From Desulfotignum sp. (lineage in GTDB: Bacteria > Desulfobacterota > Desulfobacteria > Desulfobacterales > Desulfobacteraceae): a DNA stretch of 64,000 nucleotides. The stretch lies in assembly GCA_011390635.1 (NCBI GenBank), contig JAABSA010000010.1, positions 15,610 through 79,609 of the forward strand, written 5' to 3'. Shown piece after piece: positions 1-64,000 of this stretch. Within the stretch, counting starts at the first letter, position 1. Each line of letters begins with the position of its first letter. Made by a program: the position numbers and the translations under genes. The notes beneath the pieces were generated by a model. The model did not search any database and was not told where the DNA came from. It saw nothing but the letters and a program-made list of their open reading frames with translations.

Positions 1-210
1 GCCCAGGATCTTAAATCGATATATTTTGAATCTGTTATGTTCCGGCCGGACATGGTATTACCGGATGATGCCGCATTCACCCGGTGGTTCTGGCAGAACA
101 CCGCTGCCGGTGCCGTACTCAAGGCGGTGAAGGAAAAATGCAGCGCTTCAGATAACAAGGCCCTGAAAATGACCGGGGAGATGCTGCTGGTCCCTATGGG
201 CCAGGCATGA
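1..210 (+). CDS. C-terminal end of an unidentified protein, cut by the window edge
   Basis: Frame 1 is open from the first base to a TGA at 208-210 and encodes about 69 residues, beginning AQDLKSIYFESV and ending LLVPMGQA. There is no start codon of its own, so the gene begins upstream of the window. The fragment is mixed hydrophilic, without membrane segments or cysteine motifs, and I do not recognise the family. It is followed after 49 bases by the HTH-MEDS gene on the same strand, so the two may be co-transcribed. That the frame is coding is judged from codon use like that of its neighbours and the short gap to the next gene. Confidence 0.55.
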   Translation, partial: AQDLKSIYFESVMFRPDMVLPDDAAFTRWFWQNTAAGAVLKAVKEKCSASDNKALKMTGEMLLVPMGQA

Positions 211-259
211 CACGGATGGTGCAGGGTGAACAGGCGGTGAAAGGTAACAGGGAGAAGGT

Positions 260-1012
260 ATGGAAAAACTGTTGAATGTAAGGCAGGCGGCTGAACTGCT
301 CAATGTGTCTCAAATGACGGTGCGCAGGTGGACCAACGCCGGCCTGCTGGCCTGTTTTCGCATTGGGAAAAAGCAGGAAAGACGGTTTCGTCCCTCTGAC
401 ATCCAGCAGTTTATTGAAGGCAAACCCCCCTCCTCCCGGACAGAGAAAAAGGCCTTTGACGTTTCTGCCCATCATGTGGCGTTGGGATTTGGCGGCCTGG
501 ATGTGCCGGACGGCACCCATATGGTCCACCTGTATGGGGATCTATCCGAGGCAATGGGGGTTCAGGCATTGTTTTTGCGTCAGGGAATCGAAAACAAAGA
601 AACTGTTATGGTAATATCCCCGCAGCATCGCAGAGAACAGCTGCTTTCTGCCATGGAACAGGAGGGCCTGGATGTGGCAGAACTGATCCGTGAAAACCGT
701 CTGATCCACGGCAGCGGCAAGCAGACCCCTCTGGAGATGGCGGGATTTATCTCCAATGCAGCTGCATCGGCCCGGGGCGGGTTCCGGCTCATCGGTGACA
801 TGTCCTGGACCGCACACAAAAAATGGTCTGAAGAAAATCTCAGGGCCCTTGAAGAAAGTACCAACACCCGTCTGGGTCCGGGCAACCTGTTTTTGTGCCA
901 GTACAACCTTACGGAATTTTTCGGCACCCAGACCATGATAGCCCTGGAAACCCATGCCTGTGCCTTATACAAAGGAAAACTCCAAAAAAATTTGTTCCAG
1001 ATGGATGGATGA
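260..1012 (+). CDS. HTH (MerR/excisionase-type) transcriptional regulator with MEDS sensory domain
   Basis: 250 aa. Residues 1-55 are a helix-turn-helix of the excisionase/MerR type (VRQAAELLNVSQMTVRRWTNAGLL, then an R-rich wing). Residues 90-245 match the MEDS (DcmR-like sensory) domain: HMVHLYGDLSEAMG, then a RecA-like core with VMVISPQHRREQLL, and RLIGDMSW. MEDS proteins are thought to sense small carbon compounds and regulate genes. The start is supported by a purine-rich ribosome site (gggagaagg) just before 260. It precedes a TVP38/flavoprotein pair on the same strand and could be their regulator. The ligand is unknown. Confidence 0.8.
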   Translation: MEKLLNVRQAAELLNVSQMTVRRWTNAGLLACFRIGKKQERRFRPSDIQQFIEGKPPSSRTEKKAFDVSAHHVALGFGGLDVPDGTHMVHLYGDLSEAMGVQALFLRQGIENKETVMVISPQHRREQLLSAMEQEGLDVAELIRENRLIHGSGKQTPLEMAGFISNAAASARGGFRLIGDMSWTAHKKWSEENLRALEESTNTRLGPGNLFLCQYNLTEFFGTQTMIALETHACALYKGKLQKNLFQMDG

Positions 1013-1111
1013 TGCCACCAGCCGTTGCATCTATTTTGTGTAAGGCATGGCCATCTGGTGCGACAAAACAGGCAAACCAGGTGGATATGTCCGGGTAAAG
1101 GAGTGTTACAG

Positions 1112-1816
1112 ATGAAAACAAACGTTTCCAGATGGATGGTGGTGGCAGCAGTTATCGCGCTGGTTGTGCTTTTTTTTGTATTGGATCTGAACCGGTTTTT
1201 ATCCCTGGACTATATCAAGTCCCAACAGGAGATGCTGATTGCCTTTTATCGGGAAAACACGGCGGCAGCCATTGGTATTTACATGGGCATTTACGTTATT
1301 GTCACGGCCCTTTCCCTGCCCGGGGCTGCTGTCATGACCCTGGCAGGCGGAGCGGTTTTCGGCCTTTTGACCGGCACGGTGGTGGTGTCTTTTGCCAGCA
1401 CCATCGGCGCTACCCTTGCCTTTCTTGCTTCCCGGTTTCTGCTGCAGGACTGGGTGCAGGCCCGGTTTAAAGACAAACTGCGGGCCATCAACAAAGGCAT
1501 TGAAACAGAAGGGGCTTTTTATCTGTTCACCCTGCGGCTGGTACCGGTGTTTCCATTTTTTATCATCAATCTGGTGATGGGCCTGACACCCATTACAACC
1601 ATCCGGTTTTACCTGGTCAGTCAGATCGGCATGCTGGCAGGGACCCTGGTATATGTCAACGCCGGTACACAACTGGGACAGATAGATTCTTTACAGGGGA
1701 TTTTATCGCCCGGCCTGCTTTTGTCATTTGCCCTGCTGGGAATTTTTCCCCTTCTGGCCAAAAAAGGGGTATCTGTAATCAAAAAGAAAAAAGGAAAAGA
1801 TCATGGCAAATTATGA
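1112..1816 (+). CDS. TVP38/TMEM64-family (VTT/DedA-like) inner-membrane protein
   Basis: 234 aa. I chose the ATG at 1112 because AAAGGAG lies at 1097-1103; an in-frame ATG at 1025 has no such site. The first membrane segment is at residues 8-27. The central VTT (SNARE-associated Golgi) domain has the family signature LSLPGAAVMTLAGGAVFGLLTG followed by ATLAFLASRFLLQDW, then two or three further hydrophobic segments and a lysine-rich cytoplasmic tail. Family members are implicated in membrane homeostasis or lipid scrambling. It overlaps the next gene by 14 bases, and a TVP38 gene next to a mercuric-reductase-like gene is a common pairing. Confidence 0.85.
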   Translation: MKTNVSRWMVVAAVIALVVLFFVLDLNRFLSLDYIKSQQEMLIAFYRENTAAAIGIYMGIYVIVTALSLPGAAVMTLAGGAVFGLLTGTVVVSFASTIGATLAFLASRFLLQDWVQARFKDKLRAINKGIETEGAFYLFTLRLVPVFPFFIINLVMGLTPITTIRFYLVSQIGMLAGTLVYVNAGTQLGQIDSLQGILSPGLLLSFALLGIFPLLAKKGVSVIKKKKGKDHGKL

Positions 1817-3260
1817 ATATGATATCGGGATCATCGGCGGGGGTGCAGCCGGCCTGACAACCGCGTCAGGCGCGGCACAACTGGGGGCGAAAACCATATT
1901 GATCGAGCAGGAGGACAAACTTGGGGGGGACTGCCTTCATTATGGATGTGTGCCCAGCAAAACCCTTATCAAATCAGCCCATGTGTACCACCAGATGAAA
2001 CATGCCCAAGCCTTTGGACTGCCTCAGGTGGATCTGCCGCCGGTGGATTTCAGGCAGGTGGCGGACCGCATCAGATCGGTGGTGAATACTATCCAGCAGC
2101 ATGATTCAGAAGAGCGGTTCTGCAGCCTTGGGGCCAAAGTGGTGTTCGGGCAGCCCCGGTTTGTGGATGAACATGCAGTGACATTGAACGGCAAAACCAT
2201 TTCTGCAGCCAAATGGGTTATTGCCACCGGATCTTCTCCTGTGGTGCCCCCTATTCCCGGCCTGGCTGATACCCCCCATCTGACCAACAGGGAAATTTTT
2301 TACATGGACGCTTTGCCCGGGTCCATGATCATACTGGGTGCCGGCCCCATCGGCATTGAGATGGCCCAGGCCTTCAACCGGTTCGGCACAAAGGTAACCG
2401 TTATTGACCGGAACCCCCGGATTCTGGGAAAAGAGGACAAAGACATGGCAGACGGTGTCATGCAGGTACTGTCGGCTGAAGGGGTACGCTTTGTCCTGGA
2501 AGCATCCATAGAGCAGGTGCAGGATCTGCCGGACGGCCGGCAGGTGACGGTTAAGGATACTGCCGGTGACACACACCGGGTAACAGCAGATGCCATTCTG
2601 GTGGGCATGGGCAGATCCCCCAATACAAAAGGCCTGGGCCTGTCCGGCATCGGCATCGCAGTGGAGCGGTCCGGCATCCGGGTAGACAGCCGGCTGCGCA
2701 CCAGCCATAAGCACATCTATGCAGCAGGGGATGTGAACGGCGGATTTCAGTTCACCCATGCAGCAGGATATGAAGGGGGAATCGTGATCAGCAATGCCGT
2801 GTTCCACCTTCCCAGGAAGACAAACTACACCTGGCTGCCATGGGTCACCTATACCGATCCGGAACTGGCCAGCATCGGCATGAATGAATCTGCGGCAGAA
2901 AAAGCCGGGATACAATGCCGGGTGATTACCGAATACTTTAAAGACAATGACCGGGCCCAGGCGGAAAGACAGACAGATGGTAAAATCAAACTGCTGCTGG
3001 ATGAAAAGGAAAAACCCATCGGGGTGCAGATCCTGGGACCAGGGGCCGGAAATCTGATCAGTGAATGGGTGGCAGCCTTCAACGGCAGCGTGAAATTGTC
3101 CACCATTGCCGCTGCCATCCATCCCTATCCCACCATTGGTGAAATCAACAAGCGGGTGGCCGGCACCTATCTGTCCCCAAAAATATTTTCTCCTGCCATT
3201 CAAAAGGGGCTCAAATTCTTTTTCAACCTCAAGGGACGGGCCTGTTACCTGGATGAATGA
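1803..3260 (+). CDS. FAD-dependent pyridine nucleotide-disulfide oxidoreductase (mercuric reductase/lipoamide dehydrogenase family)
   Basis: 485 aa. Residues 7-35 are an FAD-binding Rossmann motif (IGIIGGGAAGLTTASGAAQLGAK). The redox-active disulfide motif GGDCLHYGCVPSKT follows. The NAD(P)-binding motif is IILGAGPIGIEMAQAFNRFG near residue 180, and the second FAD contact is IYAAGDVNGG near 310. The C-terminal dimerisation domain carries HPYPTIGE where lipoamide dehydrogenases have HxHPTxxE, so the catalytic His-Glu region is altered. No N-terminal heavy-metal domain or C-terminal CC pair is seen, so mercury reduction is unlikely. The substrate is unknown. It is translationally coupled to the TVP38 gene. 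Confidence 0.85.
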   Translation: MANYEYDIGIIGGGAAGLTTASGAAQLGAKTILIEQEDKLGGDCLHYGCVPSKTLIKSAHVYHQMKHAQAFGLPQVDLPPVDFRQVADRIRSVVNTIQQHDSEERFCSLGAKVVFGQPRFVDEHAVTLNGKTISAAKWVIATGSSPVVPPIPGLADTPHLTNREIFYMDALPGSMIILGAGPIGIEMAQAFNRFGTKVTVIDRNPRILGKEDKDMADGVMQVLSAEGVRFVLEASIEQVQDLPDGRQVTVKDTAGDTHRVTADAILVGMGRSPNTKGLGLSGIGIAVERSGIRVDSRLRTSHKHIYAAGDVNGGFQFTHAAGYEGGIVISNAVFHLPRKTNYTWLPWVTYTDPELASIGMNESAAEKAGIQCRVITEYFKDNDRAQAERQTDGKIKLLLDEKEKPIGVQILGPGAGNLISEWVAAFNGSVKLSTIAAAIHPYPTIGEINKRVAGTYLSPKIFSPAIQKGLKFFFNLKGRACYLDE

Positions 3261-3275
3261 ACCGGGGGAATGCTT

Positions 3276-3797
3276 TCAATCACCGTGGTCCAGATCCTGG
3301 TTGATATCATGGATCCACTGGGGAAACTGCAGGGTTTCATCTTTATCCACATCCCTGGTCACTGGTTTGATATCCAGAATGGGGCTGCCGTGTAATGCTT
3401 CGAGGCCCTGGACCTGGAGGGTATTGTCCTTTCTGTTGCGCAGCCGCACCGTGGAGATCAGGAGGGGATTGGGCCGGGCCGGGCTCCGTGTGGCAAAAAT
3501 ACCCTGCAGCGGGATTTCTTCACGGCCCATGGGATGGACCTTTTTCAATTGCCGATCTTCTAACGGCAACTGATGGGGCCAGTAAACCACCACAATGTGA
3601 GAAAATTCCTCAATGCCATCCAGAAGCTCTGTATACCGGGGAAGGATCACCAGGGTGCTCAAGGTATTTCGGGTCTCCTTCCGGTATTTTCTGATTTGTT
3701 TCAGCCGCTCTTCCGGATCATCATTCCGGTGGGGCGTGAAGGTCTTTTCCGTGATGGTATTTTCAACATGGCCCACCGGGGTGAGTGTTATATTCAT
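3276..3797 (-). CDS. trmO: TrmO/TsaA-family tRNA (adenine37-N6) methyltransferase
   Basis: 173 aa, containing the TsaA-like beta-barrel: TPVGHVENTI at the N-terminus, LLDGIEEFSHIVVVYWPH near residue 60, and the family signature GIFATRSPARPNPLLISTVRL near residue 100. TrmO uses SAM to N6-methylate t6A37 of tRNA-Thr(GGU). Its start overlaps the acnA stop by four bases (ATGA), so it is translationally coupled to aconitase. The protein is shorter than E. coli TrmO (about 235 aa) and lacks its C-terminal extension, as many bacterial homologues do. The exact tRNA target is inferred from the family. Confidence 0.82.
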   Translation of the reverse strand: MNITLTPVGHVENTITEKTFTPHRNDDPEERLKQIRKYRKETRNTLSTLVILPRYTELLDGIEEFSHIVVVYWPHQLPLEDRQLKKVHPMGREEIPLQGIFATRSPARPNPLLISTVRLRNRKDNTLQVQGLEALHGSPILDIKPVTRDVDKDETLQFPQWIHDINQDLDHGD

Positions 3798-6535
3798 TTC
3801 AGTAGTCTCCTGAGAACATAGGGCAGAATGCCGCCGTGGATAAAGTACTGCACATCGATGTCGGTGTTCAGCCTGGCAGTCACTGTAAATTTTTGTTCGG
3901 TGCCATCATTTTTTTGGGCAGTCACCTGAATTTTTTTCTGGGGTTTCATGTCTGAAATACCGGTTATGGAAAACCGCTCTGTGCCGTCAAGGCCCAATTT
4001 TTCCCAGCTGTCCTGGTCATTGAACTGCAGCGGAAGCACCCCCATGCCCACAAGGTTGCTTCTGTGGATACGTTCATAAGATTGTGCAATAACCGCTTTT
4101 ATACCCAGAAGACTGCTGCCTTTTGCAGCCCAGTCCCGGGAAGATCCGGTGCCGTATTCTTTGCCTGCCAGAACAATCAAAGGGGTGCCGGCCTGCATAT
4201 AGGCCATGGATGCATCATAAATGAACTGTTCGGTCCGTTCCGGGAATTTTTTTGTAAAACTGCCTTCTGTGGGAGACACCATCTGGTTTTTGATTCTGAT
4301 GTTGCCGAATGTGCCGCGCATCATGACTTCATGGTTGCCCCGGCGGGATCCGTAGGAATTGAAATTTTCCGGCGGGATACCCTTTTCCATGAGGTACCGT
4401 CCGGCAGGATACTCTTTGGGAATGGCGCCGGCAGGCGAAATATGATCCGTGGTGACAGAGTCCCCCATGACCAGCAGTGCCCGGGCATTTTTGATCTCTT
4501 CGGGCAAAACGGTTTCCAGGGCAAAGTTTTCAAAATAGGGGGGATTTTTGATATAGGTAGAGGTCTGATCCCAGTCAAAGGTTACACTCTGGGTCACTGT
4601 GAGTGCTTTCCAGAAGGCATCGCCGGAAAAAATCCTGGCATATTCAGAGGAAAAGTATTCGGGTTTTACATGTTGTTGGATCAGATCTGCAATTTCCTGG
4701 TCCCTTGGCCAGATCTCCTCCAGAAAAACCGGTTTTCCATTGGGATCCATGGCCACAGGATGGGTACCAAGATCAATATCAATTCGTCCTGCAATGGCAA
4801 AGGCGATGACCAGCAGAGGAGAGGCAAGAAAATTGCCCTTGACCCGCTGGTGGATCCTGGCTTCAAAATTTCTGTTGCCGGACAGTACCGCTGCAACTGT
4901 CAGGTCATTGGCGGTAATGGCCTCTTCGATCCGGGGGTGAAGGGGGCCGCTGTTACCTATACAGGTGGTGCAGCCGTACCCTGCCACATGAAACCCTAAG
5001 GCCTCAAGATAAGGGAGAAGGCCGGCATCTTTGAGGTAATCTTTCACAACTTTTGACCCGGGTACAAGGGAGGTCTTGACATAGGGTTTGATTTTCAGGC
5101 CTTTTTTAACCGCATTCCTGGCAAGCAGGCCTGCACCGATAAGCACTGACGGATTTGATGTATTGGTGCAAGAGGTAATGGCGGCGATGACGATGCTGCC
5201 GTCCCCGATTTTGGTTTCTATCCCGTTCAGATTTACGCTTACAAGTCGTTTACCGCTGGGTTCACAGTGTGCTTCCCTGCTGGCAACGGATCCGGATTCG
5301 TTCAGAAATTTGGAAAGATGCTCAAGACTGTCATTGCGGTTGTGCCTGCAGGAAAGCAGCTGGGAGAACCGGTTTTCCACTTCACTGAGAAGCACCCTGT
5401 CCTGGGGCCGTGCCGGGCCGGCCATGCATGGTACCACTGCGGACAGGTCTACGTCCACTACATCTGTATATGCAATGGCTTCTTTGCCTGTGTAAAAAAG
5501 GCCGGCTGCAAGGGCATACGCCCTGGTCAGTTCCGCCTGCTCTTTTCTGGCCGTCATTTCAAGGTATTGAATGGTTTTTTCATCCACAGGAAAAAATCCC
5601 ATGGTGGCGCCATATTCAGGAGACATATTGGCAATGGTGGCCCGGTCGGTCACATTGAGATTTTTTACACCGGGTCCGAAGAACTCGACAAATTTTTCCA
5701 CCACATTGTATTCGCGCAGAATCTGGGTGATGGTGAGCACCAGATCGGTTGCGGTTACCCCGGGCTTCAGGCTGCCTGTGAGATTGACCCCGATAACTTC
5801 CGGTATGGACATGAAATAGGGCTGTCCCAGCATCACCGCTTCCGCTTCGATGCCACCCACACCCCATCCCATGATGCCGATACCGTTGATCATGGTGGTG
5901 TGAGAATCCGTTCCCACAAGAGAATCAGGAAACAGAAGCGGTTTGCTGCCGGAATCATCCTGCATGACCACACGGCCCAGATATTCCAGGTTGACCTGAT
6001 GGCAGATACCTGAGTTGGGGGGAACCACCTGGAAATTGTCAAAGCTCATCTGTGCCCATTTGAGCAGTTCATACCGCTCTTTGTTACGCATGTATTCCAT
6101 GTCGACATTGCCAGTGATGGCGGTGTCAGTGCCGTAAAAGTCCAGCTGTACAGAATGGTCCACAATAAGCTCCACCGGAATCAGGGGGTTGATGGATGCC
6201 GGGTTTCCGCCGGCTTTTTGAACCGCATCCCGCATGGCTGCAAGATCCACCACCGCAGGCACGCCTGTAAAATCCTGCATCAACACCCGGGCAGGGTGGT
6301 GGGGAATTTCCACAGGTGCATCATAGCGTTTTTTCCAGTTGGCAATGGCCGTGAGATCGGCTTCGGTAACAATTTTTCCATCAAGTTTTCGCAAAAGGTT
6401 TTCAACGAGAATACGGATGGAAAACGGCAGCCGGCTGATATTGGCCAGTCCGTTATCCTCCAGCCGGCAGATATCGTAAAATGCATAATCCTGGTTGTTA
6501 ATGGTGATGGTTTTGACATAGTCATTTTTTTGCAT
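3794..6535 (-). CDS. acnA: Aconitate hydratase A (AcnA/IRP1 type)
   Basis: 913 aa, the normal length for AcnA. The [4Fe-4S] ligands lie in SCTNTSNPSV near residue 455 and in GCTTCIGNSGPL near 521 and 524. The swivelling C-terminal domain has the substrate-binding SYGSRRGNHEVMMRGTFGNIR and the EYGTGSSRDWAAKG motif. The enzyme interconverts citrate and isocitrate in the cytosol for the TCA cycle, which Desulfobacteraceae commonly use for acetate oxidation (known of the group). trmO follows with a four-base overlap. The 260 bases upstream to the divergent chemoreceptor gene contain no obvious regulatory palindrome. Confidence 0.96.
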   Translation of the reverse strand: MQKNDYVKTITINNQDYAFYDICRLEDNGLANISRLPFSIRILVENLLRKLDGKIVTEADLTAIANWKKRYDAPVEIPHHPARVLMQDFTGVPAVVDLAAMRDAVQKAGGNPASINPLIPVELIVDHSVQLDFYGTDTAITGNVDMEYMRNKERYELLKWAQMSFDNFQVVPPNSGICHQVNLEYLGRVVMQDDSGSKPLLFPDSLVGTDSHTTMINGIGIMGWGVGGIEAEAVMLGQPYFMSIPEVIGVNLTGSLKPGVTATDLVLTITQILREYNVVEKFVEFFGPGVKNLNVTDRATIANMSPEYGATMGFFPVDEKTIQYLEMTARKEQAELTRAYALAAGLFYTGKEAIAYTDVVDVDLSAVVPCMAGPARPQDRVLLSEVENRFSQLLSCRHNRNDSLEHLSKFLNESGSVASREAHCEPSGKRLVSVNLNGIETKIGDGSIVIAAITSCTNTSNPSVLIGAGLLARNAVKKGLKIKPYVKTSLVPGSKVVKDYLKDAGLLPYLEALGFHVAGYGCTTCIGNSGPLHPRIEEAITANDLTVAAVLSGNRNFEARIHQRVKGNFLASPLLVIAFAIAGRIDIDLGTHPVAMDPNGKPVFLEEIWPRDQEIADLIQQHVKPEYFSSEYARIFSGDAFWKALTVTQSVTFDWDQTSTYIKNPPYFENFALETVLPEEIKNARALLVMGDSVTTDHISPAGAIPKEYPAGRYLMEKGIPPENFNSYGSRRGNHEVMMRGTFGNIRIKNQMVSPTEGSFTKKFPERTEQFIYDASMAYMQAGTPLIVLAGKEYGTGSSRDWAAKGSSLLGIKAVIAQSYERIHRSNLVGMGVLPLQFNDQDSWEKLGLDGTERFSITGISDMKPQKKIQVTAQKNDGTEQKFTVTARLNTDIDVQYFIHGGILPYVLRRLLK

Positions 6536-6795
6536 GGGTCTTGTATCCTGAGTATAAAAATAAATGGTTATTGCAAAAGTCTCTCAAACAGCCGGCATCA
6601 CATTGAAGAACAAATCTCATTGACATCTCTCTTTATAAAAACACAAACACAAAAATGCAGCAAGAAAAATTTTGCCGGATCTGCGTGGGATTTTCCTGGA
6701 AAAAATGCCAATTTGTTGCTTTTTTGAAATAACCGGGTATGATACCAAAAAAATACAATGTCTGGTTTGAAAAGGTTCTGATAAAGGAGGATGGT

Positions 6796-8844
6796 ATGGG
6801 GTTTGGCAAAAAGCTGTATCTGGGATCTTTGGGAGCAATTCTGATCACCATTCTGATCATCACCGGGATGAATTTTTTCCAGAGCAAACAATCGTTTCTT
6901 GCCAGGGGCAAGGCTGGTATTCAGAGTGTGTCGGATGTACTTTTAAAAACCATTGAGACCCGGTACGCCCTGCAGCAGGATAAGATGGCCGCGGATATGG
7001 GCATGCTCACATCTGAAAGCCAGGCCGCGGGCAAGGCCATGGTGGTGGCATCCAGAACCGTTGACATGCAGATATCGGATATGCAGACACAACAGACAGC
7101 TGCCGTCACCGTTCCCAAGCTTATTTTCGGGCTGGAATTTGTTACCGGAGAATACCTGATTGTGGACAAGGTGGGCCGTTTCAGTGATTCAGAAATTGCG
7201 GTATATCAGATGTTTGACGACAAATTGATCAAAGTTTCCACCAGTGTGGAAAAAAAAGATGGTTCCCGTCCTGTGGGGACCTATTTCGGGCCCCAAAGCC
7301 AGGTTTTTCAAGCGGTGAGTGCCGGTACTCCCCATGAAATTTTGACAGGTGCCGGTAACAATATCTCCCTGCAGATATTTGAGCCGTTTCGAGAATCCAT
7401 CGACCAGAAAATTGTCGGCGCATACAGTGTTACCAGCAGAATTCTGCCACCAGATCTGGAAGAACTTATCCAGGAGATTACAGTGAACGGCTCCGGGTAT
7501 TCATTTGTGGCCAATGCAGGCGGCAGAATTCTGGTTCACCCGGATACTTCCCTGGTGGACCAAAAGATCCAGGATTTTGCCAATGGTGATGCCCTTCTGG
7601 AGACAACATCCGGGTTTGCCGATTTTCAGCATGGGGCCCAGACCTATTATGCCTTTGTCAATTATTTTGCACCCTGGGATCTTTTCTTTGTGGTGGCGGT
7701 ATCTGAAGCGGAACTCATGGCCGGGGTCAACCGCCAGATTATTACCAGCGCAGGTATAAGCGGGTTCATTGCCCTGTTGATCGGTGCGCTGATCATTGCC
7801 GTGATGAACCGGCAGCTCATGACCCATATGAAGGGCATGGCTGGTCTGGCGCGGGCAGTGGCCCGGGGAGATTTCCAGCATACCTTTTCCTACCAGGCCA
7901 ACGATGCCATCAAGGATACCGTGACTTCCATGAATGAAATGGTGGCCGGTCTGGCCACCATGATTCGGGATCTCAATGCAGGGGTGGATACCCTGAGCAA
8001 TGCATCCGGGGAGTTGAACCAAATTTCCGATGACATGGGCACCGGTGCTGACACCTCTGTTGCCCGGGTAAATTCCGTGGCTTCCGCTGCCGAGCAGATG
8101 AGCATGAATATGGACTCTGTGGCAGCTGCCATGGAAGAAGCTGCCACCAATGTCAAAACCGTTTCCGAAGGCACCCGGGATATGCAGAACAGCCTTGATC
8201 AGGTGGCGGATAATTCCAGCAAGACCCGGGATATTACCGTCAAAGCGGTTGACCGTGCCCGGCTGACATCAGAACGGGTACAGAAACTGGGCCAGGCCGC
8301 TGAACAGATTGACAAGGTTACAGATACCATTACCAGCATATCCTCCCAGACCAATCTTCTGGCCTTGAACGCCACCATTGAGGCGGCTCGTGCAGGCCAT
8401 GCCGGTAAGGGATTTGCCGTTGTGGCCAATGAAATAAAAGATCTGGCCAGCCAGACAGCCAAAGCCACTGAAGAGATTGCTGACAATATCCGGGAAATCA
8501 AGGACCAGATACAGGGCACAGTGACCGAGATCCAGGATATTTCCACAATTATCAACGATATTAACCGGTTTGTGGGGGAAAATGCCCGGGCCATTGCATC
8601 CCAGTCCGATACCACCCGTGCCATGACGGAAAATATCGGCCAGGTATCAGCCGGAATTCAGGAAGTCAATGAAAATGTGGCCCAGAGTTCCCAGGTGTCA
8701 GGTCAGGTGGCAGCGGAGATTTCCGATGTTCTGGCTGCTGCCCAAAATATCCGGTCTTTGTCAGCCAATGTAAAACAAAAGGCAGGCACCCTTGATGAGG
8801 TCATTACCCGGCTGCGCACTATGACGGAACGGTTCAAATTGTAG
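6796..8844 (+). CDS. Methyl-accepting chemotaxis protein with periplasmic Cache domain
   Basis: 682 aa from the ATG at 6796, placed five bases after a perfect AAAGGAGG (6783-6790). Transmembrane helix 1 is at residues 10-27 and helix 2 near 316-340. Between them is a periplasmic Cache-type sensor resembling Cache_3-Cache_2, containing [26 protein letters not shown] linker follows. The cytoplasmic four-helix bundle has the conserved hairpin tip [29 protein letters not shown]. There is no C-terminal CheR-tethering pentapeptide. The ligand is unknown. Its 3' end overlaps the convergent diguanylate cyclase gene by 11 bases. Confidence 0.93.
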
Positions 8845-9904
8845 CAGCAAGGCTGGGACAGACTTTCATGAGGCCGGGCATGACCGTATTTCTGCCATTG
8901 CGTTTGGCCCTGTAGAGCATGGTATCGGCATCTTCGATGAGCCTGCGCATATCCATGCCGGAAGTCAGTTGCGATACCCCGAAACTGGCAGTAACTTGAA
9001 GGGTTGCACCGTTGTAAGGGATTTTCAGGGCGGCAATTTTGGTTCTGAGCCGGTCTGCCAGTTCCATGGCTTTGTGTTTACCGGTTTCCGGCAGGATGGC
9101 AATAAATTCCTCTCCGCCGTAACGCGCAAGGATATCCCCCTGTCGCATATTGTCTTTGACCAGAAAAGCGATCTCCTTGAGAATCAGATCCCCTGCCTGG
9201 TGTCCATGGGTGTCGTTGATCTCTTTAAAATGGTCCAAGTCAAACATGAACAAGGACAGATTGTTTTTATACCGGGTGGCGGACGACATATGGCGGCAAA
9301 GCTGGGTTTCCAATTCCCGCCGGTTATAGCATCCTGTCAAAGGATCTATAGCTGCGGCGTTTTTGAGGCTTTCTATTTTCAGTTGTCTGGACAAAGCAGT
9401 TGCGCATCCCTGGAGAATCAGTTGTACCACTTCATCATGAAAAGCATATACGGGTTTTCGGGGAAGCATGTACAGACGGGCATAACAGTTAGTTTCGGTA
9501 ATTTCGTAAAAAATCAGATGATCCAGGTTGTCAATGTGCTGATTTTTATTTTCCCGGTTGTCATCGGGGTGAAAATCATGGTTCAGATAGGTAAGATCTG
9601 CCGGGTGCTCCACATTGAAATCCTCCAAAATGATATGTTCTAAAGATTGTTTGTACATCCCGGGGTCCAGCCATACATCCACCCCTGCCTCTTTTTTTAC
9701 CACAAAGGCAAACAGCCGGTAATTGAGGGTGTTTTTCAGGCAAACAGACAATTCATTGATGATATCGGTCGAAGATGTTTTTTTGTTCAATGCAACAATA
9801 TGGCGGCTTAAAACGGCATGGTCCGCCTGCCGGGCCGCCTCCCTGAAAATCACTGAAAACGCGGCCAGAAACCTGCGGGACAATAGTTTAAATGTCTGGT
9901 TCAT
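8834..9904 (-). CDS. Diguanylate cyclase (GGDEF domain) with N-terminal sensor-like region
   Basis: 356 aa. Residues 190-345 form a GGDEF domain beginning [12 protein letters not shown], with the active-site signature RYGGEEF, so it should make cyclic-di-GMP. The product-inhibition I-site RxxD is intact: RQGD lies five residues before GGEEF. Residues 40-185 look like a divergent GAF-type module, and no membrane helices are visible, so the enzyme is probably cytosolic. Activity is inferred from the intact motifs. It converges on, and overlaps by 11 bases, the chemoreceptor gene. Confidence 0.92.
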
Positions 9905-10068
9905 ACTGATTCCCCGTTCAAAAAGTTTGCATCAATACAGTATGAACATAGGAAATAAGCAATCTTTGTACCAGATCGCAAATCCTGAAAATATAATGTT
10001 TTATTTCAATCTGTTACAGGATAAATGCAGAACCGGATAACGAATGGCGCAGGGAAAAATATGCCGGG

Positions 10069-10101
10069 GCCGTCAAAAACACTTGTCATGGTTTTGACGG
10101 C
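10069..10101 (-). terminator. Hairpin at the 3' end of the HD-domain gene
   Basis: GCCGTCAAAA (10069-10078) and TTTTGACGGC (10092-10101) form a perfect 10-bp stem with a 13-nt loop, reaching into the last base of the HD gene stop codon. On the minus strand a run of five Ts follows about 8 bases after the stem, so it is a plausible but imperfect intrinsic terminator. Confidence 0.6.
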
Positions 10102-10679
10102 TATAGATTACCTTTGAGACCGATTTCTTCTGCCGCAGGCTGCATGCCCGTAATAACTTCGAAGATCAGATCCGACAGCTCCATGTCCAGCATGACTGCG
10201 CCTTTTTTGATCACTTCCCGGTCAACCTTGGCGGCAAAGGCTTTGTCCTTGAATTTTTTTTTCACAGATTTTGCTTTTATGTCCAGGATGCTCTTAGACG
10301 GTCTTACCAGAGCGGCACTGGCCACCAGACCGGTGAGTTCATCCACTGCATACAGGGTTTTTTCCAGAGGGGTTTTGGGTTCGATATCGGTACAAATACC
10401 CCACCCATGGCTGATGACAGCCCGGATATAATCTTCGGGCCAGTTGTGTTCCTTGAACAGGTCCACACATTTGTGGCAGTGTTCATCCGGGAACTGTTCA
10501 TAATCTAAGTCATGGACAAGGCCGATGACACGCCATTTTTCTTCATCTTCTCCGAATTTTTTTGCAAAGTGGGCCATGACTGCTTCCACGGCAAGGGCAT
10601 GGCGGATCAGACCGGGTTTCTTATTGTATTTTTGTAAAAGTGACAGCGCATCATTTCGGGTGGGGATGAAATCATTCAT
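10101..10679 (-). CDS. HD-domain (HDIG-type) phosphohydrolase family protein
   Basis: 192 aa from the ATG at 10679, which has an AAGGAT ribosome site; the longer frame upstream has no such site. The HD core is visible: RHALAVEAVMAHFA (first His), then VIGLVHDLDYEQFPDEHCHKC with the His-Asp pair, and later AVISHGWGI. Such compact HD proteins are metal-dependent phosphohydrolases whose nucleotide substrate is usually unknown. The C-terminal third is rich in lysine and lacks further domains. It is the last gene of a minus-strand run starting at mobB. Confidence 0.82.
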   Translation of the reverse strand: MNDFIPTRNDALSLLQKYNKKPGLIRHALAVEAVMAHFAKKFGEDEEKWRVIGLVHDLDYEQFPDEHCHKCVDLFKEHNWPEDYIRAVISHGWGICTDIEPKTPLEKTLYAVDELTGLVASAALVRPSKSILDIKAKSVKKKFKDKAFAAKVDREVIKKGAVMLDMELSDLIFEVITGMQPAAEEIGLKGNL

Positions 10680-10716
10680 GGCAAATCCTTGTATTTTTTT
10701 TAAGGTTGGTATGTTA

Positions 10717-11592
10717 CTATTCATTTTTGGTGACAAAAATGACCCGGCATTGTTTAAAAAACAGGTGTCGTTCTGTTGCTTTTTCAATCTGTTTGGCATC
10801 GGCTGTGCTGATGACTACGGCAGTATTGTCCTTTCCGGCGATTCTCAACCCCTTGAGCACCAGGGGGTGGCTGCCCACCCGCGGATCTTCCAGAGCATTG
10901 TTCATGGAGCACAGGTATTTGCACACCCCGTGCTGCACGGCAAATTCCCGGCTGATGAACAAAGCAGAGTAAATGAGATCTCCCTGCTCACTGATAATGA
11001 CCGGGTAAAGAACAGGTTCAAATGCCAGTTCCCGGATATCCAGTATCAGTCCGGTGTACGGGATTTTTCCCGGTTCGATCTGGGGGGGGAGCTGAATTTC
11101 AGGGTTGATTTTCGGGATCTGCCGGATGTCATCGGGCAGAACCAGCTGGAGGAATCCACCGAAGATATGGGTCTGCACGATCAGTTCCACATCCATGGCA
11201 GAGGTGTAATATTGGCGGATAATGACCGCATCCCTGGCGGTTTTCTCAATTCCCGCCAGGATAACGTCATTCTGGGCGGCATAGGTCCCCACCTTCAGAT
11301 CATTGTGTATCCGGATCTGCTTCATCACATCTATAAGCTGGCGGTTTGCGTCGGCACGAGCCGATCCCGGATCCGCTTCATGGATATTGTCTTTGTTTAC
11401 CCGGGGGCCTGCCCTGCCCACAGCGGTTACGGTGCCTGTGCTCCAGTTGATGGAACCATTTTCCAGAGAAAAGATGCATTGGCCATCTTTTTGTGTCTGT
11501 CCGCAAAATGCCGTGTTCGCAAAGAAACTGAGTCCCAGAAAGAGCCAGACAAACAGACTGTTTAGGGAGATGGTGGTGAAAGAAAATTTCAT
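10717..11592 (-). CDS. Secreted LPP20-like protein of unknown function
   Basis: 291 aa from the ATG at 11592. This start gives a four-base ATGA overlap with the mobB stop and lies 6 bases after AGG; a second in-frame ATG is at 11598. An N-terminal signal peptide (hydrophobic segment ending AFCGQ) predicts export. The stretch GTVTAVGRAGPR...ADANRQLIDVMKQI resembles LPP20-like envelope proteins, a loosely defined fold. No catalytic motif is visible. The pairing with mobB is structural and may not be functional. The gene at 21450 encodes another secreted protein of broadly similar style. Confidence 0.65.
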   Translation of the reverse strand: MKFSFTTISLNSLFVWLFLGLSFFANTAFCGQTQKDGQCIFSLENGSINWSTGTVTAVGRAGPRVNKDNIHEADPGSARADANRQLIDVMKQIRIHNDLKVGTYAAQNDVILAGIEKTARDAVIIRQYYTSAMDVELIVQTHIFGGFLQLVLPDDIRQIPKINPEIQLPPQIEPGKIPYTGLILDIRELAFEPVLYPVIISEQGDLIYSALFISREFAVQHGVCKYLCSMNNALEDPRVGSHPLVLKGLRIAGKDNTAVVISTADAKQIEKATERHLFFKQCRVIFVTKNE

Positions 11593-12086
11593 GAACATCC
11601 TAAATAGCGTTCTTGGATGAATGATGCCAGAGGAGCCACATCCATCAGCCCGAATATGGGAACCCGGGGGGAAAAGTGTGAATCGGTGACAAAAGCGATT
11701 AAATCAGGGCTGTCCAGGCATAAAGGGTGCTCATGGGGCCCATCCGCGCGGAAAACTTCGATCTTGGGCAATGGCTGACGCTTGAATCCTTCGGCCAGAA
11801 TCAGGTCCATGTCAGATAAGTAAAAGCGCATTTTTTCAATATCCGTGCGCGCATCATCTTTGACCAGGGCAATTTTACGGTCCGTTATCACAAGGGAGGC
11901 TTCAGCGCCGGCTTTTTTATGGCGCCAGCTGTCTTTTCCCTTGTTGTCCAGTTCAAATCCGTCATGGGTATGTTTGACAGATCCTATGCGGTATCCCCTG
12001 TTGGTAAGTTCAGCGATGAGTTTTTCAAGGAGTGTGGTCTTTCCGGAGTTGGATTTTCCAGCTATGGAGATGATCGAAGGCGTCAT
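11589..12086 (-). CDS. mobB: Molybdopterin-guanine dinucleotide biosynthesis adaptor protein MobB
   Basis: 165 aa. The Walker A P-loop is ISIAGKSNSGKTTLLEKL at residues 6-23, followed by the family motif SVKHTHDGFELDNKGKDSWRHKKAGA and then LILAEGFKRQPLPKIEVFR. MobB is a GTPase-type partner of MobA in attaching GMP to molybdopterin or tungstopterin. That is relevant here because Mo/W enzymes are expected in this organism, though BamB-type AOR enzymes use the form without GMP. The start codon follows no strong ribosome site. Confidence 0.9.
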   Translation of the reverse strand: MTPSIISIAGKSNSGKTTLLEKLIAELTNRGYRIGSVKHTHDGFELDNKGKDSWRHKKAGAEASLVITDRKIALVKDDARTDIEKMRFYLSDMDLILAEGFKRQPLPKIEVFRADGPHEHPLCLDSPDLIAFVTDSHFSPRVPIFGLMDVAPLASFIQERYLGCS

Positions 12087-12215
12087 TGCTGTTATTCTTT
12101 GCTGCTATGGGTTTGTTTTGCATAAAATAAAGCCCATGACAGGGAAAGTCAAGGCCGGGGTAATTGCATGCAGGCCATCGGATGTAACCACATCCTGTTC
12201 AACTGCTTGATACCC

Positions 12216-12289
12216 GCCGCCTGAAGGTGCCGTGTGACCGGCCCGAGATTGTCATCTGACGGTCTTGTCACACGCCACCCTCAGACGCC
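12216..12289 (+). repeat. Dispersed hairpin element, copy A (short form)
   Basis: This 74-nt imperfect palindrome lies between divergent mobB and the shikimate kinase gene. GTGTGAC (12232-12238) pairs with GTCACAC (12267-12273), extended outward by GGTG/CACC and CTGA/TCAG. Its inner motifs are TGACCGGCCCGAGA at 12235-12248 and TCTGACGGTC at 12255-12264, shared with the elements at 16900, 22794 and 49130. AGAT/ATCT closes a 4-nt apical loop. The rest of the 355-bp gap holds a short CCTTTTTT/AAAAAAGG hairpin (about 12342-12371) and no gene. Confidence 0.8.
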
Positions 12290-12441
12290 TTGGCCAATAT
12301 ACCTGAAATCAGATCCGCATGCGATTGTCCGGGAATGCTGGCCTTTTTTCACTTGCAATGGAGAAAAAAGGATAGTATGTATATTTTATCATTTATTGAC
12401 AGAAAAAATATGTTTTAGTGCAAAATATAGGGTTTAAATTG

Positions 12442-12957
12442 ATGGAAAATAAAAAAAATATCGCCCTTATCGGCATGCCGGCCGTGGGCAAAAGCACGGT
12501 GGGGGTGCTGCTGGCCAAAAAGATCGGGTTTGATTTCATGGATACCGATATTGTCATCCAGGCAAAAGAGCAAAAAACCCTTGCCCAGATCATTGCCAGT
12601 CACGGCATGGACCGGTTTCTGGAAATCGAAAAGCTGCATCTTATGGAAATTGACTGCAAAAGTCACGTGATTGCCACCGGCGGCAGTGTCATATACAAGG
12701 CTGAGGCCATGCGCCACCTGGCAGAAACCTGTGTAAAAGTCTATCTGTCCGTTGATCTGGATGTCCTTAAAACCCGGCTGTCTGATGTCATTACCCGGGG
12801 GGTGGCCATTGCACCGGGGAAAAGCATTGATGACCTTTTTGCGGAAAGAACACCGCTGTATGCAGCCTGGGCAGACTTGACCATCCACTGCAGCAGGATG
12901 GCTCCGGAGCAGGTGGCATCAGCAGTTGTCCAGGCCCTGCCGGATCTCAGCGGATGA
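12442..12957 (+). CDS. aroK: Shikimate kinase family protein
   Basis: 171 aa from the ATG at 12442; a GTG at 12418 is an alternative start, and neither has a strong ribosome site. The Walker A motif is IGMPAVGKSTVGVLLA at the N-terminus, followed by FMDTDIVI (shikimate-binding Asp pair) and the substrate loop VIATGGSVI, where canonical AroK has GGG. The usual lid sequence TRP is replaced by ITRGVAIAPGKSID. The product would phosphorylate shikimate for chorismate synthesis, but the altered loop and lid leave room for a different small-molecule kinase. It converges on nrdG with an 11-base overlap. Confidence 0.72.
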   Translation: MENKKNIALIGMPAVGKSTVGVLLAKKIGFDFMDTDIVIQAKEQKTLAQIIASHGMDRFLEIEKLHLMEIDCKSHVIATGGSVIYKAEAMRHLAETCVKVYLSVDLDVLKTRLSDVITRGVAIAPGKSIDDLFAERTPLYAAWADLTIHCSRMAPEQVASAVVQALPDLSG

Positions 12958-13657
12958 TTACTGTTTTTACTGTTTTTTGGGCTATGGCTTTGAGTCCCTG
13001 GATTTCCAGGTCTGAAAAGAACCGGTCTGCCTGCCGGGAAAAATGCGGGTCCAGCATCTGTACATTCTTAGAACATTTCTGGAGCACATATTTTTGTGCC
13101 CCCATGATCCGCCGGCATATTTTTTCCATGATCTCTTCTGTGATAAACGGCCTGACACAGGTGGTGCGAAATTCATATGCCGGGGCTTTTGCCATGATCA
13201 CATTCATGCTTTCCTCTATGGCATCTACAGTCAGACTGGTTTTTATGATGTCAGGATACAGGTTGAAATCGGTTTTGATATCCATGGCAACATAATCCAC
13301 CAGATCCATATCGAGCAAATGGGCCAGCACTTCCGGCCGTGATCCGTTGGAATCCAGTTTGACGGCCAACCCCATATCCTTGATCCGGCTGATGAAAGGA
13401 ACGAGGTCGGGCTGCAGACAGGGTTCGCCCCCGGTGATGACCACCCCGTCTATCAGGTCTTTTCTGGAGGAGATAAAGGAAAAGATTTCCTCGACGTCAT
13501 GGTGTCCGGTCCCGGTGACAGGACCGGACACAAGCGCGGGGTTGTGGCAATAGGGACACCTGAAATTGCATCCCATGGTAAACACGACACATGCGATGGT
13601 CCCTGGAAAATCAATCAAAGAATTTTTCTGGAATCCGCCGATACGCAAGGTTATCAC
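12947..13657 (-). CDS. nrdG: Anaerobic ribonucleotide reductase-activating radical SAM protein
   Basis: 236 aa. The radical-SAM motif CX3CX2C is MGCNFRCPYCHNPALV near residue 30, preceded by FQKNSLIDFPGTIACVVFT, typical of NrdG/PflA-like activases. GVVITGGEPCLQPDL and KLDSNGSRPEVL complete the partial TIM barrel. It installs the glycyl radical on NrdD using SAM. It is longer than E. coli NrdG (154 aa) and belongs to the longer class found with NrdD in strict anaerobes. Its start overlaps the nrdD stop by four bases, so the two are coupled. Confidence 0.92.
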   Translation of the reverse strand: MITLRIGGFQKNSLIDFPGTIACVVFTMGCNFRCPYCHNPALVSGPVTGTGHHDVEEIFSFISSRKDLIDGVVITGGEPCLQPDLVPFISRIKDMGLAVKLDSNGSRPEVLAHLLDMDLVDYVAMDIKTDFNLYPDIIKTSLTVDAIEESMNVIMAKAPAYEFRTTCVRPFITEEIMEKICRRIMGAQKYVLQKCSKNVQMLDPHFSRQADRFFSDLEIQGLKAIAQKTVKTVIIR

Positions 13658-15744
13658 GCAACCTTAAAGGTCTTTCGCATGGCAAACTCGGTCTGTTTGC
13701 CGTTGTTCCATTGTCCCACCGGCCGCAGGTATCCCACCACCCTGGAATAGATTTCCGTATCTGCATCACAGGTGCCGCATCTGGCATGTTCTCCTGCAAT
13801 ATACCCGTGGGCCGGGCAGATGGAAAAGGTGGGGGTCAGGGTGAAATAGGGCAGTTTGAATGTGTTGGACACCTTGCTTACCAGCTGTTTGACCACCTCG
13901 ATGTCGCTGACCTCTTCTCCCAGAAACAAATGCTGGACCGTACCGCCGGTGTATTTGGTCTGGAGGGGATCCTGGAGCTCTAAGGCCTCGAAAAGATCGT
14001 CCGTGTAATTCACCGGCAGGTGGGTGGAGTTGGTATAGAACGGATCACTGCCCTGCTGATACTGGGCTTCATTGGCACAGATGATATCTGAAAATTTCTT
14101 TTTGTCCAGATTGGCAAACCGGTAGGTGGTTCCTTCGGCCGGGGTGGCTTCCAGGTTGAAGATTTCATCGGTTTCTGCCTGGAGCGCTTCGATTTTTTGG
14201 CGCATATGGTCCATGACCCGCACGGCAAAAGTCTGGCCATCGGGGGTGGCAATGCCCTGATCCATGAAGTTGACGCAGGCTTCATTCATGCCCAGGATAC
14301 CAATGGTGGAAAAATGGTTGCGCCAGTAAACCCCGGTACTTTCCTTTATTTTTCTCAAGTAGAACTTGGAATAGGGGTACAGATCCCCATTGGTGAACTT
14401 TTCCAGGATTTTGCGCTTGATGCGCAAAGAGTCTGCCGCAATCTGGATCAGATTGTCCAGGCGCTGTAAAAAATCGGTTTCATCTTCGGCCAGATACCCG
14501 ATTCTGGGCAGATTCAGGGTGACCACGCCGATGGACCCGGTCAACGGATTGGCACCAAACAGCCCCCCGCCCCGTTTGCGCAGTTCCCGGTTGTCCAGGC
14601 GCAGACGGCAGCACATGGATCTGGCATCTTCCGGTGACATGTCGGAGTTGACAAAATTCGAAAAATAGGGGATCCCGTATTTTCCGGTCATTTTCCAGAC
14701 ATTTTCCAGATTGGGGTTGTTCCAGTCAAAGTCCCGGGTGATATTATAGGTGGGAATGGGAAAGGTGAAGACCCGGCCCTTGGCATCTCCTTCCATCATG
14801 ACCGCGGCAAAGGCTGCATTGATCATGTCCATCTCTTCTTGATACCCGCCATAGGTGTCTTCTCTGTATTTTCCACCGATGATGACGGGGGAATCCTTGA
14901 GGGTGATCGGCACGTTCAGGTCCATGGTGATATTGGTAAACGGGGTCTGGAACCCCACGCGGGTGGGGATGTTGATGTTAAAGACAAATTCCTGGAGGGC
15001 CTGTTTGACCTCTTTGTAACTGAGGTGATCTTCTCTGACAAAAGGGGCCAGCAGGGTGTCGAAATTGGACATGGCCTGGGCACCGGCCGCTTCTCCCTGG
15101 AGGGTATAAAAAAAGTTGACGATCTGGCCCAGCGCACTTCTGAAATGTTTGGGCGGAGAGGATTCCACCTTTCCGGCCACGCCCTTGAACCCTTCCAGGA
15201 GAAGATCCTGTAGATCCCAGCCCACGCAGTACACAGACAAAAGGCTTAAGTCATGGAGGTGAATGTCTCCATTGTAATGGGCATCCCGAACAATCGGGGG
15301 ATAGATTTTGTTGAGCCAGTATTCTGCGGTTATGTCAGACGAAATGTAATTGTTCAAACCCTGGAGGGAGTAACTCATATTGCTGTTTTCCTTAACCTTC
15401 CAGTCCATCTGGGAGATATAGGACTCCATGAGATCCACATTTTCTTTGATGGCTATTTTGCGGATCTGGTTGTGCTGTTCCCGGTAGATGATATAGGCTT
15501 TGGCGGTTTTGTAAAACGGGGAGTCCAGCAATACCCGCTCCACGATGTCCTGGATTTCTTCCACCTCGGGAACCGGTCCCAGCTGCAGATCCCGGGCCAG
15601 CGTAAGAACCCTGAGCGTCAGTTTTCTGGCTTCCCTGCCGTTGAATTCGCCAGTGGCTTTGCCTGCTTTTTCAATGGCTCTGGTAATTTTCGAAGAATCA
15701 AATTCAGACACCCGTCCGTCCCGTTTTTTTATTTGGTCAAACAT
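13654..15744 (-). CDS. nrdD: Anaerobic (class III) ribonucleoside-triphosphate reductase
   Basis: 696 aa. The N-terminal ATP-cone covers residues 1-95 (RDGRVSEFDSSKITRAIEKAG). The C-terminal glycyl-radical loop is SRVVGYLRPVGQWNNGKQ, with the radical Gly in VVGYL. A zinc-type site sits at SICPAHGYIAGE...CGTC. The enzyme reduces NTPs to dNTPs without oxygen and is activated by the NrdG gene directly downstream. Two NrdR boxes upstream (15843-15889) indicate dATP/NrdR control. Confidence 0.95.
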   Translation of the reverse strand: MFDQIKKRDGRVSEFDSSKITRAIEKAGKATGEFNGREARKLTLRVLTLARDLQLGPVPEVEEIQDIVERVLLDSPFYKTAKAYIIYREQHNQIRKIAIKENVDLMESYISQMDWKVKENSNMSYSLQGLNNYISSDITAEYWLNKIYPPIVRDAHYNGDIHLHDLSLLSVYCVGWDLQDLLLEGFKGVAGKVESSPPKHFRSALGQIVNFFYTLQGEAAGAQAMSNFDTLLAPFVREDHLSYKEVKQALQEFVFNINIPTRVGFQTPFTNITMDLNVPITLKDSPVIIGGKYREDTYGGYQEEMDMINAAFAAVMMEGDAKGRVFTFPIPTYNITRDFDWNNPNLENVWKMTGKYGIPYFSNFVNSDMSPEDARSMCCRLRLDNRELRKRGGGLFGANPLTGSIGVVTLNLPRIGYLAEDETDFLQRLDNLIQIAADSLRIKRKILEKFTNGDLYPYSKFYLRKIKESTGVYWRNHFSTIGILGMNEACVNFMDQGIATPDGQTFAVRVMDHMRQKIEALQAETDEIFNLEATPAEGTTYRFANLDKKKFSDIICANEAQYQQGSDPFYTNSTHLPVNYTDDLFEALELQDPLQTKYTGGTVQHLFLGEEVSDIEVVKQLVSKVSNTFKLPYFTLTPTFSICPAHGYIAGEHARCGTCDADTEIYSRVVGYLRPVGQWNNGKQTEFAMRKTFKVA

Positions 15745-15842
15745 ATCCCTACCTCTTGAAATCAGATTGAAATTGACATACCCTCACACCTGTCTTCACC
15801 CTGTGCCCCAACCGGGTTTGCGTGACTGACAGTAAACAAATT

Positions 15843-15889
15843 AAACAATATGTTGTTGGTTGTCAATAAGAAAATACTATATATAGTGG
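15843..15889 (-). promoter_or_regulatory. Pair of NrdR boxes upstream of nrdDG
   Basis: Two 16-bp sites fit the NrdR consensus acaCwAtATaTwGtgt: box 1 at 15843-15858 with core CAATATGTTG, and box 2 at 15874-15889 with core CTATATATAG inside the perfect palindrome ACTATATATAGT. Their starts are 31 bp apart, the three-turn spacing usual for NrdR. They lie about 100-145 bp before the nrdD start. Confidence 0.8.
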
Positions 15890-15926
15890 CATTACCATGG
15901 AGTAACCCAAAAGAGACCACACAGCC

Positions 15927-16175
15927 ATGCATCTGGACCAAAACCCTTTTTTCAGAAAAGCCATTACGCCCTGGTATGATTCCAAGCCTGCCTGCTGGAT
16001 GGTGATGGGTTTCATGCTCATTGTGTTTGTGTTTGCTTTGGCCGGTATGGCTGTGGCATCTAAGGATCCCGCCTTGAATGAGGATGTCTGGTTTCCGGGC
16101 ACGCTGGCGGTTTTGTCATTTTTTCTCATGGTCAAAATATTTTTCAGGATGCGGCGCCGATCCAGAAATGACTGA
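15927..16175 (+). CDS. Small two-helix membrane protein of unknown function
   Basis: 82 aa. Two hydrophobic segments are seen, at residues 22-43 (WMVMGFMLIVFVFALAGMAVA) and 54-70 (WFPGTLAVLSFFLMVKIFF), with a basic cytoplasmic tail RMRRRSRND. The loop between them is short and acidic. I do not recognise a family. The gene runs divergently from nrdD, converges with the NUDIX gene, and ends one base before that gene's stop. A purine-rich AAAGAGA precedes the start. Confidence 0.6.
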   Translation: MHLDQNPFFRKAITPWYDSKPACWMVMGFMLIVFVFALAGMAVASKDPALNEDVWFPGTLAVLSFFLMVKIFFRMRRRSRND

Positions 16176-16808
16176 TCAAACCGGATGTTTGGACTGGATC
16201 AATACCTCCAGCAGGTGGTGGACAATTTTGGCAGTCACCCCCCAGATCACCACATCTTCAAAGGGATAGGTCAGTTCCATGACATTGGGGCGCTGCCCGG
16301 CATATCCTTTTTCCCGGTGCAGTGCCAGCAGATGGTCCACAGGAATCTGAAAAACCCGGCTGATTTCCGCTGCATCAGACCGTATGGCTTCCTGCTGGTT
16401 CCAGATCCCGGCAAATGCCTGGATATCTTTGTTGTTGATGGTCTGAAAATGACCGATGGAGCCTAAAACCGCCACATTTTCCGGGTGGATGCACAGCTCT
16501 TCTTGCAGTTCCCGCAAGGCGGTTTCCAAAGGCCCGGCATCCGTCTTGTCCACATGCCCGCCGGGAAATGCCATCTGGTTGCGCCAGGGATACCCTGCCA
16601 CATCGGCTTTCTGTATGAACAACAGGTCCATGCTTTTTGCATGGCATAAAAACAGGGCAATGACAGCAGTGGATTCAAACCGCTCCGGATCAGGCGGCGA
16701 CGGGTGCACAGCCCGGTCTAAGGCAGATCGGATCTGGTATATGCATCCATTGGTATGGGCCAGCATCTTTTCCATGATCAGCAACAATACCAGGGAAAGC
16801 GTTTGCAT
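16176..16808 (-). CDS. NUDIX hydrolase, CoA pyrophosphatase-like
   Basis: 210 aa. The NUDIX box is GGHVDKTDAGPLETALRELQEEL, with the catalytic REUxEE helix, near residues 83-105. The preceding AFPGGHVD and the spacing to TALRE resemble the CoA-diphosphatase (NudL/YeaB) subgroup, which cleaves CoA to phosphopantetheine and ADP. Substrate is inferred only. A downstream in-frame Met at codon 12 is an alternative start. It is transcribed away from htpG. Confidence 0.82.
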   Translation of the reverse strand: MQTLSLVLLLIMEKMLAHTNGCIYQIRSALDRAVHPSPPDPERFESTAVIALFLCHAKSMDLLFIQKADVAGYPWRNQMAFPGGHVDKTDAGPLETALRELQEELCIHPENVAVLGSIGHFQTINNKDIQAFAGIWNQQEAIRSDAAEISRVFQIPVDHLLALHREKGYAGQRPNVMELTYPFEDVVIWGVTAKIVHHLLEVLIQSKHPV

Positions 16809-16899
16809 GTCAAACCCTGGTGCAACTGAATATTTGCCATAAGTGTATCAGTTATTCAATCGTTCCATCGTTCCATGAAGTATCCTGATCAAAAACCCG

Positions 16900-17063
16900 C
16901 CCCGGGATGTGTGTCGTGACCGGCCCGAGACCCTGCGTGGGCCTGTTCTCATCAGCACAACCATACAGCACACCAAACACTCGGGTCGAAAGCCGGACAT
17001 TCCAGCATATCCGGCCAGGCCCCCTCCGGCTCTGACGGTCCTGTCACAGCACACATCCCGGGG
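16900..17063 (+). repeat. Dispersed hairpin element, copy B (long form)
   Basis: This 164-nt element lies in the 404-bp gap between the NUDIX gene and htpG. CCCCGGGATGTGTG (from 16900) pairs with CACACATCCCGGGG (to 17063), then TGAC with GTCA inside. Shared inner motifs are TGACCGGCCCGAGA (16917-16930) and TCTGACGGTC (17031-17040). The long form adds CCTGCGTGGGCC (16932-16943), whose GGGCCTG pairs with CAGGCCC near 17016-17022, and an inner GCCGGA/TCCGGC hairpin. Bases 16809-16899 hold only a tandem CGTTCCAT pair and no gene. Confidence 0.8.
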
Positions 17064-17212
17064 ATTCCAGTCAATGTGCTTGTGATAAACAATCCATTAT
17101 AGCAAATAGTCAGTGGTGTAATTTGAAACTTGACATTCTTGTTTTCGCTACAATTATTAGAAAAAAATTATTTAACGTGATGCAAACATAACATATTGAA
17201 ACAGGAGTGATC

Positions 17213-19135
17213 ATGGGAGAAAAGAAAACACGTAAATTTAAAACCGAAGTCCAGCAGCTGCTGCGCCTGATCATCAATTCTTTGTATTCCAACAAGGAGA
17301 TTTTTGTGCGCGAACTCATATCCAATGCCTCTGATGCCATTGACAAGGCACGGTTTGAAGAGCAGACCAAACCGGAACTGTTCAGCGATGACACCGACTA
17401 TAAGATTCGCCTGGCAGTGGATCAGGAAAAAAAGACTTTTACCATTACAGACAATGGTATCGGCATGACCTTTGATGAGGTCAACGAGAATATCGGCACC
17501 ATTGCCAAATCAGGAACCGCAGCCTTTATGGAGGCCCTGGAAAAATCCAAGAATGAAACAAATCTGACCCCGGAACTCATCGGCCAGTTTGGTGTGGGTT
17601 TTTATTCCGCCTTTATTGTGGCGGATAAAATCTGTCTGGAAACCCGTGCTGCGGGTGCGGAAAAAGGGGTGAGGTGGGAATCCGACGGACAGGGTACCTA
17701 TACGGTTCAAGAGATCGAAAAAAAGGACCGGGGCACCACAATCACCCTGTTTTTGAAAGAAGGCGAAGAGGGGGACCAGGATTTCACCGATGAATACACG
17801 ATCCAGCATATCGTGAAAAAACATTCGGATTTTGTGACCTATCCGGTGATCATGAAAATGGAAAAAAGTGAGCCCATTCCGGAAAATGAAATCATAAAGG
17901 ACAAGGATGGCAAGCCAATTGGAGATACCTTCAGGAAGGTGAGAAAAGACGAAACCCTCAACTCCATGAAAGCCATCTGGGCCAAACCAAAAGAAGAGGT
18001 CACAGAAGAAGAGCATGAAGAGTTTTACAAACACATCAGTCACAACTGGGATAAACCCCTGGAAATAATCCATAAAAAATTTGAAGGGGTGACCGAATAT
18101 GATGTGTTGATGTACATCCCTTCCAAGGCGCCCTTTGATCTGTTCCGGCCCGAGCGCAAACACGGGATGCAGCTGTATTGCAAGCGCGTTTTTATCATGG
18201 ATGACTGCAAGGAGCTGTTGCCCGACTATCTGGGATTTGTCCAGGGAGTTGTGGATGCACCGGACCTGAACCTGAACGTGAGCAGGGAAATTCTCCAGGA
18301 AGACCGGCTGGTGCGCAACATTAAAAAGAACCTGGTCAAAAAGATTTTTTCCACCCTGGAAGAGATGGATAAAGAAAAATATGAAGAATTTTACAATGAA
18401 TTCGGCCAGGCCCTGAAGGCCGGTATTCCGACTGATTTTGCCAACAAGGAGCGCCTGGCAGCCCTGCTAAGGTATAAGACCACCAAGTCCGGGGACAAAT
18501 ATGTGACCCTGGATGAATATATCGAAAACATGAAAGAGGACCAGAAGGAAATTTTCTACCTCACCGGCGAGAGCCTCACCTCCCTGATGAACTCCCCGCT
18601 GCTGGAATCTTTGAAAGCCAAGGATTATGAAGTGCTGCTCATGGTGGATCCCATAGATGAGTGGGTGACCCAGTCCTTGACCGAATACAAGGAAAAGAAG
18701 CTCAAGAGTGCTGAAAAAGGCGATTTGGACGTGGAAAAGGTGGATGATGAAAAGAAAAATGAATATTCCGCCCTGTTGTCTTTTCTCAAGGGAAAACTGG
18801 AAGAAAAAGTCAAGGATGTGGTGGTATCCAATCGGCTCAAGGACTCCATTTCCTGTCTGTCCGGAGATGACTGGGGCATGAGCGCCTATATGGAAAAAAT
18901 ACTCAAGGCGTCCGGCCAGAAAACACCCGAGCAAAAACGGGTCATGGAGGTCAATGTCAACCATCCGGTCATGGCAAAGATCAAAGAAATATTTGAAACC
19001 GATACCACCAATCCGGTACTCACCGATTACAGTGATCTGTTGTTTGATGTGGCCGTGATCAGTGAGGGGGGCAAGCTGGATAATCCGTCCCGGTTCTCCA
19101 AACTCATGGGGGATCTCATGGCCAAAGCCATATGA
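17213..19135 (+). CDS. htpG: Chaperone HtpG (bacterial Hsp90)
   Basis: 640 aa from the ATG at 17213, five bases after CAGGAG. The N-terminal GHKL ATPase is plain: [15 protein letters not shown] (Asn metal ligand), [24 protein letters not shown]. The middle domain carries [13 protein letters not shown], with the catalytic Arg region. The C-terminal dimerisation domain extends to the end, and an acidic/lysine-rich linker lies near residues 500-525. It is an ATP-dependent cytosolic chaperone. It starts a coupled run htpG-rimO-polyprenyl synthase, with four-base ATGA overlaps. A possible TTGACA lies at 17130-17135. Confidence 0.97.
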
Positions 19136-20466
19136 TCGTATATGTGGAAACCCTGGGGTGTTCCCGGAACCAGGTGGACAGCGAATTCATGCTGGGAAAG
19201 CTTATGGCTGCCGGGCACACCCACACTCTTGATCCGGTTCGTGCTGAAGCCATTGTGGTGAATACGTGCAGCTTTATTGCCACGGCTGCTGAAGAAGCGG
19301 TGGATACCATCCTGGAAATGGCCCGGTTCAAGGAACAAGGGTCATGCAGCCGCCTTGTGGTTACAGGCTGTCTGGCCCAGCGGTACAAAGATGATCCGGA
19401 TCTCACCAAAACCCTGCCCGAAGTGGATGCCTTTGTGGGTACCGGTGCGTGTGAGCAGATTGTTGATGTACTTGAAAACAAAATACCGGCGGGCCTGACC
19501 CTGTTTCCGGACCCCAATGCGCGGACATTTGCAGACCTGTCCGTGGACCGGGTCCTGTCCGGTGATCCCCATGCCTATATCAAGGTATCGGAAGGATGCA
19601 GCCGGCGTTGCACCTATTGTGTTATCCCCAGCCTGCGGGGCAGGCAGCGGTCCAGGCCCATGGAGGAGATCTGTGCTGAGGCCCGTTCCCTGGTGGCAAA
19701 AGGGGTGAGAGAAATCATTCTCACCGCTGAAAATACTACGGATTACGGCCAGGACCTTTCAGAGGGTAGCGGGTTTCATCATGTGCTGGAAGCCCTTTCA
19801 GTGCAGGTGGCCAGGGTGAATCCTGACGTCTGGATCCGGTTTTTATACACCCATCCAAATTCTTTGACCTCAAAGATCGTGCAGACCGTAAAAGCGCATG
19901 ACAATATCTGTCACTATTATGATGTCCCTATCCAGCACGCAGATACCGCTGTTCTCCGGCGCATGGGACGGCCATATACCCAAAAACAATTGGAATCGCT
20001 GTTTTTCATGATCCGGGATCATGATCCAGATGCTGTGCTGCGCACCACCGTGATCACAGGATTTCCCGGTGAATCAGAGGCTGCCTTCAATACCCTTTTG
20101 GATTTCATCCAGGAGGTGAAATTTGACCATTTAGGGGTTTTTGCATATTCAGATGCCCCGGACCTGCCATCCCATGCATTGGGGAAGCATGTGCCGGCGG
20201 ATCTGGCAGAACTGCGCCATGACACCCTTATGGCTGCCCAAGCGAAAATTTCCGAGCAGGTCAACCAAAAGCATGTGGGCAAAATCTATTCCGTGCTTGT
20301 GGAGGAAAATCCGGAACCCGGACTGTTCATCGGCAGGACCATGTTCCAGGCCCCTGAGGTTGACGGGGCCACCTTTATCTATTCCGCCGGGCTTGCAACA
20401 CGGGCACTGGTTCAGGTAAAGATAACAGACGGGTTTGCATATGATATTGCCGGGAAGAAGGCATGA
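19132..20466 (+). CDS. rimO: Ribosomal protein S12 methylthiotransferase RimO
   Basis: 444 aa. The N-terminal MTTase domain has [14 protein letters not shown] and VVNTCSF. The radical-SAM motif is [24 protein letters not shown], the RimO-type CX3CX2C signature. [10 protein letters not shown] and [23 protein letters not shown] are typical of RimO rather than MiaB. A C-terminal TRAM domain binds the substrate. The enzyme methylthiolates the conserved Asp of ribosomal protein S12. It is coupled by ATGA overlaps to htpG upstream and the polyprenyl synthase downstream. Confidence 0.93.
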
Positions 20467-21446
20467 ATAAGGATTTAAAGACACAGATCATTGCGCTGGT
20501 CACACCGGACCTGGCGCAGGTGGAAAAAGCCCTGGAAGAAAACCTGGCCCCCAACCTGGACCTTGTGAAACAGATTGCCTCTCACCTGTTGTTCAGCGGC
20601 GGTAAACGCTTGCGACCTTTACTTTTGATCCATGCAGCCCGTATGTGCAAGTACCAGGGCGCAGATGAAATTGTGTTTTCCACAATTTTTGAATTTCTGC
20701 ATGCTGCCACTCTTTTGCATGATGATGTGGTGGATGGTGCTGATATGCGTCGCGGCAGGCCGGCTGCCCACACCCGTTGGCCTGCACCGCAAGTGGTGCT
20801 CACCGGTGATTTTCTGCTGGCCCGTGCCCTGGATATTGCCGCAAAAACAAAAGATCCACGGGTGATTGCAGTTATCGCCCAGATCACCCAGGCCATGTCC
20901 CAGGGAGAGATTGACCAGCTGGCCCAAAAAGGCAGAAAAGATGTGACGGAAGAGCAGTACCTGGAAATTATTGCGCGGAAAACAGCGGTCTTGATACAGG
21001 GGGCATGCCAGTGCGGCGCCATTCTGGCAAATGTCTCCGGACAAAAAGAACAGGCCTTGCAATCCTTTGGTTTTCATCTGGGCATGGCGTTTCAAATGGC
21101 GGATGATTTGCTGGATTACACGGCAACGGCTGAGCAGCTGGGTAAACATCCCGGGGCTGACATGCGGGAGGGAAAACTGACCCTGCCTGTGATTTACAGC
21201 CTGGCCAGGGCCTGCCCCGAAGACCGGGCGTGGATGGAAAATATGATATCATATCCAGACGTTGATGTGGACCGGTTTCAAAAACTGCAAAAAAAACTTG
21301 TGGCCCTAAAGGGCATTTCCTATACCAGGGCAAAAGCCTGCGACCATGTGGCAAAAGCCAAAAAAAACCTTGAAATCTTTGATGATTCAGTGTCAAAATC
21401 AGTCCTAACCTTAATCGCAGATTATGCCATCCACAGAAAGGTATGA
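20463..21446 (+). CDS. Trans-polyprenyl diphosphate synthase (IspB-like)
   Basis: 327 aa. The first aspartate-rich motif is LLHDDVVDGADMRRGRPAAH and the second is QMADDLLDYTA, both with the spacing of long-chain trans-prenyltransferases. FSGGKRLRPLLLIHAARM is the substrate-binding N-terminal signature. It condenses IPP units to make the menaquinone side chain. Chain length cannot be read reliably from the sequence. Its start overlaps the rimO stop by four bases. Confidence 0.92.
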   Translation: MNKDLKTQIIALVTPDLAQVEKALEENLAPNLDLVKQIASHLLFSGGKRLRPLLLIHAARMCKYQGADEIVFSTIFEFLHAATLLHDDVVDGADMRRGRPAAHTRWPAPQVVLTGDFLLARALDIAAKTKDPRVIAVIAQITQAMSQGEIDQLAQKGRKDVTEEQYLEIIARKTAVLIQGACQCGAILANVSGQKEQALQSFGFHLGMAFQMADDLLDYTATAEQLGKHPGADMREGKLTLPVIYSLARACPEDRAWMENMISYPDVDVDRFQKLQKKLVALKGISYTRAKACDHVAKAKKNLEIFDDSVSKSVLTLIADYAIHRKV

Positions 21447-21449
21447 ACC

Positions 21450-22709
21450 ATGGGAATTAAAAAACAATCGGCCACAGTGGCCCTGATATGGTTACTGACA
21501 ATGCTGTTTGTGTCACATGCAGCCATTGCCGTTTCAAGGGCCGGGATGATGACCACCGTGACCACGGGGAACCGGGAAATCGTCAATGGAGATGTTCCCC
21601 AAGCCCGGCAGGCGGCGGTGTCAGATGCCCTGGAACTGGCAGTTGTGAACGCCTTCTCTCAAACAGTTTCTCCTCAGGTTTTTGCGTCACATCTGGGGTT
21701 TTTGTACGAACAGGTGCTGCCTGCTGCCCAGGATTATGTCGTTACCTACCGGGTTCTGGGGGCAGCTGACCACAAAGACAGATACCTGGTGGGGGTGGAG
21801 TCCCGAATTAATCTGGGACTTTTGGAACAGACCCTTACTGATGCCGGAATCCTCAATATCGGCACAGACAAGCCCGCTATTTTGTTTCTTATTGCAGAGA
21901 AAACCCCCAATGACCTGCTGCCCAGATACTGGTGGGGAAATAATCCGGAACCCTATGTATCCCACGCAGAAAAAAAGATCATAGAGATCATGAAAGACAG
22001 CCGTTTTAAAATTGCAGGCATGGAGCTGGAACGTCCGGACCCTGGATTTTATGATATTCGGTTTCATTCCATTTATGATACCGCCGCTGCCATAAATCTG
22101 GCACAAAAATTACACGCGGATATGGTCGTACTGGGACGGGCCGGTGCACAAGAATCTAAAAACCGCATGGGAGATGAAAAAATTTTTGATGCTGTCATCA
22201 CGCTTACCGCGTTTGACCTGGATTCCGGCCAGAAAGTGGTGGTCAGTGAAAACCAGGCATCAGCCAAAAATAATCTGGACCAGGATGGCAGTATTCAGGC
22301 CATTATCACTGCTGCGAAACTGGCTGGGACAGATCTGGCAGAAAAGCTGGACCAGTTCTGGACAAGGAATTTGAGAAAAGAAAATCATTTTGATATCCAG
22401 ATTGAGGGCAATGGGTTTCTTCCCAGGTTTATCGCTTTGAAAAAAAGGCTTGCCCAGATACCGGAAATTGAAAACTTGCAGCCAAAGGAAATCGGATCTG
22501 ACAGGGCGGTCATGGAAGTGGTCTACAAGGGGACTCCTTCACATTTTGCGGACAGTATCATGCTCAAGACCTTTGATGGATTCGGCATTGAAATTGGCGA
22601 GATAACAGACCGGTTTGTACATATCCGGTTTATTGATGACAGCCGGAATGTGATGACAGGTGATGATGCTGCTGTCATGGAAGAAAGTATTGAAACAAAA
22701 ACAGAATAA
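21450..22709 (+). CDS. Secreted protein of unknown function
   Basis: 419 aa. The N-terminal signal peptide (ALIWLLTMLFVSHAAIAVS) predicts export to the periplasm or envelope. The stretch GDVPQARQAAVSDALELAVVNAF resembles the DUF2066/FlgT-type helix that begins several envelope proteins. The middle has no catalytic motif, and the C-terminal 100 residues look like an alpha-beta module (FDIQIEGNGFLPRFIALKKRL). It begins four bases after the polyprenyl synthase stop, probably in the same operon. I cannot assign a function. Confidence 0.65.
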   Translation: MGIKKQSATVALIWLLTMLFVSHAAIAVSRAGMMTTVTTGNREIVNGDVPQARQAAVSDALELAVVNAFSQTVSPQVFASHLGFLYEQVLPAAQDYVVTYRVLGAADHKDRYLVGVESRINLGLLEQTLTDAGILNIGTDKPAILFLIAEKTPNDLLPRYWWGNNPEPYVSHAEKKIIEIMKDSRFKIAGMELERPDPGFYDIRFHSIYDTAAAINLAQKLHADMVVLGRAGAQESKNRMGDEKIFDAVITLTAFDLDSGQKVVVSENQASAKNNLDQDGSIQAIITAAKLAGTDLAEKLDQFWTRNLRKENHFDIQIEGNGFLPRFIALKKRLAQIPEIENLQPKEIGSDRAVMEVVYKGTPSHFADSIMLKTFDGFGIEIGEITDRFVHIRFIDDSRNVMTGDDAAVMEESIETKTE

Positions 22710-22793
22710 GAATAACGCCTCTTTTTGGTTATCTGCCGCAGATGTGCCATTTTTTGCTCCCCTGTAGTGACTTGATCACAGGTCCGCAGGTCC

Positions 22794-22957
22794 GCTCCTG
22801 GCGGCGTCCTGTGCCCGGCCCGAGATCCTGCGTGGGCCGGTTGCAGTGTGATCTGCTTCGGCAATAGGTGTGCAGCCGGTGAAAGTCAACCCTCCCGGGT
22901 TATTTAACCTGGCCCACTCCGGCTCTGACGGTCCGTTCACAGAACACCGCCAGGAGC
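22794..22957 (+). repeat. Dispersed hairpin element, copy C (long form)
   Basis: 164 nt, the same length as copy B. GCTCCTGGCGG (from 22794) pairs with CCGCCAGGAGC (to 22957), then CTGTG. Inner motifs are TGCCCGGCCCGAGA (22812-22825), CCTGCGTGGGCC (22827-22838) and CTCCGGCTCTGACGGTCC (22917-22934). The last two are identical in copy B. GTGGGCC pairs with GGCCCAC near 22910-22916, enclosing AACCC/GGGTT and GCAG/CTGC hairpins. The flanking bases to the tRNA contain no gene. Confidence 0.8.
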
Positions 22958-23022
22958 TCCTGCCAAAGGGCCTCATGGAACAAAATTCAATCTTGTAAAT
23001 ATTGAGATGCCGCGAGTTTTTC

Positions 23023-23051
23023 TTGACAACCACCAAACGTTATGGTAAGAA
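23023..23051 (+). promoter_or_regulatory. Likely promoter of the tRNA-Val gene
   Basis: TTGACA at 23023-23028, a 17-bp spacer, and TAAGAA at 23046-23051 place the transcription start about 8-10 bases before the mature tRNA at 23067. Confidence 0.5.
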
Positions 23052-23066
23052 GTCAGACCAAATTAC

Positions 23067-23142
23067 AGGCGCGTAACTCAGTTGGTAGAGTGCTACCTCG
23101 ACACGGTAGAAGTCAGCGGTTCAAGTCCGCTCGTGCCTACCA
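23067..23142 (+). tRNA. tRNA-Val (anticodon GAC), with encoded CCA
   Basis: A 76-nt cloverleaf. The acceptor AGGCGCG pairs with CGTGCCT (one G-T pair), the D stem is ACTC/GAGT, the anticodon stem is CTACC/GGTAG, and the T stem is AGCGG/CCGCT with loop TTCAAGT. Discriminator A and CCA are encoded. The anticodon loop is TCGACAC, which places GAC at 34-36 and so reads valine GUC/GUU codons. Position 33 is C instead of the near-universal T. Confidence 0.92.
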
Positions 23143-23152
23143 GTAAAAAGCC

Positions 23153-23188
23153 AAGGGGTCAGGATAATATTTTCTGATCCCTTTTTTT
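23153..23188 (+). terminator. Rho-independent terminator after tRNA-Val
   Basis: GGGGTCAG (23155-23162) pairs with CTGATCCC (23174-23181) and is followed at once by seven Ts (23182-23188). It ends the tRNA transcript before the potassium channel gene. Confidence 0.88.
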
Positions 23189-23300
23189 GATTCTGGTGAT
23201 TATCCCTGATCCATTGACGGCACAGGTTGGATTTGATATGTGAGATAATCCATACGGGGCTTGAACTGGCGGCAAAAAATCACTTCAAGGGAAGATATTG

Positions 23301-25013
23301 ATGCTCAAAACCATGGCAGCCCAGATGACCATTATTTTTAATATGGGCAGCAAAAAAAGCAACGGCTGGATTCTGATCAAATTCGTATTGATACTGGCCT
23401 TTTTGTTTGCCTTGTTTTCGGTATTGTTTCATGTTTTGATGGTGTATGAGGGCCGGCAATATTCCTGGATAACCGGTTTTTACTGGACCCTGACCACCAT
23501 GTCCACTCTGGGATTCGGTGATATTACCTTTCACAGTGATATCGGCCGGCTGTTTTCCATGGTGGTATTGTTCAGCGGCATCGTTTTTTTGCTGGTAATG
23601 CTGCCTTTTACCTTTATTCAGTTTTTTTATGCCCCATGGCTGGAAGAGAAGAACAAGGCCAGGGCACCAAGATCTGTTCCCGACACCATGTCAGGGCATG
23701 TGATTCTTACCCATTTTGATGCGGTGGCTGTCATGCTGATTGAAAAACTCAATCAATACGGATTTTCCTATGTTATTCTCACCGCCGAGCTGCAGCATGC
23801 TCTGGATCTATATGACCAGGGCTACCATGTGGTGGTGGGTGAACTGGATGATCCGGAAACCTACCGACGGCTGCGCATTGCACAAGCGGCCCTGGTGGTG
23901 GTTTTGAATGATGATATTGCCAGTACCAATATAATTTTTACTATCCGGGAAACCAACGACAAGGTCAGAACGGTGACCAATGCCGACCTGGAAGACTCTC
24001 TGGATATTTTAAAACTGGCTGGCAGCACCCATGTTTTTCAGTTTACCAAAATGCTGGGCAGAGCCCTGTCCCGCCGGGTACTGGGAATCAACATGCAGGC
24101 CAATATCATCGGGCAGTTTGATGAGCTGCTTATTGCAGAAGCACCGGCAATGCGGACATGGCTCCAGGGAAAAACAATGGCCGAAAGCCGGTTGCGCGAA
24201 ATCTGTGGTGTTACGGCAGTAGGAATCTGGGAGCAGGGAAAATTTCACATACCCACTGCTTCAACCAGGATTGGGGAATCCACAGTCCTGGTTCTGGCCG
24301 GAACCAAAGAACAGCTGGAGCAATTTGATGCAGCCATTGCTGTTGAAGATAAAAAACAGACAGACACAAGCGGTCCGGTGGTGGTGCTGGGAGGCGGCCG
24401 TGTGGGCCAGGCTGTGGCAGAAGCCCTGCATATACGGGGGATTGATTTTTGCGTGGTGGAAAAAAAACCCGGCATTGCTGATAAGCATCCCAACTTCATC
24501 CATGGGAGTGCAGCTGACCGCAACACCCTGATGGAAGCAGGCCTGGAAAAAACCCCCTCAATCATTATTACCACCCATGACGACAACCTGAACATCTATC
24601 TGACAATCTACTGCCGCCGCCTTCGGCCTGATGTGCAGATCATCAGCCGGGCAAGCCTGGACAGAAATATCAACACCCTGCACCGGGCCGGCGCCAATCT
24701 GGTTATGTCTTTTAGTTCACTGCTCACTACCACTATCATGAACCTGATTCAACCCCAGAAAATACTCATGCTTTCCGAGGGCCTTAATGTATTCAGGATG
24801 GCCTTGAATTCCAAACTGGAAAACAAATCTCTGGTTGATATCCAGATCCGGGAGACAACCGGATGCAGTGTAGTGGCCATTAAAAGAGATGAGGAACTGA
24901 TCATCAATCCGGATCCAGCCATTGCACTTGAAAAAAAAGATGAGCTGGTGCTTATCGGAACTGCTATTTCTGAAAAAATGTTCATTGAAAAATACCCGGC
25001 GGCATCGGAATAA
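23301..25013 (+). CDS. Potassium channel protein with two RCK (TrkA-N/TrkA-C) modules
   Basis: 570 aa from the ATG at 23301, after AAGGGAAG. Two membrane helices (about residues 25-47 and 85-108) flank a pore loop with TTMSTLGFGD, a variant of the K+ filter TVGYGD. The cytoplasmic part has two NAD-binding RCK domains: the first at residues 130-250 (HVILTHFDAVA), followed by a TrkA-C domain, and the second at about 360-480 (VVVLGGGRVGQAVAEAL), with another TrkA-C at the end. It probably forms a ligand-gated K+ or non-selective cation channel. It converges on the TRAP operon. Confidence 0.88.
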   Translation: MLKTMAAQMTIIFNMGSKKSNGWILIKFVLILAFLFALFSVLFHVLMVYEGRQYSWITGFYWTLTTMSTLGFGDITFHSDIGRLFSMVVLFSGIVFLLVMLPFTFIQFFYAPWLEEKNKARAPRSVPDTMSGHVILTHFDAVAVMLIEKLNQYGFSYVILTAELQHALDLYDQGYHVVVGELDDPETYRRLRIAQAALVVVLNDDIASTNIIFTIRETNDKVRTVTNADLEDSLDILKLAGSTHVFQFTKMLGRALSRRVLGINMQANIIGQFDELLIAEAPAMRTWLQGKTMAESRLREICGVTAVGIWEQGKFHIPTASTRIGESTVLVLAGTKEQLEQFDAAIAVEDKKQTDTSGPVVVLGGGRVGQAVAEALHIRGIDFCVVEKKPGIADKHPNFIHGSAADRNTLMEAGLEKTPSIIITTHDDNLNIYLTIYCRRLRPDVQIISRASLDRNINTLHRAGANLVMSFSSLLTTTIMNLIQPQKILMLSEGLNVFRMALNSKLENKSLVDIQIRETTGCSVVAIKRDEELIINPDPAIALEKKDELVLIGTAISEKMFIEKYPAASE

Positions 25014-25133
25014 AGCCTAATTGGCAGAACACACAAATTGTTGGGTGTTCCACCTGGCTGAAATCAGTATGCGCAGATACTGGCAGGCGCCACGCGTGGT
25101 TCCCGGACAAAGACAGGGTATGGAATCTGCCTG

Positions 25134-25179
25134 CCTGCTGCATACCGGTCAGTGCTGACGCTGACCGGTATGCAGCAGG
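25134..25179. terminator. Strong hairpin between convergent transcripts
   Basis: Two perfect 19-bp arms, 25134-25152 and 25161-25179, are separated by 8 bases. The hairpin stands between the plus-strand K+ channel and the minus-strand dctM, whose stop is at 25186. No long T run follows on either strand, so it may act as a bidirectional terminator or mRNA 3'-end barrier. Confidence 0.65.
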
Positions 25180-25185
25180 GCAATG

Positions 25186-26502
25186 CTAATACATGAGATT
25201 GGGCAAAAACAGGATGATTTTGGGGAAGAGGATGAGAATAAACACCCCCACGATCACGGCAATGAGGAAGGGGAAAATGCCCTTGAATATTTTTTCCAGG
25301 GGGACTTCCTGGTCCAGCACATTTTTTGCCACCCCATAGACCACATACACATTGATGCCCACCGGCGGTGTAATAACCCCCATTTCCGTAACCATGACGA
25401 TGATGATACCGAACCAGATGGGATCAAATCCCAGTTCCATGACAACCGGAAAGAAAATCGGCACTGTCAGGGTCACAAATGCCAGGGCATCCATGAAACA
25501 GCCGCCGAAAAAATAGATGATAAGGATCACACCCAGAACCATTACCGGAGATATCGGCAGGCCCGAAACCCAGTCGGCGATCTCAAACGGAATGCGGGTG
25601 ACGGCCAGAAATTTGCCGAAAATAACCGCTCCGGCAATGAGCACAAGCACCATGCAGGATGTCCGCAGGGTTTCCATAAGGGATTTGACAAACCCTTCCC
25701 ATGAAATCTGCCGCCGGACAATCGCTATGAGCAGCACACCGAATGCGCCGATGGCTGCCGCTTCCGTGGGGGTGAACAACCCGATGAATATTCCGCCGAT
25801 GACCAGAGTAAAGACAATCAGTGTTTCGGTCAAGCCCAGCAGGGCTTTGAATTTTTCAGCCCAGGAGAAGGACTCTCCCCTTGGACCCTGTTCCGGTGAG
25901 ATGCGGCAGCGGATGTAAATGCAGATAATGAACAGCAGGGTTACCAGCAGGGCCGGGAAGATACCGGCCACAAACAGTGCGCCAATGGACTGTTCGGTAA
26001 GAATGCCGTAGATGATGAGCACAACGGACGGGGGCATGATCATGCCGATACCGCCGCCTGATGCGACGGATCCTGTGGCCAGTTCGTCATTATAGTTATA
26101 CCGCTTCATTTCCGGCAGCCCTACGGTTGCCATGGTGGCGGCGGTGGCCGGGCTGGAACCGCAGACAGCGCCAAAAGCAGTACAGGCGGAAACCGTAGCC
26201 ATGGCAAGACCGCCCCGGATGCCGCCCAAAAATTTGTACCCTGCATCATACAGCCGTTTGCTGATACCTGAGTTGAATCCCAGCTGCCCCATGAGAATGA
26301 ACAGCGGGATCGTAGTCAGATCGTATGAATTAAAGGTTTCATAAATGTTTCTTGACAAAAGGACCAGGCCGGCATTTGTGTTGATTACAATGGAGAACCC
26401 CACAAATCCCACAGTGGCCATGACAAAGGCCACGGGCATCCGTGTCAGAAACAAAACAAGCATGATGAGGATACCAGTGATGCCAATAAGTGTCGGGCTC
26501 AT
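25186..26502 (-). CDS. dctM: TRAP transporter large permease subunit (DctM-like)
   Basis: 438 aa with about 12 hydrophobic segments. The family motif in the middle reads SPATAATMATVGLPEMKRYNY followed by GSVASGGGIGMIMPPSVVLIIYG. It is the ion-coupled channel of a tripartite ATP-independent periplasmic (TRAP) transporter, moving organic acids using the Na+ or H+ gradient. Its start overlaps the dctQ stop by four bases. The order P-Q-M is canonical. The substrate is not readable; position next to the bam cluster suggests an aromatic or dicarboxylic acid. Confidence 0.93.
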   Translation of the reverse strand: MSPTLIGITGILIMLVLFLTRMPVAFVMATVGFVGFSIVINTNAGLVLLSRNIYETFNSYDLTTIPLFILMGQLGFNSGISKRLYDAGYKFLGGIRGGLAMATVSACTAFGAVCGSSPATAATMATVGLPEMKRYNYNDELATGSVASGGGIGMIMPPSVVLIIYGILTEQSIGALFVAGIFPALLVTLLFIICIYIRCRISPEQGPRGESFSWAEKFKALLGLTETLIVFTLVIGGIFIGLFTPTEAAAIGAFGVLLIAIVRRQISWEGFVKSLMETLRTSCMVLVLIAGAVIFGKFLAVTRIPFEIADWVSGLPISPVMVLGVILIIYFFGGCFMDALAFVTLTVPIFFPVVMELGFDPIWFGIIIVMVTEMGVITPPVGINVYVVYGVAKNVLDQEVPLEKIFKGIFPFLIAVIVGVFILILFPKIILFLPNLMY

Positions 26503-26993
26503 TTTGTGTTCAACTTTCTTAATTGTTGTATGTCGTGAAAAATGGTTTCCAGAATCGTCACAGTGAATATCAGCAGGCCGAACGAAAGCAGGTAGACAAT
26601 ATAATAGATTGGAAATTCCAGGTTCATGGAGACCTCTCCGGTCTTATAGATGTCTTCTGCATATAAAAACATCTGCCAGGTTATCAGACCAAACAGGATA
26701 AACGTGAGGGTGCGGGTGAAAAGGTCAATCCAGGTTTGTGTTTTTTCAGGCAGCAGCCGGACCAGGATTTCCACTCCCACATGGCCATCCATTTTATAAG
26801 TGTAGGGAAGGGCTGCAGCCACCACAATGGTGGCCAAAAAACCAACCAGCTCAACAGATCCGAAAATCGGAGACTTGAAAAACCGCCCGATAACGTCCAC
26901 AACCGTTAACAGCATCATGACGGTAAGGGCAATGGCACCGACCAGTTTCAGAATATCGGAAAATTTGTTCAGGGCCTGGAAAATAATACGCAT
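26499..26993 (-). CDS. dctQ: TRAP transporter small permease subunit (DctQ-like)
   Basis: 164 aa from the ATG at 26993, seven bases after AGGA; a longer frame begins with a TTG at 27032. Four hydrophobic segments are predicted, with the DctQ-type stretch TVVDVIGRFFKSPIFGSVELVGFLATIVVAAALPY. DctQ pairs with DctM in the inner membrane. It is preceded by an intercistronic hairpin (27031-27068) after dctP. Confidence 0.88.
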   Translation of the reverse strand: MRIIFQALNKFSDILKLVGAIALTVMMLLTVVDVIGRFFKSPIFGSVELVGFLATIVVAAALPYTYKMDGHVGVEILVRLLPEKTQTWIDLFTRTLTFILFGLITWQMFLYAEDIYKTGEVSMNLEFPIYYIVYLLSFGLLIFTVTILETIFHDIQQLRKLNTK

Positions 26994-27030
26994 AATCAAT
27001 CCTGTGTAAAAAAAGGTGGTTGCCAGGTAC

Positions 27031-27068
27031 AACAGGCGGCCCGCCGTTACAACAGCCGGCCACCTGTT
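27031..27068 (-). repeat. Intercistronic hairpin between dctP and dctQ
   Basis: An imperfect inverted repeat: AACAGGCGGCC near 27031-27041 against GGCCACCTGTT ending at 27068. In TRAP operons a hairpin here often stabilises or partly terminates the dctP mRNA, so that the binding protein is made in excess. That role is inferred. Confidence 0.55.
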
Positions 27069-27083
27069 TTGAAATGACAGAGA

Positions 27084-28079
27084 CTATAAGTTCGCTTTAA
27101 TATAATCCACAACTGCTTTTCCATCAATTCCTTTTTCAGATACGCTCTGGATGTATTCATCAACAACGCTGGCTGCCTCGTCGGCCCATTTTTTTGCTTC
27201 CGCATCAGATTGGGTAAAGACCTCGCCGCCTTTTTCCTTGAAAAATTCCATGCCTTCTTCGTCTGATTCATCCCATGCCTGGCCGTGTTTCAGGGCGAAT
27301 TCGGCATTAATTTCACGGATGGTGTTCTGCTGTTCCGGGGTCAGATTGTCCCATCTTTTCTTGTTCATGAACACCGCAAAGGTGGTGGTATAGGCGGTTG
27401 AAAAATTTTGGGTTAAATAATGGACCACTTCCCCGACTTTCCAGCCTTTGTTGGTTTCCACAGGGTGAACAGATCCATCCACAACCCCTTTTTGCAGCAT
27501 CTGATAGGTTTCTCCCATGGCTTTTCCCACGGGAGATCCACCCAGAGCAGCGATCAGTCTTCCACTGGTACCGGTACTTCTGATTTTCAGTCCCTTTAAG
27601 TCATCCAGGGTGTGTACGGCCTTGTCCCGGGTATGGAGCAGCCCTGGACCATGGGCATGGAGGAACATCAGTTCCGTGTCATTGAATTCCTCTGGATTGA
27701 ATTTTTCCAATACACCATTGGCAATATTGGTGGCCTGAACACCGGAGGCATATCCCAGGGGCAGGTCAATGGCCGCAGCCACGGGAAACCGGCCTCTGGA
27801 GTAAGCCAGAACCGTCATGCCGATATCGGCAATGCCCTGGACCACCCCATCATAGGTCTGGGGGGCCTGGGTTAAGGTACTGGCGGGAAAGTAGTTGATG
27901 GCAATTTCTCCGTTGGTACGTTTTTCAACTTCTGTAATCCATTCTTCAGCCAGTTGGCTCTGGATGTGGGTGGGTGGAAAGAAGTTGGAGTAGGTAAGCT
28001 GTGTTTTAGCCGCAGCATTTATGGTGAAAAATGCGGAAAAACAAAAAAATAGTAACGCTGGGATCGTAAACCTTTTCAT
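27084..28079 (-). CDS. dctP: TRAP transporter substrate-binding protein (DctP family)
   Basis: 331 aa from the ATG at 28079, which has AGGAGG just upstream; a longer open frame to 28310 lacks any such site. The signal peptide is MKRFTIPALLFFCFSAFFTINAAA in two parts: basic start and hydrophobic core ending AAA. The mature protein has DctP features: YFPASTLTQAPQTYDGVVQG, IGMTVLAYSRGRFP, and the substrate-carboxylate Arg region LKIRSTGTSGRLI. It captures an organic acid in the periplasm for DctQM. Shared operator sites with the bam promoter hint at an aromatic acid. Confidence 0.9.
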   Translation of the reverse strand: MKRFTIPALLFFCFSAFFTINAAAKTQLTYSNFFPPTHIQSQLAEEWITEVEKRTNGEIAINYFPASTLTQAPQTYDGVVQGIADIGMTVLAYSRGRFPVAAAIDLPLGYASGVQATNIANGVLEKFNPEEFNDTELMFLHAHGPGLLHTRDKAVHTLDDLKGLKIRSTGTSGRLIAALGGSPVGKAMGETYQMLQKGVVDGSVHPVETNKGWKVGEVVHYLTQNFSTAYTTTFAVFMNKKRWDNLTPEQQNTIREINAEFALKHGQAWDESDEEGMEFFKEKGGEVFTQSDAEAKKWADEAASVVDEYIQSVSEKGIDGKAVVDYIKANL

Positions 28080-28173
28080 CGTGTTGACCTCCTGAAATTT
28101 GGGTTCTGAAAAAGGGAAAAAAACAAAAAATATACGGGAAGCAATCACCTCCTTTTGACTGTGGTAATTTAGT

Positions 28174-28186
28174 GTTACAATGTAAC
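28174..28186. promoter_or_regulatory. Palindromic operator upstream of the TRAP operon
   Basis: GTTACAATGTAAC is a perfect 13-bp palindrome. It sits about 16-28 bases downstream of the predicted dctP transcription start, a position suiting repression. A near copy lies in the divergent bam promoter (28456-28468). The same 512-bp gap also contains GTTGATAGATCAAC (28279-28292) and TTACAGGCATTGTAA (28301-28315). Confidence 0.65.
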
Positions 28187-28208
28187 TATAAATCAGCTGT
28201 GTACCGCC

Positions 28209-28238
28209 ACTATATTTAAAGATGTGAAACCCTGTCAA
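28209..28238 (-). promoter_or_regulatory. Predicted promoter of dctPQM
   Basis: On the minus strand TTGACA (28238-28233), an 18-bp spacer and TATAGT (28214-28209) form a good sigma-70-type promoter. The leader of roughly 120 bases before dctP includes a perfect AAAAGGAGGTGAT (about 28156-28144), complementary to the 16S rRNA tail but not followed by an ATG. Confidence 0.6.
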
Positions 28239-28445
28239 GTAAAAAATATGGTTGGAACAGAAAAAGAATGAATAATTGGTTGATAGATCAACGATAACAG
28301 TTACAGGCATTGTAAAAAAATCTTGACATAGCTGTATTGTATCTATAAAGTATCTAATAAATAGCTTATTATGGTTTGTGTCAGAAAAAGCGTTTAAAAA
28401 AAACGAGGATTTGTTTGATGTGTCTATCCGGGCACAGATTTTTCC

Positions 28446-28475
28446 TTGACATGTAGTTACAATGTAGCGTAATCA
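28446..28475 (+). promoter_or_regulatory. Predicted bam operon promoter with operator in its spacer
   Basis: TTGACA at 28446-28451, an 18-bp spacer and TAATCA at 28470-28475. GTTACAATGTAGC at 28456-28468 fills the spacer and differs by one base from the TRAP-side palindrome. A further half-site GTTACA follows at 28478-28483. A second TTGACA at 28323-28328 with TATAAA 15 bp later is an alternative start site. Confidence 0.55.
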
Positions 28476-28591
28476 TGGTTACATTTTGTGATTAAGTATA
28501 ATATATTAAGATTAAGATGTGCCATCACATATAAAATTTGTTGGTTTATCCGTATGTCAGGGATTCACGGTAATATGAAGAGGGGAAAATC

Positions 28592-30589
28592 ATGAGGTAC
28601 GCAGAAACAGGCTTTAATTTAGAGGTTGATCTTACCCGGGGGAATATCGAAAAGGTTGCAACAGATCCCAGGGACACCGAACTCTATCTGGGGGGATTGG
28701 GGACAAATGCCAAGATTTTATGGGACCGTGTGGGACCGGAGGTTACACCCTTTTCTCCGGAAAATCTGCTCATCTTCAGCGCAGGCCTGCTCTGCGGCAC
28801 CCCGGCAACCGGCTGCAACCGGACCATTGTGTCCACCATCTCCCCCCAGACCGAATTGATGGCCTTTTCCATGATGGGGGGGTTCTGGGCGCCGGAACTC
28901 AAATATGCCGGGTATGATAAGGTGATTTTGCAGGGCAAATCGGAAAAACTGGTCTACCTGTGGATTCACAACGATACCGTGGAGATCCGTGATGCTTCCC
29001 ATCTGGCCGGCAAAGGCGCCATCGAGACCGCCGAGCAGATCAGACAGGAACTTAAACAGCCCAAGGCCCAGGTGTCAGCCATTGGCCTGGCCGGTGAAAA
29101 CCGGGTCTATTATGCTTCTGTGGAGCAGGGCAGATCCTCTGCCAGCCGGGGCGGCATCGGTGCGGTCATGGGTGACAAGCGGGTCAAGGCCATTGCCGTG
29201 CGGGGTACCAAAGACATCAATCTGGCCAAACCGGAAGAGTTCCTGGGGTTGTGCAATGATGTTCTGGCTTATATCAAACACAGAGAAGAAAACCCCATCA
29301 AAGGGGTGATGCCCATTCTGGCGGGCCTGGGATCTCCCCAGGAAATGAAGGTCCATGATGAAAAATGGCATACGGAAAATTTCATGTGGGGCAACTCCCG
29401 GACCCGGCGCAAAGATTTCTGGAATGAGGACATTGAAAAAGAATGGACAGACACCCTGGAAGGCGCCCGGACCCGGCTGATATCCTGCTTTAATTGTCCC
29501 ATGAAATGCGGGGCCACCATCAGCATGCCGGGATTGCCCACCTATATGATGAAATGCTTTACCAAACTGACCTATACCATGGCCGCCTATGCTGATCTGG
29601 ATTTTGGTTTGCGTATCGCCCAGAAGGCCACCGAATATGGTCTGGATGGCTTTTCAGCTCCCCAGGTCATGGCATTCGCCCTGGAGCTGCTGGAAGACGG
29701 CATTTTGAAACAAGAGGATTTCCCTGGCCTGCCTGAAGACAATGAAGAGCGGTTCTATTATCTGCTGGACATGATTGTGAAAAGAGAAGGCATCGGCGAT
29801 GTCCTGGCCAAGGGCACCTACTGGGCGGCCAGGGAGATTGGCAACGGGGCCGAGGCATATGCCCACAACACCATCAAAAAACATGAACAGCTGCCCTTGA
29901 AATTGTCCATGCTCAATCCCATCTATTTTCTGATGTATTCAGTGGGGGAAAAAATCAACATCACCCAGATTGAAGGTCAGTTTCCCCAGGCCCCGTTTCC
30001 AAAGCGCGAACACAGGGAAAAATTCTGCGAAGACTGGATCCAGGTGCCCCATGAAAAATTCAAACAGTACTTTATTGACTGGGAACTGCGTGGGGAAAAT
30101 TCCATTCCATACTACCCTACCGTGGAAATGACCTGTGATATCGTGGAATGGCAGGAAATGATGCATTATATTGATGATGCCCTGGGTCAGTGTGCCGGAT
30201 TGTCTTCTTTTCCCTTAAAACCCCCTTATCATATCCACAATTATCCCAAATTCATCTCTGCCGGTGCCGGCATCGAAATGGACGAAGAAAGGCTCACCCG
30301 GGCGGCCAAGCGGTACCGGACCCTGGTCAGAGCCGTCAACATCCGGCGGGGCATGCGGAGAAAAGATGAAAAACCGCCTGAGAACCATTGGAAAAAGCGG
30401 TTTCCGGAACTGGAAGAAAAACTGTTGGACGGGTATTACAAGCTCAAAGGCTGGAATGAAGATGGCATCCCCACCAAAGAGACATTGGAGAACATGGATC
30501 TGGGCTATGTGGCAGACGAGTTTATCCAGCGGGGGATTTTGACGGATGAAGCAGCAGCAGACGTGCAAAAAGAAACACAGACCCAATAG
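28592..30589 (+). CDS. bamB: Class II benzoyl-CoA reductase, catalytic tungsten subunit BamB (AOR family)
   Basis: 665 aa. The protein starts MRYAETGFNLEVDLTRGNIE and belongs to the aldehyde:ferredoxin oxidoreductase family. The close similarity I recall to Geobacter BamB, together with the gene order, supports the call. Cubane ligands are CFNCPMKC near residues 299-304 and a last Cys in LGQCAG near 533. BamB holds tungsten-bis-pterin and reduces benzoyl-CoA to cyclohexa-1,5-diene-1-carboxyl-CoA without ATP. It heads the run bamBCDEFGHI on one strand. It could be another AOR, but the complete Bam gene order makes that unlikely. Confidence 0.92.
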   Translation: MRYAETGFNLEVDLTRGNIEKVATDPRDTELYLGGLGTNAKILWDRVGPEVTPFSPENLLIFSAGLLCGTPATGCNRTIVSTISPQTELMAFSMMGGFWAPELKYAGYDKVILQGKSEKLVYLWIHNDTVEIRDASHLAGKGAIETAEQIRQELKQPKAQVSAIGLAGENRVYYASVEQGRSSASRGGIGAVMGDKRVKAIAVRGTKDINLAKPEEFLGLCNDVLAYIKHREENPIKGVMPILAGLGSPQEMKVHDEKWHTENFMWGNSRTRRKDFWNEDIEKEWTDTLEGARTRLISCFNCPMKCGATISMPGLPTYMMKCFTKLTYTMAAYADLDFGLRIAQKATEYGLDGFSAPQVMAFALELLEDGILKQEDFPGLPEDNEERFYYLLDMIVKREGIGDVLAKGTYWAAREIGNGAEAYAHNTIKKHEQLPLKLSMLNPIYFLMYSVGEKINITQIEGQFPQAPFPKREHREKFCEDWIQVPHEKFKQYFIDWELRGENSIPYYPTVEMTCDIVEWQEMMHYIDDALGQCAGLSSFPLKPPYHIHNYPKFISAGAGIEMDEERLTRAAKRYRTLVRAVNIRRGMRRKDEKPPENHWKKRFPELEEKLLDGYYKLKGWNEDGIPTKETLENMDLGYVADEFIQRGILTDEAAADVQKETQTQ

Positions 30590-30606
30590 TGTGGAGGGCA
30601 AACACC

Positions 30607-31155
30607 GTGGCAAGTAAAGAAAAAGAAAAAAAAACAGTAAAGACCATTAAAATAGATGTGGATAAGTGTAACGGGTGCCGGGCCTGTGAAGTCATCTGCT
30701 CCTCTTTTCATGCATCACCAAAATACAGTTCCAATAACCCTGCCAGATCCAGGATACGCATTATCAGAGAGCCGTTGCGTGATATTTATGTGCCGGTGTA
30801 TGCCGGTGAATACACCATGGCCGAGTGCGCGGGCAGGGATAAATACACCATTGACGGCAAAGAATATGATGAATGTTCCTTCTGCCGGGCTTCCTGTCCG
30901 TCCAGAGATGAGTTCAAGGAACCCGATTCCGGCCTGCCTTTGAAATGTGACATGTGCGAAGGTGAAGATGAGCCCTTGTGTGTCAAATGGTGTCTGGTGG
31001 ATGCCCTGACCATTGAGGAGCGCGAAGAAGAAGTGGAAGACCAGGAAAAGATGGAAGATCTGGAAATTGGATTGGAATCTCTGGCCGACAAATACGGCAT
31101 GCAGACCATCATGGATACCCTTGCCCGCATGTCTGTAGATGACAAAAGCAAATAA
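30607..31155 (+). CDS. bamC: Benzoyl-CoA reductase Fe-S electron-transfer subunit BamC
   Basis: 182 aa from the GTG at 30607, eight bases after GGAGGG (30593-30598). It is a polyferredoxin-like protein: CNGCRACEVICSSFH at residues 18-32, CSFCRASCPSRDE in the middle, and CDMCEGEDEPLCVKWC later, giving about three [4Fe-4S] clusters. The acidic C-terminal third (EEREEEVEDQEKMEDLEIG) is likely helical. BamC forms the (BC)2 unit with BamB and passes electrons to its active site. It lies 17 bases after bamB. Confidence 0.88.
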   Translation: MASKEKEKKTVKTIKIDVDKCNGCRACEVICSSFHASPKYSSNNPARSRIRIIREPLRDIYVPVYAGEYTMAECAGRDKYTIDGKEYDECSFCRASCPSRDEFKEPDSGLPLKCDMCEGEDEPLCVKWCLVDALTIEEREEEVEDQEKMEDLEIGLESLADKYGMQTIMDTLARMSVDDKSK

Positions 31156-31167
31156 AAAGGACACACC

Positions 31168-32319
31168 ATGGAGACCATCGCTCCTTTTATAGAAGTAATC
31201 GACGAGATCAAAGAGGCCGGCGGAGATGCATTCCAATTGTGCTTCCAGTGCGGATTGTGCGATACAGTCTGTCCCTGGAACAGAGTCCGGCAGTTCAGCA
31301 TGCGCAAAATTGTCCGGGAAGCGGCATTCGGCCTGACGGAAATTGAAGGCGAAGATATCTGGCGGTGCACCACCTGCGGCACCTGTCCCTCCCAGTGCCC
31401 CCGGGGACTGGGCCAGATCGAGGTAAGCCAGGCCCTGCGCCGGGTGGCCACGGAATACGAGGTGTTCCCTGCATCCGTGAAATCAGCCAGAAGTGCCCGG
31501 GCCAGCGTCATATCCGAGGGCAACCCCCTCCAGGGAGAACGGTCCGGCCGTGGGGACTGGGCCAAAGATTTGTCTGTCAAATCTTTTGAACAGGGCATGG
31601 AAGTGCTGTATTTTGTAGGGTGCTATTTTTCCTATGATCCCCGCATGAAAAAAGTGGCGCAGGCCACCGCCAATATCCTGAACACGGCCGGGGTGGATTT
31701 TGGTATCCTGGGAGAAAACGAGAGCTGCTGCGGGGAGAGCATCCGTAAAATTGGCAGTGAAAAAGTGTTCACAGATCTGGCCAAAACCAATATCAAGACC
31801 TTTATCGACCATGGGGTGAAAAAGATCCTGGTCTCTTCTCCCCACTGCTACCATACATTTAAAAACGAATACCCGGAATTCATGGTCAATTTCGAGGTGA
31901 TTCACATGTCTGAATATCTTCTGGAGCTTATAAACACAGGCCGCCTGATTCTTTCAAAAGAGATGAACCAGACAGTGACCTACCATGATCCGTGTTATCT
32001 GGGACGTCATAACAACATGTATGATCCGCCCCGGCAGCTGCTTGGGAAAGTGTCGGGTCTTACCTTGTCGGAAATGGCGGACCATGGTAAAAACAGCCTG
32101 TGCTGCGGCGGCGGCGGCGGCAGGATCTGGATGGACACCCCCCGGGAGGAACGGTTTTCCGATATCCGCCTGGAACAGGCCACAGCAGCCGGGGCAAAGG
32201 TGCTGGTGACCTCTTGTCCCTATTGCATTACCAATTTTGAAGAAAGCCGCCTGAACCTGGAATATGAAGATGTGCTGGACATAAAAGATATCACGGAAAT
32301 CATCAATGATATGATTTGA
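31168..32319 (+). CDS. bamD: BamD, HdrD/GlpC-like Fe-S protein with CCG domains
   Basis: 383 aa. The N-terminus holds two [4Fe-4S] motifs, CFQCGLCDTVCPWNRV and CTTCGTCPSQCPRGLG. Two cysteine-rich CCG-type domains follow: ESCCGESIRKIG with CYHTFK, and CYLGRHNNMYDPP with CCGGGGGRIWMD and CPYCITNFE. This is the heterodisulfide-reductase D architecture, expected to carry noncubane clusters. In the Bam complex it links the HdrA-like BamE to BamBC. It starts 12 bases after bamC. Its last domain closely resembles that of the membrane protein at 42234. Confidence 0.87.
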   Translation: METIAPFIEVIDEIKEAGGDAFQLCFQCGLCDTVCPWNRVRQFSMRKIVREAAFGLTEIEGEDIWRCTTCGTCPSQCPRGLGQIEVSQALRRVATEYEVFPASVKSARSARASVISEGNPLQGERSGRGDWAKDLSVKSFEQGMEVLYFVGCYFSYDPRMKKVAQATANILNTAGVDFGILGENESCCGESIRKIGSEKVFTDLAKTNIKTFIDHGVKKILVSSPHCYHTFKNEYPEFMVNFEVIHMSEYLLELINTGRLILSKEMNQTVTYHDPCYLGRHNNMYDPPRQLLGKVSGLTLSEMADHGKNSLCCGGGGGRIWMDTPREERFSDIRLEQATAAGAKVLVTSCPYCITNFEESRLNLEYEDVLDIKDITEIINDMI

Positions 32320-32404
32320 AAATCACAGGGATGAAAACCCGATTATTTTTCAAACAAATGTTATGACGACACCATGATATGACGACACCATGAGGAGATA
32401 AAAA

Positions 32405-35400
32405 GTGGTAAACAACGACGTACTGCCAATGGAAAATATGCAGCTGTTTTCCGACAGCCTGAAGGACAGAAATTTTGGAGACGTACTGGTTGTGGGCGGG
32501 GGAGTCAGCGGTATTCAGGCTTCTCTGGATCTTGCCACAGCTGGATTCAAGGTGTATCTGGTGGAAAAAAATCCCAGCATCGGCGGGCATATGTCCCAGC
32601 TGGACAAGACCTTTCCCACCAATGACTGTTCCATGTGAATACTGTCACCCAAACTGGTCGAGGTCGGCCGGCACCCAAACATAGAAGTACTTACCTTTAC
32701 GGAAGTGGATACCATAGAAGGGCAGAAGGGAGATTTTCAGGTGACCCTGAAAACCCGGCCCAGATATATCATAGAAGAAAAATGCACCGGGTGTACCACA
32801 TGCATGGAATACTGCCCCGTGGAATATCCGGATGCGTTCAACCAGGGAATTTCCACCAACAAGGCCGTGCATGTGTATTTCTCCCAGGCCATCCCGCTGG
32901 TGGCATATATTGATGATTCCTGTCTGTATCTCAAAGAAAAAAAATGTGATATCTGCCGGGGGGTATGCAAGACCGGGGCCATTGATTTTCGCCAGACACC
33001 CACCCGTACCCGGCTCAATGTGGGCGCGGTGATCCTGTCTTCGGGCATCACGCCGTTCGACCCGTCTGCCAAAGAAGAATACGGGTATAGCAAATATGGC
33101 AACGTGGTCACCAGTATGGATTATGAGCGGCTGTTGTCTTCCACCGGTCCCTATGGCGGCAAAGTGCTCAGGGCAAGCGACAAAAAGCATCCCAAAAATG
33201 TGGCCTGGATCCAGTGTGTGGGTTCCAGACGGGTGACCGAAGGAGACAACTCCTATTGCTCCGGTGTGTGCTGCACCTATACCCAGAAGCAGCTGATATT
33301 GACCAAAGAACATGACACCGGGGCAAAATGCACGGTATTTCACAATGATATCCGGTCATTCGGCAAGGATTTTGAGCGGTATTTCCAGCGGGCAGAAGCA
33401 TTGCCCGACACCCGGTTCATCAGAAGCTATGCATCCGTTGCCGGTGAAAATCCGGAAACCAAAGACATCCGGGTGCGGTATGCTACGGCTGATGAAGGGG
33501 TCAAAGAAGAAGAGTTCGACATGGTGGTGCTGTCCGTGGGACTGAACCCGCCCAAAGCGTATAAAGAAATATCCGAAAAATTCGGCATTGACATCAATGC
33601 CCACGGGTTCTGTGATATCGATTCTTCCAATCCGGTCCAGACCAGCCGGCCCGGTATCTTTGTGTCAGGCGCCTTCCAGGGTCCCACAGATATTCCGGAA
33701 TCGGTCTTTACAGCCAGCGGTGCCGGGTCCCGCACAGGGGAGCTGCTGCACTACCGCCGGGGAAAACTTTCCCGGGAACGCATTTATCCGGAAGAACGGG
33801 ATGTGTCGGAACAAGAACCGAAAATAGGGGTGTTTGTCTGCCACTGCGGGGCCAATATCTCCAGTGTCGTGAACGTGCCTTCCACGGTGGAATATGCCAA
33901 AACCCTGCCCCATGTGGTGTATGCCACTGAGCAGATTTTTTCCTGTGCCACCAATTCAGCCAGGGAGATTACCGATCTTGCCGTGGAAAAAGGATTGAAC
34001 CGGGTGGTGATTGCGGCCTGCTCCCCCAGGACCCTGGAACCGCTGTTCAGAGATACCCTGCGGGAAGCCGGGTTGAATCAGTATTACCTGGATATGGCCA
34101 ATATCAGAGAACACTGCTCCTGGGTCCATGCCAAACAAAAAGATGAGGCCACGCAAAAGGCCAAAGATATCATGCGCATGTCCGTGGCACGGGCCGCCCA
34201 TCTGGAGCCGTTGAAGGAATTCGATCTGCCCGTGAACAAGACCGCCCTGGTGGTGGGAGGCGGTATTGCCGGCATGACCTGTGCCCTGTCCATTGCAGCC
34301 CAGGGCCATACGGTCGAACTGGTGGAAAAAAGCAAAGATCTGGGCGGTATGGCCAGGCGGATTCATACCACGCTGGAGGGCCTGGATGTGCAGGCCTATC
34401 TGGATGACCTGATTGCCAAAGTGTACAAAAATCCGCGCATCCATGTGTCCCATGAGGCGCAGATCATGGATGTGGCCGGGTATCTGGGCAATTTCACCAC
34501 CACGGTCTCAACCGAAGGCCGCACCAAAACCATCAAACACGGGGCATCGGTCCTGGCCATCGGCGCTGATGTGTATCAACCCGTTGAATACCTGTATGGC
34601 CAAAATGATGCGGTATTCACCCACCTGGAAATCGGTGAAGAGATCGCCAAGGGCAATGAAAAGGTTGTTGAAGCCCAGAGCCTGGTGATGATCCAGTGTG
34701 TGGGATCACGCAATGAACAATTCAATTACTGCTCCCGGGTGTGCTGCGGCCATGCTGTGAAAAATGCGTTGAAGCTCAAGGAAAAAAATCCGGATATGCG
34801 CATTTATATTCTGTTTCGGGATATGCGCACCTATGGGTTCAAAGAAGATGACTACCGCAGGGCTTCGGAACTGGGGGTGCAGTTCATTCGGTATACTCCT
34901 GAAGACCCGCCGGAAGTGGAAGTGGTATCAGAAGTCGGGGCAGACATGATCCGGGTCACGGTGACGGATCCCATTTTGGGCCAGCGCCTGGAACTGGATG
35001 CGGATGTGCTGTCCCTGGCAGCGGCGGTGCGGCCCCCCCGGTCCATCCAGGAGATTGCCGGCTTGTTCAAGGTGACCCTGAGTCCGGATGATTTTTTCAA
35101 GGAAGCCCATGTGAAACTCAAACCGGTGGAGTTTGCCGCAGATGGTGTGTTTTTGTGCGGTACGGCCCATTACCCCAAACATATCCCTGAATCCATCAAC
35201 CAGGCATACGGGGCAGCCGGCCGGGTCATTACGCTGCTGTCAAAAGATACGGTGGTGGCATCGGGTTCCGTGGCAAAGGTGGATGAATATGCATGTGTTT
35301 CCTGCGGTGCCTGTATTACCGCATGTACCTATGATGCCATCCAGTTCCATGATACAAAAAAGGGAAAAAAAGCCATTGTCAACCCGATTCTGTGCAAGGG

Positions 35401-35545
35401 AGACGGACTGTGCAATGCCAAGTGTCCCACCAATGCCATTGTGTTAAAGCACTTTACCAATGATGCTTTGTGCGGGCAGATTGATGCAGCGGTAACTGCT
35501 GAAGATATTATGGAACAGATGGATGCTGTACTGGAAGAAGCATAA
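32405..35545 (+). CDS. bamE: BamE, HdrA-like flavoprotein, selenoprotein with in-frame TGA
   Basis: 1046 aa if TGA at 32636-32638 is read as selenocysteine 78. Around it the frame reads [14 protein letters not shown], where HdrA proteins have CSMC or CSMU. The start is GTG at 32405, after GAGGAG. The protein is a tandem HdrA: FAD motif [16 protein letters not shown] near residue 26, ferredoxin [12 protein letters not shown] near 127, IQCVGSR near 269, then a second FAD motif [13 protein letters not shown] near 616 and IQCVGSR near 762, ending with two [4Fe-4S] motifs near 960-1010. BamE is thought to bifurcate or confurcate electrons. A SECIS-like hairpin follows the TGA. Confidence 0.9.
32654..32671 (+). 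promoter_or_regulatory. SECIS-like hairpin for bamE
   Basis: CTGGTCG pairs with CGGCCGG (with G-U pairs) around the four-base loop AGGT. It lies 15-33 bases after the in-frame TGA, with a GGT loop, as in bacterial SECIS elements read by SelB. Confidence 0.65.
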
Positions 35546-35584
35546 AACCAAAAATGCCTTTTCACAAAAAGGAGATGCAGATAT

Positions 35585-36358
35585 ATGAGTGCTGGGCAAG
35601 AATTTACGCCGAAACTGCTGGGATTTGTCTGCCACTGGTGAGCATACGGTGCTGCCGACCTGGCTGGAGTTTCCAGACTACAATATGCAAATGAGATGCG
35701 GTTGATCCGTGTGATGTGTTCAGGCCGGGTGGATTTGGAGTTTATCTTCCGGGCCTTTGCCAACGGACAGGACGGGGTGTTCATCGGCGGGTGCAAACTG
35801 GATGAATGCAATTATGTCACCCACGGCAATTATGATGCCCTGGCCAACACCTATATGGCCAAAAAAATACTGGGACATATCGGGCTCAATCCCGACAGAT
35901 TGAGAACCGAGTTCATGTCCGGTGCAGACGGTAACCTGCTGGCACAGTATACCGATGAATTTGCCAGACAGATCAAGGAGATGGGGCCTTTGGGAAAAGC
36001 AGAGGGCATGACAAAAGAAACACTGAGGTTCAAACTTGCGGCAGCCAGAAATCTGGTGCCTTTCATGCGCCTGGCGGAAAGAGAAAAACTGCGGGTCCCC
36101 GTGAAATCAAAGCAGACATACAAGCAGTTTTTTGAAAACCCGCAGACAGACCGGTTGTTTGACCTATTGTTAGCAGACAAGCTCGCGGTCAGCCAGATTC
36201 TTTTGCTGCTCAAGGACAAGCCGTTGTCAACCAGTGATATTTCACAGCGCCTGGGATTGAATCCTTCCGATGTATCCCGCCATATGATCAGCTCATCACG
36301 GCATGGTATGGTGATGTATGATACTGCCAGCAACTGCTATACACTGGCCCGGGCCTAA
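35585..36358 (+). CDS. bamF: BamF, MvhD-like subunit, selenoprotein with in-frame TGA and C-terminal winged helix
   Basis: 257 aa if TGA at 35639-35641 is selenocysteine 19. The frame reads FVCHWUAYGAADLAGVS, matching the FVCNWC motif of MvhD/HdrF-type proteins. The start is ATG at 35585, after AAGGAG. Residues 1-130 are the MvhD domain ([2Fe-2S]), with VMCSGRVDLEFI and FIGGCKLDECNY. Residues 195-255 look like a winged helix (STSDISQRLGLNPSDVSRHMISS). MvhD-type subunits carry electrons between NuoF-like or hydrogenase partners and HdrA. It lies 39 bases after bamE. Confidence 0.88.
35664..35676 (+). promoter_or_regulatory. SECIS-like hairpin for bamF
   Basis: CTGGA pairs with TCCAG around GTT, 23-35 bases after the in-frame TGA. 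It is a short but correctly placed stem with a G-T loop. It is weaker than the bamE element. Confidence 0.5.
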
Positions 36359-36387
36359 CCAAAATTTTTGTTGCAGGAAAGCATTCT

Positions 36388-36840
36388 ATGGAAATTGAAA
36401 AAATTGATCAGATCATTGACAGGCACAATGGAGAGGCCAGCAACCTGCTCCAGATCATGCTGGATATTCAAAAAGAGAACAACTGGCTTTCCAAACAGGC
36501 ACTGGCACGGGTCAGCGAGAAACTGTCCGTTCCTTTGACCCGGATTCAGCACATTGCCACCTTTTATAAAGCCTTCAGCCTGGTGCCCAAAGGCCGCCAT
36601 AAAGTGCATATCTGTGTGGGAACCGCTTGTCATGTCCGGGGTGCCACAAGGATTCTGGACACGGTGGAAGATGCCACGGGCATCAAACCCGGCGAAACCG
36701 ACCTGGACCTGAAATTCAGCCTGGAAACAGTCAACTGCCTGGGCTGCTGTGCCCTGGGGCCTGTCATGGAAGTGGATGGCAAGGTCCATGGGAAAATGTC
36801 ACCGGTCAAGACGGCCCGGACCTTAAAAATATATGAGTAG
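36388..36840 (+). CDS. bamG: BamG, NuoE-like [2Fe-2S] thioredoxin-fold subunit
   Basis: 150 aa. A helical N-terminus (NEW-type, LLQIMLDIQKENNWLSKQAL) leads to the thioredoxin-like [2Fe-2S] domain with ligands in HICVGTACHVRGA and NCLGCCALGPVMEVDG. This is the 24-kDa (NuoE/HoxE) fold. In Bam it forms the NADH-linked module with BamH and BamI. It starts 29 bases after bamF. Confidence 0.9.
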   Translation: MEIEKIDQIIDRHNGEASNLLQIMLDIQKENNWLSKQALARVSEKLSVPLTRIQHIATFYKAFSLVPKGRHKVHICVGTACHVRGATRILDTVEDATGIKPGETDLDLKFSLETVNCLGCCALGPVMEVDGKVHGKMSPVKTARTLKIYE

Positions 36841-36849
36841 GGGAAAATT

Positions 36850-38781
36850 ATGGCGCGGTTAGATACGCCTGAAGCACTGGAAAGCTTCAGGCAGCAAATA
36901 TTATCCAGAAGAGATCCGAACAACCCTTGTGTTTCCATCTGTGCCGGTGCCGGGTGTGTGGCATCCGGAGCCGATGAAGTCATCGCGGCCTTTGAAAAAG
37001 AAATACAGGACCAGAGGCTGTCTGCCACGGTTTCCACCAAAGGCACGGGATGTCCCGGGTTCTGCGAACAGGGTCCTGTGGTGGTCATTTATCCCGAAGA
37101 GATCTGTTATCTCCAGGTTGCGGCAAAGGATGTGCCGGAAATCGTGGCACAGACCATCAAAGAAAAGCAGGTGGTGGAGCGGTTGTGTTATAAAGATCCG
37201 GCCACCGGAGAACGGGCGGTCAAAGAGTCGGATATATCGTTTTACAAAGCCCAGCAGCGCACGGTGTTGTGCAATAATATCAAAATCGATTCCAAAAGCA
37301 TTGATGATTATATAGCGCTGGGCGGCTATGCAGCCCTTGCCAAAGCCCTGGGTGAAATGACGGATCTGGAAGTGCTGGAAGAGGTCAAAAAATCCAATAT
37401 CCGGGGCAGGGGCGGTGCCGGATTTCCCGCCGGCAGAAAATGGGAAGGTTCCAGAAATGCACCAGATCCCATCAAATATGTGATTGTCAATGCAGATGAA
37501 GGAGATCCGGGTGCGTTCATGGACCGGGCCCTTTTGGAAGGCAATCCCCATTCCATCCTGGAAGGTCTGATCCTTGGCGGCTATGCCGTCAAGTCCAATG
37601 AAGGGTATTTCTACGTGCGCCAGGAATATCCTCTGGCCGTGGAAAACATCAACCTGGCCATCAAACAGGCCCGGGCCTATGGTCTGTTGGGAGAAAACAT
37701 CCTGGGATCGGGATTTGACTTCAATGTGATCGTCCACCAGGGAGCAGGGGCCTTTGTGTGCGGAGAGTCCACAGCGCTGATGACATCTCTGGAAGGCAAG
37801 GCAGGCGAGCCCAGACCCAAGTATGTCCGGTCCAATGTCAAGGGATTATGGGAACGACCCTCTGTTTTGAATAACGTGGAAACCTGGGCCAACATTCCCT
37901 TGATCATCAACCATGGGGCGGACTGGTTCACCTCCGTGGGAACAGAGAGCTCCAAAGGCACCAAGATCTTTTCCCTGGTGGGAAAAATCACCAACACCGG
38001 TCTGGTGGAAGTGCCCATGGGCATGACCCTCAAAGAGATCATCTATGATATCGGAGGTGGTATCCCTGGGGGCAAAAAATTCAAGGCTGTCCAAACCGGC
38101 GGCCCGTCAGGCGGTTGCATTCCGGAACATCTGCTGGATCTGCAGGTGGGGTTTGACGAGCTGACCAAGGCCGGCTCCATGATGGGATCCGGCGGCATGA
38201 TCGTCATGGATGAGGACACCTGCATGGTGGATGTGGCAAGGTATTTCATTGCGTTTCTCACCGATGAATCCTGCGGCAAATGCGTGCCCTGCAGAGAAGG
38301 CCTGCGACAAATGCACCGGATACTGACCAACATCACACAGGGAAAAGGGAAAAAAGGGGACATTGAACTGCTGGAGGAGTTGTCTGAAACCGCGGTGGAA
38401 GCATCGTTGTGCGCCCTGGGCAAAAGCGCACCCAATCCGTTTTTAAGTACGCTCAAATATTTCAGGGATGAATATGAAGCCCACATCAATGACCAGCGCT
38501 GCCCGGCCCTGTCCTGCAAGGAACTGATTTCATTTTACATCGATCCGGACAAGTGCACAGGCTGCGGCACCTGCCGCAAACAGTGCCCGGCGGATGCCAT
38601 AGACGGGGACAAAAAAATTATACACATCATTGACCAGGAAAAATGTACCCGGTGCGGCACCTGTTTTGAGGTGTGCCCGCCCAAATTTTCTTCTGTAATG
38701 AAACTGTCGGGCGAGCCGGTGCCGGACCCTGTGGCACCGGAAGAGCGAACCATTCGAAAAAAGACAACAGCGAAAGGCTAG
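36850..38781 (+). CDS. bamH: BamH, NuoF-like NADH/FMN subunit with extra ferredoxin domain
   Basis: 643 aa. Domains in order: an N-terminal thioredoxin-like [2Fe-2S] domain (residues 20-100, CAGAGCVASGA and GTGCPGFCEQGP); the NuoF core with the NADH and FMN loop RGRGGAGFPAGRKW near 190 and NADEGDPGAFMDR; an SLBB domain; the [4Fe-4S] helical bundle with SCGKCVPCREG near 475; and a C-terminal 2[4Fe-4S] ferredoxin (CTGCGTCRKQCP and CTRCGTCFEVCP). It should bind FMN and exchange electrons with NAD(H), as in bifurcating hydrogenases. It lies nine bases after bamG. Confidence 0.93.
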   Translation: MARLDTPEALESFRQQILSRRDPNNPCVSICAGAGCVASGADEVIAAFEKEIQDQRLSATVSTKGTGCPGFCEQGPVVVIYPEEICYLQVAAKDVPEIVAQTIKEKQVVERLCYKDPATGERAVKESDISFYKAQQRTVLCNNIKIDSKSIDDYIALGGYAALAKALGEMTDLEVLEEVKKSNIRGRGGAGFPAGRKWEGSRNAPDPIKYVIVNADEGDPGAFMDRALLEGNPHSILEGLILGGYAVKSNEGYFYVRQEYPLAVENINLAIKQARAYGLLGENILGSGFDFNVIVHQGAGAFVCGESTALMTSLEGKAGEPRPKYVRSNVKGLWERPSVLNNVETWANIPLIINHGADWFTSVGTESSKGTKIFSLVGKITNTGLVEVPMGMTLKEIIYDIGGGIPGGKKFKAVQTGGPSGGCIPEHLLDLQVGFDELTKAGSMMGSGGMIVMDEDTCMVDVARYFIAFLTDESCGKCVPCREGLRQMHRILTNITQGKGKKGDIELLEELSETAVEASLCALGKSAPNPFLSTLKYFRDEYEAHINDQRCPALSCKELISFYIDPDKCTGCGTCRKQCPADAIDGDKKIIHIIDQEKCTRCGTCFEVCPPKFSSVMKLSGEPVPDPVAPEERTIRKKTTAKG

Positions 38782-38787
38782 GTTATC

Positions 38788-39405
38788 ATGGGTGATATTC
38801 AATTTGAGATCGATGGGAAAACCGTGACAGCGGATCAGGGCATGACTGTTCTGGAGGCCGCCCAGAAAGAAGGAATTTATATTCCCACCCTGTGTCACCA
38901 TGAAAAGCTTGAACCGTTCGGCGGATGCCGGCTGTGTATCGTGGAGGTGGAGGACCGGGGGTGGACAAAATATGTGGTGTCCTGTGTATTTCCGGCGGCA
39001 AACGGTATCATCGTCAGGACCCGGTCAGAGAAGGTGGACCGGCTGCGCAAGACCATCATCGAGCTGCTCATGGCCCATGCACCGGATGCACCGGATCTTT
39101 TGAAACTGGCCAGAGAATACGGGGCAGATCCCGACCGGTATGAAAGAGATCCCTCTTTTTGCATCCACTGCGGCCTGTGTGTGAGGTATTGTGCAGAAGT
39201 GGCCGGCAAGCATGCTGTCGGATTTGTAGACCGGGGGATCAACAAGGAGATCAGCTTTGTGCCGGAAATCGCGGCAAAAGAGTGTAATGACTGCAAGGAG
39301 TGCTTTCCCTTGTGTCCCACCTCCTATCTCCAGGCGGCATTTGTCTACACCCAGGCCCTGTCATTTCCGGATGCTGTGAAAACCGGTCAGTCAGCCGGAA
39401 AATAG
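38788..39405 (+). CDS. bamI: BamI, NuoG N-terminal-like Fe-S subunit
   Basis: 205 aa. A [2Fe-2S] plant-type domain has ligands in PTLCHHEKLEPFGGCRLCIVEV. A helical segment then leads to [4Fe-4S] motifs CIHCGLCVRYCAEV and CNDCKECFPLCP. The protein corresponds to the N-terminal third of NuoG and lacks the molybdopterin part, the usual form in HndA- and Bam-type modules. It is an electron relay next to BamGH. It starts six bases after bamH. Confidence 0.9.
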   Translation: MGDIQFEIDGKTVTADQGMTVLEAAQKEGIYIPTLCHHEKLEPFGGCRLCIVEVEDRGWTKYVVSCVFPAANGIIVRTRSEKVDRLRKTIIELLMAHAPDAPDLLKLAREYGADPDRYERDPSFCIHCGLCVRYCAEVAGKHAVGFVDRGINKEISFVPEIAAKECNDCKECFPLCPTSYLQAAFVYTQALSFPDAVKTGQSAGK

Positions 39406-39475
39406 TTTTCCCAGCGGGAACAGACAATGCCATCCGGCAAAAGGTTCCAAGCCAGAGCAAAAGGATATAACCGGG

Positions 39476-40312
39476 ATGGAAAATAAAAATAATACCCAGC
39501 AGTTCACGGTATTCCAATGCCGGTCAAAAACCTGCGATGCGGTTCCCATGGAATTGATCGGGGAAGAGCCGTTTTTGATCCGCATTGAAGACAAGTCCTA
39601 TTCCGTTGTCATGCGCACCCCGGGAAACGAAATTCATCATGCGGCCGGGTTCTGCTTAGGCGAAGGACTGGTGAGCACCCCGGATGATATCAAAACCATC
39701 GGATATGATGTCGATCTGGACCCCAATGTCGTTGATGTCTGGCTGTCTGAGCAGCGGCGCAAAAAAATCAGTCATCTGTTGCAGCGAAACGCGTTTGTCA
39801 GCCAGACGAGCTGCGGCATCTGCGGGAAAGAGATGCTCAGAGACATCCAGTCGGCCGTAGAGCCGGCTCCGGACGGGTTCAACTTTACCCTTGATCAGGC
39901 CTTTGGCTGTATTGCGGCATTGTCCAAAAACCAGAAATTTTACCAGCGCACCAGAGGGTCCCATGCTGCGCTGGTGTTCGGGGAAAACGGTGATGTACTG
40001 GCCTTTGCCGAGGATGTGGGACGTCACAACGGCCTGGATAAGGCCATTGGCAAGGCATTTTTAGACCATACCCTGGACCGGGCCCGGATACTGGTATTGT
40101 CATCGCGCATCAGCTATGAACTGGTGCAGAAAGCGGCCCGGGCCAGAATCCAGGTGATGATCTCCAATTCCCGTCCCACTGCCCTGGCCGCCCGGATGGG
40201 GGCCTCATTGAACATGACCCTGGCCTTTCCCACCGGGAATGATCAGCTCATGGTGGTAAGCGGTGAAAACAGAATTATCCAGGATAAAAACAACATGCGG
40301 GTGATCTACTGA
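39476..40312 (+). CDS. fdhD: Sulfurtransferase FdhD family (Mo/W enzyme maturation)
   Basis: 278 aa. The active cysteine loop TSCGICGKEMLRDIQ near residue 120 matches the FdhD CxxC motif, followed by RTRGSHAAL, AEDVGRHNGLDKAIGKAFL and LSSRISYELVQKAARA. FdhD delivers sulfide from IscS to the molybdenum or tungsten of formate dehydrogenases. No formate dehydrogenase is in this window, so it may serve BamB or an enzyme elsewhere. It lies 70 bases after bamI. Confidence 0.9.
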   Translation: MENKNNTQQFTVFQCRSKTCDAVPMELIGEEPFLIRIEDKSYSVVMRTPGNEIHHAAGFCLGEGLVSTPDDIKTIGYDVDLDPNVVDVWLSEQRRKKISHLLQRNAFVSQTSCGICGKEMLRDIQSAVEPAPDGFNFTLDQAFGCIAALSKNQKFYQRTRGSHAALVFGENGDVLAFAEDVGRHNGLDKAIGKAFLDHTLDRARILVLSSRISYELVQKAARARIQVMISNSRPTALAARMGASLNMTLAFPTGNDQLMVVSGENRIIQDKNNMRVIY

Positions 40313-40358
40313 ATGATAATGGAAGGCCCGGATATGATACAACTATGAGGAGGAACAA

Positions 40359-41141
40359 GTGAAAATTCTTACAACTGTAAAAAAAGTCGTTGATGTGGAA
40401 TTGAATATCCATGTGGAAAACGGTGCCATTATGGAAAAAGGGTTGCAGTATGTGATCAATGCCTGGGATGAAAATGCAGTGGAAGCGGCTGTCCAGCTCA
40501 AGGAGGCCCACAAGGCGGAAACCACCCTGGTATCTTTGGGCAGCGGAGACAATACCGATATTATCCGCAAATGCTATGCCATGGGCATCGACAATGCCAT
40601 TCACATTGATGACCCGGCCCTTGCAAAGGCAGACTCCCAAATCTTTGCAAGGGTGCTGCAAAGAGTATATGAAGCCGGTGATTATGACCTGGTGATCACC
40701 GGCAAACAGGCCCAGGACACGGACGCCGGTCAGGCCGGTATCATGCTGGGTGAGTTTCTGGGCATCCCCTGTGTCAGCAATGTCATTGAGATCAAGGTAA
40801 CGGATGATACCCATATCCAGGTGTCCCGGCTCGGGGATGCAGGCACGGAAATAGTTGATCTGACCCTGCCTGCCGTGGTAACGGTGAGTGACAGCATCAA
40901 TGAACCCCGGCTGCCGGCCATGCGGGGCATCATGATGGCCAAAAAAAAGAAGATCACTGTCATGGACCTGGCCGGTCTGGGCACTTCCTTTGAAGAGGTG
41001 GGGGGGACCGCGCGCAAATCCGAAATTGTAGAATTCATGGCCCAGGAAAAACGCAAGGGCGGCCGGAAATTTGAAGGTGACCCGGCCGAGATCACCGCAA
41101 AGGTGGTGCAGTTACTGGTCAATGAAGCAAAGGTTTTATAG
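40359..41141 (+). CDS. etfB: Electron transfer flavoprotein beta subunit (ETF 1)
   Basis: 260 aa from GTG at 40359, after GAGGAGGA. It has the ETF-beta fold: ILTTVKKVVDVELNIHVENG, the conserved VINAWDENAVEAAVQLKE, and the AMP-binding DLVITGKQAQDTDAGQAG. It pairs with the alpha subunit at 41239. The partner membrane oxidoreductase at 42234 suggests transfer of electrons from acyl-CoA dehydrogenases to quinone. It starts 46 bases after fdhD. Confidence 0.93.
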   Translation: MKILTTVKKVVDVELNIHVENGAIMEKGLQYVINAWDENAVEAAVQLKEAHKAETTLVSLGSGDNTDIIRKCYAMGIDNAIHIDDPALAKADSQIFARVLQRVYEAGDYDLVITGKQAQDTDAGQAGIMLGEFLGIPCVSNVIEIKVTDDTHIQVSRLGDAGTEIVDLTLPAVVTVSDSINEPRLPAMRGIMMAKKKKITVMDLAGLGTSFEEVGGTARKSEIVEFMAQEKRKGGRKFEGDPAEITAKVVQLLVNEAKVL

Positions 41142-41238
41142 CCGGCATTTCCGGACATATTCGGTTGCCTTTTACCGCATGTAAAAACGTACCCATATCT
41201 AATATCATACCCATATCAAAATTGTAAGGATAGTGATT

Positions 41239-42198
41239 ATGACAAACATACTTGTAGTAGCAGATATCAAGCAGGGCGCACTTAAGGGAAGCGCCGCCGA
41301 ACTGTTGTCAAAAGCCAAGGCCCTGGGTGCCAAAACCGCCGCAGTGGCCGTGGGGCACAAAGTGGCCGATCTGGCCCCCCAGCTGGCGGCTGCCGGATCA
41401 GACACCCAGTATGTGGTGGATGACCCGTCCCTGGAATTGTTTTCCGCCGGTCCCTTTGCTGCGGCTGTTGTGGAAGCGGCCAAAGCGTTTTCTGCAGACA
41501 TGGTCTGGTTTGGATTTTCTGAAACCGGCAAGGCAGCAGCCCCCCGGGTGGCGGTGCAGCTGGATGCAGCCTGCGCCACGGAAATCATTGATGCCGCCAT
41601 TGACGGAGATAATATTCATATAGTCCGGCCGGCCATTGCCAACAAGGTGCTCCAGAGAGTCAAAATCAATGCGCCCAAACTGGTGTCGGTTGTGCGGGCC
41701 GGGGCGTTTGAAGCAGATCCGGAAGCTACGGGCACCGAAAATGTAATCACCCTGGATCCCCCTGAAAAAGATCCGGCTGCTGCGGTCAAAGAACTCATCT
41801 CCGATGCTGCAGGGGAAATCGATCTGGCGGATGCTGATATTGTCGTTTCCGTGGGCCGGGGGGCCAAAGACCAGACCGGTATTGACCTGGTAAAAGACCT
41901 GGCCGACAGCCTGGCAGCCGGATTCGGATCTTCCCGTTCCATGGTGGATGCTGGTTTGATGGCCCATAACAAACAGGTGGGCCAGACCGGTAAAATCGTG
42001 GCCCCATCCCTGTACGTGGCTGTGGGGATTTCCGGCGCCATCCAGCACCTGGCCGGAATGAACGGCTCCAAGGTGATTCTGGCGGTGAACAAGGATCCGG
42101 AAGCACCAATTTTTAATGTGGCGGATTTTGGGATTGTCGGGGACCTGTTTGATGTGATACCATTGCTCAAGGAAGAAATTAAAAAGATCCGGGCCTGA
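41239..42198 (+). CDS. etfA: Electron transfer flavoprotein alpha subunit (ETF 1)
   Basis: 319 aa from the ATG at 41239, eight bases after AAGGA; a GTG two codons upstream is possible. The N-terminal half is alanine-rich. The C-terminal FAD domain has IVVSVGRGAKDQTGID, GSSRSMVDAGLMAHNKQVGQTG and the classic SGAIQHLAGM motif. It binds the electron-carrying FAD. A 97-bp gap from etfB holds no gene. Confidence 0.93.
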   Translation: MTNILVVADIKQGALKGSAAELLSKAKALGAKTAAVAVGHKVADLAPQLAAAGSDTQYVVDDPSLELFSAGPFAAAVVEAAKAFSADMVWFGFSETGKAAAPRVAVQLDAACATEIIDAAIDGDNIHIVRPAIANKVLQRVKINAPKLVSVVRAGAFEADPEATGTENVITLDPPEKDPAAAVKELISDAAGEIDLADADIVVSVGRGAKDQTGIDLVKDLADSLAAGFGSSRSMVDAGLMAHNKQVGQTGKIVAPSLYVAVGISGAIQHLAGMNGSKVILAVNKDPEAPIFNVADFGIVGDLFDVIPLLKEEIKKIRA

Positions 42199-42233
42199 GC
42201 GCCCCAAACCCGAAATTTGCGCATGAGGTAGAT

Positions 42234-44336
42234 ATGAGTCCCCTGTTGATGACACTTGTTCTTTTGGTGGGCCTAGGTATTTTTGCCAGGACCATGTATC
42301 GGAAAATTCTTTTGTTGACGGCCCTGGAACCTGCTGACCGGTTCAACCATATCAAGGACCGCCTGAAAAATATGGTGGTCATTGCGTTGGGCCAGAAACG
42401 CCTGGTGGGGCGTAAAAAAGAGCGGGCATCCGGTATCATGCACGCTCTGATCTTCTGGGGATTCTGTGTACTGCTCATCCGGTCCATCACCTTGTACGGC
42501 GAAGGCTATGTCCATGGATTTCAGCTGCCCCTGCTGGGGGAATCTTCTATTCTGGGATATCTGTATATCGCCTTAAAGGATATCATGGAAGGCGTGGTGC
42601 TGCTCATGGTGATCTGGGCTTTCTATCGGCGCATGGTGGTGAAACCGGCCCGGCTTCATAACACCTGGGAGGCCTATCTGGTTCTGGGCATGATCGGGGT
42701 GCTGATGATATCGGATCTGTTGTATGACGGTTCCCGGTTCATGCTCATCACTGCCCACGGGAATCCCGTGGACCTGCATTTTTTCAACAATTCCACATTC
42801 GGCCAGGAGTTTATCTGGACACCGGTGACGGTACTGGCCGGAAATGTGATTTCCGGATTTTCCGCCGTGGGGCTGGAACGGGTCATGGTCCTGATGTTCT
42901 GGGTCCATATCATCACCCAGCTTGTATTTTTGAACTTTCTGCCTTTGGGTAAGCATTTTCATGTCATCACCTCATTACCCAATGTGTTTTTCAAGAGCCT
43001 GGGCTATCCCCATGAAAAGATCAAACTGCTGGACCTGGAAGATGAATCGGTGTGGGAGGACGAGACCTTGGGGGTCAACCACCTGCACCAGCTGAACTGG
43101 AAACAGGGGCTGGATCTGTATACCTGTACGGAATGCGGCCGGTGCAAGGAGGTGTGTCCCACCTATGTCACGGACAAGCCGCTGAACCTGCATGATTTCA
43201 ACGACACACTCAAGGCGGAACTGTATGCCAACGCCGACAACTTGATTCACCGGGCCGGACTTGCCCGAACCCTTACAGGTGATGCAGAAGCTGATGCAAA
43301 AACCAAGGAAAAGATGGCGGTGTTCAAGAGTGAAAAAGCCCTGGTGGGAGATGTTATTGCCCTGGATACCCTGTGGGCCTGCACCACCTGCCGGGCCTGT
43401 GAACAGGTGTGTCCCGTTACCATTGAACAAGTACCCCGGATCATTGCCATGCGCCAGGGCCAGACACTGATGCAGGGAGAATATCCCCAGGAACTCAACA
43501 CCGCTTTTAAAGGACTGGAGCGTAACGGCAATCCCTGGGGTATCGGGTATGACAAACGCGCTGACTGGGCCGAGGGTCTGGATGTAAAGCGCATGGCCGA
43601 TGACCCGAACGTGGATTACCTTCTGTGGGTGGGATGTGCCGGCTCATTTGATGACAGAACCCAGAAGGTGTCCAAGGCTCTGGTGAAAATTCTCAAAGCG
43701 GCAAAGGTGGATTTTGCCATTCTGGGCACCGAGGAAAAATGCACGGGTGATTTTGCCCGCCGGACCGGCAATGAAATGATGTACCAGGCGATGGCCACGG
43801 AAAACATTGAAACCCTGAACAATTACAAGGTGAAAAAAATTATTGCGGCCTGTCCTCACTGCCTGAACACCCTCAAGCATGATTATCCCCAGATGGGGGG
43901 CCATTACGAGGTGATTCATCACACCGATTTTATCAACCAGCTGATTGCGGATGGCAAAATCCGTGTGAAAAAATCTCTTGGCGGTGCACTCACCTATCAT
44001 GATCCCTGTTACCTGGGCCGGTACAATGAGATCTATGATGCCCCAAGAAATGTCCTGAACAACCTGTCAAGCCAGGGTCTTTCCGAACTGCCTCGCCACG
44101 GTACGGAAAGCTTTTGCTGCGGTGCCGGCGGCGGGCGGATGTGGATGGAGGAAACCATCGGGTCCCGGATCAATGTGGAACGGTCCAGAGAGATTGTGCA
44201 GGAAAAGGCAGATACCGTGGCCGTGGGCTGTCCCTTCTGTCTGACCATGATTGAGGACGGTATGAAAGAACTGGACAAGGATGAACAGATAAAAACCAGA
44301 GACATTGCCGAACTGGTGGCAGAGCACCTGGCGTAA
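42234..44336 (+). CDS. Membrane Fe-S ETF:menaquinone oxidoreductase (EMO-like)
   Basis: 700 aa. The N-terminal 260 residues hold about five to six transmembrane helices like nitrate reductase gamma (b-heme type) with conserved His residues. A cytoplasmic part follows with CTECGRCKEVCPTYV near 298, CTTCRACEQVCPVTI near 385, and two CCG domains (EEKCTGDFAR with CPHCLNTLKHDYP, and YLGRYNEIYDAP with CCGAGGGRMWME). This matches the EMO family that passes ETF electrons to menaquinone in fatty-acid and aromatic degraders. It follows etfBA directly. Confidence 0.85.
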   Translation: MSPLLMTLVLLVGLGIFARTMYRKILLLTALEPADRFNHIKDRLKNMVVIALGQKRLVGRKKERASGIMHALIFWGFCVLLIRSITLYGEGYVHGFQLPLLGESSILGYLYIALKDIMEGVVLLMVIWAFYRRMVVKPARLHNTWEAYLVLGMIGVLMISDLLYDGSRFMLITAHGNPVDLHFFNNSTFGQEFIWTPVTVLAGNVISGFSAVGLERVMVLMFWVHIITQLVFLNFLPLGKHFHVITSLPNVFFKSLGYPHEKIKLLDLEDESVWEDETLGVNHLHQLNWKQGLDLYTCTECGRCKEVCPTYVTDKPLNLHDFNDTLKAELYANADNLIHRAGLARTLTGDAEADAKTKEKMAVFKSEKALVGDVIALDTLWACTTCRACEQVCPVTIEQVPRIIAMRQGQTLMQGEYPQELNTAFKGLERNGNPWGIGYDKRADWAEGLDVKRMADDPNVDYLLWVGCAGSFDDRTQKVSKALVKILKAAKVDFAILGTEEKCTGDFARRTGNEMMYQAMATENIETLNNYKVKKIIAACPHCLNTLKHDYPQMGGHYEVIHHTDFINQLIADGKIRVKKSLGGALTYHDPCYLGRYNEIYDAPRNVLNNLSSQGLSELPRHGTESFCCGAGGGRMWMEETIGSRINVERSREIVQEKADTVAVGCPFCLTMIEDGMKELDKDEQIKTRDIAELVAEHLA

Positions 44337-44378
44337 GCAGCCTGGTCCATAAAGACAAAAGAGAAACAAATATAAGAA

Positions 44379-44427
44379 AACACAGGCAAAACAAAACGAT
44401 GTCGTCTTTGTTTTGCCTGTGTTGTTT
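44379..44427 (+). terminator. Strong hairpin terminator after the membrane oxidoreductase gene
   Basis: AACACAGGCAAAACAAA (44379-44395) pairs perfectly over 17 bp with the arm at 44407-44423, extended by ACGA/TCGT. The descending arm is T-rich and is followed by GTTT. It separates the bam-ETF run from the next genes. Confidence 0.75.
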
Positions 44428-44442
44428 ACCGATGGAGGATGC

Positions 44443-45564
44443 ATGCAATATCACATGCCGGCACGGCTGTATTTCGGACCCGGAGAGATTCAGCGGGTCT
44501 CAACGGTTATTCAGGCAAAAAATCCGGTCCTGGTGACGGACAAGGGCGTGGTTCGGGCAGGGTTTGTTGCGCCGGTACTGGACCAGTTGGGAAAGATACC
44601 GGTATTTGACGGCATCGAGGCAAACCCCAAATCCGATACCATCAACAACATTGCAAAAGAGCTGCGGCAGCTTGCACCTGATCTGGTGATCGGTCTGGGG
44701 GGCGGCAGTCCTCTGGATGCGGGAAAAGCCCTGGCCCTTCTGGCCACCAATCCGGGAAATATCCAGGATTATGAAGGCAGAGAAAAATATACCAAAGATC
44801 CGTTGCCGTTCATGGCCATTCCCACCACCTGCGGCACCGGGTCAGAGGTCACCTGGGTGTCGGTGATCACCGATGTGGACCGCAAATTCAAGATGAGCAT
44901 CAAGGGACCCAAACTGTATCCGGCTGTCTCCATTGTGGACCCGGATCTTATCGCCACACTGCCTCAGCCCATGATCGCGGCCACCGGCCTGGATGCCCTG
45001 ACCCATGCCGTGGAAGCCTATCTGTCAAAGCCTGCCACCCTGATCACCGACACCCATGCGGTAAGGGCGGTTGGGCTTATCCTGGGATCCATTGAAAAGG
45101 CGTTTGCCGATATCCAGAGCAATGCCAGGCAAAGAGAAGATCTAATGTACGGCTCCATGGTGGCGGGCCTGGCATTCGGCAATGCAGATGTCACGGCGGT
45201 GCACTGCATCTCCGAGTCCATCGGGGCTTTGTATGACATTCCCCACGGGGTGGCCAATGCCATGTTTCTGCCCCATGTACTGGAGTACAACCTGCCGGCC
45301 TGCACCCAAAAAATGGCGGTCCTGGCCCGGATCACCGGCATTGCTGCCGCTTCCGATGAACAGGCAGCCAGAACTTTTATTCAGAAAATAAAGGACCTGT
45401 CCCGGGAGCTGGAAATTCCCGGGTTCAGGTCCCTGGATATCGACCCGGACCAGTTCGCCCTGATTGCCGACATGTCTTGTAAGAACAATTCCAATGCATC
45501 CAATCCCCGGGATCTGGGTCCGTCTGATTACAGGAACATCCTTGAAGCGGCCCATGGGGCCTGA
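44443..45564 (+). CDS. Iron-containing alcohol dehydrogenase
   Basis: 373 aa from the ATG at 44443, after GGAGG. The group III ADH fold is clear: NAD-binding GLGGGSPLDAGKALALLA near residue 87, AIPTTCGTGSEVTWVSVI, and the metal site with DALTHAVEAYLS and PHGVANAMFLPHVLEYN, giving Asp and His ligands. It would interconvert a primary alcohol or hydroxy acid with its carbonyl using NAD(H). Its role in the aromatic region is unclear. Confidence 0.9.
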   Translation: MQYHMPARLYFGPGEIQRVSTVIQAKNPVLVTDKGVVRAGFVAPVLDQLGKIPVFDGIEANPKSDTINNIAKELRQLAPDLVIGLGGGSPLDAGKALALLATNPGNIQDYEGREKYTKDPLPFMAIPTTCGTGSEVTWVSVITDVDRKFKMSIKGPKLYPAVSIVDPDLIATLPQPMIAATGLDALTHAVEAYLSKPATLITDTHAVRAVGLILGSIEKAFADIQSNARQREDLMYGSMVAGLAFGNADVTAVHCISESIGALYDIPHGVANAMFLPHVLEYNLPACTQKMAVLARITGIAAASDEQAARTFIQKIKDLSRELEIPGFRSLDIDPDQFALIADMSCKNNSNASNPRDLGPSDYRNILEAAHGA

Positions 45565-45595
45565 CCCTTTTGGGATAAAAAGCGAAAGAACTGGT

Positions 45596-46738
45596 ATGGA
45601 CCTTAATCCCTGCATGAAGCATCAGCTTATCCGCAAGACGGTCCGGGAATTTGCGGAAAATGAGATCCGGCCCCGGGCCGCGGAAATGGACAAGGGGCCG
45701 GGATTCCCCGATGATCTCATGGAAAAGATGAAGCCGCTGCATTATTTCGGCCTCCAGGTGCCAGGGCATCTGGGCGGCGCAGACCTGGATACCGTCAGCT
45801 ATGCCATTGTGGTGGAGGAGATCTCCCGGGTATCTGCGGCACTGGGGCTGTGCATTACGGTGCACAACAGTGTGGGGATTTATCCTATCCTCCGGTTCGG
45901 TACCAGGGAACAAAAGCAGCAGTTTGTGCCGCCCATGGCAGCGGGCGAGAGTATCGGTGCATTTTGTCTTACCGAAGCCAATGCCGGTTCCGATGCCGGC
46001 GGGGTGGAGACAGTGGCCCGGGAGACGGCCCACGGGTTTGTCATCAACGGCACCAAAATTTTTGTGACCAACGGCGGGATCTGCGGCACCATCCTGGTCT
46101 TTGCCGTGTCAGACAGTGATCCGGGCAAACCCGGTGTGTTTATCGTTGAAAACCACACCCCGGGTTTCAGTGTGGGAGAAATCGAAGATTTGTGCGGCAT
46201 GCGGGCCAATCCCGTGGCATCCTTGTTTTTTGAGGACTGTGCGATTCCGGCAGACCACTGCCTGGGAATTCCCGGCCAGGGGCTGAAAATCGGACTGACA
46301 GCGCTCGATACAGGCCGTATCGGCATCGCAGCCCAGGCCCTGGGCATTGCCCAGGCCGCGTTTGAAGAATCCGTTTCCTATGCCCAGGCCCGCCAGCAGT
46401 TCAACAAGCCTATCAGCCGGTTCCAGACCATACAGAATTACCTGGCGGACATGGCTGTCCAGATCGATGCCGCAAGGCTTCTGCTTTATCGTGCCGCTGA
46501 TGTGAAAGACACCGGCAGGCCGTTTTCTGCCGAAGCTGCTATGGCCAAGCTCCACTGCAGCACCACGGCACGGATGGTGACCGATCTGGCGGTGCAGATC
46601 CATGGGGGATACGGCTACAGCCGGGAATATGACGTGGAGCGGTATTTCAGGGATGCCAAGGTCACCGAGATTTATGAGGGCACCAGTGAGATCCAGCGGA
46701 TGGTCATCGCCCGCCACATTTTGACCCGGCCCACCTGA
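45596..46738 (+). CDS. Acyl-CoA dehydrogenase
   Basis: 380 aa from the ATG at 45596; the frame is open upstream into the previous gene. It has the standard FAD motifs: CLTEANAGSDAGG, KIFVTNGGICG, ARQQFNKPISRFQTIQ and QIHGGYGYSREYDVERYFRD. The catalytic Glu is in IYEGTSEIQR near residue 367. Neighbouring ETF 2 is the likely electron acceptor. Its substrate could be a C4-C7 acyl-CoA of the benzoate pathway (for example glutaryl- or pimeloyl-CoA), but the specificity residues cannot be judged by eye. Confidence 0.92.
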   Translation: MDLNPCMKHQLIRKTVREFAENEIRPRAAEMDKGPGFPDDLMEKMKPLHYFGLQVPGHLGGADLDTVSYAIVVEEISRVSAALGLCITVHNSVGIYPILRFGTREQKQQFVPPMAAGESIGAFCLTEANAGSDAGGVETVARETAHGFVINGTKIFVTNGGICGTILVFAVSDSDPGKPGVFIVENHTPGFSVGEIEDLCGMRANPVASLFFEDCAIPADHCLGIPGQGLKIGLTALDTGRIGIAAQALGIAQAAFEESVSYAQARQQFNKPISRFQTIQNYLADMAVQIDAARLLLYRAADVKDTGRPFSAEAAMAKLHCSTTARMVTDLAVQIHGGYGYSREYDVERYFRDAKVTEIYEGTSEIQRMVIARHILTRPT

Positions 46739-46765
46739 TATACCGTATAATATAAAGGCATTTTC

Positions 46766-47623
46766 ATGTTACACATCATTGTCTGCATCAAACAGGTTCC
46801 CATGGTATCGGAACTGCCCTGGGACCCCAAGACCGGAACCCTGAAGCGGGAAACCGCCCAGGGCATGATGGACCCGGCTGCCCGGCGTGCCCTGGAGGCA
46901 GCCCTGCAAATAAAGGCAAAAACGGACCGGGACCAGGTGTATATTACAACGGTATCCATGGGGCCGCCCATGGCTGAAGAGATTTTGTATGAGGCAAGGG
47001 CCCTGGGCGCAGACCAGGGGGTGCTGCTCACAGACCCGTGCATGGCAGGAGCAGATACCTGTATGACCGCAAATATCCTGGGAAAATTTATCCGGGATCA
47101 CTGCCCGGATGCCGGTTTGATTCTGTGCGGGTCCATGTCCAGTGACAGCGAGACAGCCCAGGTGGGACCCCAGCTGGCGGAAGAACTGGATATCCCGGCC
47201 ATCGGATATGCCCGGCGCCTGGAACTGGATGATCACTGCATCCGGGTGGAGCGCCACGTGGATGATTTCATGGAACTGCTGGAAATGGACCTTCCGGGCC
47301 TGGTAACCATCGACCATGCCGGAGAATCCGATCTGTATACCCCCCGGTATGTGGCGTTGGCAGGCGTGGAAGCCGCGTTCAAAACCCGTGATATCCGGGT
47401 GATGGACAGAACTGCACTGGGGCTGGACAACGATTTCAATGCCCTGGCTTCTTCTCCCACAAAAATCATTGAGGTGTATTCCCCGATCACCAGAAAAGAG
47501 AATCGGGTGTTGACGGGTGCAGTGAAAAAAATGGTGGATACTCTGTTTGACGATTACGGAAAAATAATTTCCAGTGCCATGGGAAAAGATTTGAAAACAC
47601 ATGACCACGAAGGGGATGCATGA
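46766..47623 (+). CDS. etfB: Electron transfer flavoprotein beta subunit (ETF 2)
   Basis: 285 aa. It starts MLHIIVCIKQVPMVSELPWDPKTG, a typical ETF-beta N-terminus, with MDPAARRALEAALQIK, ILCGSMSSDSETAQVGPQLAEEL for AMP binding, and FVLE-like VERHVDDFMELLEMDLPGLVTI. It differs clearly from ETF 1 beta in length and sequence. It starts 27 bases after the acyl-CoA dehydrogenase and overlaps its alpha partner by four bases (ATGA). Confidence 0.92.
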   Translation: MLHIIVCIKQVPMVSELPWDPKTGTLKRETAQGMMDPAARRALEAALQIKAKTDRDQVYITTVSMGPPMAEEILYEARALGADQGVLLTDPCMAGADTCMTANILGKFIRDHCPDAGLILCGSMSSDSETAQVGPQLAEELDIPAIGYARRLELDDHCIRVERHVDDFMELLEMDLPGLVTIDHAGESDLYTPRYVALAGVEAAFKTRDIRVMDRTALGLDNDFNALASSPTKIIEVYSPITRKENRVLTGAVKKMVDTLFDDYGKIISSAMGKDLKTHDHEGDA

Positions 47624-48618
47624 TTTTGGAAAAACAGATCTGGGTATGGGCAGATTACAGAAATTATTTCCACAGCCGTGTCACCCTCCAGATTCTGGCC
47701 CGGGCCAGCGTTCTGGCAAAAAAAAACAATGCAGTCGTGTGTGCCGTAGTGTTCGGGGACCGGGTGGATGCATATGCGGGAGAATATATCGCCCATGGCG
47801 CGCAAAAGGTCTATGTCATTGATGACCCGGCCCTGAAAGTCTATAATGTGGAATCATATGCCTTTTTATTGTCCACACTGGCCAGGCAGTATGCGCCACA
47901 AATTCTGTTGATCGGTGCGACCCGTTTCGGCCAGGAGATCGCTCCCCGGGTGGCCAAGCAGCTGGACACCGGTCTGACCGCCGACTGCATTGACCTGGAC
48001 ATGGATGACACCGGCCGACTGGTGCAGGTAGCGCCGTCATTCGGCGGCAACCTCATCGCCAAAATCATCACTCCCCATACCCGGCCCCAGATGGCTACTG
48101 TCCGACCCGGCACCTTCCAGGAACTGCCCCATGACGATGATGCTACAGGAGAAAAAATACGCCGTCCCCTTCCTGAAAACATGCCAAAACCAAGGGTCCG
48201 GTGTCTGAAATCCGAGTTGCAGCAGGCCCGGGTTCGGAAAATCGAAACTGCGGATATCGTCATCACGGGGGGCCGGGGCATGGGATCCAAAGGTAAATTC
48301 AAAAAATTGCTTGATCTGGCATACTTGCTGAATGCGGAAGTCGGGGCCACCCGGCCTGTGGTCTATGCCGACTGGATTTCCCAAGAGGCACTGGTGGGGC
48401 AGGCCGGCAAGCATATCCGGCCAAAGGTGCTGTTTTCCTTCGGCATCAGCGGCGCCATACAGCACACGGCAGCCCTGGCCGATGCACGGTTCATCGTGGC
48501 GGTGAACAAAAACCCCAATGCCACCATGATGAAGCTGGCGGACGTAGCCCTGGTAGCGGATGCCAACCAGGTCTGTTCGGGCATCATCCGGGCGTTGAAA
48601 GACAGAATCAGAAACTGA
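47620..48618 (+). CDS. etfA: Electron transfer flavoprotein alpha subunit (ETF 2)
   Basis: 332 aa. The C-terminal FAD domain has IVITGGRGMGSKGKFKK, EVGATRPVVYADWISQEALVGQAGK and SFGISGAIQHTAAL. It is translationally coupled to its beta partner and probably accepts electrons from the acyl-CoA dehydrogenase just upstream. The C-terminus has no extra ferredoxin domain. Confidence 0.92.
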   Translation: MILEKQIWVWADYRNYFHSRVTLQILARASVLAKKNNAVVCAVVFGDRVDAYAGEYIAHGAQKVYVIDDPALKVYNVESYAFLLSTLARQYAPQILLIGATRFGQEIAPRVAKQLDTGLTADCIDLDMDDTGRLVQVAPSFGGNLIAKIITPHTRPQMATVRPGTFQELPHDDDATGEKIRRPLPENMPKPRVRCLKSELQQARVRKIETADIVITGGRGMGSKGKFKKLLDLAYLLNAEVGATRPVVYADWISQEALVGQAGKHIRPKVLFSFGISGAIQHTAALADARFIVAVNKNPNATMMKLADVALVADANQVCSGIIRALKDRIRN

Positions 48619-48634
48619 TACTTGCAGAATACTG

Positions 48635-48901
48635 TTATTTGGATTGGTAGTTCTTGACAGAGCGGATCTCACCGTTTTCCGCCAGGAGTTTGAACACCTT
48701 GTAGCCCCGATCCCCCACGAACATTGATTTGCCCACACCACTGGCGGAGATAGGGCTTTTATAGCTGAGAACAACGATCCAGAACCGGTCGTCATCGGTC
48801 ATCTCAGCCTCCTCAAACAGAATTTTTCCCAGGTCATGATCTGGATAGAGTTTTTGCAAGTGTTCTATGGCTCTGGATGACGCGTCATTGACATTTATCA
48901 T
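48635..48901 (-). CDS. Small hypothetical protein
   Basis: 88 aa from the ATG at 48901, seven bases after GGAGG. It is acidic and soluble, with no cysteines or membrane segments. The sequence reads MINVNDASSRAIEHLQKLYP at the start and then WIVVLSYKSPI, MFVGDRGYKVFKLLAENGE. The pattern looks like a small alpha-beta fold similar to immunity or PepSY-like domains, but I do not recognise it. It is convergent with etfA of ETF 2, ending 17 bases away. Confidence 0.6.
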   Translation of the reverse strand: MINVNDASSRAIEHLQKLYPDHDLGKILFEEAEMTDDDRFWIVVLSYKSPISASGVGKSMFVGDRGYKVFKLLAENGEIRSVKNYQSK

Positions 48902-49011
48902 GTTGCTGCCTCCGTAAATCGTTATATCCGAACCGGACAAACTTCATCATATTTGCTGGGTAACTTCCCAGAATCGGATAATACCTTAAAACAAGGAAAA
49001 AGGAAATGACA

Positions 49012-49127
49012 GGATAATTGCCGGCAGGACGATCACAGGTCGGTACTTTCCGCACTTTATTTGAACAAAAGAAAAGGGTGCGGAAAGTACGACAGGTAAA
49101 AAATTGTATCCTGCCCGGCAAGTATCC
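49012..49127. repeat. Long imperfect palindrome beside repeat copy D
   Basis: Two arms face each other about a 22-base centre. GTCGGTACTTTCCGCAC (49039-49055) matches GTGCGGAAAGTACGAC (49078-49093) with one extra base. Further out TTGCCGGCAGGA (49018-49029) matches TCCTGCCCGGCAA (49109-49121), and GGATA (49012-49016) matches TATCC (49123-49127). The 398-bp gap holds this, copy D and no gene. Confidence 0.7.
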
Positions 49128-49129
49128 GG

Positions 49130-49201
49130 CCCCTGTTGCTGAGCTGTGTCCGGCCCGAGGTTGGGTAATCTGATGGTCCGGTCACAGGGTATCAACAGGG
49201 G
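49130..49201 (+). repeat. Dispersed hairpin element, copy D (short form)
   Basis: 72 nt. CCCCTGTTG (49130-49138) pairs with CAACAGGGG (49193-49201), then CTGTG with CACAG. Inner motifs are TGTCCGGCCCGAGG (49147-49160) and TCTGATGGTC (49169-49178), each with one or two changes from copies A-C. AGGTT/AATCT closes the tip with one G-T pair. Confidence 0.8.
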
Positions 49202-49299
49202 TTCACCGCGTGCAGCACAATTTCAATTGTTTTTTGCCGATAACCAAGGTAACCTCTAACACTTATGCCATGGAGGAAAATCTAAAATCAGGAACAATC

Positions 49300-50580
49300 A
49301 TGGAAAAAACAGACAAACGGTATCGGGCGTATCTGAATATTCTGGGCGAAGAACTGGTTCCGGCCATGGGGTGCACCGAACCTATTGCCGTTGCCTATGC
49401 TGCAGCCCGGGCAACCGCGGTGCTGGGCAGCCAGCCGGAAAGGGTGTTGATCGAAGCCAGTGAGAATATCATTAAAAATGTAAAAAGTGTGGTGGTTCCC
49501 AATACAGGCGGGCTGCGGGGCATTGCAGCAGCCGCGGCAGCCGGCATTACAGCAGGGGAACCAGATAAGATCCTGGAAGTTATCTCCTGTGTGGATGATG
49601 CAGGGCGAAAGAAAATAGCGGTTTTTCTGGATACAAGGCAAATCACGGTCTCGAAAATCGATACCAGACTGATATTTGATCTTGCCGTCACTGTTTACAG
49701 CGGTGATGCAAGTGCCATGGTGCAGATTTCCCATTTCCATACCAACATTGTCCTGATAAAAAAAGATGAGGACATTATTTACCGGAATCAGGATTGCGAT
49801 GAGATCAATACCACGGTCCTGACAGACCGTTCCATACTGAATGTAAAGGATATCCTTGAATTTGCAGCATCTGTATCCGTACAGGATGTTGCAGTGCTGC
49901 TGGAACAGCTCATTGCCTGCAATACAAAGATTGCAGAACAGGGATTGAAAGGTGATTGGGGTGCAAACATCGGGTCTGTGCTGCTGGACACCTGGGGGGA
50001 TGACATAAAGGTGCGGGCCAAAGCCATGGCTGCCGCCGGGTCAGATGCCAGGATGAGTGGTTGCGAGCTGCCGGTGGTGATCGTGTCAGGCTCCGGCAAC
50101 CAGGGAATTGCAGCATCCGTGCCCGTGATAGTGTATGCCCGGCACATGGGGCTTGACAAGGAAACCTTGCACAGGGCCCTGGTGGTATCCACCCTGGTGA
50201 CCATTCACCAAAAAACAGGGATCGGCAGACTGTCAGCATACTGCGGTGCGGTCAGTGCAGGGGTGGGTGCAGGTGCCGGTATTGCATGGCTCCACGGGGG
50301 GCGTTTCAGGGAAGTGGCCCACACCATTGTCAATGCCCTTGCCATGGTTTCCGGCATCATATGTGACGGGGCAAAACCATCCTGTGCCGCCAAAATAGCT
50401 GTTTCCGTGGAAGCCGGGCTCCTGGGGTTTTATATGTTTCAAAAAGGCCAGCAGTTTTACGGCGGGGATGGCATCGTTACAAAAGGGGTTGAAAACACCA
50501 TTGCCAACATCGGCCGACTCGGCAAACAAGGCATGCGGGAAACCGATAAAGAAATTATTCGCATCATGCTGGGGGAATGA
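49300..50580 (+). CDS. L-cysteine desulfidase / L-serine dehydratase-like protein (UPF0597)
   Basis: 426 aa from the ATG at 49300, after AGGAA; ATG at 49270 is an alternative. The N-terminal VPAMGCTEPIAVAYAAARA and the glycine-rich C-terminal SGSGNQGIAASVPV and GAVSAGVGAGAGIAWLHGG match the UPF0597/CdsB family. Cysteines at MGCTEP and further on (IICDGAKPSCAAKI) are the expected [4Fe-4S] ligands. Members release sulfide from cysteine or deaminate serine. The specific substrate is not known. Confidence 0.85.
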   Translation: MEKTDKRYRAYLNILGEELVPAMGCTEPIAVAYAAARATAVLGSQPERVLIEASENIIKNVKSVVVPNTGGLRGIAAAAAAGITAGEPDKILEVISCVDDAGRKKIAVFLDTRQITVSKIDTRLIFDLAVTVYSGDASAMVQISHFHTNIVLIKKDEDIIYRNQDCDEINTTVLTDRSILNVKDILEFAASVSVQDVAVLLEQLIACNTKIAEQGLKGDWGANIGSVLLDTWGDDIKVRAKAMAAAGSDARMSGCELPVVIVSGSGNQGIAASVPVIVYARHMGLDKETLHRALVVSTLVTIHQKTGIGRLSAYCGAVSAGVGAGAGIAWLHGGRFREVAHTIVNALAMVSGIICDGAKPSCAAKIAVSVEAGLLGFYMFQKGQQFYGGDGIVTKGVENTIANIGRLGKQGMRETDKEIIRIMLGE

Positions 50581-50752
50581 CCGGCGACTGAAAACATCCC
50601 CCGGCCTGATGATGCCGGGCCTGGGTTATCTGCTGGTGGGGGAACTGGATCTGCTGCATACCCTGGCCTATGACGGCATAGGATGTTTGTCGAAGGGGGC
50701 CGGAACATTCTGAATGTATTGTCTGATATACCCGGATGCGCTGTTTTTGGCG

Positions 50753-50781
50753 TTGCAAAGCCACCGGAATAGTTCTATATA
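50753..50781 (+). promoter_or_regulatory. Likely promoter of the glycogen genes
   Basis: TTGCAA at 50753-50758, a 17-bp spacer and TATATA at 50776-50781 form a good promoter 45 bases before the CBM48 gene. The 245-bp gap before it holds no other gene I can support. Confidence 0.5.
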
Positions 50782-50825
50782 TCATAATATTGAAACCAAC
50801 AGATGGACAAAAATGGAGGCGGGCC

Positions 50826-51134
50826 ATGGGTATCAAGAAGCAATATTTACATACCAGACCGGTTTGCAAGGTCACCTTCCGATTGTCAAAGCAAGAGACC
50901 AATGATGCGAAACAGGTGTTTCTTGTCGGTGAATTCAATCACTGGGATGAGGTTGGAACTCCCATGAAAGCGTTGAAAAAAGGAGACTTCACAGTTACTC
51001 TTGATCTTGAAACAGGACGGGACTACCGGTTCAGGTATTTTTTTGATCGTCTTTACTGGGGCAATGACCCTGAAGCAGACCGGTATGAGTATTGTTCTTT
51101 TGGAAACTGTGACAACTCAATCGTGAGTCTATAG
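50826..51134 (+). CDS. Isoamylase N-terminal-like / CBM48 glycogen-binding small protein
   Basis: 102 aa from the ATG at 50826, after GGAGG. The stretch VFLVGEFNHWDEVGTPMKALKKGDFTVTLDLETGRDYRFRYFFDRLYWGND is a CBM48/AMPK-beta-type beta-sandwich, with the typical FNxW and YxFRY motifs that hold glycogen. There is no catalytic domain. Being 55 bases before glycogen phosphorylase, it may help target the enzyme to glycogen or regulate it. Confidence 0.82.
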   Translation: MGIKKQYLHTRPVCKVTFRLSKQETNDAKQVFLVGEFNHWDEVGTPMKALKKGDFTVTLDLETGRDYRFRYFFDRLYWGNDPEADRYEYCSFGNCDNSIVSL

Positions 51135-51189
51135 CCGTCATGCAATAAGCTCTGCATGACGGGCCCAATCAGTTTTTTTGGAGGATTTC

Positions 51190-53667
51190 ATGCTGGATCA
51201 TCACCATAATCCTGTTGACGGCAACCAATGTCCGGGGTCTGAAGCCGACAGGCTGAAACAGGATATTTTTCGCAATATCCGGTTCAATCTTGGACTGGAT
51301 CCTTTGGAAATGAATCGATATACCTGTTTTATGGGACTGGCCCTGAGTGTGAAGGAGCGCCTGATCAGCAAATGGATCGAAACCCAGAAGTTCTGCAGGG
51401 ATATCCTGGCCAAGCGGGTATTCTATCTTTCTCTGGAATTTCTGCCCGGCCGATTTTTAAAAAACTACCTGATTTCACTGGGACTGGAAACACCGACGGA
51501 GCAGGTTCTGTCGGAACTGGGGTTTGACCTGGATATCCTGGAGGAAGAAGAGTGGGATGCCGGCCTTGGGAATGGCGGACTCGGACGGCTGGCCTCCTGC
51601 TATATGGATTCCATTGCACGGCTCAGGCTGCCGGGATACGGGTATGGCATCCGCTATGATTTCGGCATTTTTTATCAGGTGCTGGAAAACGGATATCAGC
51701 AGGAAAAAAGCGACAACTGGATGCGCAGGGGTAATCCCTGGGAGATTGTTCGGTTTGAAAATATTCACCGGATTCAGTTCTACGGACGTTCGGAATCCTA
51801 CACAGATATCCATGGACACCAGCGGTACCGATGGGTGGATACCCAGGACGTCATGGCACTGGCCTGTGATGTTCTGGTACCGGGAATTCATGATGATTTC
51901 GTCACCAACATGCGGTTGTGGACAGCCCGATCCAGCCGGGAGTTTGACCTTGACTTTTTCAATAAGGGAGATTACATCGGTGCGGTTGAGGCCAAGGTTA
52001 TCAGCGAAACCATCTCCAAAGTATTGTACCCCAGCGATGAAATCGAAAAAGGCAGGGAACTGAGGCTGAAGCAGCAGTATTTCTTTGTTTCAGCCTCCCT
52101 CCAGGATATTATCCGGCAGTATCTGTCGGACCACCGGTCCTTTTCCGGATTTTCCGACTGGGCAGCCATCCAGCTGAATGACACCCATCCGTCTATTGCC
52201 ATCCCGGAACTGATGCGGTTGTTCATGGATGTATACGGGCTTGGCTGGGATGAGGCCTGGACCATATGTGAAAAGTCGTTTGCCTACACCAACCATACCG
52301 TACTTCCAGAGGCATTGGAAACATGGCCGGTGGATCTGATTGCCCGGCTGCTGCCCCGTCATATCGATATCATCCATGAAATCAACCACCGGTTTCTGGA
52401 TCTCCTTGAAAACCAGTATCCGGGCAGCAATGATCTGGCACAAAGGTTATCCATCATCGGGGAGGAAGGCCGAAAAAAGGTCCGGATGGCCCATCTGGCA
52501 ATTGTCGGCAGCCATTCCGTCAACGGGGTGGCTGCCCTGCATTCCGACATCCTGAAAACCGGATTGTTTAAAGAATTCAACGCGGTTTATCCTGGGCGTT
52601 TCAAAAATGTGACCAACGGGATCACCCCCAGAAGATGGCTGTATCAATCCAATCCGGATCTGTCCCGGCTGATTACATCTGTGATCGGTCCGGAATGGTT
52701 GTCAGAGCTGGACCGGCTCAGACAATTGATGCCGTATGCTGATGATGCTTCTTTTCAGGCAAAGTGGCAGAAGGTCAAGATGGAAAACAAGAAACGGCTG
52801 GCCAGGTATGCACTGAGAAAAACCGGGACTGGTGTGAATCCCCATTCCCTTTTTGATATCCATGCCAAACGGATACATGAATACAAACGTCAGCTGCTCA
52901 ATATCCTTCATGTGATTTTTCTTTATAACCATATCCGTCAGTATCCTGAGGGTGGTGATATCAGACGTACTTTTTTCTTTGCCGGGAAAGCCGCACCCGC
53001 CTATTTTATGGCCAAACTGATTATCAAACTGATTACATCTGTCTCACAGGTTATCAGCAGAGATCCTTTGGTCAGAGAAAAACTCAGTGTCATTTTTCTT
53101 CCCAACTACTGTATTTCCCAGGCGGAAAAACTCATTCCGGCCGCAGATGTTTCCGAACAGATCTCCACGGCCGGCCTGGAAGCATCCGGCACAGGCAATA
53201 TGAAGTTCGCATTGAACGGGGCACTTACCATCGGCACGCTGGATGGGGCCAACGTGGAAATCATGGAGGAAGTCGGAAAAGAAAATATTTTTATTTTTGG
53301 GCTTACTTCCGATGAGGTGGTGAAAACAAGACAGCAAGGATATGATCCAAGAAAGGTGTACGAAGAAAACCAAGATCTCAAAAACGTTATCGATCTGATT
53401 GATGCCGGTCATTTTTCGCCGGAATCGCCGGATCTTTTCAAGCCCATTGTTCAGTCGCTGCTGGATCATGGAGATTATTATCTGGTTCTGGCGGATTTTG
53501 CCGATTATGTGCGGACACAGCAGGCGGTTGCCAAAACATACGAGTCAACGGCCCGGTGGACAAGGATGTCGATTCTGAATACGGCCACTATGGGAAAATT
53601 TTCCAGTGACCGGTCGGTCATGGAATATGCAAGGAACATATGGGGGGCTCAGCCGCTTCCTGAATAA
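51190..53667 (+). CDS. glgP: Glycogen/starch phosphorylase
   Basis: 825 aa from the ATG at 51190, after GGAGG. The N-terminal GLGNGGLGRLASCYMDS and the PLP lysine motif EASGTGNMKFALNGALTIGTLDGANVEI near residue 665 are diagnostic. LNDTHPSIAIPELMR and NHTVLPEALE are further family signatures. It phosphorolyses glycogen to glucose-1-phosphate in the cytosol. The full family length is present. It lies 55 bases after the CBM48 gene, in the same operon. Confidence 0.97.
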   Translation: MLDHHHNPVDGNQCPGSEADRLKQDIFRNIRFNLGLDPLEMNRYTCFMGLALSVKERLISKWIETQKFCRDILAKRVFYLSLEFLPGRFLKNYLISLGLETPTEQVLSELGFDLDILEEEEWDAGLGNGGLGRLASCYMDSIARLRLPGYGYGIRYDFGIFYQVLENGYQQEKSDNWMRRGNPWEIVRFENIHRIQFYGRSESYTDIHGHQRYRWVDTQDVMALACDVLVPGIHDDFVTNMRLWTARSSREFDLDFFNKGDYIGAVEAKVISETISKVLYPSDEIEKGRELRLKQQYFFVSASLQDIIRQYLSDHRSFSGFSDWAAIQLNDTHPSIAIPELMRLFMDVYGLGWDEAWTICEKSFAYTNHTVLPEALETWPVDLIARLLPRHIDIIHEINHRFLDLLENQYPGSNDLAQRLSIIGEEGRKKVRMAHLAIVGSHSVNGVAALHSDILKTGLFKEFNAVYPGRFKNVTNGITPRRWLYQSNPDLSRLITSVIGPEWLSELDRLRQLMPYADDASFQAKWQKVKMENKKRLARYALRKTGTGVNPHSLFDIHAKRIHEYKRQLLNILHVIFLYNHIRQYPEGGDIRRTFFFAGKAAPAYFMAKLIIKLITSVSQVISRDPLVREKLSVIFLPNYCISQAEKLIPAADVSEQISTAGLEASGTGNMKFALNGALTIGTLDGANVEIMEEVGKENIFIFGLTSDEVVKTRQQGYDPRKVYEENQDLKNVIDLIDAGHFSPESPDLFKPIVQSLLDHGDYYLVLADFADYVRTQQAVAKTYESTARWTRMSILNTATMGKFSSDRSVMEYARNIWGAQPLPE

Positions 53668-53701
53668 CCGATGCCGAAATGGATGGAAAGGATGAATCAA
53701 G

Positions 53702-54952
53702 ATGGATACCAATGACACCCGGCTGCCGGCGGCCACATTTGCAAGGCTTCCAATTTTTGACCGGAACAGGATCCTGTGGGGATATGAACTGGTATATATG
53801 CCTGCTTTTGAAAATGATACTGCCCTGTCCTTAAAAAAGGCGGATCTTACGGCAGATCTGATGTCGGGCATATCCCTGGCAATGGATCAGATGATGGACA
53901 GGGGGAAACAGATCATGGTGGATTTCTCCTGGAAAAACCTTGCTGACAATCTTCCCTGGGTTCTGCCGCCGGACCGTACCACCATCAAAATTCGAAATGT
54001 CAAAACCCTGTCTGATTCCTGGGTCCCGGTACTGAATAAACTCAAGAAAAGCGGTTTTCAGCTGGCAGTGGCTTGGAACCTTGATGATCCGGCATGTCAG
54101 CCCCTTTTTGAGCGGGCAGACATGATCTGCCTGAATATATCAGGCAGGAAATTGCCGGAACTGAGCGCCATTTGCAGGGATTGTGCTGATTTTGATTCCG
54201 CAGCCCTTGCGGTCCGGGTAGACACACAAACTACCTTTGAAGTCTGCTGTCAGGCGGGATTTTCTTTTTTCCAGGGGTCTTTTTTCAAACAACCGGAAGA
54301 TGTTTCCATAAAAAAAGTGTTCCCGGGAACCGTTTCCAGATTCAAGCTTCTGGAGGCCATCGAACAAAATGACCCCGATTTTGCTGATCTTGCGGCCCTG
54401 ATCCAGGCGGATGTGGCCATCAGCTTCCGGCTGCTTTCCTACCTGAATTCGGCATCATTCGGCTTCCGCCGGAAAATTGAATCTATCAGAGACGCCATCA
54501 CCCTGCTGGGCTGGCAGAATTTAAAAAACTGGCTTCGGGTCATTCTTCTGTCGGAAGTGTCGGCATGTCCCCATGCATCGGAACTGATTTTCCTGTCCGC
54601 CCAAAGGGGAAAATTTCTGGAGCAGGTGGGAAAGGACCATGATTTCTGGGGATTTGAACCAGATTCTTTGTTCCTGCTGGGCATGTTTTCCCTTCTGGAT
54701 GCATTGCTCAACCAGCCCATGAATCAGGTTGTAAATTATCTCCCGCTGGCTGACAAACTCAAGGGTGCACTGTGCATGGAGGGCAACAATGAATATGTGC
54801 CCCTCCTTGAGCTGGCCAGGTGTTTCGAGGAAGCCAGATACGTTCAGATCGATGCCATGATCAGCCGGCTGGGTCTGGACAGAACAAAGGTAAATCAGGC
54901 TTATGGGGGGGCAATCGACTGGGCCGGCCGATTGTGCGAATTGTCGTCTTAA
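53702..54952 (+). CDS. EAL-HDOD (YuxH-like) signalling protein
   Basis: 416 aa. Residues 10-195 are a degenerate EAL-like domain: it starts ARLPIFDRNRILWGYELVY but lacks the EAL triad and later metal ligands, so cyclic-di-GMP hydrolysis is unlikely. Residues 205-400 are an HDOD domain (VSRFKLLEAIEQNDPDFADLAALIQADVAISFRLLSYLNSASFG). Such YuxH-type proteins act as signalling adaptors. It lies 34 bases after glgP and may be in its transcript. No metal-binding HD pair is seen. Confidence 0.85.
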   Translation: MDTNDTRLPAATFARLPIFDRNRILWGYELVYMPAFENDTALSLKKADLTADLMSGISLAMDQMMDRGKQIMVDFSWKNLADNLPWVLPPDRTTIKIRNVKTLSDSWVPVLNKLKKSGFQLAVAWNLDDPACQPLFERADMICLNISGRKLPELSAICRDCADFDSAALAVRVDTQTTFEVCCQAGFSFFQGSFFKQPEDVSIKKVFPGTVSRFKLLEAIEQNDPDFADLAALIQADVAISFRLLSYLNSASFGFRRKIESIRDAITLLGWQNLKNWLRVILLSEVSACPHASELIFLSAQRGKFLEQVGKDHDFWGFEPDSLFLLGMFSLLDALLNQPMNQVVNYLPLADKLKGALCMEGNNEYVPLLELARCFEEARYVQIDAMISRLGLDRTKVNQAYGGAIDWAGRLCELSS

Positions 54953-55072
54953 CGTCGGCCGGTCTGCTCAAACCGCTGCAAAGAAGCTTCTGTGACACCG
55001 GATTCTATAGCCGATGTGGTACGTTTCCATTTTTGACACCAAATTTTTTAGCAAAAAATAAAAATTTTGATG

Positions 55073-56134
55073 TTATTCGATGTTGGTCACCCCCACCTCG
55101 TCAAAGGTTTTGATGTCCGCTAAGATCCGTGTGGCCAGATCCAGCAGTTCCATGCACACGGCAGCGCCGGTACCTTCACCCAGCCGGAATTTCAGGTCAA
55201 TGAGCGGCTCCAGTCCCAGACGGTCATGCATGTATTTGTGGCCGATTTCAACGGATTTGTGGCTGACAAACAGATAATTTTTTGCCGCCGGTGCCAGTTC
55301 ACAGGCAATCAACGCCCCGGCTGTGGAGATCAACCCGTCACAGATCACCGGGATGCCACGGGCCGCAGCCCCCAGAACCAGGCCGGCCAAAGCCCCGATT
55401 TCCAGGCCCCCCACTTTGGACAAAATATCCAGGGGATCTGTGGGATCCGGTTTGTGCAGATCCAGACCTTTTTTGATCACCGCAATCTTGTTGGCCAATC
55501 CACTATCGTCAATACCGGTTCCCCGGCCGGTGAGCTTTTCCACAGGAAGACCCGAAAACGCGGCAATCACAGCAGTGGAAGGGGTGGTGTTCCCGATACC
55601 CATATCCCCGGTTCCCAAAAGGTCCACAGGAGCTTGCGCTTCCAGCTCTGCCACAATGTCAATGCCGGCCTCAATAGACCGAATGGCTTCATCCCGGGTC
55701 ATGGCCGGTTCTTTGGTGAAGTTGGCAGTGCCGTGGCGAACTTTTTTATGGAAAATAGGCAATGCCGGGTCAAAATCATAGTTGACCCCGATGTCCGCAG
55801 CTTTGACAACGGCGCCGGCATGGTTGGCAATCACATTCACCGAGGCCCCGCCCCCGGCGAAATTGAGCACCATCTGGGGGGTGACCTCGGCCGGGAACAG
55901 GCTGACCCCCTCTTCCACCACGCCGTGGTCTCCGGCACAGGTCACAATGCGCTTGTTGGTGAGTTGTACGTCTATTGTCCCTTTGATGGCAGCCAGCCGG
56001 GCGGCGATATCTTCCATGATGCCCAGGCTGCCCGGGGGCTTTGCCTGGTTTTGCAGCCGGTCTCTGGCTGCTTCCAAAGCGGTTTGATCCAGGTCTTTTT
56101 TGATGTTTTGAATGGTGTTTTCAAGTAATTTCAT
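55073..56134 (-). CDS. cobT: Nicotinate-nucleotide-dimethylbenzimidazole phosphoribosyltransferase
   Basis: 353 aa. CobT signatures are present: KPPGSLGIMEDIAARLA, VTCAGDHGVVEEGVS, FAGGGASVNVIANHAGA, LLGTGDMGIGNTTPSTAV and VGGLEIGALAGL. It activates the lower base of cobalamin by making alpha-ribazole phosphate from nicotinate mononucleotide. Expression is under the cobalamin riboswitch and terminator upstream. The start has AGGAA. It is monocistronic as far as visible; the 120 bases to the convergent EAL-HDOD gene contain nothing else. Confidence 0.95.
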   Translation of the reverse strand: MKLLENTIQNIKKDLDQTALEAARDRLQNQAKPPGSLGIMEDIAARLAAIKGTIDVQLTNKRIVTCAGDHGVVEEGVSLFPAEVTPQMVLNFAGGGASVNVIANHAGAVVKAADIGVNYDFDPALPIFHKKVRHGTANFTKEPAMTRDEAIRSIEAGIDIVAELEAQAPVDLLGTGDMGIGNTTPSTAVIAAFSGLPVEKLTGRGTGIDDSGLANKIAVIKKGLDLHKPDPTDPLDILSKVGGLEIGALAGLVLGAAARGIPVICDGLISTAGALIACELAPAAKNYLFVSHKSVEIGHKYMHDRLGLEPLIDLKFRLGEGTGAAVCMELLDLATRILADIKTFDEVGVTNIE

Positions 56135-56157
56135 AGTTCCTCGCTATGGCTGCCTGT

Positions 56158-56206
56158 AAAACAACAAAAGGGTTTCACAGGACATACAGTTCCTGCAAAA
56201 CCCTTT
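56158..56206 (-). terminator. Intrinsic terminator between cobalamin riboswitch and cobT
   Basis: On the minus strand AAAGGGTTTTGCAGGA (56206-56191) pairs with TCCTGTGAAACCCTTT (56182-56167), followed by TTGTTGTTTT. It lies just downstream of the aptamer and 24 bases before cobT, so cobalamin probably shuts off cobT by premature termination. Confidence 0.85.
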
Positions 56207-56224
56207 GCCATCAGGTTTTACACA

Positions 56225-56383
56225 TATGGTATTCCGACGCGTCTTCTGACTTACGGCATTGAACCTGTTTTTTCCACCTTCCCGCTTGCGCAGTGGCATT
56301 TTGAAAAAACAGATGTTTCCGATTACAGCGGCGGGACCGTCACGGGATTGCACCGTGTTCCGTTTGCCGGATACACACACATT
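56225..56383 (-). ncRNA. Cobalamin (B12) riboswitch
   Basis: Read on the minus strand, the conserved core appears in order: GGTGCAATCCCGTGACGG, CCCGCCGCTGT, GCCACTGCGCAAGCGGGAAGG and the B12 box AAGTCAGAAGAC. P1 can form from GTATCCG and CGGAATAC. It controls cobT, 90 bases downstream. A minus-strand open frame over it is spurious. Confidence 0.93.
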
Positions 56384-56481
56384 ATATTATGGCTTTATAC
56401 TGGTTTCATCACATCATGTCAAGGGGTGGGAACGCCCTGCCGGAATCGTTGTCCGGCAGGGCTGATAAAAAAATGGAAACG

Positions 56482-56670
56482 TTATTCTGCGCCTGCATCA
56501 TAGGTGCAGGTGGTGAAATCAATTTCTGCACCGCATTTGTCACATTTATGGGTTTTATCAAATTCATCCGAGAAGATTTCCTTGGATGCATCACATGCAG
56601 GACATTTACAGGTAAAGGATTTCAGATTTTTAAAATTTTCAAATCCAGGGCAATGTTGTGGTGTGGTCAT
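56482..56670 (-). CDS. Small zinc-ribbon protein
   Basis: 62 aa. It has cysteine pairs FTCKCPACDASKEIF and HKCDKCGAEIDF, the pattern of a zinc ribbon. The start at 56670 follows AGGAGA. It is soluble with no other domain. Function unknown. It sits between cobT and the YhdH-like gene, on the same strand, separated from the latter by 114 bases. Confidence 0.7.
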   Translation of the reverse strand: MTTPQHCPGFENFKNLKSFTCKCPACDASKEIFSDEFDKTHKCDKCGAEIDFTTCTYDAGAE

Positions 56671-56784
56671 GATGGTCTCCTTTTTTTGGTGGTTGGTGTG
56701 TCTGTTCTTTGTCTATTCGGATTTACGGCCATTGTCAAGTCCTGATAACCGGGCATTTCAGACGGTCACAGGCACCTGGGCAGA

Positions 56785-57774
56785 TCACGTAAGATCCACA
56801 ACGGTCCGGCCCTTTAGCCGGCCTTTGAGCATATTATCAATGGCAGGGTTCAGCTGGTCCAGGGAAATATGGGTTGCCATTTCTCTCAGAATGTCCGGTT
56901 TCCAGTCATGGGCCAGCTTTTTCCACAAGGCCAGTCTGGGTGCTTTGGGATAATGCTGGGAATCAATACCGTGCAGGGACACCCCCCGCAAGATAAACGG
57001 AAATACCGTGATCGGCAGATCAGGGGATGCCACAAGGCCGCAGCAGGTGACCTTTCCCCAGGCCCGGGTGGACTTGATGGCAGTGGCAAGGATGTCGCCC
57101 CCCACGGTATCAATCACTCCGGCCCACCGGGGCTTGAGTATGGGGGCTTTGTTGTCTTCTACAAATGTCTGCCGGGAAATGATCTCTGATGCCCCCAGGT
57201 GGGTGAGAAAATCAGCCTCTGGTTTGCCTGACACCGCTGTCACCTTATATCCGCGTTTCGCCAGAATGGCCACAGCCAGGGATCCCACCCCGCCGGTGGC
57301 ACCGGTGACCAGCACCGGCCCGGCATTGGTGGGGATGTCTGCAATTTTTTCAACAGACATGGCCGCAGTGAATCCGGCGGTCCCCAGGATCATGCTCTCT
57401 TCCAGGGTCAGGCCGCCGGGCAGGGGCACCACCCAGTCAGCAGGCACCCGTATGTACTGGCCGAACCCCCCGGCCGTGTTCATGCCCAGGTCATAGGAGG
57501 TGACAATGACAGGGTCACCGGGCGTAACATCAGGGGTATTGCTTTTTTCAACAATGCCCGCGGCATCAATGCCCGGGGTGTGGGGATAGTTCCGGGTGAC
57601 GCCTTTGTTACCCGATGCTGACAGGGCATCCTTGAAGTTGAGGGAGGAATACCGCACCCGGATCAACACATCCCCTTCGGGCAGGTCCTGGATACGGGCA
57701 TTTTTTACACTGCCCCTGTATTGGCGGTCAGCGGTTTCTTCCACGATAAATGCATCAAACACCTGATCTGTCAT
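56785..57774 (-). CDS. YhdH/AcuI-family acrylyl-CoA reductase-like (MDR) oxidoreductase
   Basis: 329 aa from the ATG at 57774, after AAAGGAGG. The N-terminal YSSLNFKDALSASGNKGVTRNYPHTPGIDAAG is diagnostic of the YhdH/AcuI subfamily, and the nucleotide motif VLVTGATGGVGSLAVAILAKRGY binds NADPH. AcuI reduces acryloyl-CoA to propionyl-CoA. The zinc ligands of classical alcohol dehydrogenases are absent. The physiological enoyl-CoA or quinone substrate here is unknown. Confidence 0.87.
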   Translation of the reverse strand: MTDQVFDAFIVEETADRQYRGSVKNARIQDLPEGDVLIRVRYSSLNFKDALSASGNKGVTRNYPHTPGIDAAGIVEKSNTPDVTPGDPVIVTSYDLGMNTAGGFGQYIRVPADWVVPLPGGLTLEESMILGTAGFTAAMSVEKIADIPTNAGPVLVTGATGGVGSLAVAILAKRGYKVTAVSGKPEADFLTHLGASEIISRQTFVEDNKAPILKPRWAGVIDTVGGDILATAIKSTRAWGKVTCCGLVASPDLPITVFPFILRGVSLHGIDSQHYPKAPRLALWKKLAHDWKPDILREMATHISLDQLNPAIDNMLKGRLKGRTVVDLT

Positions 57775-57903
57775 GACAGCCTCCTTTGGTTTTATCTGCA
57801 TCTTTCTTGTAAAACTAATACCAATCTGATAATGGATCAAGTCTTAATATATCCGGCAATTGTTTTTGCCTTACTTATTTTGCACAAAATGGTATGAAAG
57901 GCC

Positions 57904-59046
57904 ATGAAAAAAAACGCGTTTGATACACCCCGGGTGGCCCTGATATCCTTTTCCCACTTTGTCCATGATGCATACACAAGTTTTCTGCCCCCGCTGTTGC
58001 CCCTGATTATTGAAAAGCTGTCTTTGAGCCTGAGCCAGGCAGGCCTGCTTTCCTTTGTGATGCAGGTGCCTGCGGTCTTCAATCCATTCATCGGCCTGTT
58101 CGCCGACAACAAAGGGGTGGCCAGGTGGCTGGTGATCCTGGCACCCACATTGACAGCCCTGCCCATGAGCCTGATCGTCATGGCCCCGTCCTATTTGTTT
58201 TTGCTGGTTTTATTGTTTTTCTGCGGTATTTCCGTGGCCTTGTACCATGTGCCGACCCCGGTGCTGGTGGCCGGGTATTCCGGGCCCTGGAAAGGCCGGG
58301 GCATGAGCCTGTTCATGTCCGGCGGGGAACTGGCCCGGACCCTGGGACCGATTTTTGCCGTGGCAGCCCTGTCGTGGCTGGGGGCGGACCATTTTTATCT
58401 GGTTATGGTTTTGGCGGTCTTTACTTCTGTGCTGCTGTGGCTTACCCTGGAGCCTCAGCAGGAAAAAATCGGATTTACCCGCTCCAGTTCCCTGAAACAG
58501 GCTTATGCTGAAATCCGCCACGTGCTGTTGCCCCTGTCAGGCATATTGACTGCCAGGGCATGCATGCACGCGTCCATGGGCATATTTCTGGGGGTGTTTG
58601 TGGAGCAGCAGACCGGCAGCCTGTGGTATGGCGGGGCTGCCCTGGCCCTGTATGAAGCATTCGGTGTGGCAGGGGTGTTGTCAGCCGGCACCCTTTCCGA
58701 CTGGATGGGCCGCAGAAAGGTGCTGTTCTGGGCACTGATCACAGCGCCTGCAGCCCTGCTGCTCTTTGTATATGCACCCGGGATGTATAAAATACCGATG
58801 ATGTTTGTGGTGGGGTTTTCCGTGTTATCCACCACCCCGGTGATGCTGGCCATTGTTCAGGAAAATGCCGGGAAATATCCATCTGCTGCCAACGGCCTGT
58901 TCATGATGGTCTCTTTTTTTGTGCGGTCCCTTGCCGTGTTGGTGGTGGGCGGCATCGGGGATGTGGCCGGCATGGAAAACATGTTTGCCGTCAGCGCCCT
59001 GGCAGGTTTTTTTGCAATTCCTTTTTTGATAAAGCTGGCCCGATAA
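57904..59046 (+). CDS. MFS transporter (fosmidomycin resistance protein-like)
   Basis: 380 aa with about 11-12 hydrophobic helices. The N-terminal ALISFSHFVHDAYTSFLPPLLPLIIEKLSLSLSQAGLL matches the Fsr-like MFS subfamily. The loop 8-9 motif GTLSDWMGRRKV is the MFS signature GxLxDrxGrr. It is an inner-membrane exporter or importer of unknown substrate. It is divergent from the YhdH-like gene and 50 bases upstream of the DUF4438 gene. Confidence 0.85.
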   Translation: MKKNAFDTPRVALISFSHFVHDAYTSFLPPLLPLIIEKLSLSLSQAGLLSFVMQVPAVFNPFIGLFADNKGVARWLVILAPTLTALPMSLIVMAPSYLFLLVLLFFCGISVALYHVPTPVLVAGYSGPWKGRGMSLFMSGGELARTLGPIFAVAALSWLGADHFYLVMVLAVFTSVLLWLTLEPQQEKIGFTRSSSLKQAYAEIRHVLLPLSGILTARACMHASMGIFLGVFVEQQTGSLWYGGAALALYEAFGVAGVLSAGTLSDWMGRRKVLFWALITAPAALLLFVYAPGMYKIPMMFVVGFSVLSTTPVMLAIVQENAGKYPSAANGLFMMVSFFVRSLAVLVVGGIGDVAGMENMFAVSALAGFFAIPFLIKLAR

Positions 59047-59096
59047 ATCCAAGATCGATAATCCATAAAAAATGACCAATAAGGCAGGAGAAAACA

Positions 59097-59984
59097 ATGC
59101 TTAAGACAAATGAAGACCAGGTGGTGGAAATGTTCATGGAGTGTAAACCCGGTCCCCCCAGGGTGGGTCCGGGCTGGAAAGTGGACCACAACGGGGTTCC
59201 GTTTCTCTTGCCGGGCATCGGGGGGATCACCTTGAATGTGGGGGTGGGAGATCCTGCATTCGGCCTGGCAGGGGACCATATCGAACCCGGAGTTTCCTGC
59301 ACTGCCAATGCGGACAAGCCTAATGAATTCCCCAATAATTCGCTTCAGTTTTTGTCTTGTGTTGGCAATGAGGCAAAAATTCTTACCGGAGATGCCAAAG
59401 GGGAAACCGGTGTTGTCATCGGCCATCATGGCGGATCAGAACATATCATTGTGGAATTTGCAAAAGATGTCAAAGAGCGCATGGGCTATGATGACAGAAT
59501 TCGGATCAGGGCCAGGGGCCAGGGACTTGCCCTCACGGATTATCCCGGTATCCGGCTGTTCAACCTGTCTCCGGAGCTGCTCCATAAAATGAAGATCAAA
59601 ACCACAGACACAGGCACACTTGTGATACCGGTCACCACCCTGGTGCCGGCCGCCTGCATGGGATCAGGTTTGGGAAGGGCCCACGTGGGTGCGGGCGATT
59701 ATGATGTCATGACATCGGATGTGGACACGGTCCGGCAGTTTCATCTGGACCGCATGCGGTTCGGGGATTTTGTGGCCTTGATGGACCATGATAATTCCTA
59801 TGGCAGGGCCTATAAAAAAGGGGCAGTGAGCATCGGGATCGTGGTGCATTCCGACTGCCGCCTGGCAGGGCACGGACCCGGCATTGCCACGCTTATGACC
59901 AGTCCTGCCGCCTTGATAGAACCCAAAGAAGATCCGCTGGCCAATATTGCCGACCTGCTGAAAATCGGGACCAGAATAAATTGA
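59097..59984 (+). CDS. DUF4438 domain protein
   Basis: 295 aa from the ATG at 59097, after AGGAGA. The sequence contains glycine-rich segments ([27 protein letters not shown] and [17 protein letters not shown]) and [19 protein letters not shown], matching what is known as DUF4438. The His and Asp in these loops ([16 protein letters not shown]) may bind metal. There is no signal peptide. Function unknown. It follows an MFS gene in a likely operon. Confidence 0.8.
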
Positions 59985-60095
59985 TGCACCAGATGGCCGC
60001 CAGGCAGACCATCTGTGAAACAGGCAATTTGCAAAACCGGCAATTAATGGTATAAAGGCATCCACGGGGTTTCAACTATTTTCAAGGATACCGGT

Positions 60096-61295
60096 GTGAA
60101 CAGAAAAAGCATTCTGCAAAAAGGCCAGGGCAGGACCCGAAAGCTTGCCAGGCTTCGTTATATTTATGAAAAAGAATCCCGGTATTTTGCCCAGGTGGCG
60201 GAAACCGCCAAGGAAATTGCCGGTAAAGAATTACTGGCCCTGGGGGCCAGGGACCTGTCTTTTGTATTCCGGGGCATCTGGTTTTCCGCGGCAAAAAGAG
60301 ATTTTTACCGGATCACCTATCATGCCAGGCTTTTGTCCAGGGTATTGGTGCCGCTGGTATCGTTTGAATGTGCGGACAAGGACGTTTTGTATAAAGAGGC
60401 CGGAAAGATCCAATGGGAAGAGTTCATGACCCTGAAACAGACCTTTTCCATTGAGGCCAATGTGTCTGAATCCAGCATCACCCATTCCAATTTTGCGGGA
60501 TTGCGGGTCAAGGATGCCATTGCCGATTATTTCAGGGACCGGACCAACCGCCGGCCCGATGTGGATGCCAAAGATCCGTATCTGATGGTCAATCTCCACA
60601 TTCACAGAGACGTGGCCACCCTGTCTCTGGATGCATCGGTGGGGCCTTTGTACAAGCGCGGGTACAGGGAACTGTCCGTTTCTGCCCCCATGCAGGAGAC
60701 GGTGGCAGCCGCCATCATCCATATGAGCGGCTGGGACGGCACCGTGCCGTTGTATGATCCCATGTGCGGTTCAGGCACCCTTCTGGCGGAAGCCTTGATG
60801 GCTTATTGCAAAATTCCGTCTCAGGTGTTCCGCACCCGTTTCGGGTTTGAACAATTGCCGGATTTTGATCCCCAGATTTGGAAAGAGATCCAGCATGCGG
60901 CAAACCAGGATATCAGGCCTCTCCCCCCGGGCCTTATTGCCGGCAGTGATATTGCGGAAAATTCCATAAATGCTGCAAAAACAAACCTCATGGGCCTGCA
61001 TTACGGGGCAAATGTCCGTGTGGAACAAAAAGACTTCCGCCAGATTTTGGGCATTGAAGACAGCCTCATTGTTACCAATCCGCCCTATGGTATCCGCATG
61101 GGAAAAGACCAGGATCTCAAGGGATTTTATCAGGATCTGGGCTTTTTTCTGCGGGAGCGGTGCCGCAGGTCAACCGCCCTGGTATATTTTGGTGAACCCA
61201 GGTATATCAAACATGTTCCATTGGCACCCTCCTGGAAACAACCCTTGAAAATCGGGGGCCTGGACGGTAAACTGGTAAAATACGAACTCTATTGA
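60096..61295 (+). CDS. THUMP-domain class I rRNA methyltransferase (RlmL/TrmN-like)
   Basis: 399 aa from GTG at 60096, after AAGGAT. An N-terminal THUMP domain precedes the SAM-binding motif PLYDPMCGSGTLLAEALM near residue 220 and the NPPY motif SLIVTNPPYGIRMG near 330, as in adenine or guanine N2-methyltransferases of RNA. The likely substrate is 23S rRNA or tRNA. It is shorter than E. coli RlmL and lacks the second RlmK domain. It starts 111 bases after the DUF4438 gene. Confidence 0.87.
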   Translation: MNRKSILQKGQGRTRKLARLRYIYEKESRYFAQVAETAKEIAGKELLALGARDLSFVFRGIWFSAAKRDFYRITYHARLLSRVLVPLVSFECADKDVLYKEAGKIQWEEFMTLKQTFSIEANVSESSITHSNFAGLRVKDAIADYFRDRTNRRPDVDAKDPYLMVNLHIHRDVATLSLDASVGPLYKRGYRELSVSAPMQETVAAAIIHMSGWDGTVPLYDPMCGSGTLLAEALMAYCKIPSQVFRTRFGFEQLPDFDPQIWKEIQHAANQDIRPLPPGLIAGSDIAENSINAAKTNLMGLHYGANVRVEQKDFRQILGIEDSLIVTNPPYGIRMGKDQDLKGFYQDLGFFLRERCRRSTALVYFGEPRYIKHVPLAPSWKQPLKIGGLDGKLVKYELY

Positions 61296-61309
61296 TACAG
61301 GACGGGAAA

Positions 61310-64000
61310 ATGGATGTTTCCGCTACCCAGGAATCAGGCATCAAGATTTACCATGAACTCATGGCCAACAAAGTCGGCGATATACTGCTGGTATCCAGCC
61401 CCTATGATGCATTTATCATGGAAGAGGAAGGCCGTCTTTCCAACCGGATAATCAATGAATACAAAGGGCTGAATTTGTCAAAGCCCCCCCGTCTCACCTG
61501 GGTGTCTTCCGCCGGCGAAGCGTTTGAACGGCTGGAAAGCAAAAAATTCGACCTCATACTGGCCATGCCCAGTCTGGATGGAATGGATGTCCAGACCCTG
61601 GGGAAAAAAGTCAAAAAGCACTATGCTGACCTGCCGTTTTTCATGCTGCTTCACAACACATGCAATATCAACCAGTACATCTGCCTTGATAATGGAACCG
61701 CCATTGACCGGACCTATATCTGGGGGGGAAATGCCGACCTGCTCCTGGCCATCATCAAAAATTTTGAAGATGAAAAAAATGTGGGGTTTGATACTGAAAA
61801 TGCCAAAGTCCGGGTGATCATCATGGTGGAGGACTCTCCCCACCATTATTCCGCCATTCTTCCGGTGATTTACAAGCAGATCGTGCTCCAGACCCAGTCG
61901 GTGATCGACGAATCCATCAATGAGGAACACCGGCTTCTCAAAATGCGGGGCAGGCCCAAGGTGTTGCTTGCCCATAGCTATGAACAGGCCATGGCGTTGT
62001 ATGAAAAGTACAAACCCTATGTCTTGTCCGTGTTTTCCGACATGCGGTATCCCAGAAACGGCCGGGAGGATGAAAACGCGGGTTTCAGGCTTTTGCGCAA
62101 AATAAAACAACAGATGCCGGATCTGCCGCTGCTGGTGCTGAGCACTGAAGAGCGCTCCCGGGATATGGCCCACAAAATTCCGGCGGTGTTTGTCAACAAA
62201 AATTCAGCCAATCTCAATGACCGGATCAAAACCTTTTTTGTGGGATGCCTGGGATTCGGGGCCTTTGTCTTCAGAATGCCGGATGGTAAAGAAATCGCCA
62301 GGGCCAGCGATCTGCGTGCCATTGAAAAGATTCTGCCCGAAATCCCGGATGAATCCATTGTGTTCCATGCCAGAAACAACGATTTTTCCCGATGGCTCAT
62401 GGCCCGGAGTGAAATCAGCTTTGCCTTGAGTTTAAGACCCTATACAATTGATGATTTTCCGGACCCCAAAACATTGAAGCGGTTTCTCATTGACAGTATC
62501 CGGGCCAGGCGCCAGGGAACCCGTCAGGGCCAGGTGATTGAGTTTAATTCCAAAAAATTTGATTCTGAAACCGAATTCATGAAAATCGGCACCGGTTCTC
62601 TGGGGGGAAAGGCCAGGGGTTTGGCGTTTATGGCTTCCCAGATCAAAAGAGATGATGTACTGATGAAAAAATTTCCGGATGTGCATATCAATATCCCCCA
62701 GACCTTTGTGATTTCCACGGATGGATTCAAAATGTTCATTGAGGATAACAAGCTTGCACGGCTTCTGGATCCCGGGCGGGACCTGACCGATGAACAGGTG
62801 GTGGAGGCATTTGTAAAGGCCCGTTTCCCAGACTGGCTCAAACAAAACCTGAAGGTGTACCTTGAACATGTGCACTATCCCATTGCCGTGCGGTCGTCAT
62901 CATTGTTTGAAGATGCCCATTACCAGCCATTTGCCGGTCTTTATAAGACCTATATGCTGCCCAATGCCGACGATCGCCTTGAAAAACGCCTGGAGCGGCT
63001 GATCATGGCTATTAAAATGGTGTATGCCTCCACCTATCTGAAAGCACCCAGATCCTATGCCAAAAGTACCATGCACCGGACCGAGGATGAAGAAATGGCT
63101 GTCATTCTCCAGCAGCTTACGGGGCTGCGGCATAAACATTATTTTTACCCATCCATTGCCGGTGTGGCCCAGTCCTATAATTTCTATCCCATCGCCCATC
63201 TCAAGGCGGAAGAAGGTATTTCCTATATCGCACTGGGGCTGGGAAAAATCGTCATGGAAGGCGGGCAGACCCTGCGGTTCTGCCCGAAGTACCCCCAGTT
63301 TCTACCCCAGTTTTCCATGGTGGATGATATTCTGGAAAATTCTCAGAAATATTTTTATGCCTTGAAAATGGATGTGCTGCCACGCATTGATGAATTCTAT
63401 GCTGATCCGGCAGAAGACCCTACCCTGGCAAAACTCGAGCTGATGGACGCCCAGGACCATCCGGTGGTGCAGCAGCTGTGCTCCACCTTTCATGCCCAGG
63501 ACAACCGGATACGGGATATCTATTCCAAAAAGGGATTTCCGGTGTTGACCTTTGCCGGTATTCTCAAACACAACAGCTTTCCTTTGGCCGATATTCTGGC
63601 AGAGGTTACCCGCATCGGCAGCCGGTGGATGGGGTCCTCGGTGGAGGTGGAGTTTGCTGTGAACCTGCCGCTGGAGGTAAAGGAAAAACCGAAATTTTCA
63701 TTGCTCCAGATCCGGCCCATGGGCCGGTACAAGCAGAACCTGGAGGTGAAAATTACCCGGGAGAACAGGGATAAGGCATTCTGTTTTTCTGCCCATTCCC
63801 TTGGCAATGGTGAATACAAAGATATCCATGATCTGGTGTATGTGGACCCGGAGGGGTTTGATCCCGCCCGGACACATCAGATAGCAAAAGAAATTAACAA
63901 GATGAATGCCCTTTTTAATGATACCGGGAAAAAATATGTGCTGATCGGTCCGGGCCGCTGGGGGTCATCTGACCGGTGGCTGGGCATTCCTGTGGCCTGG
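61310..64000 (+). CDS. PEP synthase/pyruvate phosphate dikinase-type protein with N-terminal receiver-like modules, partial
   Basis: 897 codons are open to the window edge, so the C-terminus is missing. The start is ATG at 61310, after ACAGGACGGG. Residues 20-150 and 170-300 look like two receiver-type alpha-beta domains (ILLVSSPYDAF...LILAMPSLDGMD; VIIMVEDSPHHYSAIL...LVLSTEERSRDMA). From about residue 420 the PPDK N-terminal ATP-grasp appears: GTGSLGGKARGLAFMASQI and HYPIAVRSSSLFEDAHYQPFAG. LLQIRPMGRY ends the ATP-grasp. No phosphohistidine domain is reached. A signal-linked dikinase is inferred. Confidence 0.85.
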   Translation, partial: MDVSATQESGIKIYHELMANKVGDILLVSSPYDAFIMEEEGRLSNRIINEYKGLNLSKPPRLTWVSSAGEAFERLESKKFDLILAMPSLDGMDVQTLGKKVKKHYADLPFFMLLHNTCNINQYICLDNGTAIDRTYIWGGNADLLLAIIKNFEDEKNVGFDTENAKVRVIIMVEDSPHHYSAILPVIYKQIVLQTQSVIDESINEEHRLLKMRGRPKVLLAHSYEQAMALYEKYKPYVLSVFSDMRYPRNGREDENAGFRLLRKIKQQMPDLPLLVLSTEERSRDMAHKIPAVFVNKNSANLNDRIKTFFVGCLGFGAFVFRMPDGKEIARASDLRAIEKILPEIPDESIVFHARNNDFSRWLMARSEISFALSLRPYTIDDFPDPKTLKRFLIDSIRARRQGTRQGQVIEFNSKKFDSETEFMKIGTGSLGGKARGLAFMASQIKRDDVLMKKFPDVHINIPQTFVISTDGFKMFIEDNKLARLLDPGRDLTDEQVVEAFVKARFPDWLKQNLKVYLEHVHYPIAVRSSSLFEDAHYQPFAGLYKTYMLPNADDRLEKRLERLIMAIKMVYASTYLKAPRSYAKSTMHRTEDEEMAVILQQLTGLRHKHYFYPSIAGVAQSYNFYPIAHLKAEEGISYIALGLGKIVMEGGQTLRFCPKYPQFLPQFSMVDDILENSQKYFYALKMDVLPRIDEFYADPAEDPTLAKLELMDAQDHPVVQQLCSTFHAQDNRIRDIYSKKGFPVLTFAGILKHNSFPLADILAEVTRIGSRWMGSSVEVEFAVNLPLEVKEKPKFSLLQIRPMGRYKQNLEVKITRENRDKAFCFSAHSLGNGEYKDIHDLVYVDPEGFDPARTHQIAKEINKMNALFNDTGKKYVLIGPGRWGSSDRWLGIPVAW

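Follow-up and report, generated by a model that had tools for sequence, protein, structure and literature searches.

A conserved in-frame TGA predicted to encode selenocysteine in bamE, and a second in bamF, of a Desulfotignum benzoyl-CoA reductase cluster

Introduction

Does the TGA codon that interrupts bamE in a Desulfotignum genome end the gene, or is it read as selenocysteine (Sec)? Judging by its title, a 2004 study by Peters et al. reportedly deals with selenoproteins in benzoate metabolism. The window analyzed here, a stretch of 64,000 nucleotides, carries an HdrA-like gene broken once by TGA, and a preliminary description, made from the letters alone, had taken this codon to specify Sec. 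HdrA and FrhD/MvhD count among the established families of selenoproteins; in the accessible parts of PMC1794560, bacterial HdrA and FrhD selenoproteins are recorded several times in Syntrophus and Syntrophobacter, and those of PMC2702500 describe Sec-containing HdrA (HdrA/HdrL) and MvhD in Desulfobacterium autotrophicum.

Results

Genomic context

Domain matches place bamB- to bamI-type subunits in order around bamE, which is the layout of a class II benzoyl-CoA reductase cluster:

28592–30589, plus strand: bamB, tungsten/molybdenum aldehyde:ferredoxin oxidoreductase-type subunit (Pfam AFOR_N 1.3e-69, AFOR_C 4.8e-63)
30589–31155, plus strand: bamC, 4Fe-4S protein (weak Fer4 matches, cluster position)
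31168–32319, plus strand: bamD, CCG-domain, HdrC/HdrB-like protein (CCG 4.9e-37)
32405–35545, plus strand: bamE, predicted HdrA-like selenoprotein of 1046 residues with the TGA read (frame, domain and structure matches)
35585–36358, plus strand: bamF, MvhD/FlpD-like predicted selenoprotein with an ArsR-like HTH at its C-terminus (domain matches, in-frame TGA)
36388–36840, plus strand: NuoE-like thioredoxin-type 2Fe-2S subunit of the bamGHI module (2Fe-2S_thioredx 1.9e-48)
36850–38781, plus strand: NuoF-like NAD(H)/FMN subunit, bamH type (NuoF family 2.5e-143, under the model cut-off; Complex1_51K 6.8e-43)
38788–39405, plus strand: HoxU/NuoG-N-like 2Fe-2S/4Fe-4S subunit (HoxU 4.5e-37, under the model cut-off; Fer2_4 7e-19)

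The bam names were assigned by similarity and gene order; a partial list of the G. metallireducens bam genes is available in PMC1924859. The cluster has the bamB–I layout of a class II (ATP-independent) benzoyl-CoA reductase, with substrate and activity predicted from the genes, and the ordered cluster together with the HdrA matches described below bears out the name bamE given in the preliminary description. Further downstream (39476–48618) lie an fdhD-like gene, two electron-transfer flavoprotein pairs, a CCG/Fe-S-type protein and an acyl-CoA dehydrogenase, and TRAP transporter genes occupy the minus strand upstream. At gathering thresholds, Rfam returned for the window a cobalamin riboswitch (56219–56386, minus strand, 77.1 bits) and one tRNA, and nothing else.

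Reading frame and homology

The interrupting codon is:

32636–32638, plus strand: in-frame TGA, predicted Sec codon, BamE residue 78 (TGA in 76 of 78 readable loci)

Translated with this TGA read as one residue, the plus-strand frame 32405–35545 runs unbroken for 1046 residues and holds no second TGA, as the preliminary description had claimed. The residue number 78 rests on GTG 32405 as the start codon, which is preceded by a GAGGAGA stretch. With the TGA taken as a stop, the mechanical ORF list yields precisely the two pieces that had been foreseen: an upstream fragment of 77 residues and a 946-residue ORF with a GTG start (32705–35545). TGA terminates 8 of the 19 ORFs picked as genes in the window, and is thus still a stop in this organism. 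An open frame past a TGA was rejected as evidence in itself, a crude rule giving 29 such frames on both strands of the window, bamE and bamF included. The case of bamE goes beyond chance because of homology on either side of the TGA, retention of the codon in relatives, frozen synonymous sites and compensatory changes in a downstream hairpin.

BamE matches HdrA models in three stretches (NCBIfam HdrA2: 1.1e-280, 933 bits, under the model cut-off of 1100) and the solved HdrA chains 5odc (7.8e-177) and 8rvu, and in both the profile and the structure matches the homology is present before and after the TGA. Residue 78 aligns ungapped with a cysteine of 5odc and 8rvu (DCSICIL / DCSMCIL), in agreement with the CSMC position proposed initially; since residue 27 corresponds to 5odc residue 146 with no gap up to residue 78, Sec78 would by arithmetic equal Cys197 of the archaeal HdrA 5odc. 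In HdrA the region around Cys197 probably has its function at the flavin and the Fe-S centres. The same column holds Cys in the relatives L173 and L174 (both TGC), L048 and L090. BamE differs from the solved complexes in two respects: (i) they have Cys where BamE has a predicted Sec, and (ii) the stretch of BamE that matches the N-terminal domain of HdrA sits mid-protein (residues 470–628), between two FAD modules, unlike in 5odc and 8rvu.

The existence of the 946-residue ORF would allow a different account, in which translation stops at the UGA to give a 77-residue peptide and re-initiates at GTG 32705 to give a working BamE. Such a protein would be cut off from its first FAD-binding motif (residues 26–65), and nothing would then hold the TGA and the hairpin constant, which makes this route extremely improbable.

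Conservation of the TGA in relatives

We examined the site in two overlapping searches, which share contigs and are not independent. In the larger, 80 loci were kept of 269 encoding a relative, selected for similarity to the query, and the site was readable in 78: 76 have TGA, and two (L173 and L174), which are without the hairpin sequence, have TGC for Cys. Six of the 80 loci were missed by the motif search; inspected by eye, L112, L129, L159 and L167 have TGA, and a contig end cuts L127 and L137. The nearest loci, with BamE 91–93% identical, belong to Desulfotignum MAGs. The second search covered the best matches listed from 59 genomes, our own included, with 30 loci examined; of the 27 that were readable, 26 have TGA and one, the 48% identical L048, has Cys. 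At an identity of at least 65%, all 24 fetched and readable loci of this search have TGA, the window's own among them. Outside the 30 loci, the matches listed at this level comprise two TGA copies (in genomes G011 and G001) and two stop-free HdrA copies, each 69% identical, in the same-genus genomes G011 and G008; in the G011 copy, which is part of a different HdrA/MvhD/MetF-like cluster, the site holds Cys.

Could the TGA have arisen from faulty sequencing, or could it mark a pseudogene with a nonsense mutation? The assembly is in 98 contigs, and one base change would give Cys. Against this, the same TGA recurs in separate assemblies whose labels span many genera and reach into some further phyla, the frame downstream is intact, and the hairpin is frozen; we regard an error or a pseudogene as having next to no likelihood.

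The bamE hairpin

Downstream of the TGA lies a candidate recoding element:

32654–32671, plus strand: bSECIS-type hairpin in bamE with a 7-bp stem and the loop AGGU (fold, compensatory changes, frozen codons)

The hairpin, CUGGUCG-AGGU-CGGCCGG, begins after a 15-nt spacer from the TGA and spans +19 to +36 counted from the T of the TGA (CUGGUCGAGGUCGGCCGG). The preliminary description had noticed it as a SECIS-like element 15–33 nt downstream, and covariation now lends it support. According to the accessible text of PMC13188914, the bSECIS model has a loop of 3–9 nt, a stem of 4–16 bp, a G in the first two loop positions, a UGA-to-loop distance of 16–37 nt and a minimum free energy of −7.5 or lower. 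The bamE hairpin fits this model with a loop of 4 nt, a stem of 7 bp, a G second in the loop and a UGA-to-loop distance of 22 nt; its minimum free energy is −9.1 kcal/mol for the 18-mer and −10.2 for 48 nt. Folding energy was rejected as evidence for the hairpin, with z = −0.03 against shuffles.

The alignment comprised 73 sequences (60 distinct), namely the window and 72 of the 76 TGA loci. All seven pairs form in each of the 60 distinct sequences (420/420 cells), and compensatory double changes occur at pair 19–36 (C-G to A-U, two rows) and pair 25–30 (G-C to C-G, two rows). None of 500 shuffles and none of six slid versions reached covariation at this level, two of seven pairs and four cells. 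We also analyzed codons in 23 full-length relatives, seven of the 30 loci having been dropped as partial (L040, L045, L046, L047) or distant (L048–L050). Where a degenerate codon specifies a conserved residue (359 cases), the codon itself is invariant in 11, and five of these are found among the six at codons 83–90, in the hairpin (hypergeometric p = 5.7e-8, a value that treats kin sequences as independent and a region chosen post hoc). The distant Sec-type HdrAs L049 and L050 (47–48% identical) keep the hairpin letter for letter.

Selenocysteine machinery

The preliminary description had proposed a search of the genome for selA, selB, selC and selD. Three of them are present, all over curated cut-offs (selA 601.4, selB 341.7 and selD 369.5 bits); selC was not found in the assembly, although eight of the 13 genus genomes carry it with a score over the cut-off. 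The lack of selABC genes, which the preliminary description had named as refuting, is touched on by selC alone. The selD gene (G000:C26:12486-13409) itself has one in-frame TGA, and the selenophosphate synthetase of this genome is probably a selenoprotein too.

In the assembly, which is 96.4% complete in 98 contigs, the best match to the Rfam tRNA-Sec model, with 150 of 544 first-look candidates scored, reaches 40 bits, short of the cut-off of 47, and is an ordinary tRNA. Neither the DNA of a relative's selC locus nor a selC pattern revealed the gene in the assembly, and ARAGORN found none in the stretches around selA, selB, selD and the matched loci. Four other genomes of the genus (77–87% complete) likewise gave no selC over the cut-off. 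One contig, C83, has the sequence that borders the relative's selC locus on one side, with no tRNA; it continues for ~3.7 kb with other genes, so that the break does not fall at a contig end. The peptidase that lies beside selC in the relative G004 finds only 26% identical matches in our genome. Either selC resides in unassembled DNA, or it has moved or been lost with a segment. We favour unassembled DNA as the simplest reading, because the genome retains selA, selB and selD along with two genes of Sec type.

The failure to find selC in the assembly would also suit a suppressor tRNA that reads UGA as cysteine or another standard residue. This is very improbable, given that selA, selB and selD are retained, that the SECIS-type hairpin is conserved with compensatory changes, and that several of the 8 genus genomes with selC have the same bamE TGA and hairpin; moreover, on 14 short loci ARAGORN reported no UCA tRNAs other than the relatives' tRNA-Sec.

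Two genomes of the genus, G011 (L090:10913-12982) and G008 (C1:576722-579503), carry a second, divergent tRNA-Sec gene (UCA; 55.8 and 58.2 bits) that immediately precedes a second selB; in G011 this selB is 31% identical to the selB of the window genome. The pair adjoins an hdrA/mvhD/metF-like cluster, whose HdrA and MvhD are Cys forms in G011. Alongside it each genome has selB and selC of the usual kind, and searches identified one selA per genome.

A second in-frame TGA in bamF

The next gene after bamE also contains an in-frame TGA with a hairpin of its own, which the preliminary description had missed:

35639–35641, plus strand: in-frame TGA in bamF, predicted Sec codon, residue 19 from ATG 35585, context CHW-U-AYGAAD (TGA in 73 of 74 loci)
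35664–35676, plus strand: bSECIS-like hairpin in bamF, CUGGA-GUU-UCCAG (kept by the majority of loci; compensatory change of U-A to G-C in one case)

The mechanical bamF ORF (35696–36358) is 37 residues short of the 257 of full-length BamF, and its match to FlpD does not begin before profile position 28, as expected if the start is lost to the TGA. In the larger set, the bamF motif was found in 74 of 80 loci, 73 with Sec and one with Cys. The hairpin reads GCUGGAGUUUCCAG in 64 of 72 sequences, with one compensatory variant, GCGGGAGUAUCCCG; three sequences depart from the form, and the top pair is lost in one. Here too folding energy was rejected as evidence (z = −0.37).

Both sites could be read in 72 loci, of which 70 are Sec/Sec for BamE/BamF, one (L173) is Cys/Sec and one (L174) is Cys/Cys; in L174 the MvhD motif precedes the HdrA motif. 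The distant loci L049 and L050 pair a Sec HdrA with a Cys MvhD, and Sec pairing is therefore not a general HdrA rule.

Discussion

Based on these observations, we propose, at a probability of roughly 95%, that bamE encodes a full-length HdrA-like subunit into which Sec is inserted at UGA codon 78 by way of SelB and the hairpin. The feature noticed at the outset is confirmed, and its interpretation as Sec insertion is well supported at the level of sequence. A ribosome arriving at codon 78 would meet SelB with Sec-tRNA(Sec), bound to the hairpin 15 nt further on, and insert Sec. The selenol would take the place of the HdrA cysteine (Cys197 of 5odc) in the first FAD module. Its probable effect there is to tune an electron-transfer centre of a BamE–BamF relay that connects the NAD(H) module with the active site of BamBC.

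A Sec-containing BamE has been published before, for Desulfococcus multivorans, and the bamE of the window is a well-conserved example of a kind known from earlier work. The accessible text of PMC5109826 reports for D. multivorans BamE (dmul_C24500/10) a UGA codon for Sec that is followed by a SECIS, together with selA, selB and selD. That case likewise concerns an in-frame UGA and a SECIS in bamE of a sulfate reducer, in another genus; the comparison is by gene, no residue number being given in that text. It lists five Sec genes, including an mvhD elsewhere in the genome and not bamF, which was either overlooked there or has Cys in that species. In the selenoprotein HdrAs of Deltaproteobacteria, Clostridia and methanogens, which are of the same family, Sec is an alternative to Cys and the adjoining MvhD/FrhD is often a Sec form as well; the contexts given in the available parts of PMC1794560 and PMC2702500 are hydrogenase, formate dehydrogenase and Hdr clusters, whereas BamE belongs to a benzoyl-CoA reductase cluster.

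For bamF, the accessible portions of PMC1924859, PMC5109826, PMC12016498, PMC5736913 and PMC13119186 hold no statement of a Sec codon; PMC13119186 mentions selenite binding. The accessible text of Zhang et al. (PMC1794560) lists one FrhD for G. metallireducens, which may be BamF.

The bamE finding brings no new mechanism, and its interest is mainly one of annotation: two gene calls are corrected, as bamE and bamF alike would otherwise be annotated in truncated form. The compensatory hairpin changes add support for Sec in BamE over many genomes. It is tempting to go further and to regard BamE and BamF as a coupled selenoprotein pair of class II benzoyl-CoA reductases, whose selenols might form one unusually low-potential relay required for ATP-independent ring reduction. 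We consider this speculative and rather unlikely; if true, the enzyme would be selenium-dependent at two steps. Sec in bamE and bamF would tie the aromatic-ring reduction of this organism to its selenium supply.
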